Shown one piece after another: positions 1 to 31,239 of a DNA stretch of 31,239 nucleotides (its first letter is position 1; each line of letters begins with the position of its first letter). The stretch covers positions 1 to 31,239 of the forward strand of contig CAAFOY010000075.1 of assembly GCA_900764695.1 (NCBI GenBank), written 5' to 3'. This stretch comes from Lachnospiraceae bacterium (GTDB lineage: Bacteria > Bacillota_A > Clostridia > Lachnospirales > Lachnospiraceae). The notes beneath the pieces are model-generated. The model was not told the DNA's origin, did not search any database, and saw nothing but the letters and a program-made list of their open reading frames with translations. A program made the translations under genes and the position numbers.

Positions 1-39
1 GGCGAAGCCATGGGTATAACAAAAAAAGATAAAGAGTAA
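1..39 (+). CDS. 3' end of an unidentified gene (12 residues)
   Basis: An open frame enters from the left edge and ends at TAA (37-39), giving GEAMGITKKDKE. Too little is present to assign a family. In many Firmicutes the gene before radA is clpC, so this may be the ClpC C-terminus, but that is inference from gene order only. Confidence 0.4.
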   Translation, partial: GEAMGITKKDKE

Positions 40-93
40 GAGTTGGCGAATGCATAATCACTGAGAAGAAGCGAGAGTTTTAAAGCCCGGAAG

Positions 94-263
94 GTGAAGC
101 AGGATAAATTTGAATAAAGAGCATTTGCCGCCGTCGGTTCAAATCTTTCGCCATATTCTGACAGAAACCAATGGTTTCGAAGTCAGAATGTGGCGAAAGA
201 TTTAGAACCGCTACGAGTGGCAAGCAGCGCGAGCGTACTTTAGTCAAAATTATCTTGCTTCAC
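94..263. repeat. Long imperfect inverted repeat (giant hairpin) upstream of radA
   Basis: Nested complementary arms span about 170 nt. The outer arms 94-119 and 238-263 match at 23 of 26 positions. A short TTGCC/GGCAA pair lies at 125-129 and 219-223. The core arms 136-162 and 182-209 pair almost fully, with one bulge and a G-U pair. An inner GAAACC/GGTTTC stem (164-169, 173-178) closes on AAT. The segment 121-240 is about half G+C, against roughly one third around it. It could be a MITE-like intergenic repeat, a structured RNA or a terminator for the upstream gene. There is no T-tract directly after it, so a plain terminator is less likely. Confidence 0.8.
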
Positions 264-288
264 TCCCAGAGATTGAAAAAGGAGAAAT

Positions 289-1647
289 ATGGCAAAGGGA
301 AAAACAACAGCATTTTTTTGCAAAGAATGCGGATATGAAACAAGCAAATGGTTAGGACAATGTCCGGGATGTAAAGAATGGAACACATTTGTAGAAGAAT
401 TAGTCACAAAGAAAACAAAGGGACTTACGGGAAGAAATATACTTGAAAGTAAACCGGTAGCAATAAATGAAGTTGATGCAGCAGATGAAGAAAGAATTTC
501 AACAGGATTTTCTGAATTAGACAGAGTGTTAGGTGGGGGTATTGTGCCCGGAGGAATGGTACTTGTAGGTGGAGATCCGGGTATTGGAAAATCAACGCTA
601 TTGTTGCAGGTATGCAGAAACCTGTCAAATGATGGGAAAAAAGTACTTTATATATCAGGTGAAGAATCAGTTAAGCAAATAAAATTAAGAGCAAACAGAA
701 TAGGAAAATTTAATGACAAAATGCTTCTTTTGTGCGAAACAAGTCTTGATACCATAGAAGAACAGATAAAAGTATGTAATCCGGATATTGTTGTTATTGA
801 TTCGATTCAGACAATGTATCGTGAAGAAGTAGGTTCGGCACCGGGAAGTGTAAGTCAGGTAAGAGAATCTACAAACGCTCTCATGCAGGTCGCAAAGGGA
901 AGTACAATTCCAATGTTTATAGTAGGTCATGTAACAAAAGAGGGGGTTGTGGCAGGACCAAGAGTGTTAGAGCATATGGTAGATACAGTTCTTTATTTTG
1001 AAGGAGACAGACACGCAGCATATAGAATTATAAGAGGTGTAAAGAATAGATATGGTTCCACAAATGAAATAGGAGTATTTGAAATGAGAGCAGAAGGACT
1101 TGAGCAGATACTTAATCCATCTGAGTTTATGCTGGAAGGCAGACCAACGGATGCTTCAGGTTCAGTTGTTGCGTGCCTTATGGAAGGAACACGTCCTATT
1201 TTGGTAGAAATACAGGCACTTCTAACAAGAAGCAATTTTGGTATGCCGAGAAGAACTGCGGTGGGAACTGATTATAACAGAGTAAATCTTTTGATGGCAG
1301 TTTTAGAAAAAAGAATTGGAATTCAAATGGGAGACTTCGATGCTTATGTAAACGTTGCAGGCGGAATGAAAATATCAGAACCCGGTCTTGATTTAGCGCT
1401 TGTAATTGCCATGCTTTCAAGTTACAAAAACAGAGTTATTGAGGCAGATACAATATTTTTTGGCGAGGTAGGTCTGGCAGGTGAAATAAGAGCAGTTGCA
1501 ATGACAGATCAAAGAGTTGCTGAGGCAAAAAAATTAGGATTTAAACGCTGTGTTCTTCCAAAGGTATCAATGGATAGCTTAAAAGATACTAGTGGAATAG
1601 AATTAATAGGCATTAGTAATGTAAAAGAAGCACAGGATTTAGTTTGA
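289..1647 (+). CDS. radA: DNA repair protein RadA
   Basis: RadA (Sms) is a cytoplasmic RecA-like ATPase that helps process recombination intermediates and branch migration. The 452-residue product has the full family layout: an N-terminal C4 zinc finger (Cys11, Cys14, Cys25, Cys28), a RecA-type ATPase with Walker A GDPGIGKST at residues 95-103, the RadA signature as KNRYG at 252-256 (a conservative variant of KNRFG), and a C-terminal Lon-protease-like domain from about residue 285. The start is the ATG at 289, preceded by an AAGGAG ribosome binding site. It is probably expressed with the gene whose tail lies at 1-39 or from within the hairpin region, since no clear promoter is visible directly upstream. 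Length and motifs are normal for the family. Confidence 0.97.
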   Translation: MAKGKTTAFFCKECGYETSKWLGQCPGCKEWNTFVEELVTKKTKGLTGRNILESKPVAINEVDAADEERISTGFSELDRVLGGGIVPGGMVLVGGDPGIGKSTLLLQVCRNLSNDGKKVLYISGEESVKQIKLRANRIGKFNDKMLLLCETSLDTIEEQIKVCNPDIVVIDSIQTMYREEVGSAPGSVSQVRESTNALMQVAKGSTIPMFIVGHVTKEGVVAGPRVLEHMVDTVLYFEGDRHAAYRIIRGVKNRYGSTNEIGVFEMRAEGLEQILNPSEFMLEGRPTDASGSVVACLMEGTRPILVEIQALLTRSNFGMPRRTAVGTDYNRVNLLMAVLEKRIGIQMGDFDAYVNVAGGMKISEPGLDLALVIAMLSSYKNRVIEADTIFFGEVGLAGEIRAVAMTDQRVAEAKKLGFKRCVLPKVSMDSLKDTSGIELIGISNVKEAQDLV

Positions 1648-1810
1648 AGTAACTAAAAGAGTTAATAAGGCAAAATTTATAGAATAAAAGTTAAAATTAC
1701 AAATTAGCAATATATACGATAGAAATTAATAATTAATTTTGAATAAGAGAATAATTAATTGTTAAATAATAATATTAGTAAATTGCACTCGGAATTTTAA
1801 TACAATAAAG

Positions 1811-1839
1811 TTGAGAAATGTCACATATTAATGTATAAT
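1811..1839 (+). promoter_or_regulatory. Sigma-A type promoter for the surface protein gene
   Basis: TTGAGA (1811-1816) and TATAAT (1834-1839) are separated by exactly 17 bp, in an AT-rich gap. The predicted start near 1846 would leave a leader of about 80 nt before the ATG at 1929. Confidence 0.65.
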
Positions 1840-1928
1840 ATTTTGTGAGGTTCTAAATAATATGTACATTATGCATTAAATTTGTGAACTTATAAAGTAA
1901 CAAAACAGATAAATGAAGGGAGAGTACA

Positions 1929-4055
1929 ATGAGACAAAATGTAAAACGAACAATTGCATTTGCTGAAACTGTAGCAATGATTGCAACATTGACAGTAGGA
2001 ATTACATTTGGCAACGCAACACAAGTAAAGGCGGATATAACATCCAGAACAAATAATATTCATATTGATACTTCAATTCCAATTTCGTCTCAGGGTGAAA
2101 CAGTAGGTTATGAATTTACAGTTGAAAAAGATGGGTACTATATGTTGTACACACAGGGAGAGGATGATACATACGGAACTTTGTATGTAAAGGAAGGAAC
2201 AACTTGGAAAGAACTTATCCATGATGATGATGGTGATGACGGCGATTCAAACAACTTTCTTTTAACAGCTACATTATATAAGGATAAAGAATATAAGATA
2301 GATGTTAGAGAATATGATAATAACAATTTTAGCACAGAATTATTTGCAACAGAATATACACCAATAATTAATGGGGTAAATTGTAGTTCTAATGTATATG
2401 CCAGGGTAGGTGATACAGTTGAATTGAAAACATATGCTGAAGATCAATATGGAAATCATATTGAGGATTTAGGAGATCTTGGAATAACATATAGATGGTA
2501 TATGGAAGATGATGAGACAAGTAAAATTGACGAGTTAGGTACCGGAAGTTCTTATACAGTTAACAACGTAACGGAGCATATATTTAATGAAGTTACATAC
2601 AAAGTTGATTGGCGTTATGGCGAATATAATGATACGCTTGAGTTTTATATATATGATATAGAATATTCTTATAAAATTAACTCAGATAATAGTGGCAATA
2701 TATACGCAAGCCAGGGAGAATCTGTTTCATTAAATATTAAAGTTGAAAATTATAAAAAAGAAGAAGTTGACCCGGATGAAGAGGGAATTACTTGTACTTG
2801 GTATAAATGTAATGATGATGAAAGAAAAGAAATAGGAAAAGGAAAAAGCTATACAATTGATAGCGTTGAACAAAATGATTTATATGATGAAGATTCAAAT
2901 ATAAGATATCGTTGTATAATCAAAAAAAATGATAAATTTATTGATGCAACTACATTTTATATTTACGACAGAGTTTATGCATATGAAACACAGAGTATAT
3001 GGATAAGAACAATGGCAGGACAGAGTTGTATACTTGAAGCTAATGTTGCTAATGCAGAAACATATAATGAAGTTAATCCTGCAAATGAAGGAATAACTGT
3101 AAAATGGTATAAGTATACAGGAAAGAGATATTATGATAGTGGCAATGACGATTATTATTATGAATATGGTGATCCTGTGGAAGTTTCTTCAGATGGATTT
3201 ATTTTATTAAACAATTTATCTGAAAAAGATTTTTATAGAAATGGCGATACAAGTACATATTGGACATATGCAATCTATAAAAACGGGAAAAAGATAGATG
3301 AATCAGATGCACATATTAGTAAAGAAGATGCTGATTTTTCAGGTGTTACTGAAATGAAAGTTGTATATGCAAATGAAGGAAGTTCAGCGACACTTGTTCC
3401 GGACGTTTACGAAAATGGAACAAAAGTATCATTTAATAAAAATTATATATGTGAATGGTCAAATGAAAAGGATGAAAATCTTGGAACAAAATTAGTTTAT
3501 GACATAAGTAATGTAACAGCAACTAATATTTATTCATATCAGAATCCTGTTTCCTATTATTGTGATGTTTATAAGGTAAGTTATGATGGAGATGGAGAGT
3601 ATAGAGAGCGTATTGGATATACAAGATTTATTATTGTTAGAGGTAACTCACAGATAAATCAGCCAAATCAACCGAACCAATCAGGTCAGCCAACAACATT
3701 ACCGGGACAGAATAATGTAACAACACCGACAACAAACAATACAGTAGGCAATGCAGCAAAAGATGCAACAATTAAAGAGACAGTTAAAGGAAATGTTTTA
3801 AAAGCCGGTAAAGAAAGTATAAAGATTTCTATTAAGAAAATCGCAAAAGCAAAAGGATATCAGGTACAGGTTTCTACTTCAAAGAAATTTAAAAAGAAAG
3901 TAACAATTACTAAATTAACAAAGAAAAATAGCATTGTTATTAAGAAATTAAAGAAAAAGAAACAGTATTTTGTAAGAACAAGATCATATACAATTGTTAA
4001 AAAGAAAAAGAAATTTGGTAAATGGTCAAAAGTAAAAGCTATTAAAACAAAATAG
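1929..4055 (+). CDS. Secreted PPC/Ig-like repeat surface protein with lysine-rich C-terminal domain
   Basis: No enzyme motif is recognised; this looks like a structural or binding protein on the cell surface. The 708 residues begin with a signal peptide (about 1-35, ending VKA). Next is a PPC-like domain (about 45-140) with a typical DDDGDDGDSNNF acidic loop. Four tandem Ig-like domains of about 100-120 residues follow, starting near 145, 244, 347 and 471, each with a GIT.xWY-type core (the fourth is divergent). A Gln/Pro/Asn/Thr-rich linker (about 574-616) leads to a very lysine-rich Fn3-like domain (about 620-708) ending in a KKFGKWSKVK motif. That last domain recurs in other proteins of this window. 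There is no LPXTG or transmembrane anchor, so retention by charge binding to wall polymers is a possibility (inference). A GGGAG ribosome binding site precedes the ATG, and the gene has its own promoter and terminator, so it is probably monocistronic. Confidence 0.85.
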   Translation: MRQNVKRTIAFAETVAMIATLTVGITFGNATQVKADITSRTNNIHIDTSIPISSQGETVGYEFTVEKDGYYMLYTQGEDDTYGTLYVKEGTTWKELIHDDDGDDGDSNNFLLTATLYKDKEYKIDVREYDNNNFSTELFATEYTPIINGVNCSSNVYARVGDTVELKTYAEDQYGNHIEDLGDLGITYRWYMEDDETSKIDELGTGSSYTVNNVTEHIFNEVTYKVDWRYGEYNDTLEFYIYDIEYSYKINSDNSGNIYASQGESVSLNIKVENYKKEEVDPDEEGITCTWYKCNDDERKEIGKGKSYTIDSVEQNDLYDEDSNIRYRCIIKKNDKFIDATTFYIYDRVYAYETQSIWIRTMAGQSCILEANVANAETYNEVNPANEGITVKWYKYTGKRYYDSGNDDYYYEYGDPVEVSSDGFILLNNLSEKDFYRNGDTSTYWTYAIYKNGKKIDESDAHISKEDADFSGVTEMKVVYANEGSSATLVPDVYENGTKVSFNKNYICEWSNEKDENLGTKLVYDISNVTATNIYSYQNPVSYYCDVYKVSYDGDGEYRERIGYTRFIIVRGNSQINQPNQPNQSGQPTTLPGQNNVTTPTTNNTVGNAAKDATIKETVKGNVLKAGKESIKISIKKIAKAKGYQVQVSTSKKFKKKVTITKLTKKNSIVIKKLKKKKQYFVRTRSYTIVKKKKKFGKWSKVKAIKTK

Positions 4056-4163
4056 AAAAATGTTTATAAAGTAGTGTCGGTATAAAAGAAAATAATTAAA
4101 TTTATTTTCGGAAATATATTAATGCCAATACGGCAAGCTGAATTATAAACTTATAAAATGAAA

Positions 4164-4196
4164 CCTTCAGTGTCATTTGAGCACTGAAGGTTTTTT
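4164..4196 (+). terminator. Rho-independent terminator of the surface protein gene
   Basis: A 9-bp perfect stem CCTTCAGTG/CACTGAAGG (4164-4172, 4182-4190) with a 9-nt loop is followed directly by TTTTTT. It lies about 110 bp after the stop codon at 4055. Confidence 0.9.
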
Positions 4197-4244
4197 ACAA
4201 GGTGTTGTTTATGAAATTAAATTTAAATAAGTTTATGTAAAAAT

Positions 4245-4273
4245 AAAAAATCGTGTTAAAAACACGATTTTTT
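4245..4273 (-). terminator. Bidirectional hairpin terminator, mainly for tRNA-Trp
   Basis: AAAAAATCGTGTT and AACACGATTTTTT form a 13-bp stem with a 3-nt AAA loop and a U-run on either strand. It lies 5 bp beyond the 3' end of the minus-strand tRNA gene, the expected place for its terminator. Confidence 0.85.
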
Positions 4274-4278
4274 TATAA

Positions 4279-4349
4279 CAGGGGTGGAAGGAATCGAACC
4301 CTCCTCTGGAGTTTTGGAGACTCTTATTCTACCGATGAACTACACCCCT
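4279..4349 (-). tRNA. tRNA-Trp (anticodon CCA)
   Basis: Read on the minus strand, the 71-nt gene folds as a cloverleaf. It has a 7-bp acceptor stem AGGGGTG/CACCCCT, a D-arm with GG in the loop, an anticodon loop CTCCAAA giving anticodon CCA, and a T-arm with TTCGATT. The discriminator base is G, usual for bacterial tRNA-Trp. The 3' CCA is not encoded. The outermost anticodon-stem pair appears to be an A-C mismatch. A promoter and a terminator flank the gene, so it is a single-gene transcript. Confidence 0.95.
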
Positions 4350-4378
4350 AAAGGTTGCTGTGCGTTAAGCACTTGATA

Positions 4379-4407
4379 TTTATATCACAAATAGAGAATA
4401 TTGTCAA
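4379..4407 (-). promoter_or_regulatory. Promoter of tRNA-Trp
   Basis: On the minus strand TTGACA (4402-4407) and TATAAA (4379-4384) are separated by exactly 17 bp. This near-consensus sigma-A promoter would start transcription about 20-25 nt upstream of the mature tRNA. Confidence 0.8.
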
Positions 4408-4476
4408 ACAAAATATTAATAAAAGTGTTTTTATTAATTTGAATAAAAAAATAACACCTGCCTATAAAATAAAGGG

Positions 4477-4505
4477 TTGCATAATAAAAACAGTTCAATT
4501 ACAAT
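4477..4505 (+). promoter_or_regulatory. Promoter of a candidate small RNA
   Basis: TTGCAT (4477-4482) and TACAAT (4500-4505) are separated by 17 bp. The predicted start near 4512 falls just before the first arm of a folded segment that ends in a terminator. No coding frame follows. Confidence 0.5.
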
Positions 4506-4511
4506 GAGAAA

Positions 4512-4650
4512 GAAGAAAGAAGTCGTTAAATTCCTAATATAATTATATCAAATACCTTCATATTTTATTAGAGACCCCAATCAATTAACGAACTTCTTTA
4601 AAATAATGAGCGTTTGCAATCGAAAGATTTGTGAATGCTCATTTTCTTTT
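4512..4650 (+). ncRNA. Candidate small structured RNA with its own promoter and terminator
   Basis: No convincing ORF covers this segment, yet it looks like a complete short transcript of about 140 nt. Arms 4516-4529 and 4585-4599 (AAAGAAGTCGTTAA with TTAACGAACTTCTTT) pair over 14 bp with one bulged base. An inner CTAATA/TATTAG stem (4534-4539, 4566-4571) lies between them. A strong hairpin and T-rich tail end the unit. A promoter-like sequence lies just upstream. It matches no RNA family I can recognise. It could be a regulatory sRNA or a decayed leader; expression is not shown. Confidence 0.45.
4605..4650 (+). terminator. Terminator hairpin with a GAAA tetraloop
   Basis: AATGAGC (4605-4611) pairs with GCTCATT (4637-4643). 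Pairing continues inward, with some G-U pairs and one bulge, to a C-G closing pair and a GAAA loop at 4622-4625. The tail is TTTTCTTTT. It is more than 230 bp from the next gene, so it probably ends the candidate small RNA. Confidence 0.7.
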
Positions 4651-4706
4651 GGCGTTATTTATACATATTATTTATTTAAATTATTGAGATTATATATTGT
4701 AAAATG

Positions 4707-4798
4707 AAAGATTAGATAATGAATGTTTTCTGTTTATATTATTACTTATCTCTAAAAAATTTTTACGTGAAGTTTATTTAAATAAAAGATTAGATAAT
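4707..4798. repeat. 14-bp direct repeat 78 bp apart
   Basis: AAAGATTAGATAAT occurs exactly at 4707-4720 and 4785-4798, each preceded by a similar TTATTTAAAT-type tract. The copies lie upstream of the acetyltransferase-methyltransferase fusion gene. They may be a protein binding site or a trace of duplication. Confidence 0.6.
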
Positions 4799-4822
4799 AC
4801 TAATATTTATTCTTATATTCTA

Positions 4823-4851
4823 TGGAAAGAAAGTGCCAAATTTGATATTAT
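4823..4851 (+). promoter_or_regulatory. Possible promoter of the GNAT-methyltransferase fusion gene
   Basis: TGGAAA (4823-4828) is followed after 17 bp by TATTAT (4846-4851), with a TG extended -10 element at 4843-4844. The predicted leader is about 25 nt and contains the AAGGAG ribosome binding site. The -35 is weak. Confidence 0.4.
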
Positions 4852-4882
4852 ATACATAGAGACTTTTAAGGAGAGAAAAGGA

Positions 4883-6460
4883 ATGTACGATACTGTAGCA
4901 TATATATACAAGGATTATCGAATTGAATTTAAAGAAGAAGGGTATCATGTGTACGGAGAGGCTTTTTATCCGGGAGAAGTTTTGCCGGTTGGAACAATTA
5001 CAGGACATTCATATAACTCTAAAGACGAAAATGATATTTCACATATGAAAGACAATTCACTTCATATTGATATGCTTATTGTAAGTGAAAAGCATAATGG
5101 AAAAGGGGTAGGTTCAACCCTTATGAAGATGATGATGTTGTATGTTGAAAAAAGAAAATTTAAACATGTTACTACGAATCCAACTCCGATAGATGGGAGA
5201 ACTACAAAGCAGTTGGAAAAGTTTTATCATAAATTTCATTTTAGCACAGGTATTATGATAAAACGAATTGAATTTGTAGATGACAAGGATATGTTTGAGT
5301 TAGATAGTGACGAGAATAGTGAGGAAGAATTTGAGACTCAGAAGATAAAAAATATTAACCACGATGTAGAAAAAGCCGTAAGTTCACAGAAGTCCGGAAG
5401 TTATCAGGAGGAAGAAGTTATTGAAGGACTTCAGCCTGTTGAAAAAATTGAACTTAAAGAAAACATACAGGCAGCGCTTAGAGTATTAGACGAGGAAGCT
5501 CATAAAATAGAAATGAAAAAAGTTATGCTTGAAGAGATATCTAATGCGAACGGAATAGAAGAATCTTTATATGAGTTAGAACAGGATGTTGAATTAAAGC
5601 AAGAAGCTACTAATAAAAGAACGGCTTCTGATAATGTTAAAATATCTTTAAAACAAGATGACAATAAGAAAAAACAGGAACTAAAGACTGAATGCAAGAT
5701 AAGCGATAAATTGGAAGATGATTTTACTAAAGAGGGAAAAGACGATTATGCAGAGCATTTAAAAGAAAAAACGGGCTCAGAGGAAAAGGCAGCTTCACAA
5801 GTTAACCATATTCCGAATTCTTACAATATTGGTATATTGACAACGATCTATTATGTAGAGGAAAGATTGCCAAAGAAGAGCGATATTCTTGATATAAGCT
5901 CAAGATTTGTAGCAAAGAAAGCTTATTTTGAACAGAAAGGTCACAAAGTTACTTCTGTTAATTCCATAGATTTAACAGAATTTAATGATGAGAGTTTTGA
6001 TGTTGTACTTGCAGTTGAACCTATGGATAAATTAAAGACAAAAGAAGAACAGGTGTCATTTCTTAAAGAAGCATACAGAGTGTGTAAAGTAGGCGGAAGA
6101 GTTTTCGTTTCATTTACTTCTAATGATATGATGCTTGCAAATGAAATTTTAAATTACGATCCTGATTTTCTTAAATCTGAAAATGTAGACAAGAAAACAA
6201 TGAAGATTCTTCATGGAAGTAAAACTACATTTACCATAGATGAGATGGAAGATGTAATTCATTCAAGCGGAATGGAATTTACAAATAGATTTGCCATGGA
6301 TGGAATAGGTTCTATGATGACTGAACAAATTGATGCAATGAATGATAGTCAGTTTAATAAATGGATGAGTTATCATTTATATACGTGTGAGAAAGAACAT
6401 GGAATAGGATACAGTTCATCAATTGTTTATATAATTAAGAAGATAGACTTAAGTGTTTAG
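4883..6460 (+). CDS. GNAT acetyltransferase fused to a degenerate class I methyltransferase-like domain
   Basis: The substrate is unknown. Residues 1-135 form a GNAT domain with the acetyl-CoA loop HNGKGVG at 71-77 following a LIV beta-strand. Residues about 140-310 are a highly charged Glu/Lys-rich linker, probably coiled coil. Residues about 315-525 resemble class I SAM methyltransferases of the kind that end in YHLxTCE...IG. DVVLAVEP (from 373), the VGGRVFVSF strand and YHLYTCEKEHGIG are all present. Motif I, normally a D-L-G-x-G-x-G glycine loop, reads DISSRFV at 337-343, so the SAM-binding glycines are missing. The C-terminal half may therefore be non-catalytic or bind another ligand. 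The ATG at 4883 has an AAGGAG site 8-9 bp upstream. The gene stands alone. Confidence 0.75.
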   Translation: MYDTVAYIYKDYRIEFKEEGYHVYGEAFYPGEVLPVGTITGHSYNSKDENDISHMKDNSLHIDMLIVSEKHNGKGVGSTLMKMMMLYVEKRKFKHVTTNPTPIDGRTTKQLEKFYHKFHFSTGIMIKRIEFVDDKDMFELDSDENSEEEFETQKIKNINHDVEKAVSSQKSGSYQEEEVIEGLQPVEKIELKENIQAALRVLDEEAHKIEMKKVMLEEISNANGIEESLYELEQDVELKQEATNKRTASDNVKISLKQDDNKKKQELKTECKISDKLEDDFTKEGKDDYAEHLKEKTGSEEKAASQVNHIPNSYNIGILTTIYYVEERLPKKSDILDISSRFVAKKAYFEQKGHKVTSVNSIDLTEFNDESFDVVLAVEPMDKLKTKEEQVSFLKEAYRVCKVGGRVFVSFTSNDMMLANEILNYDPDFLKSENVDKKTMKILHGSKTTFTIDEMEDVIHSSGMEFTNRFAMDGIGSMMTEQIDAMNDSQFNKWMSYHLYTCEKEHGIGYSSSIVYIIKKIDLSV

Positions 6461-6547
6461 AATAATTAAGAAAAAGAACTTAACTAAAGATGAGAAAAAT
6501 AGACTTAAATTTTTACAACAAAAATGAATTTAAGTGATTAGAATCAT
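6448..6547. repeat. Direct repeat across the end of the fusion gene
   Basis: A 19-bp segment at 6448-6466, which includes the TAG stop of the fusion gene, recurs at 6529-6547 with three mismatches. A shorter AATAGACTTAAA-like copy lies between them near 6499-6510. The second copy leads directly into the broken Fn3-like remnant, which suggests a small duplication or recombination scar. Confidence 0.55.
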
Positions 6548-6743
6548 CGAGGTAAAAGTATCAACATCAAAGAAATTTGCTAAAAAGACAACAAAAACAG
6601 TAGATGCAAAGAAGTTATCTGTTACAGTTAAAAAGTTACAACCAAATAAAAAATATTTTGCAAAAGTAAGAGCGTATGTTATCGTTAATGGAACAAAAGT
6701 ATATGGCAAATATTCAAAGGCTGTAAAGATTAAGTTAAAGTAA
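6534..6743 (+). pseudogene. Remnant of a lysine-rich Fn3-like C-terminal domain
   Basis: A 69-residue frame opens at a GTG with an in-frame TAA immediately upstream and no ribosome binding site. From about residue 6 it matches the second half of the domain that ends the proteins at 1929-4055, 21686-22888 and 26022-29990: STSKKFAKK near the start, KKYFAKVRAY in the middle and YGKYSKAVKIK at the end. The first strand of the domain, a signal peptide and any upstream modules are missing. It is best read as the 3' fragment of a lost secreted-protein gene; its own terminator follows at 6804. Confidence 0.7.
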
Positions 6744-6803
6744 GGCTTGAAAAATAAGTTGTATTGAAAACTAAATTGTAAATGTAAAATATTATATTTG
6801 AAG

Positions 6804-6833
6804 AGCTGTCGTATTTATGCGGCAGCTTTTTTT
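6804..6833 (+). terminator. Rho-independent terminator
   Basis: AGCTGTCG (6804-6811) pairs with CGGCAGCT (6820-6827) over 8 bp, with one G-U pair and an 8-nt loop, followed by seven T residues. It isolates the sigma-factor gene from upstream transcription. Confidence 0.9.
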
Positions 6834-6871
6834 AACCAAATTCAATCTAATTCAAAAAAATAGAGATTTTT

Positions 6872-6909
6872 TTGCAAGATTATGATAAAAATAGTGTATA
6901 AGTTAATGT
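6872..6909 (+). promoter_or_regulatory. ECF-type promoter-like motif upstream of the sigma gene
   Basis: TTGCAAG (6872-6878), 15 bp, GTGTATAAGT (6894-6903), then ATGT at 6906-6909. The same elements with the same spacing lie upstream of acpP at 7817-7854. As a sigma-A promoter the spacer to TATAAG would be 19 bp, which is long. As an ECF promoter, TGCAA-type -35 and GTGTA-type -10 boxes about 15-16 bp apart are plausible. This suggests autoregulation (inference). Confidence 0.55.
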
Positions 6910-6939
6910 ACGTACAAAATCCTTAAGGAGAACAAAGAA

Positions 6940-7509
6940 GTGACAGATGAAAGAATTTTAAAGTTGCTGATAAATAAAGACGAAAAAGCTCTTTATAAAT
7001 TATCAGGAAAATATGACAAGTTACTTAGTTACATTATTTCAAATATTGTGGGAAACAGACCGGAAGATGTAGAAGAATGCCTGAATGATACTTATTTTAA
7101 GGTATGGAAAAATGCACATAAAATCGATTTGAAAAAAGCATCACTTAAGACATATTTAAAATATGTAGCAAGAAATACGGCGATTAACAGAATAAGAGAT
7201 TTAAGCAAAGATGAAATAATGCTTGAACATGGGGACGCGGAAGAAATGCTTAAAAATTATGTTTCCATAAGCAAAGGACCTGAAGACAGGGCAATGATTG
7301 AAGAAGATGTAAATTTGCTTAAAAATATATTAGATGATTTAAAACCAAGAGAAAAAGAATTGGTTATTAGAAAATATTTTTACATACAGAGTTCCAAAGT
7401 GATAGCGCAGGAAATGAATATGGAAGTTACTACGGTAGATTCATATTTATCAAGGCTTAGAAAGAAAATGAAAAAGGAATTCCAGAGGAGAGAAGAAAGT
7501 TATGAGTAA
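6940..7509 (+). CDS. ECF-like sigma-70 family RNA polymerase sigma factor
   Basis: The 189-residue protein has only the two core regions of an extracytoplasmic-function type sigma factor. Region 2 (about residues 20-88) contains DVEECLNDTYFKVWKN and a YLKYVARNTAINRIR recognition helix. Region 4 (about 125-183) contains LKPREKELVIRKYF and a helix-turn-helix VTTVDSYLSRLRKKM. The start is GTG at 6940 with an AAGGAG site 9 bp upstream. Its stop overlaps the start of the next gene by 8 bp, so the two are translationally coupled, as sigma/anti-sigma pairs often are. The fatty-acid operon begins about 140 bp after that pair, under a matching promoter motif. I infer that this factor controls membrane lipid synthesis, perhaps in response to an envelope signal. 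The exact ECF subgroup is not assigned. Confidence 0.9.
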   Translation: MTDERILKLLINKDEKALYKLSGKYDKLLSYIISNIVGNRPEDVEECLNDTYFKVWKNAHKIDLKKASLKTYLKYVARNTAINRIRDLSKDEIMLEHGDAEEMLKNYVSISKGPEDRAMIEEDVNLLKNILDDLKPREKELVIRKYFYIQSSKVIAQEMNMEVTTVDSYLSRLRKKMKKEFQRREESYE

Positions 7510-7762
7510 TCCAATAATTGAAAATGCGATTTTTGAAAGCAAGTTAATTGATTTATTTAGTAAAATAGATATAAGTGAAGTTGAAACAGATTATCCGGAC
7601 GAAGATATTGAAAAGCTAAAATTTGAAGAAACACTACTTGAAAAATGGTGGAATAACAAGAAAGTAAGAAGAGTTACTGAAGTGGGTGTGCTTGCGGCAT
7701 CCCTTACAACAGGAATAATTGTTGCAATCAGAGTTATTCACAAAAAGCGAAAGGCTGCATAA
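7502..7762 (+). CDS. Small one-helix membrane protein, candidate anti-sigma factor
   Basis: The 86-residue product has an acidic cytoplasmic N-terminal segment (about 1-45, rich in Asp/Glu), a positively charged KWWNNKKVRR stretch, one predicted transmembrane helix (about 60-79) and a short KKRK tail. It shows no zinc-binding HxxxCxxC motif, so it is not a standard ZAS anti-sigma factor. The ATG at 7502 overlaps the sigma gene by 8 bp, and an AGAGGAG site lies inside that gene. Position and topology make it the natural partner that could hold the sigma factor at the membrane, but no known anti-sigma family is recognised. Confidence 0.7.
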   Translation: MSNPIIENAIFESKLIDLFSKIDISEVETDYPDEDIEKLKFEETLLEKWWNNKKVRRVTEVGVLAASLTTGIIVAIRVIHKKRKAA

Positions 7763-7816
7763 CAGTGAATCAATAAGATATTAAAAAAATAAAAAAAATA
7801 AAATTTTGCAAAAAAA

Positions 7817-7854
7817 TTGCAAGGTTTTATTTTTTTTTGTGTATAAGTATATGT
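7817..7854 (+). promoter_or_regulatory. ECF-type promoter-like motif upstream of the FASII operon
   Basis: TTGCAAG (7817-7823), 15 bp, GTGTATAAGT (7839-7848), ATGT at 7851-7854. It is identical in its boxes and spacing to the motif upstream of the sigma gene. A second TTGCA lies just upstream at about 7806-7810. The predicted leader to the acpP ATG is about 45 nt. Confidence 0.55.
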
Positions 7855-7898
7855 CCGCGTTAAAAAAGTGGAACAAAAAGAAAAGAGGAATTAAAAAA

Positions 7899-8129
7899 AT
7901 GGTAGAAAAGATTATTGAATTAGCAAAAGAAAATTTAAGCATTGATGGAGAAATTACAGCAACAAGTTCTTTCAAAGAAGATTTGGAAGTAGATTCATTA
8001 GACTTAATGGAATTAGTTATGGCATTAGAAGATGAATTTAATGTAGAAATTCCATCAGAAGAATTACAGAATATCAAGACAGTTCAGGATGTTGCTGACT
8101 ATTTAACATCAAAAGGCGTGGAGGCATAA
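7899..8129 (+). CDS. acpP: Acyl carrier protein
   Basis: ACP carries growing acyl chains on a 4'-phosphopantetheine arm in type II fatty acid synthesis. The 76-residue acidic protein has the standard four-helix ACP length and the DSLDLMEL motif, with Ser33 as the attachment site, followed by the recognition helix residues ELVMALEDEF. The frame is open farther upstream, but the ATG at 7899 is chosen because it has an AGAGG site 8 bp upstream and gives the normal ACP length. It is the first gene of the FASII/Acc operon; fabK starts directly after its stop. Confidence 0.95.
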   Translation: MVEKIIELAKENLSIDGEITATSSFKEDLEVDSLDLMELVMALEDEFNVEIPSEELQNIKTVQDVADYLTSKGVEA

Positions 8130-9053
8130 ATGAAAACAAGAATAACAGAATTGCTTAAAATTAAGCATCCTATTATTCAGGGAGGTATGGCATGGGTAGC
8201 TGACCATCATTTGGCAGCTGCTGTGTCAAATGCCGGCGGACTTGGAATTATAGGTGCGGCAAATGCTCCAGCAGAAGTAGTTAGAGAGGAAATAAGAAAG
8301 ACAAGAGAATTAACAGATAAGCCTTTTGGGGTAAATGTAATGCTTCTTAGTCCATCAGCAGATGAAGTTGCAAAAGTAGTTGTTGAAGAAAAAGTTCCCG
8401 TAGTTACAACAGGTGCAGGAAATCCTGAAAAATATATGGAAATGTGGAAAGAAGCGGGAATAACTGTTATTCCGGTTATTGCTTCTGTAGCGATGGCAAG
8501 AAGATTAGAAAGAACCGGAGTTGACGCGGTTATCGCAGAAGGATGTGAATCAGGCGGCCATATTGGTGAATCAACTTCAATGACTTTAATACCACAGGTA
8601 GCTGATGCGATAGAAATTCCTGTAATTGGAGCAGGTGGCGTAGGCGATGGAAGAGGCATGGCAGCAATGTTTATGTTAGGTGCTGAAGGAATTCAGGCAG
8701 GTACATGTTTCTTAGTGGCAAACGAAACAAATATTCATGAAAATTATAAAAATAAAGTTTTAAAGGCAAAAGATATTGACTCGGTTGTAACAGGAAGAAG
8801 CCATGGACATCCGGCACGTTCATTAAGAAATAATATGACAAGACAATATGTAAAAATGGAAAATGAAGGTGCAGGATTTGAAGAATTAGAATATCTCACA
8901 TTAGGCTCGCTTAGAAAGGCAGTGCAAGATGGAGATACACAGAATGGCTCTTTTATGGCAGGACAGATAGCAGGACTTATACACGAAACGAAAAGCTGCA
9001 AAGAAATAATTGAAGAAATGGAAAATCAGGCAGAAAAACTTTTGAAATTATAA
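8130..9053 (+). CDS. fabK: Enoyl-[acyl-carrier-protein] reductase II (FMN-dependent)
   Basis: FabK reduces the trans-2-enoyl-ACP double bond with NAD(P)H through FMN, the last step of each elongation cycle. The 307-residue TIM-barrel protein starts with the family opening KHPIIQGGMAWVAD and has a GGLGIIGAANAP FMN-binding loop. ESGGHIGE places the conserved active-site histidine at 144, and GAGGVGDGRG follows. The length is typical. The ATG abuts the acpP stop (TAAATG), with GGAGG-like sequence inside the acpP end. It replaces FabI, which is absent here; FabK enzymes are insensitive to triclosan-type FabI inhibitors. Confidence 0.95.
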   Translation: MKTRITELLKIKHPIIQGGMAWVADHHLAAAVSNAGGLGIIGAANAPAEVVREEIRKTRELTDKPFGVNVMLLSPSADEVAKVVVEEKVPVVTTGAGNPEKYMEMWKEAGITVIPVIASVAMARRLERTGVDAVIAEGCESGGHIGESTSMTLIPQVADAIEIPVIGAGGVGDGRGMAAMFMLGAEGIQAGTCFLVANETNIHENYKNKVLKAKDIDSVVTGRSHGHPARSLRNNMTRQYVKMENEGAGFEELEYLTLGSLRKAVQDGDTQNGSFMAGQIAGLIHETKSCKEIIEEMENQAEKLLKL

Positions 9054-9143
9054 AAAATTAATTGGAATTTTTTGAACAAAAAAATAAAAGTAAGTGTGTA
9101 TCAAATAAAAAACATGAATTATAACTCAAAGTTAGGAGGAAAC

Positions 9144-10070
9144 ATGGGAAAGACGGCATTTATTTTTCCGGGACAAGGTGCTCAGTATTTTGGAATGGGA
9201 AAAGATTTTTTTGATAAATATGAAGACAGTAAAAAATACTTTGAAGAAGCAACGAAGATTCTTGGATTTGATATGGAAAAGATGTGCTTTGAAGAAAATG
9301 AAGATTTAAACAATACACAGTATACACAGGCAGCAATGTTTACAGTATGCGCAGCAATTTTACAACAGATTGAAAAAACAGGAGTAAAGCCTGACGTGTG
9401 TGCAGGATTAAGTCTTGGAGAATATGCAGCCCTTTATTCATGCGGAACAATTACATTTGAGGATGCGGTTTATCTCCTAAGAAAAAGAGGAATGTTTATG
9501 GATGAAGAAGTTCCGGATGGTAAAGGAACAATGGCAGCAGTGCTTGGAATGGATGCAGATAAAATTGATGATATTTGCAAAAATACAGAAGGAGAAGTGG
9601 CAGTTGCAAATTATAATTGTCCGGGTCAGATTGTTATAACAGGTGAAACTGATGCAGTAGAGAAAGCTTCAAAAACTTTAGCAGAAAATGGAGCAAAGAG
9701 AGTTTTGCCACTTAAGGTAAGCGGACCATTTCACTCTGCCATGCTAAAAGGGGCAGGAGAGAAGCTGGAAAAAGAATTGAAAAATATTGAGCTTAAAGAA
9801 CTTAAAATGCCGTATGTGGCAAATTGTAATGCAAGTTACATATATGATAATTCACAAATAAAAGAACTTCTAAAAAAACAGATTTCAGCACCTGTAAAAT
9901 TTATGCAGAGTGTTGAAAAAATGATAGATGATGGAGTTGATACATTTGTTGAAATAGGACCGGGGAAAACACTTTCTAAATTTGTTAAAAAAATCAATAA
10001 AGATGTAACGGTAATAAATATTGAAAAAGTGGATGATTTAGAAAAACTGAAAGGATTAGAAATATGTTAA
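9144..10070 (+). CDS. fabD: Malonyl-CoA:ACP transacylase
   Basis: FabD transfers malonyl from CoA to ACP. The 308-residue protein opens with [12 protein letters not shown]. It carries the nucleophile elbow GLSLGEY (Ser90), the catalytic histidine in GPFHSAM (His197), and the C-terminal [11 protein letters not shown] motif. The frame can be extended upstream to a TTG at 9072, but the ATG at 9144 has a perfect AGGAGG site 4-5 bp upstream and gives the usual N-terminus. Its end overlaps the fabG start by 7 bp, indicating translational coupling. Confidence 0.96.
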
Positions 10071-10804
10071 GTAATAAAGTAGCAATTGTTACAGGAGCTT
10101 CCAGAGGAATAGGCGCTAAGGTGGCAAAGACATTTGCTGAAAATAACGCAGTTGTAATAGTAAATTATGCAGGCTCTAAGGAAAAGGCAGAAAATGTTGT
10201 TGACGAAATTATTAAATCAGGGGGAAAAGCAGAAGCTTATAAATGCAATGTAGCCTCATTTGATGAAGTAAAAGAAATGATGGAATATGTTGTAAAAACT
10301 TATGGAAGAATAGACATTCTTGTAAACAATGCAGGGATTACAAAAGATAATCTTTTGCTCAGAATGTCAGAACAGGAATTTGACGATGTAATAGATGTTA
10401 ATTTAAAAGGAACATTTAATTGTATGAAAAATGTAACAAGACAAATGATGCGACAAAAAAACGGAAGGATAATTAACATGTCTTCAGTAGTTGGAGTTCA
10501 TGGAAATGCAGGACAATTAAATTACAGTGCTTCAAAAGCAGGAATAATAGGAATGACTAAATCGCTTGCAAAAGAAATGGCTTCCAGAAATATAACTGTA
10601 AATGCAATTGCACCCGGATTTATTGAAACTGATATGACGGGTCAGCTGGATGAAAATGTGAAGAAACAGATTTTATCAGGAATTCCGGCTAATTGTCTTG
10701 GAAATGTAAATGATATTGCACAGACGGCGCTGTTTTTGGCATCTGATGGAGCAAGATATATTACAGGACAGGTTATCGGAGTAGATGGAGGTATGGGAAT
10801 TTGA
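10064..10804 (+). CDS. fabG: 3-oxoacyl-[acyl-carrier-protein] reductase
   Basis: FabG reduces beta-ketoacyl-ACP with NADPH. The 246-residue short-chain dehydrogenase has the cofactor motif TGASRGIG (10-17), the NNAG motif (88-91), and the catalytic Ser141, Tyr154 and Lys158 in the SSVVG and YSASK motifs. The C-terminal end [12 protein letters not shown] is the FabG signature. The start overlaps fabD and the stop overlaps the TTG start of fabF, so translation is tightly linked. Confidence 0.96.
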
Positions 10805-12036
10805 AACGAAGAGTAGTAGTAACCGGATTAGGAATAATATCACCAATTGGTAATGACATAGATACATTTTGGGAAAATGTGAAAAAAGGAACAGTAGGAA
10901 TCGGAGAGATAACAAAATTTGATACTACGGATTTTAAGGTAAAACTTGCAGCAGAAGTTAAAGATTTTGATGCTACAAAATATATGGATAAGCGCGAAGC
11001 AAGAAGAATGGAATTGTTTTCTCAGTATGCAGTAGCAGCGGCAAAACAGGCAGTTGAAGATTCAGGGCTTGATTTGGAAAAAACAGATAAAAACAGAATG
11101 GGTGTTTCTATAGGCTCAGGAGTTGGAAGCTTGCAGGCGATGGAAAGAGAACATAAAAAGTTACTTGAAAAAGGACCGGGAAGAATTAGCCCGATGTTAG
11201 TTCCGATGATGATTACAAATATGGCAGCAGGAAATGTGGCAATTCAGTTTGGCTGTAAAGGCAAGTGTTTAAACATCGTAACTGCATGTGCAACAGGAAC
11301 ACATTCGATAGGAGAAGCATTCAGATACATTCAGTATGGCGATGCAGATATTATGCTTGCAGGTGGAACGGAAGCATCAGTTTGCCCAATAGGAGTGGGC
11401 GGATTTTCAGCACTTACAGCACTTTCAACACAGGAAAATCCTTTAAGAGCTTCAATCCCATTTGACAAAGAAAGAAGTGGATTTGTTATGGGTGAGGGTG
11501 CAGGAGTTGTTGTATTAGAAGAATACGAGCATGCAATAAAGCGCGGAGCAAAGATATATGGTGAAGTTGCAGGATATGGAGCAACATGTGATGCATTTCA
11601 CATTACATCACCTGCCGAAGATGGTGAAGGTGCAGCAAGGGCTATGATGCTTGCGATGGAAGATGGAAATGTAAAACCTGAGCAGGTTGAGTATATAAAT
11701 GCACATGGAACAAGTACACATCATAATGATTTATTTGAAACAATGGCAATTAAAAAAGCATTTGGTGATAAAGCATATGATTTAAATGTAAATTCAACAA
11801 AGTCGATGGTAGGTCATATGTTAGGTGCAGCAGGGGCTGTGGAATTTATCGTATGTATCAAATCGGTTATGGAAGATTACATCCATAAAACAGCAGGCTT
11901 TAAAGTAAAAGATGAAGAATTGGATTTGAATTACACACCTGAGGCTGTTAATAGAAAAGTAAATTATGCCATAAGTAATTCGTTAGGTTTTGGTGGACAT
12001 AACGGCAGCATAATGGTTAAAAAATTTGAAGCATAA
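10801..12036 (+). CDS. fabF: 3-oxoacyl-[acyl-carrier-protein] synthase II
   Basis: FabF condenses malonyl-ACP with acyl-ACP during chain elongation. The 411-residue thiolase-fold enzyme begins [10 protein letters not shown] and carries the Cys-His-His triad at Cys163 (TACATG), His302 (NAHGTST) and His339 (VGHMLGAAG), plus the GFGGHNGS C-terminal loop. The start is TTG at 10801, overlapping the fabG TGA (TTGA), with GGAGGT about 10 bp upstream. No fabH gene for initiation is found in the window, so initiation must be encoded elsewhere or handled differently. Confidence 0.96.
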
Positions 12037-12080
12037 TAGCTGAAAAAATAAATGATTATGATTATGAAAAGGAAATTAAA

Positions 12081-12530
12081 ATGAATTATGAGCAAATAGA
12101 AAAACTGATAGATAAGGTTAATAAATCAAAAATAACAGAATTATCAGTTGAAGAAGGAAATTTTAAATTAAATATAAAGGCAGAACAGAGTGTGGCATTG
12201 GCAGCTTTAACAGTTCCAGGCAATTTGCCTGATGCAAATGTAGAAACTATTAGAACTGTGGGCGTGAATGAAAATGAAGGACAAAGTGATGATTTAGAAG
12301 AAATAAAAAGTCCTTTGGTTGGAACGTTTTATGCGGCAAGAGCTGAGGGGGAAGAACCGTTTATTAAGGTGGGAGACAAAATAAAAAAAGGTCAAACAAT
12401 AGGAATCATTGAAGCCATGAAACTAATGAATGAAATTAGTGCAACATGTGATGGCGTAGTTGAAGAGATTCTGGTTGAAAATGAAGATTTAGTAGAGTAT
12501 GGACAGGTAATCGTAAAAGTTAGCAAATAA
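12081..12530 (+). CDS. accB: Biotin carboxyl carrier protein of acetyl-CoA carboxylase
   Basis: BCCP carries carboxybiotin between the carboxylase and transcarboxylase parts of acetyl-CoA carboxylase. The 149-residue protein has an N-terminal helical segment, a short mobile linker (about 40-75) and the C-terminal biotinyl domain with EAMKLMNE, where Lys114 is the biotinylation site. An AAGGA site precedes the ATG. The remaining carboxylase genes accC, accD and accA follow after fabZ. Confidence 0.96.
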   Translation: MNYEQIEKLIDKVNKSKITELSVEEGNFKLNIKAEQSVALAALTVPGNLPDANVETIRTVGVNENEGQSDDLEEIKSPLVGTFYAARAEGEEPFIKVGDKIKKGQTIGIIEAMKLMNEISATCDGVVEEILVENEDLVEYGQVIVKVSK

Positions 12531-12636
12531 GAAAATGTATTAATTAGAAGATTAGAAAAGTGAAGAATCGCTTTATAGAAATAATGAATCTTAAATGCTA
12601 AAAAAGTTGCGCATTTGCAACAGAATGGAGATTAAT

Positions 12637-13059
12637 ATGTTAAACACAAAGGAAATAATGGATATAATTCCTCACAGACAGCCGTTTTTACTTGTAGACA
12701 GAATAGAAGAAATGGAAGTAGGAAAGAGAGCAGTAGGAATTAAATGTGTAAGCTATAATGAACCGTTTTTTGCAGGACATTTTCCGGATCAGCCTGTAAT
12801 GCCTGGAGTGCTTATTATTGAAGCAATGGCACAGGTAGGAGCTGTCAGTTTATTATCAGACGATAAATATAAAGGAAAAACTCCTTTGTTTGGTGGAATT
12901 AAAAACGCTAAATTTAGAAGAAAAGTTGTTCCGGGAGATGTGCTTAGAATGGAAGTGGAAATGACTAGAGTGCGTGGACCACTTGGTATAGGTGAAGGAA
13001 AAGCGTATGTGGATGGTGAACTTTGCGCACAGGCAGAACTTGTATTTGCAATACAGTGA
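12637..13059 (+). CDS. fabZ: 3-hydroxyacyl-[acyl-carrier-protein] dehydratase
   Basis: FabZ dehydrates beta-hydroxyacyl-ACP to the enoyl form. The 140-residue hotdog-fold protein has the N-terminal [13 protein letters not shown] motif, the catalytic His48 in [12 protein letters not shown] and the catalytic Glu62 in IEAMAQ. The frame is open upstream to 12595, but ATG 12637 has a TGGAG site 6 bp before it and gives the standard FabZ length. The gap of about 100 bp after accB shows no terminator. Confidence 0.95.
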
Positions 13060-13089
13060 AAATGTTGTTAGTCGAAAAGGAGAAAGTAG

Positions 13090-14436
13090 ATGTTTGAAAA
13101 AATTCTAATAGCAAATCGAGGCGAAATCGCTGTTCGAATAATAAGAGCTTGTAGAGAAATGGGAATTCAAACAGTGGCAGTTTGCTCAGAAGTAGATAAA
13201 GATGCACTTCATGCACAACTTGCGGATGAATGTGTGTGTATTGGTTCTTATAAATCAAAAGATAGTTATTTAAATATAGAAAAAATATTAAGTGCAGCAA
13301 TTGCTACAAAGGCAGATGCGATACATCCTGGATTTGGTTTTTTATCAGAAAACAGCAAATTTGCAAAAATATGTAATGAATGCAATATAGAATTTATCGG
13401 GCCTTCAGTAGAAAGTATGATAAATATGGGAAATAAATCTATAGCAAGACAAACTATGATTAAAGCAGGAGTACCTGTAGTTCCGGGAACAAATGAGCCT
13501 CTTACAGATGCTTATCAGGGAAAGAAAATAGCTGACGAAATAGGTTATCCGGTAATAGTAAAAGCAGTTTCAGGCGGTGGCGGAAAAGGTATGAGGGAAG
13601 TAAGAAAAAGCGAAGATTTTGTAAAATTATTTGAAACTGCAAAAAAAGAAACAGAAATTGCCTTTGGTGATGACCAGATGTATATAGAAAAATTTGTGGA
13701 AAATGCAAGACATATCGAATTTCAGATTATAGGGGACAAATTTGGAAATGTATTACAACTAGGAGAGCGAGATTGCAGTATTCAAAGAAGACATCAGAAG
13801 TTAGTTGAAGAAACTCCTTCGGTTGTTTTAAAAGAAGAAGTAAGAAAGAAAATGGGAGAAGCGGCAATTAAAGCCGCAAAGGCTGCAAAATATTACAGTG
13901 CAGGAACAATAGAATTTTTGCTTGATAAAGATGGTGAACATTTTTATTTCATGGAAATGAATACAAGAATTCAGGTAGAACATCCTGTGACAGAAATGGT
14001 GACAGGAGTTGATTTGATAAAAGAAATGATAATGGTAGCAGCAGGTGAAAAACTTACAATGACACAGAACGATGTAAAACATTCGGGATGTGCAATAGAG
14101 TGTCGAATAAATGCAGAAGACCCTGACAATCATTTTATCCCATGCCCAGGTACCGTAAATGAACTTCATTTCCCGGGAGGAAATGGAATACGGGTAGATT
14201 CCGCATTGTTTCACGGGTACAAAATTCCTTCGTGTTACGACTCGATGGTGGCAAAAATAATAGTTCACGGCCACGACAGAAAAGAGGCCATTGAGAAAAT
14301 GAGAAGTGCGCTAGGGGAAGTTGTAATTGATGGGATAAAAACGAATTTAGATTTACAGTATGAAATTATTAATTCAAATGAATTTGCCAAAGGGAATGCA
14401 CTGGAAATCAACAGACGTTTGGATGATAGAGGTTAA
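13090..14436 (+). CDS. accC: Acetyl-CoA carboxylase, biotin carboxylase subunit
   Basis: AccC carboxylates the biotin of BCCP using ATP and bicarbonate. The 448-residue protein has the N-terminal ILIANRGEIAVRI motif, the ATP-grasp glycine loop GGGGKGM starting at residue 162, the RDCSIQRRHQK segment and the EMNTRIQVEHPVTE catalytic region. The length is normal. An AAAGGAG site precedes the ATG at 13090, 30 bp after fabZ. Confidence 0.97.
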   Translation: MFEKILIANRGEIAVRIIRACREMGIQTVAVCSEVDKDALHAQLADECVCIGSYKSKDSYLNIEKILSAAIATKADAIHPGFGFLSENSKFAKICNECNIEFIGPSVESMINMGNKSIARQTMIKAGVPVVPGTNEPLTDAYQGKKIADEIGYPVIVKAVSGGGGKGMREVRKSEDFVKLFETAKKETEIAFGDDQMYIEKFVENARHIEFQIIGDKFGNVLQLGERDCSIQRRHQKLVEETPSVVLKEEVRKKMGEAAIKAAKAAKYYSAGTIEFLLDKDGEHFYFMEMNTRIQVEHPVTEMVTGVDLIKEMIMVAAGEKLTMTQNDVKHSGCAIECRINAEDPDNHFIPCPGTVNELHFPGGNGIRVDSALFHGYKIPSCYDSMVAKIIVHGHDRKEAIEKMRSALGEVVIDGIKTNLDLQYEIINSNEFAKGNALEINRRLDDRG

Positions 14437-14549
14437 AAATCATTGCAATGAATAGTCATGTGCTAAAGACAATAAAAATTATGATGCCCGGGGATAGAGA
14501 TAAAAATGGGTTGTAAAAATATGGATGCTTTGAAATCAGAGGTTAAAAA

Positions 14550-15386
14550 ATGTTAAAAGAAATGTTGAAAAAAACTCCAAAAAGAATAGTAAAGAATGAA
14601 AGCAGCAAATCAAATGTTCCTGATGGAATGTTTATGCGCTGCCCTAAATGTAAAGAAATAATCTATTCTGAGGATTTAGTGTCAAATAAATATGTATGCC
14701 CTAAATGCGAACATTATTTCAGAATTAATGCAAAGCAAAGAATAGAAATGGTGTTAGACAAAGGGAGCTTTGAGGAATGGCACAAAGATATTACAACGGA
14801 TAATCCGCTAAATTTTCCAAATTATATAGAAAAAATTGAAAAAACAAAAAAGATTACAGGACTCGATGAGGCTGTAATAACAGGTAAAGGAAAAATAAAA
14901 GGAAAGGACGTTGCAATCGGAGTAATGTCTGCGGATTTCATAATGGGAAGTATGGGAAGCGTAGTAGGAGAAAGAATTACAAGATTATTTGAGAAAGCAA
15001 CTGAAGAAAAATTACCGGTTGTTATGTTTTGCTGTTCAGGTGGAGCCCGTATGCAGGAAGGCACAGTGTCTCTTATGCAAATGGCAAAAACGAGCCAGGC
15101 AGTTAAAAGACATGATGAAGCAGGACTTTTATATGTTTCAGTATTAACTGACCCAACAACAGGAGGGGTTACGGCGAGTTTTGCAATGCTTGGAGATGTA
15201 ATAATTGCTGAACCGGGAGCATTGATTGGTTTTGCCGGACAAAGAGTAATTGAGCAGACAATTCATCAGAAACTCCCTGAAGGATTTCAACGGGCAGAAT
15301 TTTTATTGAAACACGGATTTATAGATAAAATTGTGACTAGAACAAGATTGAAGAAAACATTGGAATTTCTTATTTTATCTAATTAA
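14550..15386 (+). CDS. accD: Acetyl-CoA carboxylase, carboxyltransferase beta subunit
   Basis: AccD forms, with AccA, the carboxyltransferase that makes malonyl-CoA. The 278-residue protein has the N-terminal C4 zinc ribbon (Cys31, Cys34, Cys50, Cys53). The crotonase-like core follows, with [25 protein letters not shown] and [14 protein letters not shown], and the end has [10 protein letters not shown]. The ATG at 14550 is preceded by AGAGG. The 113-bp gap after accC has no terminator. Confidence 0.96.
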
Positions 15387-15407
15387 GCAAAGCGAAAGGG
15401 CATAGAA

Positions 15408-16199
15408 ATGGAACAAATACTTACGCCATGGGAGCGCGTTAAAATAGCCAGAGATAAAGACAGACCATATAGTTTTGATTATATAAATGAAATATTTGAC
15501 AGATTTTTAGAATTACATGGTGACAGATTTTATGGAGATGACGGAGCAATTGTAGGTGGAATTGGTGAAATCAATGGCAGCTATTTTACGATAATAGCTC
15601 AGCAAAAAGGAAGAAATGTAAAACAGAATATTACCAGAAATTTTGGTATGCCATCGCCTGAAGGATACAGAAAAGGAATCAGACTTATGAAGCAGGCAGA
15701 AAAATTTAACCGCCCAATTATTTGCTTTGTAGACACGCCGGGAGCATATCCGGGAATTGAGGCAGAGGAAAGAGGACAGGGAGAAGCGATTGCAAAAAGT
15801 ATATTTGAAATGTCAGGACTAAAAGTTCCGGTTCTTACAATAGTTATAGGCGAAGGAGGAAGCGGAGGAGCTTTGGCAAATGCAGTGGCAAATAAAGTTT
15901 TAATGCTTGAGAATGCAATGTATTCAATACTTTCTCCTGAAGGATTTGCAACAATTCTTTGGAAAGACGGTTCAAGAGCGGATGAAGCTGCAAGCGTGAT
16001 GAAATGCACATCTCATAAATTGCTTGAACTAGGTATAATTGATGGGATTATTGAAGAAGAACAGCAGGCATCACTTGAAAATGTAGATATAATAGCTGAA
16101 GAAATAAAAAAAGAAATTTTAAAGTTTGCTGATGAGTACAAAGACAAAAATCCTGAATATATCAGAAATCAAAGATATGAAAGATTCAGGCAAATGTAA
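15408..16199 (+). CDS. accA: Acetyl-CoA carboxylase, carboxyltransferase alpha subunit
   Basis: This is the partner of AccD in the carboxyltransferase. The 263-residue protein opens with [15 protein letters not shown]. It contains [16 protein letters not shown], the [10 protein letters not shown] segment, [10 protein letters not shown] and the oxyanion-hole region [10 protein letters not shown]. It is somewhat shorter than the E. coli enzyme, as is normal in Firmicutes with a truncated N-terminus. It begins 21 bp after accD with an AAAGGG ribosome binding site. Confidence 0.96.
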
Positions 16200-16211
16200 T
16201 ATATGAATTCA

Positions 16212-16268
16212 AAAACATAAATAGCAGAGTTGGAAAATAAAAAATCGAAAACATAAATAGTTGAGTTG
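16212..16268. repeat. 36-bp tandem duplication between accA and the second flavoprotein
   Basis: A unit starting AAAACATAAATAG at 16212 recurs 36 bp later at 16248; the first 21 positions differ at only two. It lies in the 129-bp intergenic gap and probably lengthens the untranslated spacer. No hairpin terminator is seen here, so the operon may continue. Confidence 0.6.
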
Positions 16269-16328
16269 AAAAAAACGGAAAAATGAAAACACTACACAAA
16301 TTTAGGCAAACTAAATATGGAGATATAA

Positions 16329-17495
16329 ATGAAATCATTAAAAATTGGAGAATTAGAGGCAAAAATTCCACTCATTCAAGGTGGAATGGGCGTTGGAATA
16401 AGTCTTTCAGGACTTGCCGGGGCAGTGGCGCTTGAGGGAGGAATAGGTGTAATAAGCACGGCACAAATAGGTTATAAAGAGCCTGACTGGGATAGAAATC
16501 CGATAGAAGCAAATTTGAGGGCAATAAAAAAAGAAGTAAAGAAAGCAAAAGAAATCAGTCATGGTGGAATAATTGCGACGAATATAATGGTTGCGACAAA
16601 ATTTTATGATAAATATGTTAAAGCTGCAATCGATGCAGGCGTTGATATGATAATATCCGGAGCCGGACTTCCACTCAATTTGCCTGAACTTGCAAGGAAA
16701 AGTAAAGTGAAATTAGCACCGATAGTTTCATCTAAAAAGGCTGCGCAAATTATATTTAGAAGATGGGAGAGAAATTATAACACGACTCCTGATTGCGTAA
16801 TAGTTGAAGGACCAAATGCCGGTGGACATTTAGGATTTAAACCGGATGAAATTGAACAATATAATGCATGCCGAAATGACGAACCAGAAAATACAGACAA
16901 GTATAATAAAACAGAAACGAATAATATAAATGTATGCCGGAAAGCAAATTCTGTTAATTTAGAATTTGATAATAGGGCAAAAACAAAATTATACTCAGAT
17001 GAAATAAAAGATATTATAGATTTTGTACACACATATGAAGAAAAATGTGAAAAAGATATTCCGGTTGTTGTTGCAGGAGGGATATATGATAAAGCGGATG
17101 CAGATTGTATATTCGAATTAGGTGCATCAGGAATTCAGGTGGCAACTCCATTTGTCGCCACAAAAGAATGTGATGCCCATGAAAATTACAAGATGGCATA
17201 TGTGAATTGTAAAAAAGATGATATTGAAATAATAAAAAGTCCGGTTGGAATGCCAGCAAGAGCAATAAACAACAAATTTCTTAAAAGGGTTAAGAAAGAG
17301 GGGAGAATTGCACCTATAAAATGTCATCAATGTGTATCTACATGCAACATGTTAGAGACACCTTATTGTATCACGGATGCTTTGATAAATGCCGTAAGTG
17401 GAAATGTTGATGAAGGCTTAATATTTTGTGGAGCGTATGCATATAAAATTAACGATATATCAACAGTAAAAGATATTATAAAAAATTACTTTTAA
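16329..17495 (+). CDS. FabK/nitronate monooxygenase-family flavoprotein
   Basis: This is a second FMN TIM-barrel protein of the 2-nitropropane dioxygenase/FabK superfamily, 388 residues. It shows IPLIQGGMGVGIS near the N-terminus, GVISTAQIGY, and AGGHLG with the likely active-site His167. The C-terminal Cys-rich CHQCVSTC...YC...LIFCGAYA signature is typical of clostridial members next to lipid genes. Residues about 178-226 are a polar Asn/Asp/Lys-rich insertion that looks low-complexity. The role is uncertain: an alternative enoyl reductase, or detoxification of nitronates or related compounds. An ATG with a GGAGAT site is used. It closes the operon; no strong terminator follows, only a weak GTTAAAA/TTTTAAC pair at 17519-17563. 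Confidence 0.85.
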   Translation: MKSLKIGELEAKIPLIQGGMGVGISLSGLAGAVALEGGIGVISTAQIGYKEPDWDRNPIEANLRAIKKEVKKAKEISHGGIIATNIMVATKFYDKYVKAAIDAGVDMIISGAGLPLNLPELARKSKVKLAPIVSSKKAAQIIFRRWERNYNTTPDCVIVEGPNAGGHLGFKPDEIEQYNACRNDEPENTDKYNKTETNNINVCRKANSVNLEFDNRAKTKLYSDEIKDIIDFVHTYEEKCEKDIPVVVAGGIYDKADADCIFELGASGIQVATPFVATKECDAHENYKMAYVNCKKDDIEIIKSPVGMPARAINNKFLKRVKKEGRIAPIKCHQCVSTCNMLETPYCITDALINAVSGNVDEGLIFCGAYAYKINDISTVKDIIKNYF

Positions 17496-17590
17496 ATATG
17501 CTATAAGCAGTAAAAGATGTTAAAAAAAGTGGCTTTATAGGCAGTTAAATAGGCAATTTTAACAAAATTATTTTTCAACAGAACATACGG

Positions 17591-17618
17591 TTGTATTTTC
17601 TCACTGTTAAGATATAAT
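17591..17618 (+). promoter_or_regulatory. Promoter of the L,D-transpeptidase gene
   Basis: TTGTAT (17591-17596) and a consensus TATAAT (17613-17618) are 16 bp apart. The leader would be about 95 nt and contains a short GTATA/TATAC inverted pair near 17636-17656. Confidence 0.55.
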
Positions 17619-17718
17619 TATGATGTGATAGGTCTGTATAGTAAGAAAAGTATACAAACTTATATCATTTTTTTACTTGAATTGTAATATACTTATGAAA
17701 AGAATATGGTGAGTGCGA

Positions 17719-19410
17719 ATGGAGAACAACAAAAAAGACAGATACGAGAGTGTAAGTGGAAAAGGATACAAATCAAAGAAACCTGTAAAGAAGAGAAAAA
17801 GAAATAAGCCTGTTTTTTCTAATTTGAAAAAATACATAGGAATAGTTATAGGAATAGTATGCATAGCTTTGGTGGCAATATATGTAAATGGAACGGTTTA
17901 TTATACAACTCATTTTTACAATGGAACACATATTAACGGAATAGATGTATCTAAATTGACAGCAGATGAAGTTGAAAATGCTATAAAGGATTATGAACTT
18001 ACAATTACTGAAAGAGGTAAAGAAAAGTCAGCTACATATATTGAAACTCTTGCAGGAAAAGATATTGATATGAAAGTAGTTTCAAGAGAGTCATTGGACA
18101 ATCTTGTAAAAGAACAGAATCAATTTGTTTGGTTTACTGCAACCGGTACAAATCATGAAGAGAAGCAGATGATAGAATATGATAGCGACAAACTTGCTGA
18201 ATTTGTAAAGAACTTAAAAGGTTTAGATTCTAAATATGCTGATAAGCCGACTAATGCATCTATATCTGATTATAATAACGGATATACAATAGTTGAAGCT
18301 AAGCAAGGGAACTTTCTTAATAAAAAGAAAACAATTGAGTGCCTTGAAAATACTATCTCTTCTTTAAAAGAAAAAGTTGATTTGGATAAAGAAGGATGTT
18401 ATCGCGTGCCTAATATTGCATCTGACAGTGAACAGCTTACAACAGTTTTAAATCAGTTAAATAAATACACGGGAACAACAATTACATATAATTTTGGTGA
18501 TACTCAGGAAGTCGTTGACGGAAGTGTTATTTCAGGTTGGCTTGTTGTTGATGGAAATAATGTTTCATTAAGTAAGGAAAAAGTTGATGAATTTGTTGAC
18601 TCAATACGAAAGAAGTACGACACAATTTTCTCAAACAGAGAATTTAAAACAACATATGGAAAGACTGTAAAAGTTAATGGCGGTGATTACGGTTGGTGGC
18701 TTAATACAGCTAAGGAATCTGAGGGTTTAATGCAGCAGATTGAAAATGGTGAAAGCGGTGAAAGAAAGCCTGTTTATTACCAGGAGGCTGCAAGTCATGA
18801 CAAAAAGGATTATGGAGATTCATACGTAGAAATTAATTTGACTTCACAGCATTTGTTCGTATACAAAGATGGTCAGAAAGTTTTAGATACTGATTTTGTT
18901 TCAGGAAATGTTTCTACAAATCATGGAACACATACAGGTACTTATGGAATTACATACAAGGAAAGATATTCAGTGCTTGTAGGTGAAACATATGAGTCAA
19001 CAGTATCATATTGGATGCCATTTGATGAAGATATAGGAATGCATGATGCAATATGGAAAAGTCAGTTTGGAAGCAATTTCTACAAAACAGATGGTTCTCA
19101 TGGCTGTATAAATCTTCCATATCTTACTGCAAAAAAGATTTATGGATATGTTGAAAAAGGAACACCTGTAATTGTATATGAACTTCCGGGAACAGAATCC
19201 GGCTCAGTTACATACCAGAATTCTTCTGAAATTGCTCAGGCTGCAATTGAAGCAATTGATTCCATCGGCACTGTAACTAAGAACAGTGGCGATACAATAA
19301 AAGATGCAAGATATATGTACAACAAAATCAACTCAGATGCTAAAAAATATGTAACTAATTATGACAAGTTACAGGCAGCTGAGAAGAAATTTAAAGAATA
19401 TAGTAATTAG
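17719..19410 (+). CDS. Membrane-anchored L,D-transpeptidase (YkuD domain)
   Basis: It probably makes 3-3 cross-links in peptidoglycan or attaches proteins to the wall. The product is 563 residues from ATG 17719; a GTG two codons upstream is also possible, and the ribosome binding site is weak. A basic cytoplasmic tail (1-36) precedes one transmembrane helix (about 40-57). Two putative peptidoglycan-binding type 4 regions follow (about 75-330, with the HINGIDVSKLTADEVE opening). The YkuD catalytic domain (about 365-490) has GTHTGTYGI, the catalytic MHDA...SHGCINLP motif with Cys463, and VIVYELPG. An extra C-terminal helical tail of about 70 residues follows the catalytic domain. It has its own promoter and terminator, so it is monocistronic. 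Confidence 0.9.
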   Translation: MENNKKDRYESVSGKGYKSKKPVKKRKRNKPVFSNLKKYIGIVIGIVCIALVAIYVNGTVYYTTHFYNGTHINGIDVSKLTADEVENAIKDYELTITERGKEKSATYIETLAGKDIDMKVVSRESLDNLVKEQNQFVWFTATGTNHEEKQMIEYDSDKLAEFVKNLKGLDSKYADKPTNASISDYNNGYTIVEAKQGNFLNKKKTIECLENTISSLKEKVDLDKEGCYRVPNIASDSEQLTTVLNQLNKYTGTTITYNFGDTQEVVDGSVISGWLVVDGNNVSLSKEKVDEFVDSIRKKYDTIFSNREFKTTYGKTVKVNGGDYGWWLNTAKESEGLMQQIENGESGERKPVYYQEAASHDKKDYGDSYVEINLTSQHLFVYKDGQKVLDTDFVSGNVSTNHGTHTGTYGITYKERYSVLVGETYESTVSYWMPFDEDIGMHDAIWKSQFGSNFYKTDGSHGCINLPYLTAKKIYGYVEKGTPVIVYELPGTESGSVTYQNSSEIAQAAIEAIDSIGTVTKNSGDTIKDARYMYNKINSDAKKYVTNYDKLQAAEKKFKEYSN

Positions 19411-19418
19411 AGTAGTAT

Positions 19419-19488
19419 TATGGCAATTGCTATTTTAATATAGGAGTTAAAGCAACATAATGGAAATTACTATTTAAATATAGGAATT
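19419..19488. repeat. 40-bp tandem duplication after the L,D-transpeptidase gene
   Basis: A segment at 19419-19448, containing ATATAGGA near its end, recurs at 19459-19488 with a few mismatches (offset exactly 40 bp). It lies in the 460-bp gene-free stretch before the TPR protein gene and encodes nothing recognisable. Confidence 0.6.
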
Positions 19489-19507
19489 TGAATGTAATTA
19501 TAGAGAG

Positions 19508-19570
19508 CACTCCATTCGAAGAAACAAGTTATTATAGATTGACTTGAATATCTTAGAATGGAGTGTTTTA
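19508..19570 (+). terminator. Terminator with a long loop
   Basis: CACTCCATTC (19508-19517) pairs perfectly with GAATGGAGTG (19556-19565), followed by TTTTA. The 38-nt loop contains an inner CAAGT/ACTTG stem (19525-19529, 19542-19546). Confidence 0.7.
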
Positions 19571-19705
19571 TTATGTTTCAAGTGATTGAAGTGTACCATA
19601 TAAGTTGGAACACTCTCGCCATGAAACAATCCACAATATTCCAAAAAAACCAAAAGCTTTTAATTATTCAAATTAACATGAACTCTTCCTTATGAATGAT
19701 ATTTG

Positions 19706-19714
19706 TGGTAAAAT
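19706..19714 (+). promoter_or_regulatory. Extended -10 promoter of the TPR protein gene
   Basis: TGGTAAAAT (TG at 19706-19707, TAAAAT at 19709-19714) is an extended -10 element. The -35 position holds only TTCCTT. The predicted leader is about 150 nt. Confidence 0.4.
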
Positions 19715-19870
19715 ACAAAAGATGTAAATATAAAAATACAATTGAGAAGAAATTACGGATGTGTTTAGATAAATAGAATAAATACGTAACAAACTAAAAA
19801 AAACAAAAAGTCTATAAAATAAACACGTCAAAACAATACTTCACAAGTAATAACAATAGGAGATAAAAAG

Positions 19871-21604
19871 ATGGCTGAGAGATACGAAGATATATTAACA
19901 CTTGAAAATAATCAGTGGACTTACGGATGTCCTGTCCTAATAGAGGGAGGCGTATTGCAGTATGACACTGTAAGCGAAAGAAATCTTTTAACAATTAATT
20001 TTATGAATATCTGCGATGCTGTTTTGTCAGAAGTAGATTTGACAATTTATGCATCAGATGAAGCAGAAGAAAATATATTAGAAATGGAGCATCAGTATTT
20101 GAAACTCCATTTAGAGCCGGGAGCAAAATTTGGAAATAATGTACATTTGCCTATAGAAGATAAAGAGGCAAAGAAATTTAAATTAAAAATAACCAAAGTT
20201 GTATGCGAAGATGACGGAAGTGAATGGATAAAGGATGATATATTTGAAGCACATCCTGAGATAACTAATCCTGAAGAATTTGGACAAAAGATGGATCAGG
20301 AATACGAAGACAAATACAATCAATGCGAAGAGTTGATTGTATTAGAGGATTCCGAAAATCTTAAAAAAGTTGTAGAGATTCTTGAAACATTAAGATGGTA
20401 CAAGAACTGTGAAGAAATGTACGATTACGCTAAGAGAAAATATGATATAACTCTTAGAACAGAGAAAAGAAAAAAACGTGAAGGCGAAAGAAAAGATGCA
20501 CGCAAGAAGAAACAGAAAATGGCAGCAGCAATTGCAGCTTGTATTGCCAGCGTAGCAGTCATAATATTTGCAATAGTTTACCTTACAGTAATCGGGCCAA
20601 ATCATCAGGTTAAAGTTGCTAAAGAATACAACAATCAGGGTGAATTCCAGAAAGCAATTGAAATTTGTGAAAACCTTCATGGATTTGGAAACAGTAAAGA
20701 AGTATTAAAGGAAGCAAATTATCAGATTGGATTTCTTGCATTTAACCAGCAGGATTTTGAAACTGCATTAAAGTATTTTGAAAAAACAACAGGCTACAAA
20801 GGAACAAATAATTTACTTTCACAGTCTTACTACAATTTAGGACAGCAGTCAGCACAGGGTGAACAGTATGAAGCAGCATTGGATTATTATACAAAAGGAT
20901 ATAATACAGCAACAGAAGATAAAGTAAAACTAAATTGCCAGACAGGAATAGCATTAGCACAGTATAAATTAGCTTATGTAACAGAAGCATGGTCAACAAT
21001 CAATGCCGTTTATGAAGCAGATAAAAATGTAAAAGCAGCATACGATGAATACGGATACGCTTATGCAATGAAAGTTTTATCAGAAGGAAATGTAGACGAA
21101 GCAACTGCAGTATTTAAGTTAATAAAAGGATACGCAGATAGTGCAGCACAGTATGGCAAGATTATTTATGAAAAGGCTGTTCCGGTTGCAGAAGCAGGAG
21201 ATTTGGCTTCAGCATTAAGCACATTAAAAGAAGTTAAAGATGATTATGAACCGGCTGGAAAACTTTATAAAGAAATGGACGAGTTTATAGCAGCAAGTTC
21301 TAACTGGGTTGGAAACTGGAAAATGAAAGGTGACCAGGGTGATTACACAATGACAATAAGCACGTTATTGTATAAAGGAGAGTTGTGTCTTCATGTAACT
21401 GACACATATTTAGATTATGATAAAATTATAAGCACGAAAGAAAAGGTTAGAAAAATTTATGTGGCATCGGAAAGAGTTGAATATAAATTAAAAGATGTTC
21501 ATAATTATAAAATCATTCTTACAAGAGAAACTTCTAAGAAAATCAAGAGAGTTTTATCTTATGATGGAGCATCATATATAAGAAAATATAAGAAAACAAA
21601 ATAA
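19871..21604 (+). CDS. Single-pass membrane protein with cytoplasmic domain and external TPR-like repeats
   Basis: The function is not recognised. The 577 residues split into four parts. The first is an N-terminal acidic globular domain (about 1-195), probably cytoplasmic. A strongly basic stretch (196-216) precedes one transmembrane helix (about 218-241). A run of TPR-like helical repeats follows (about 245-470, e.g. NNQGEFQKAIEICENL, NQQDFETALKYFEKT, GEQYEAALDYYTKGY). The last part is a C-terminal beta-rich domain of about 95 residues that opens WVGNWKMKGDQGDYTM. TPRs usually scaffold protein contacts; here they would lie outside the membrane if the positive-inside rule holds. The gene sits between an L,D-transpeptidase and a secreted transglutaminase-like gene, so a cell-envelope role is plausible but unproven. 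A GGAG site precedes the ATG. Confidence 0.8.
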   Translation: MAERYEDILTLENNQWTYGCPVLIEGGVLQYDTVSERNLLTINFMNICDAVLSEVDLTIYASDEAEENILEMEHQYLKLHLEPGAKFGNNVHLPIEDKEAKKFKLKITKVVCEDDGSEWIKDDIFEAHPEITNPEEFGQKMDQEYEDKYNQCEELIVLEDSENLKKVVEILETLRWYKNCEEMYDYAKRKYDITLRTEKRKKREGERKDARKKKQKMAAAIAACIASVAVIIFAIVYLTVIGPNHQVKVAKEYNNQGEFQKAIEICENLHGFGNSKEVLKEANYQIGFLAFNQQDFETALKYFEKTTGYKGTNNLLSQSYYNLGQQSAQGEQYEAALDYYTKGYNTATEDKVKLNCQTGIALAQYKLAYVTEAWSTINAVYEADKNVKAAYDEYGYAYAMKVLSEGNVDEATAVFKLIKGYADSAAQYGKIIYEKAVPVAEAGDLASALSTLKEVKDDYEPAGKLYKEMDEFIAASSNWVGNWKMKGDQGDYTMTISTLLYKGELCLHVTDTYLDYDKIISTKEKVRKIYVASERVEYKLKDVHNYKIILTRETSKKIKRVLSYDGASYIRKYKKTK

Positions 21605-21619
21605 TAAACATAATGAATG

Positions 21620-21655
21620 GGGCTGTTGTGCTAATTAAAGTTAGTGTAACAGCCC
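21620..21655. other. 15-bp hairpin between the TPR and transglutaminase-like genes
   Basis: Arms 21620-21634 and 21641-21655 pair over 15 bp, including three G-U pairs, around a TTAAAG loop. No T-tract follows, so it may be a weak terminator, an mRNA stabiliser or an attenuating structure just before the next ribosome binding site. Confidence 0.6.
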
Positions 21656-21685
21656 TATAATAAAATAAATAATTTGAGGGAAGAA

Positions 21686-22888
21686 ATGAAGAAAAGAATA
21701 TATTCAATAATTATAGCTGTGGTGCTTATGCTTTCGTCTATAGCAGCACCTACCAAAGTATCAGCGTTAGAAATTCCATACAGAGTAGATGTAACAAAAT
21801 ATACATCAGACGAAGCAAATGCCTCAGCGCAAATTAGAGAACAGGTAAAGGCACACGCAAATACAGTAACAGTATATGTAAGAACAAAAGACAAAGATTT
21901 GTATGCAGTATTTAATCGAATATGGAATAATGCATTTGCAGAAACTACAAATCCGGACGAAGGAGATTATTTATATTGGCAAATGTCAAGCATGGCAGCA
22001 AGCTACAACGCCCTTATGCGTAAAGAGAAGGGAAACAATACATATTATACAAAATACACAATTAATGTAGATTACTTTATTTCTTTAGAACAGGAACAGA
22101 TGTTGACACAAGAATTAAATATAATAAATGAGAGTTTTGGTTTCACGGAAACAACAACAGATTATGAAAAAGTAAAAACTATCTATGATTATATTTGCCA
22201 CAATGTAACATATGATTACAGCGATAACAATATGAAATTTACGGCTTATGCAGCAGTGACTACAGGTAAATCAGTATGTCAGGGATATGCAACTCTGTTT
22301 TACAGATTGGCAAAAATGCAGGGGATTTCATCCAGAGTGATAGCAGGCCATGGAACAAATACAGATGTATATCACGGATGGAATATAGTTAAACTGGGAA
22401 ATCTGTATTACAATGTGGATGCAACATGGGATGCGGCAAATTATAATCATGGGCATGCTTATGAATATTTTCTAAAGGGAGATGTATTTGAAGACCATAC
22501 ACGAAATGACGATTACAAGACCAAAAGTTTTTATGCTACATATCCTATGGCTGCAGATGATTATGTAGAAGGAGTTGAAGCTGTTGCATCGGCTGAAACA
22601 GTTAATTCAACATTTACAATGAATAAAACATCAATTAAGAAACTGACAAGAAAAAAAATCAGTTTTAATAAAATTGCAGAAGCGACAGGATATGAAATTC
22701 AATATTCGACAAATAAAAAATTTGCCTCAAAGAAAAAAATGACAACAACAAAGACAACATGCAAATTTAGAAAATTAAGTAAAAAGAAAACATATTATTT
22801 TAGAGTACGTGGTTACAGAGAAGCAGGTAGTGGCAAAATATACACTAAATGGTCGACAGTTAAAAAAATAAAGAAAATAAAGAAATAA
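21686..22888 (+). CDS. Secreted transglutaminase-like protein with lysine-rich Fn3-like C-terminal domain
   Basis: Members of this fold include cysteine proteases and transglutaminase-like enzymes on the cell surface; the substrate is unknown. The product has 400 residues from the ATG at 21686, which has a GAGGG site; an upstream TTG at 21674 is less likely. It has a signal peptide (about 1-27, ending VSA), a helical region (30-150), and a transglutaminase core with a complete triad: Cys198 in KSVCQGYA, His230 in YHGWN and Asp245 in YNVDATWD. The last 85 residues (about 314-400) form the same lysine-rich Fn3-like domain that ends the proteins at 1929-4055 and 26022-29990. No sortase signal is present. 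It may share a transcript with the upstream TPR gene. Confidence 0.9.
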   Translation: MKKRIYSIIIAVVLMLSSIAAPTKVSALEIPYRVDVTKYTSDEANASAQIREQVKAHANTVTVYVRTKDKDLYAVFNRIWNNAFAETTNPDEGDYLYWQMSSMAASYNALMRKEKGNNTYYTKYTINVDYFISLEQEQMLTQELNIINESFGFTETTTDYEKVKTIYDYICHNVTYDYSDNNMKFTAYAAVTTGKSVCQGYATLFYRLAKMQGISSRVIAGHGTNTDVYHGWNIVKLGNLYYNVDATWDAANYNHGHAYEYFLKGDVFEDHTRNDDYKTKSFYATYPMAADDYVEGVEAVASAETVNSTFTMNKTSIKKLTRKKISFNKIAEATGYEIQYSTNKKFASKKKMTTTKTTCKFRKLSKKKTYYFRVRGYREAGSGKIYTKWSTVKKIKKIKK

Positions 22889-22908
22889 TTATATGGATGG
22901 AGATAACA

Positions 22909-23454
22909 ATGGAAATATTAGATGTGGTTGATGAAAATGGAAATCCGACAGGAGAAACAGTTGAAAGAACTGTAGCACATAAGACGGGGGTAAGACATAG
23001 AACGTCTCATGTGTGGGTGGTTCGCAAAAACAATGGAAGTATGGAAATTCTCTTGCAGAAAAGAAGTAAAAACAAAGACTCGCATCCGGGGTGTCTTGAC
23101 TGCTCGAGTGCAGGACACATTCCGGCGGGAGTGGATTTTATTCCGTCAGCGATTAGAGAACTCAAGGAAGAACTTGGCATAGATGCTAATGAAAATGAGT
23201 TTGTGTATTGTGGGCAAACGGTAGGAAAAAGAACAAATGTATTCTACGGCGAAGAATTTATAGATAATCAGGTAAGTAACATCTATTATATAGAAAGAAA
23301 TATGGAGGCTGACAAATTCGATATTCAAAAAGAAGAACTTGAATCGGTTGTATGGATGAAATATGATGATGTAGTTTTTATGGTAGAGAATAATACAATA
23401 CCAAATTGTATTAAAATGGAAGAGTTAGAGATGCTGGGAAAGAAAATTAAATAA
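22909..23454 (+). CDS. Nudix hydrolase
   Basis: Nudix enzymes hydrolyse nucleoside-diphosphate-linked compounds; the substrate here is unknown. The N-terminal LDVVDENGNPTG and HRTSHVWVV layout resembles Nudix proteins of the IPP-isomerase-like/YfcD type. The Nudix box GHIPAG-x-DFIPSAIRELKEELGI keeps the REL-x-EE-x-G core and its metal-binding glutamates, but the usual first Glu of the box is Val. ATG 22909 is chosen because GGAG lies 6 bp upstream; ATG 22897 is four codons earlier and overlaps that site. It begins 20 bp after the transglutaminase-like gene and probably shares its transcript. Confidence 0.88.
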   Translation: MEILDVVDENGNPTGETVERTVAHKTGVRHRTSHVWVVRKNNGSMEILLQKRSKNKDSHPGCLDCSSAGHIPAGVDFIPSAIRELKEELGIDANENEFVYCGQTVGKRTNVFYGEEFIDNQVSNIYYIERNMEADKFDIQKEELESVVWMKYDDVVFMVENNTIPNCIKMEELEMLGKKIK

Positions 23455-23473
23455 ATAATTATTGCGATAAAAT

Positions 23474-23549
23474 AAACGCCGTTTAAGAAATTATTGAAAT
23501 ATTTGAATAATAATAAAAATGTTTCGGCAACTTTTTAAATGGCGTTTTA
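23474..23549 (+). terminator. Terminator after the Nudix gene
   Basis: AAACGCCGTTTAA (23474-23486) pairs with TTAAATGGCGTTT (23535-23547) over 13 bp with one G-U pair. The loop is long (48 nt) and the T-tail short. Confidence 0.6.
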
Positions 23550-23604
23550 TAATGTTTGCGATAACATTTAATACGCTTGCTTGTGCAAAATCACAAAAAT
23601 AGTA

Positions 23605-23640
23605 AAAACATTTTTATGCTTGAAAAGATAAAAATGTTTT
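23605..23640. repeat. Perfect 13-bp AT-rich hairpin
   Basis: AAAACATTTTTAT (23605-23617) and ATAAAAATGTTTT (23628-23640) pair perfectly around a 10-nt loop. It lies between the Nudix terminator and the next promoter and could be a second terminator or an operator. Confidence 0.6.
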
Positions 23641-23762
23641 AAATTGTGCATAATCAACAAAATATATGACTGTAAATTGTTAAATAATATGATAAAAAAC
23701 AGTAAAATAGTGAGTAAAATGGAAAAAGTAAATAAAAAGTATACAACTATGACTATGGGTAA

Positions 23763-23791
23763 TTGAAAAAACTGTTTTAATTTGGTAAAAT
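23763..23791 (+). promoter_or_regulatory. Promoter of the secreted modular protein gene
   Basis: TTGAAA (23763-23768) and TAAAAT (23786-23791) are exactly 17 bp apart. The leader to the ATG at 23857 would be about 60 nt. Confidence 0.6.
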
Positions 23792-23856
23792 TATCTAAGG
23801 AAATGGAAAATCAGTATATGATTTGACAGAATATTTTAACTGAAAGGGGAAAAAAC

Positions 23857-25716
23857 ATGAATGTTATTTCAAAGAAGAAACAAGGAATAATCGCAATAAT
23901 ATGTGCGATAGCAATGGTTGTAACATCACTTACGATTTACAATCCAAGAGAGGCAAAGGCTGATACAGATTATAGTCAACTTACTTATGATTATAAAAAC
24001 AAAGGTGAATCCTATATGAAAGGGGCAGAGACAACAAAATCAAAGTGGAGAGTGGCTGTTGATACATCACAATCAACTGGAGATATTGTAAATTGGATGA
24101 CAAAAGGTGATGGAAACTTAAATTTCTATGGTGAAATGTTTATGAATGTTACATGGCATGGAGTATATCCTGATGCAACATTAGAAATAAACGGCGTAAA
24201 AGTTGAAGAGGGAGCAGAAGGTGTTCAGGCATATGCATCTGCTGAAATTCATGTAAATGCAAAAACTTGGATTAATAATAATGCATATAATGTTGTTAAA
24301 GTAACAAGCAAAGATGAAACACAGTATGTTACTTTTATTGTTGCAACGGGTAATAAAGTTGATACTTCAACTGAAGAAAGCACAGAATTACAGAAACCAG
24401 TAGCACCAACAGGATTAGTTGCCAATATTAATGATTTAAAGACAAATTATACAATTGCATTTGCTAATGTGGCAACAGCTACAAGTTATAAATTTTATTT
24501 AGATGGTGAATATAAAAAAGATATAACAAATGGTGGAATTGTTACAATTGAAGAGTTGGGGCTTAAAGCTGGACAAACATACAAATTTGGTGTTAGTGCA
24601 GTAAATAAAGCAGGCGAATCAGATATTTCAGAGATTAGTGTTACAGTACCTTCTAAAGAAACAGAAACAACAGGGTCAGAGGAAACAACAGAGACGCTTG
24701 ACCCGTCAACAATTAAAGATTGGACTGAAGTTAAAGATTCAAAAAATACAATGTTATATTATATCGCAAATAAAGCATCAGATAAAGTGTCAGTTAAACC
24801 GGAAATGCACGGTGACAATCTTTATGCGGCATTTACGTTAGCTGCTAAGTTTAAATCAGTTGAATTGAATGGAGAAACAATTATACCTCGTGAAGGTGCT
24901 GATATAGAAATTCCAAAGACTTCATTTAGTAAAGAATACAATAAATTAGTAGTAACAAATCATTATGGAAGCGAAACTGTTACAATATATTTTAAAGTTG
25001 TTTCGGCAACTGAAAAAACAAAATACAAAGTAACAGTAGACGGAACTCCTACAGAAGTAGAAGAAGGAAGCACATATACATTTGGCGATAATGCACAGGG
25101 TTATTATGATACAAAAAACAAAGTAGCATATGCTCCAGGTGATGAAATTACTGTAAACGAAAATATTACAGTTACAAGCATTGACTTAAAAGTAGCAATG
25201 GTAAAGGGAGCAAGTATTAGATTAGCAACACCAACAGGTTTAAGATTCCAGACAGTTATTACATCAGGTAATAATCTTAGTTTAGATGAAATACTTAATA
25301 ACGGAACTGTTATAAAAACAGGAACAATCATTACTACTTCAACAATTTTAGGTGAAAATGGAGTTGTAAACGATGAATTTGTAAAAGATGATAGTAAATT
25401 AAAATTGGATATCACAAACAGTGGATGGTATGAAAATACAACTGGAACATTCTGTGGTTCAATTGTAAAACTTAACAAAGTAAATTATGGTACAGACTTT
25501 GTTGGCGTAGGATATGTTACTATCAAATATAATAATGCTGAAAAGACAGAAAAGACAATATATGCGTCAGTAGAGACAAAAGGTGATAATGTTAGATCTG
25601 CTTCAACAGTAGCTAAAAAAGTTCAGGGATCAGATGCATATAAAAATAAGTATACTCAAGCGCAAAAAGATGTTGTAGATGCATATGCTGCAGCAGCAAA
25701 AAAAGATAATCAGTAA
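23857..25716 (+). CDS. Secreted modular protein with an Fn3 domain and putative glucan-binding modules
   Basis: No catalytic motif is recognised in the 619 residues. After a signal peptide (about 1-35, ending AKA) comes a beta-rich module (about 40-168) with an EINGVKV...AYNVVKVTS...VTFIV pattern. An Fn3 domain follows (about 178-268), then a Thr/Glu linker. A second module of the first type (about 286-392) has VELNGETI and YNKLVVTN...TVTIYFKV. A small repeat (about 393-437) precedes a C-terminal domain opening GASIRLATPTGLRFQT (from about 449), a type often seen in secreted Lachnospiraceae proteins. The two beta modules resemble a region near the C-terminus of the GH81 enzyme downstream, so polysaccharide binding is a reasonable guess. 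Unlike its neighbours it lacks the lysine-rich C-terminal domain. AAGGGG precedes the ATG. Confidence 0.8.
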   Translation: MNVISKKKQGIIAIICAIAMVVTSLTIYNPREAKADTDYSQLTYDYKNKGESYMKGAETTKSKWRVAVDTSQSTGDIVNWMTKGDGNLNFYGEMFMNVTWHGVYPDATLEINGVKVEEGAEGVQAYASAEIHVNAKTWINNNAYNVVKVTSKDETQYVTFIVATGNKVDTSTEESTELQKPVAPTGLVANINDLKTNYTIAFANVATATSYKFYLDGEYKKDITNGGIVTIEELGLKAGQTYKFGVSAVNKAGESDISEISVTVPSKETETTGSEETTETLDPSTIKDWTEVKDSKNTMLYYIANKASDKVSVKPEMHGDNLYAAFTLAAKFKSVELNGETIIPREGADIEIPKTSFSKEYNKLVVTNHYGSETVTIYFKVVSATEKTKYKVTVDGTPTEVEEGSTYTFGDNAQGYYDTKNKVAYAPGDEITVNENITVTSIDLKVAMVKGASIRLATPTGLRFQTVITSGNNLSLDEILNNGTVIKTGTIITTSTILGENGVVNDEFVKDDSKLKLDITNSGWYENTTGTFCGSIVKLNKVNYGTDFVGVGYVTIKYNNAEKTEKTIYASVETKGDNVRSASTVAKKVQGSDAYKNKYTQAQKDVVDAYAAAAKKDNQ

Positions 25717-25736
25717 TTTGATGGAGGTAAATCTTA

Positions 25737-25889
25737 ATGAAGAAAAAATATATTAGTCCTGAGATGGACATAATAGAATTTGATACAAAAGACGTAATAA
25801 CTACAAGTGGTATAGGTGGAGAAGCAGGAGATTCTACAGATACTTTAATCGATGTTAATAAAAATACAAACTGGTCAGACTTCTATTAA
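25737..25889 (+). CDS. 50-residue peptide with a YxxP leader-like N-terminus
   Basis: A short frame begins at an ATG with a GGAGGT site 9 bp upstream, 20 bp after the preceding stop, and ends 19 bp before a strong terminator. It is therefore almost certainly translated from the same transcript as the secreted modular protein. The N-terminal part MKKKYISPEMDIIEFDTKD has a Y-x-x-P-x-M pattern and then DVITTSG, followed by a Gly/Asp/Asn/Thr-rich tail ending NTNWSDFY. There is no signal peptide or transmembrane helix. The layout resembles RiPP precursor leaders recognised through YxxP motifs, but no maturation enzymes lie in the window, so any such role is only a hypothesis. Confidence 0.75.
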   Translation: MKKKYISPEMDIIEFDTKDVITTSGIGGEAGDSTDTLIDVNKNTNWSDFY

Positions 25890-25908
25890 AATTAAATACG
25901 ACTAACAA

Positions 25909-25947
25909 AAAGATGCTCTTAGGTTGCACTAAGAGCGTCTTTTTTTT
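25909..25947 (+). terminator. Strong Rho-independent terminator
   Basis: The arms AGATGCTCTTAG and CTAAGAGCGTCT, extended by A-T pairs, form a stem of about 14 bp with one G-U pair and the loop GTTGCA. The run of T residues ends at 25947. It ends the transcript of the modular protein and peptide genes. Confidence 0.93.
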
Positions 25948-25960
25948 AAAAATAAAATTT

Positions 25961-25994
25961 AGGATTGGCATGTGACAGGTATTTGTACAATCCT
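25961..25994 (+). promoter_or_regulatory. Inverted repeat overlapping a possible promoter of the GH81 gene
   Basis: AGGATTG (25961-25967) and CAATCCT (25988-25994) are perfect inverted arms. Within them TTGGCA (25965-25970) and TACAAT (25986-25991) could be promoter boxes, though the spacer is only 15 bp. An operator or a hairpin controlling the glucanase gene is possible. Confidence 0.35.
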
Positions 25995-26021
25995 TTAAAA
26001 TGAAATATAAAGGAGTAACTT

Positions 26022-29000
26022 ATGGGAAACAAATTAAAGAAATCAGTTGCGGTTTTACTTACAGCAACAATGATAGCAACACCTGTAACATCGCCTGAAG
26101 GAACGAAAGAAGTTCAGGCAGAGCAGTTAGGAAGCATTGCTAAGGAAGTAACAGGTACATGGTCTTATTGGGACGGAAATAAAGACGTAGTACAGACAAA
26201 TAAGATGTTGCTAGACAAACTGCCAACAAGGGCAAATCAGGGAACTTACAGATTTACAACAGACAATTACGATGCAAATACAAATGCAATAGATGTTGGT
26301 GGTTTCTCATCATCAATGTTGTGGAATTATAATACATCTGCATTTGGAGAATGTGTTTATGCAATACCAATGTCATATTGTGGAACCGCAAATGGAATGT
26401 ATGTGTCAAAACCATCTACTTTGATTATAAAAGATACATATACACAGACTGTTGTAATGTCGATGAACAGTATGGGAACAATGTCTGATTTTATTGTAGG
26501 TACAGACTATACATTTGCAAGTACAAAAGTTGATAAATCAGATGAGTGGTTAACAGACGTTGTAATGGAAAATGCAAATGATTCATCACAGTATTTGAAG
26601 ACAACAATGGTACAGGGAAGCCCATTTGCATATTTCCAGGTTGAAGGTGGAAATACAATTACATTACAAAGACCTAGAACACTTCCTAGTGAAGTTGCAT
26701 ACTACAACGGAACTACATTAGAAGATTCAACACAGTTAATTATCAGAGTATATGATAATGCAGATTTAATATCAGGATATAGTGATTATGATTACTATGC
26801 AGTATATTTGCCTGAAGGTACAAAAGTATCACAGGCAGATGCAACAGCAAAATATGCTGATAACAAAATGGGTGATTTGACATTCACATTACCATCAGAT
26901 AGAACTTATATGTCTATGGCATGGTTAATGGAATCAAATGGAAAGAAGGATGCAGATGCACAGAAAGTTAAAGATGCATTTGCACCATATGCTTATAATT
27001 TTATAACAGGTACAAAAACATCATTTACACAGAATGGTGCTGAAATTAAGACAACATACAAATATACAGTTGATAAAAAGGCTGAAAGTACAGCAGATGG
27101 TACTGTAATGGGAATTTTGCCACATCAGTATAAGAATATGAGCGGATATGACTACATGGATTATACTGCAAGAACAATCAGAGGAACAATGAAGTATTTG
27201 ATTGGTGATTCTTATCAGACTACATTACAATATACAGGAATTCTTCCAACATTACCGGGTATTGATGAGTCAGACAAAGCTACACTTAGACAGTATGTAA
27301 ATGATTTTATGGATGTATATGGTCCTACAGATGATGGTGGACTTACAAAAGAGTCATATGAAGTAAACACATACGACACAGGTAAGAAATTGAATCGTGC
27401 AATTCAGGTTATGGAAGCAGCAGAAGCTTGTGGAGATACACAATCAGCTGATAAATTATTAAAAGGCATAGAAAATGAATTGGCTGATTGGTTTACAGCA
27501 GATGGTGAAGATGATGACAAATATTTTTACTATGATAAAGAAGTAGGAAGCTTATTTGGATTCCCTCAGGCTTATTACACTGTAGATGGTATGACAGATC
27601 ATCATTTTCATTACGGATATTTTGTAAATGCAGCAGCTCAGGTAGCAATGCGTGACCCTGAATTTATTCAGAAATATCAAAATGTAATTAATGAAATAAT
27701 TGGAGATTTTGCAACATATGAAGAAAATAATTCAAATTCAAGATATCCATTTTTAAGATATTTTTCAACATATGAAGGACATTCATGGGCATCAGGTCAT
27801 GCAAACTTTGGTGATGGAAATAACCAGGAATCAAGTTCAGAAGCAATTAATGCATGGGCAGGACTTATTTTATATGGTCAGGCTACAGGTAATAAAGAAT
27901 TGACATCACTTGGAATGTACTTATATGCAACAGAAGTATCTTCAGTAAATTGCTACTGGTTTGATACTGATGGCGATATTTTAGATGAACAGTATACAGA
28001 AGGAAAAGGCGAAAACGCTAAATATAGTCAGGCATCAATGGTATGGGGTGGAAAATATACTTATGCCGCATGGTGGACTGATGAACCTTTACAGATACAG
28101 GGAATTAACATTTTACCTATGACTCCTGCTTCATTTTATGCAGCAGCTAATAAGGACTTCATTTTAACAAACTGGAAAACAGCAGAAAGAAATGAAAAGA
28201 ATTATAATGGTAAAAATGAAAAAAATCCAAAGCGTTGGAATGAAATTTGGAGTGAATATCTTGCAATGGCAGACCCTGACAAAGCATTGGAGTATTTTGA
28301 TGAACAGTGTGACCCGGAAGCAGGTGAATCAAAAGCACATGCATTTAACTGGATTATGGCAATGCAGAAAAATGGTACACCTGATTTGACAGTTACAAGT
28401 GATAATCCGCTTGCGTGTGCATTTAAAAATGCAGACGGCGAAATGACATACACAGCTTATAACACAACAGATGAAGATGTTAAAGTTTCATTCTCAGATG
28501 GAACAGAAATAGTTGCAAAACCACATTCAATGACAACAACAGGCGATGGAGAAGTCACAACAAAATCAACATATAAGGTTGAACATTATTTGTCAGATGG
28601 AAATGGAAATTACAATCTTTTTAATACAGAAAAGAAGTCAGGAAAGATTGGAAATGAAGTAACAGCTGTAGCAAATACATATCAGGGATACAAATTTAAC
28701 CCTGAAGTAGAGGGTACAGTTCAGAGTGGTGTAATTGCAGAAGATGGTTCACTTGTATTGAAACTTTACTATGATATTACAGAGATAGAAACAACTAAGG
28801 AGTATGAAGATGATAGTAAGTATACGTCGCTTGGAGTATCTAACGGAGTTGAAATATCTTACAGAGTGTTAAGGAATGATTTCAATGCAGGTGTCAAATT
28901 ATTGGATGCAAATGATACATTTTACATGGAATATCAGGGAATCTATACATCAGAAAATACGAATGCTTATTTGAATAAAAAGTCATTAAGTACGCTTAAC

Positions 29001-29990
29001 GGAGTATTCAAATTTTCTGTTAAAAATACGTTGACTGAAAATACATATAACACAATTAAACTTGTTAGTGGCAATAAGCAGGTTTATATTCTTGTAAAAT
29101 ATGGAAAGCCTACTACAGCTCCTGATTTATCAGATTATGAAAGTGAACAGGAAGAAACAACAGTTGATGAAAATGCACCTACAGATGCAACAGGCCTTGT
29201 TTTAGGAACGCCTGCAGATAATGTGATTTCAGTTACATTTAGGGCAACACAGGAACAGAATGATAAAGGTCAGTTGTACAATGTATATGTTGATGGAACA
29301 TTAAAATTATCATCAGTTGCAGCAGGAAATTATACAATTGATAAGATTTATGCCGGAACCCGTACTGTAGAAGTCAAAGCAGTATTAAATGGAAAAGAGT
29401 CAAAAGGTATTTCTTCAACAATAAAAGTTACAGGTGAAAAAGAACCAACAACTAAGCCGGAAACAACTACTAAAAATGAAGTGACAACAACTAAGTCAGA
29501 TAATCCTGGTGAGACAACAGGAAAGGGTGAAACACCTGGTGAAGTGACAACAAACAATGGACAGGGCGAAACAACAAAAGCTCAGTCATCAGATACAACA
29601 ACTAGGAAAGATGATTTTGCTAAGACAACAGTTACAAGTCAGGATACAATAAATGGCCAGAATCAGGCAAAGGCTGTAAAAGTTAGCAAAGCAAAGATTA
29701 AGAGTGCAAAAATTACAAAGAAAGCATCTGTAAAGAAGTTAATAATTACATTTAAGAAAATTAACAATATTTCAGGCTATCAGGTAAAACTTTCATCTTC
29801 AAAGAAATTTGCCAAAAAAGCTACAATGACAAAACTTGTTAAGAAAAATAAGAAATCTTATATCTTCAAGGTTTCAAGTAAAAACTTAGCAAAAGCAAAG
29901 AAACTTTACGTTAAAGCCAGAGCATATAGAATCGTTGATAATAAACGTATCTATGGCAAATGGACTAAGAAAAAAGTTGTTAAGAAATAA
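26022..29990 (+). CDS. Secreted modular GH81 endo-beta-1,3-glucanase
   Basis: GH81 enzymes cut beta-1,3-glucans such as laminarin, curdlan, callose or fungal wall glucan with inversion. After a signal peptide (about 1-33, VQA/E) the GH81 N-terminal beta-domain spans about 50-330 and the alpha-barrel catalytic domain about 340-800. The family motifs are DHHFHYGYF (Asp526), EGHSWASG and NNQESSSEA with Glu603 and Glu607, the conserved acidic residues four apart. Then come a MucBP-like repeat (about 848-915, YKVEHYLSDGNG), a beta module like those in the 23857-25716 protein (about 925-1030), an Fn3-like domain (about 1055-1145), a Thr-rich linker, and the lysine-rich Fn3-like C-terminal domain (about 1235-1322). 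The 1322 residues suggest an enzyme kept at the cell surface. AAGGAG precedes the ATG. Confidence 0.92.
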   Translation: MGNKLKKSVAVLLTATMIATPVTSPEGTKEVQAEQLGSIAKEVTGTWSYWDGNKDVVQTNKMLLDKLPTRANQGTYRFTTDNYDANTNAIDVGGFSSSMLWNYNTSAFGECVYAIPMSYCGTANGMYVSKPSTLIIKDTYTQTVVMSMNSMGTMSDFIVGTDYTFASTKVDKSDEWLTDVVMENANDSSQYLKTTMVQGSPFAYFQVEGGNTITLQRPRTLPSEVAYYNGTTLEDSTQLIIRVYDNADLISGYSDYDYYAVYLPEGTKVSQADATAKYADNKMGDLTFTLPSDRTYMSMAWLMESNGKKDADAQKVKDAFAPYAYNFITGTKTSFTQNGAEIKTTYKYTVDKKAESTADGTVMGILPHQYKNMSGYDYMDYTARTIRGTMKYLIGDSYQTTLQYTGILPTLPGIDESDKATLRQYVNDFMDVYGPTDDGGLTKESYEVNTYDTGKKLNRAIQVMEAAEACGDTQSADKLLKGIENELADWFTADGEDDDKYFYYDKEVGSLFGFPQAYYTVDGMTDHHFHYGYFVNAAAQVAMRDPEFIQKYQNVINEIIGDFATYEENNSNSRYPFLRYFSTYEGHSWASGHANFGDGNNQESSSEAINAWAGLILYGQATGNKELTSLGMYLYATEVSSVNCYWFDTDGDILDEQYTEGKGENAKYSQASMVWGGKYTYAAWWTDEPLQIQGINILPMTPASFYAAANKDFILTNWKTAERNEKNYNGKNEKNPKRWNEIWSEYLAMADPDKALEYFDEQCDPEAGESKAHAFNWIMAMQKNGTPDLTVTSDNPLACAFKNADGEMTYTAYNTTDEDVKVSFSDGTEIVAKPHSMTTTGDGEVTTKSTYKVEHYLSDGNGNYNLFNTEKKSGKIGNEVTAVANTYQGYKFNPEVEGTVQSGVIAEDGSLVLKLYYDITEIETTKEYEDDSKYTSLGVSNGVEISYRVLRNDFNAGVKLLDANDTFYMEYQGIYTSENTNAYLNKKSLSTLNGVFKFSVKNTLTENTYNTIKLVSGNKQVYILVKYGKPTTAPDLSDYESEQEETTVDENAPTDATGLVLGTPADNVISVTFRATQEQNDKGQLYNVYVDGTLKLSSVAAGNYTIDKIYAGTRTVEVKAVLNGKESKGISSTIKVTGEKEPTTKPETTTKNEVTTTKSDNPGETTGKGETPGEVTTNNGQGETTKAQSSDTTTRKDDFAKTTVTSQDTINGQNQAKAVKVSKAKIKSAKITKKASVKKLIITFKKINNISGYQVKLSSSKKFAKKATMTKLVKKNKKSYIFKVSSKNLAKAKKLYVKARAYRIVDNKRIYGKWTKKKVVKK

Positions 29991-30081
29991 GAAGTTTAAG
30001 AATAAAAAATTTCTAGAAATAAAAGTTGTTTAGAAATTAAAAATGTAGTGTAAATAATTACATAATTACAAAAAAATATAG

Positions 30082-30120
30082 AATAGTGCCATGCTTCATT
30101 GCAAGATGGCACTATTTTAT
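30082..30120 (+). terminator. Terminator of the GH81 gene
   Basis: AATAGTGCCAT (30082-30092) and ATGGCACTATT (30106-30116) pair perfectly over 11 bp around a 13-nt loop and are followed by TTAT and a T-rich stretch. Confidence 0.88.
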
Positions 30121-30150
30121 TTGCCAATTCTCGGATTATAAATAAAATGC

Positions 30151-30178
30151 TTGAAATATCTCATACAGTATGTATAAT
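30151..30178 (+). promoter_or_regulatory. Promoter of the PD-(D/E)XK nuclease gene
   Basis: TTGAAA (30151-30156) and TATAAT (30173-30178) are 16 bp apart, leaving a leader of about 50 nt with an AGGAGGT ribosome binding site. Confidence 0.65.
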
Positions 30179-30233
30179 AAAAAGAAACACATACAATAAG
30201 CAACTAATACTACTTTGACGAGGAGGTATAAAG

Positions 30234-31172
30234 GTGGGAATAAACAGAAAGTATAAAGACAGGATTTTTTGCATGCTATTTGGATATCCGAAGTATAAGA
30301 AAAACTTACTTGAATTATTTAATGCACTGAATGGAACGAATTACGAAGATGAGAATGAACTTGAAATTAACACAATTGAAGACACCATATATATGGGAAT
30401 GAAAAATGACGTGTCGTGCATCATACAAAGCAATATGGCAATGTATGAGCAACAAAGCACGTGGAATCCGAACATGCCTCTAAGAGGAATTCTTTACAGC
30501 GCAAGACTATTTTCAAAATACATAAAGGCAAATAAGCTTAACATATACAGCGAAAAGCTTATAAAAATACCGACGCCGCAGTATTATGTATTTTACAATG
30601 GAAAGAAAAAACTAGGGGATAAGGTAATATTGAAACTGTCAGACGCATTTTCAGCATTACAGAACGAAGGTCAGTTTGAATGGACAGCAACAGTGCTTAA
30701 CATAAACAAAGGACATAATGAAGAATTATTATCCAAGTGCCAAATTTTAAAGGAATATGTTATACTTATAGACAGAATCAATGAAAATCAAAAGAAGTAT
30801 GACTCGGTGGAAGAAGCAGTTGAAAATGCAGTGTCCTACTGCATAAAAAATAATATATTACAAGACTTCCTAACAGAGCATAAGGCGGAGGTAATTATGA
30901 GTTTGTTAACGGAATATGATGAAGAAGAAACGATGGGCTATGTAAGGCGGGATGCGTACCGTGATGGAGAAAAGGCTGGAATAGAGCAAGGTGAAATGTT
31001 AATGTTAATATCTATGGTAAATAAAAAGATACAAAAAGGAAAAAGCATTGAAGAAATCGCTGAAGATTTAGAAGAAGATAGGGAAACGATAGAAAAAATA
31101 GCCAAAGTAATAGAAGAAAACGGACATGACATCAATGCAGAAAAAGTGTATGAGATGATAAAAGGTAAATAA
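30234..31172 (+). CDS. PD-(D/E)XK nuclease family transposase-like (Rpn-type) protein
   Basis: Proteins of this type (PDDEXK transposase/Rpn family) are numerous, variable nucleases linked to RecA-independent recombination and mobile DNA. The 312-residue product has the family core MKNDVSCII...MAMYEQQSTWNPNMPLRGILY, with Asp59 and the E-x-Q variant of the catalytic motif at Glu72-Gln74. YYVFYNG and a central alpha/beta region follow. The charged helical C-terminus (from about 245, opening RDGEKAGIEQGE) is usual in this family and often repeats or varies. The start is GTG at 30234 with a strong AGGAGGT site 6 bp upstream. It has its own promoter. No terminal inverted repeats were found around it, so it is not shown to be mobile here. 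Confidence 0.85.
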   Translation: MGINRKYKDRIFCMLFGYPKYKKNLLELFNALNGTNYEDENELEINTIEDTIYMGMKNDVSCIIQSNMAMYEQQSTWNPNMPLRGILYSARLFSKYIKANKLNIYSEKLIKIPTPQYYVFYNGKKKLGDKVILKLSDAFSALQNEGQFEWTATVLNINKGHNEELLSKCQILKEYVILIDRINENQKKYDSVEEAVENAVSYCIKNNILQDFLTEHKAEVIMSLLTEYDEEETMGYVRRDAYRDGEKAGIEQGEMLMLISMVNKKIQKGKSIEEIAEDLEEDRETIEKIAKVIEENGHDINAEKVYEMIKGK

Positions 31173-31239
31173 AAAAACAGAAATTTGAATAATGGTGTTA
31201 TAATTATTAATGAAATAATAAATTTATTAATAAAACTTA

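Follow-up and report, generated by a model that had tools for sequence, protein, structure and literature searches.

An ECF-type sigma factor and a conserved promoter-like box at the head of fatty-acid synthesis genes in Lachnospiraceae

The window, i.e. the whole 31,239-nucleotide stretch of DNA from a Lachnospiraceae bacterium that was analysed, very probably encodes an ECF sigma factor that is dedicated to fatty-acid and membrane-lipid synthesis, that controls its own gene through a paired promoter box, and that is most likely held inactive by a partner protein. This reading is built from sequence, in which the conservation of the box, its position, the genes that it precedes and its co-occurrence with the sigma factor gene can be followed directly.

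Results

The sigma factor gene lies at 6940..7509 on the + strand and encodes a protein of 189 aa with a GTG start. Its only sigma-70 domains are regions 2 and 4, both above their cut-offs (Pfam Sigma70_r2, 2.8e-11; Sigma70_r4_2, 4.3e-9), which, together with a match to the sigma70-ECF model TIGR02937 (4.3e-24; 85 bits with a cut-off of 42.9), places it among the ECF factors. The SigW equivalog model NF007223 gave 39.4 bits, far below its cut-off of 209. The structure model of the protein is all-helical (pLDDT 82, pTM 0.48) and is weak at 92-98, between both domains. The next gene (7502..7762, +), of which the start overlaps the end of the sigma factor gene by 8 bases, encodes a membrane protein of 86 aa with a single C-terminal hydrophobic stretch, a candidate anti-sigma factor. 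It is followed by acpP for the acyl carrier protein (7899..8129, +; PP-binding, 1.4e-16; TIGR00517, 79.2 bits with a cut-off of 70.45) and by fabK, fabD, fabG, fabF, accB, fabZ, accC, accD and accA (8130..16199, +), where fabD to accA each exceed their NCBIfam equivalog cut-offs and fabK was called from its NMO domain (5.6e-77), the name being assigned by reading. These domain and equivalog assignments match the order of sigma factor, small membrane protein and FASII/Acc genes given in the original prediction, and the fab-acc order is also found in relatives. No fabH is present within the operon of the window, and there is no MarR-like ORF between the sigma factor gene and acpP. A second FabK-like gene lies at 16329..17495 (+; 125 bits with the FabK model, below the cut-off of 453), relatives of which are found unlinked, and with a box of their own, in G002, G004, G011 and G039.

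Elsewhere in the window, the ORF at 4883-6460 joins an N-terminal acetyltransferase domain to a C-terminal methyltransferase domain, and a stop-terminated fragment at 6561-6743 (VSTSKKFAKK...KIKLK, by eye) resembles the C-terminal ends of the ORFs at 1929-4055, 21674-22888 and 26022-29990. Lying just before the sigma factor gene, this fragment is perhaps the relic of a surface-protein gene.

The motif TTGCAAG-N15-GTGTATAAGT occurs exactly twice in the window, at 6872-6903 (+) and 7817-7848 (+), with equal spacing, and had no matches in 100 dinucleotide shuffles of the window, which bears out the two copies, the coordinates and the identical spacing that had been claimed. With a matrix of the sigma-upstream boxes, the copies score 31.2 and 32.1 (the first being part of the training set and the second lying outside it), and the next best site of the window scores 7.6. 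The single box GTGTATAAGT was rejected as a signal, because by itself it occurs at chance rate (37 matches with <=2 mismatches, against 36.6 expected); a third exact copy is found at 8975 on the - strand. The first predicted promoter box (6872..6908, +) precedes the sigma factor gene and the operon, with a -35 element TTGCAAG at 6872-6878, a -10 element TGTATA at 6895-6900 and a putative start at G 6908. The second (7817..7853, +) precedes acpP, with a putative start at G 7853, and has counterparts before acpP in L013 and G065:C32.

Across 43 aligned sites, T2, A5, A6, G7, G25, T26 and A27 are invariant, whilst G3 and T28 are found in 42, C4, G23 and A29 in 40 and T32 in 38; at some of the sites, several of these columns were set in advance by the patterns used in the search. 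The alignment combines sites found by position with sites found by pattern, and excludes the weak fabH site of G186 as well as L009, of which the box repeats that of L007. The trailing N2-ATGT of the original prediction is not preserved as such in relatives; preserved instead is a purine at box position 37 (42 of the 43 sites). This purine, the fixed spacing and an A/T-rich stretch upstream of the aligned boxes give the site its promoter-like look, and when it is read as TGCAAG-N16-TGTATA, with a predicted start after a 7-base gap, it is laid out like an ECF promoter. The spacing (N16) equals that of the SigW consensus, TGAAAC-N16-CGTA. The sigma-A consensus, on the other hand, fits the box poorly, and the box was not reported by a promoter scan. 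Sigma-A-type matches before the sigma factor gene or acpP of the window (+ strand) are only of 9-of-12 quality, and the number of such matches on both strands of the window was 7, versus 8.8 expected in shuffles. Sigma-A-like sequences were seen by eye near the sigma factor gene or acpP in some relatives, and control by the sigma factor may therefore be partial.

Protein searches gave 42 relatives of the sigma factor. Of the loci found in genome contigs with a profile from a 15-sequence alignment, the best 80 of 584 confirmed ones were examined; among these, the 15 closest are 38-52% identical, are mostly labelled Lachnospiraceae and have FASII genes directly downstream in 14 cases, the fifteenth ending at a contig edge. 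The DNA surrounding the other 65 of the best 80 loci (<=35% identity) contained no FASII match, bar one acpP-like match on the opposite strand (L016). In the family of Anaerocolumna AGMB13025 (G011), where at most 8 candidates were scored per genome, 11 of 397 genomes have an ortholog (E <=4e-73, with the next match at 4e-42); all 11 adjoin FASII genes and 3 were already among the earlier relatives. A class-wide sample gave an ortholog in one of 391 genomes, namely the query's own. The combination of this sigma factor with FASII is therefore restricted in distribution. Wherever contigs are long enough, the sigma factor gene stands directly before FASII genes (22 of 22 relatives), and a midpoint-rooted tree of 110 sequences places all 26 ortholog tips (including the window, counting three genomes twice and excluding the truncated L015) in a single clade with a support of 0.973.

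Upstream of the sigma factor gene, the box is present at fixed internal spacing in all 24 distinct orthologs (the window and 23 genomes), which gives each of them a -35/-10-type promoter layout of its own, presumably read by the sigma factor itself. A matrix trained on 23 sigma-upstream sites gave leave-one-out scores of 17.8-32.8, compared to at most 14.6 for the stretches upstream of 84 paralogous sigma genes, and a relaxed box pattern had no matches in 722,046 bases around those 84 genes. A separate box before acpP occurs in three genomes only (the window, L013 and G065, where acpP-fabK are apart from the sigma factor gene). The claim that the box is conserved before both genes thus stands for the sigma factor gene and holds only partly for acpP, since most relatives are without a separate acpP box; in the latter, acpP may be transcribed from the sigma promoter.

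FabH was found (E up to 1e-40) in 10 of the 23 sigma-bearing genomes as well as in 22 of the 28 genomes that lack a sigma ortholog. These 28 are a non-random sample (the first in the family list, of which 20 had no match and 8 had paralog-level matches only, at E 3.0e-29 to 5.4e-16). Scored with the sigma-trained matrix, the ten unlinked fabH stretches of the sigma-bearing genomes reached 26.9, 26.6, 26.3, 23.4, 23.0, 21.1, 21.1, 20.3, 17.0 and 8.6, against at most 12.3 for their shuffles. The unlinked fabH is hence boxed clearly in nine of these ten genomes (17.0-26.9, six of the ten sites coming from one close group, so that related genomes are not independent) and weakly in one (G186), where the score of 8.6 exceeds that of its own shuffles (5.6) and is still weak. 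None of the 22 fabH stretches from sigma-lacking genomes is boxed, all scoring -1.2 or less, where the shuffles of that group reach 14.6; these stretches derive from 25 fabH loci in 22 genomes (two being without a gene start and two being pieces of one gene), and two of them measure only 185 and 110 bases. No selection was involved in the list of fabH genes itself, although seven of the ten sites had been met earlier in pattern searches, those of G195, G255 and G186 emerging first from the fabH comparison. The box before all 24 sigma orthologs, and a fabH box that tracks the presence of the sigma factor gene, support the proposal that the sigma factor may activate both itself and FASII. In a quick first look at the same E-value limit, no FabH was found in 13 of the 23 sigma-bearing genomes, one of which is G011 with 6.8 Mb.

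Genome-wide, the exact pattern gave 46 matches in the 23 sigma-bearing genomes versus 11 for a reversed-pattern control. These precede the sigma factor gene (19), fabH (8), FabK-like genes (3; G002, G011, G039), acpP (2; G013, G065) and DegV/FakB-type genes (2; G001, G070), or lie elsewhere (12), i.e. 34 stand before sigma or lipid genes and the remaining 12 are at about control level. These 12 off-target matches also differ from the 43 aligned sites in form, with T9 in 3 of 12 versus 35 of 43, G23 in 5 versus 40 and T32 in 5 versus 38; the purine at position 37 is present in 9 of them as well. Weaker boxes precede fabV (G012), a diacylglycerol-kinase-type gene (G005), a FabK-like gene (G004, placed by tblastn) and fabH (G255). 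An earlier 2-mismatch pattern gave 43 matches versus 18 for the control in the sigma-bearing genomes, and 8 versus 23 in the 28 sigma-lacking ones, where all 8 lie inside ORFs of >=80 aa. Of these chance matches within coding sequence, three score 18.4, 21.8 and 22.9, so that a high matrix score is by itself no proof of a site. Among the matches listed for the first, loose 2-mismatch pattern, most were background and not above control, and tighter patterns were used afterwards; box matches within genes that looked by eye like dapF, malate dehydrogenase and others were taken as chance. The FASII loci of sigma-lacking genomes contained no box scoring >=12 in 181,969 bases (20 stretches, one of 1,156 bases).

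Two further loci deserve a description. In L165 (G006:C294), a faint box-like sequence lies ~310 bases before an Asp23-type ORF, which is followed by a DAK2/FakA-type fatty-acid-kinase-like ORF (by eye), and this locus is possibly another target. In the 1.7-Mb genome G012 (L108, L154, L012), a FabV-type enoyl reductase gene and fabH are both boxed, and the 6.7 kb around the sigma factor gene gave no acpP or fabK match.

Directly after the sigma factor gene, all 23 loci have an ORF of 66-178 aa with a C-terminal hydrophobic stretch, which starts within ~160 bases of the sigma factor gene and overlaps it in some loci. As these ORFs and their start codons were chosen by script (i.e. the most hydrophobic ORF after the sigma factor gene), the hydrophobic stretch is there partly by construction, which is not the case for the recurring N-terminal segment, approximately LIDMxSxLDxSLLExxxxExDL. 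The middle of the protein is highly variable, and only E28 and D35 are invariant in an alignment of 13 sequences. A protein search with the 86-aa protein gave 14 relatives, all close, while Pfam and NCBIfam gave no match and no anti-sigma family. Its structure model, of low confidence (pLDDT 65, pTM 0.23), has a helix at 4-20 and a long helix at 33-85. Part of the class I anti-sigma domains carry a zinc motif, Hx3Cx2C, which the 86-aa protein lacks, having one histidine (in the C-terminal tail) and no cysteine, whereas anti-sigma factors of class II (CnrY-like) bind sigma domains 2 and 4 with short helices. The protein would fit a minimal, tail-anchored anti-sigma factor. In the class II pair CnrY-CnrH, CnrY is a very short anti-sigma factor, according to the available part of PMC7406223; the 86-aa protein differs from it in having no family match, in a hydrophobic stretch that reaches almost to the last residues of the C-terminus, and in the pathway concerned, which is lipid synthesis.

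With regard to other regulators, the model NF003359 (PRK04424), which we take to represent FapR, was above its cut-off in none of 33 relatives, 23 of them sigma-bearing, with weak partial matches in two (G014, G255); of 14 controls, five gave matches (B. subtilis among these), one of them above the cut-off. The predicted absence of a FapR-type regulator is thus upheld, at this cut-off, for the 23 sigma-bearing relatives. In the stretches of <=3 kb before the sigma factor gene, no regulator is common to all 14 loci and the ORFs differ. A MarR-like ORF (by eye), found ~160-650 bases before the sigma factor gene in L014 and in this relative only, could possibly be a FabT-like second regulator, and an XRE-like ORF (by eye) precedes the sigma factor gene in L002 and L011. 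Before the FASII genes in the 20 stretches of sigma-lacking genomes, MarR-like (L244), MerR-like (L245), PadR-like (L250) and TetR-like (L253) ORFs were seen by eye, and were dismissed as none of them recurs.

Discussion

What we infer from these observations is which factor reads the box, where transcription starts, that the small protein acts as an anti-sigma factor, and which signal is involved. The sigma factor (6940-7509) would recognise TTGCAAG-N15-GTGTATA, read as TGCAAG-N16-TGTATA, and would transcribe its own gene, as well as the acpP-fab-acc genes from the same and from the second promoter, while in relatives it would also read the promoters of unlinked fabH, FabK-like, fabV, DegV/FakB and lipid-kinase genes. 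The partner protein would most likely use its short N-terminal segment to keep the sigma factor at the membrane in an inactive state, and would release it when more lipid is needed. Since the partner, anchored by its tail, would have next to no domain beyond the membrane, the bilayer itself (its packing, thickness or charge) would be the signal, perceived via one transmembrane helix; positive control of FASII by a self-activating, dedicated ECF sigma factor with such an input is put forward tentatively.

Alternatively, another DNA-binding regulator might use the paired box as an operator that overlaps ordinary sigma-A promoters, with the sigma factor lying nearby but serving a different purpose. 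The -10 part does resemble TATAA, and FapR and FabT, which regulate fatty-acid and phospholipid genes globally in Gram-positive bacteria, are both described as repressors in the available part of PMC5052256, whereas the system of the window would, in the reading proposed here, activate. However, the pair is non-palindromic, its spacing is constant and it is followed by a start-like purine; moreover, the poor sigma-A match and the silent promoter scan, the tracking of the sigma factor gene by the fabH box, and the lack of a regulator recurring in all 14 loci upstream of the sigma factor gene (the MarR-like ORF of L014 being confined to that locus) all argue against an operator, which is accordingly considered very unlikely.

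Two other explanations leave the sigma factor as the reader of the box. In one of them the small protein is not an anti-sigma factor, instead serving as a membrane anchor for the sigma factor or FASII enzymes, or as an accessory of lipid synthesis. The lack of a known anti-sigma domain, and of practically anything outside the membrane, makes this conceivable, although short of probable, as its constant place after the sigma factor gene (23 of 23) and its recurring N-terminal segment correspond to the usual anti-sigma arrangement. In the other, which is rather unlikely, the sigma factor modulates FASII only to a minor extent, comparable to SigW on fabHa-fabF, and most of the transcription is carried out by sigma-A. 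In favour of this, the sigma factor gene is present in only 11 of the 397 sampled family genomes although FASII is generally essential, and sigma-A-like sequences lie near some relatives' genes (by eye), but no clear sigma-A promoter precedes the sigma factor gene or acpP of the window, and the above-control matches precede lipid genes and not envelope-stress genes.

ECF control of FASII has precedents, and it is a self-controlled, FASII-embedded and pathway-dedicated sigma regulon that seems to be new. In Pseudomonas aeruginosa, overexpression of the ECF sigma factor SigX raises enzymes of all FAS steps, and a SigX-induced operon led by fabH3 contains PA14_21550, a putative ECF sigma gene, together with a putative anti-sigma gene; PA14_21550 is not responsible for FAS induction there (PMC3875570, in the part available). 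This operon is an earlier example of an ECF pair located next to a FAS gene. SigX itself is not described in that part as heading a FASII operon, whereas the sigma factor of the window precedes the main FASII set and has its box in common with scattered lipid genes. In Bacillus subtilis, SigW has one promoter inside the FapR-controlled fabHa-fabF operon, and absence of sigW has no effect on fabHa without stress (PMC3498285, in the part available); this is likewise an ECF promoter acting on FASII, but a single and internal one. Unlike SigX and SigW, the present system thus combines a sigma factor gene before the main FASII set, a box shared with lipid genes and an unusual small membrane partner. 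In the literature as far as it was accessible, work on SigX and SigW was found and no sigma factor of a FASII operon, nor an account of FASII control in Lachnospiraceae, and it is possible that this sigma factor belongs to an existing ECF group. The main text of a start-site paper on C. phytofermentans (PMC5171806), in the part available, contains no 'TTGCAAG', 'ECF' or 'fatty acid'. The ortholog from this species that was seen here is that of strain KNHs2131 (L001), whereas the start-site map concerns strain ISDg.

Conclusions

The sigma factor, its predicted promoters and the candidate anti-sigma factor form a compact set that is testable in one strain. In many bacteria FASII is essential, and the pathway is a target for drugs. 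Control by a dedicated sigma factor with a defined set of promoters would add a third logic to those of FapR and FabT, and could couple the state of the membrane directly to lipid synthesis.
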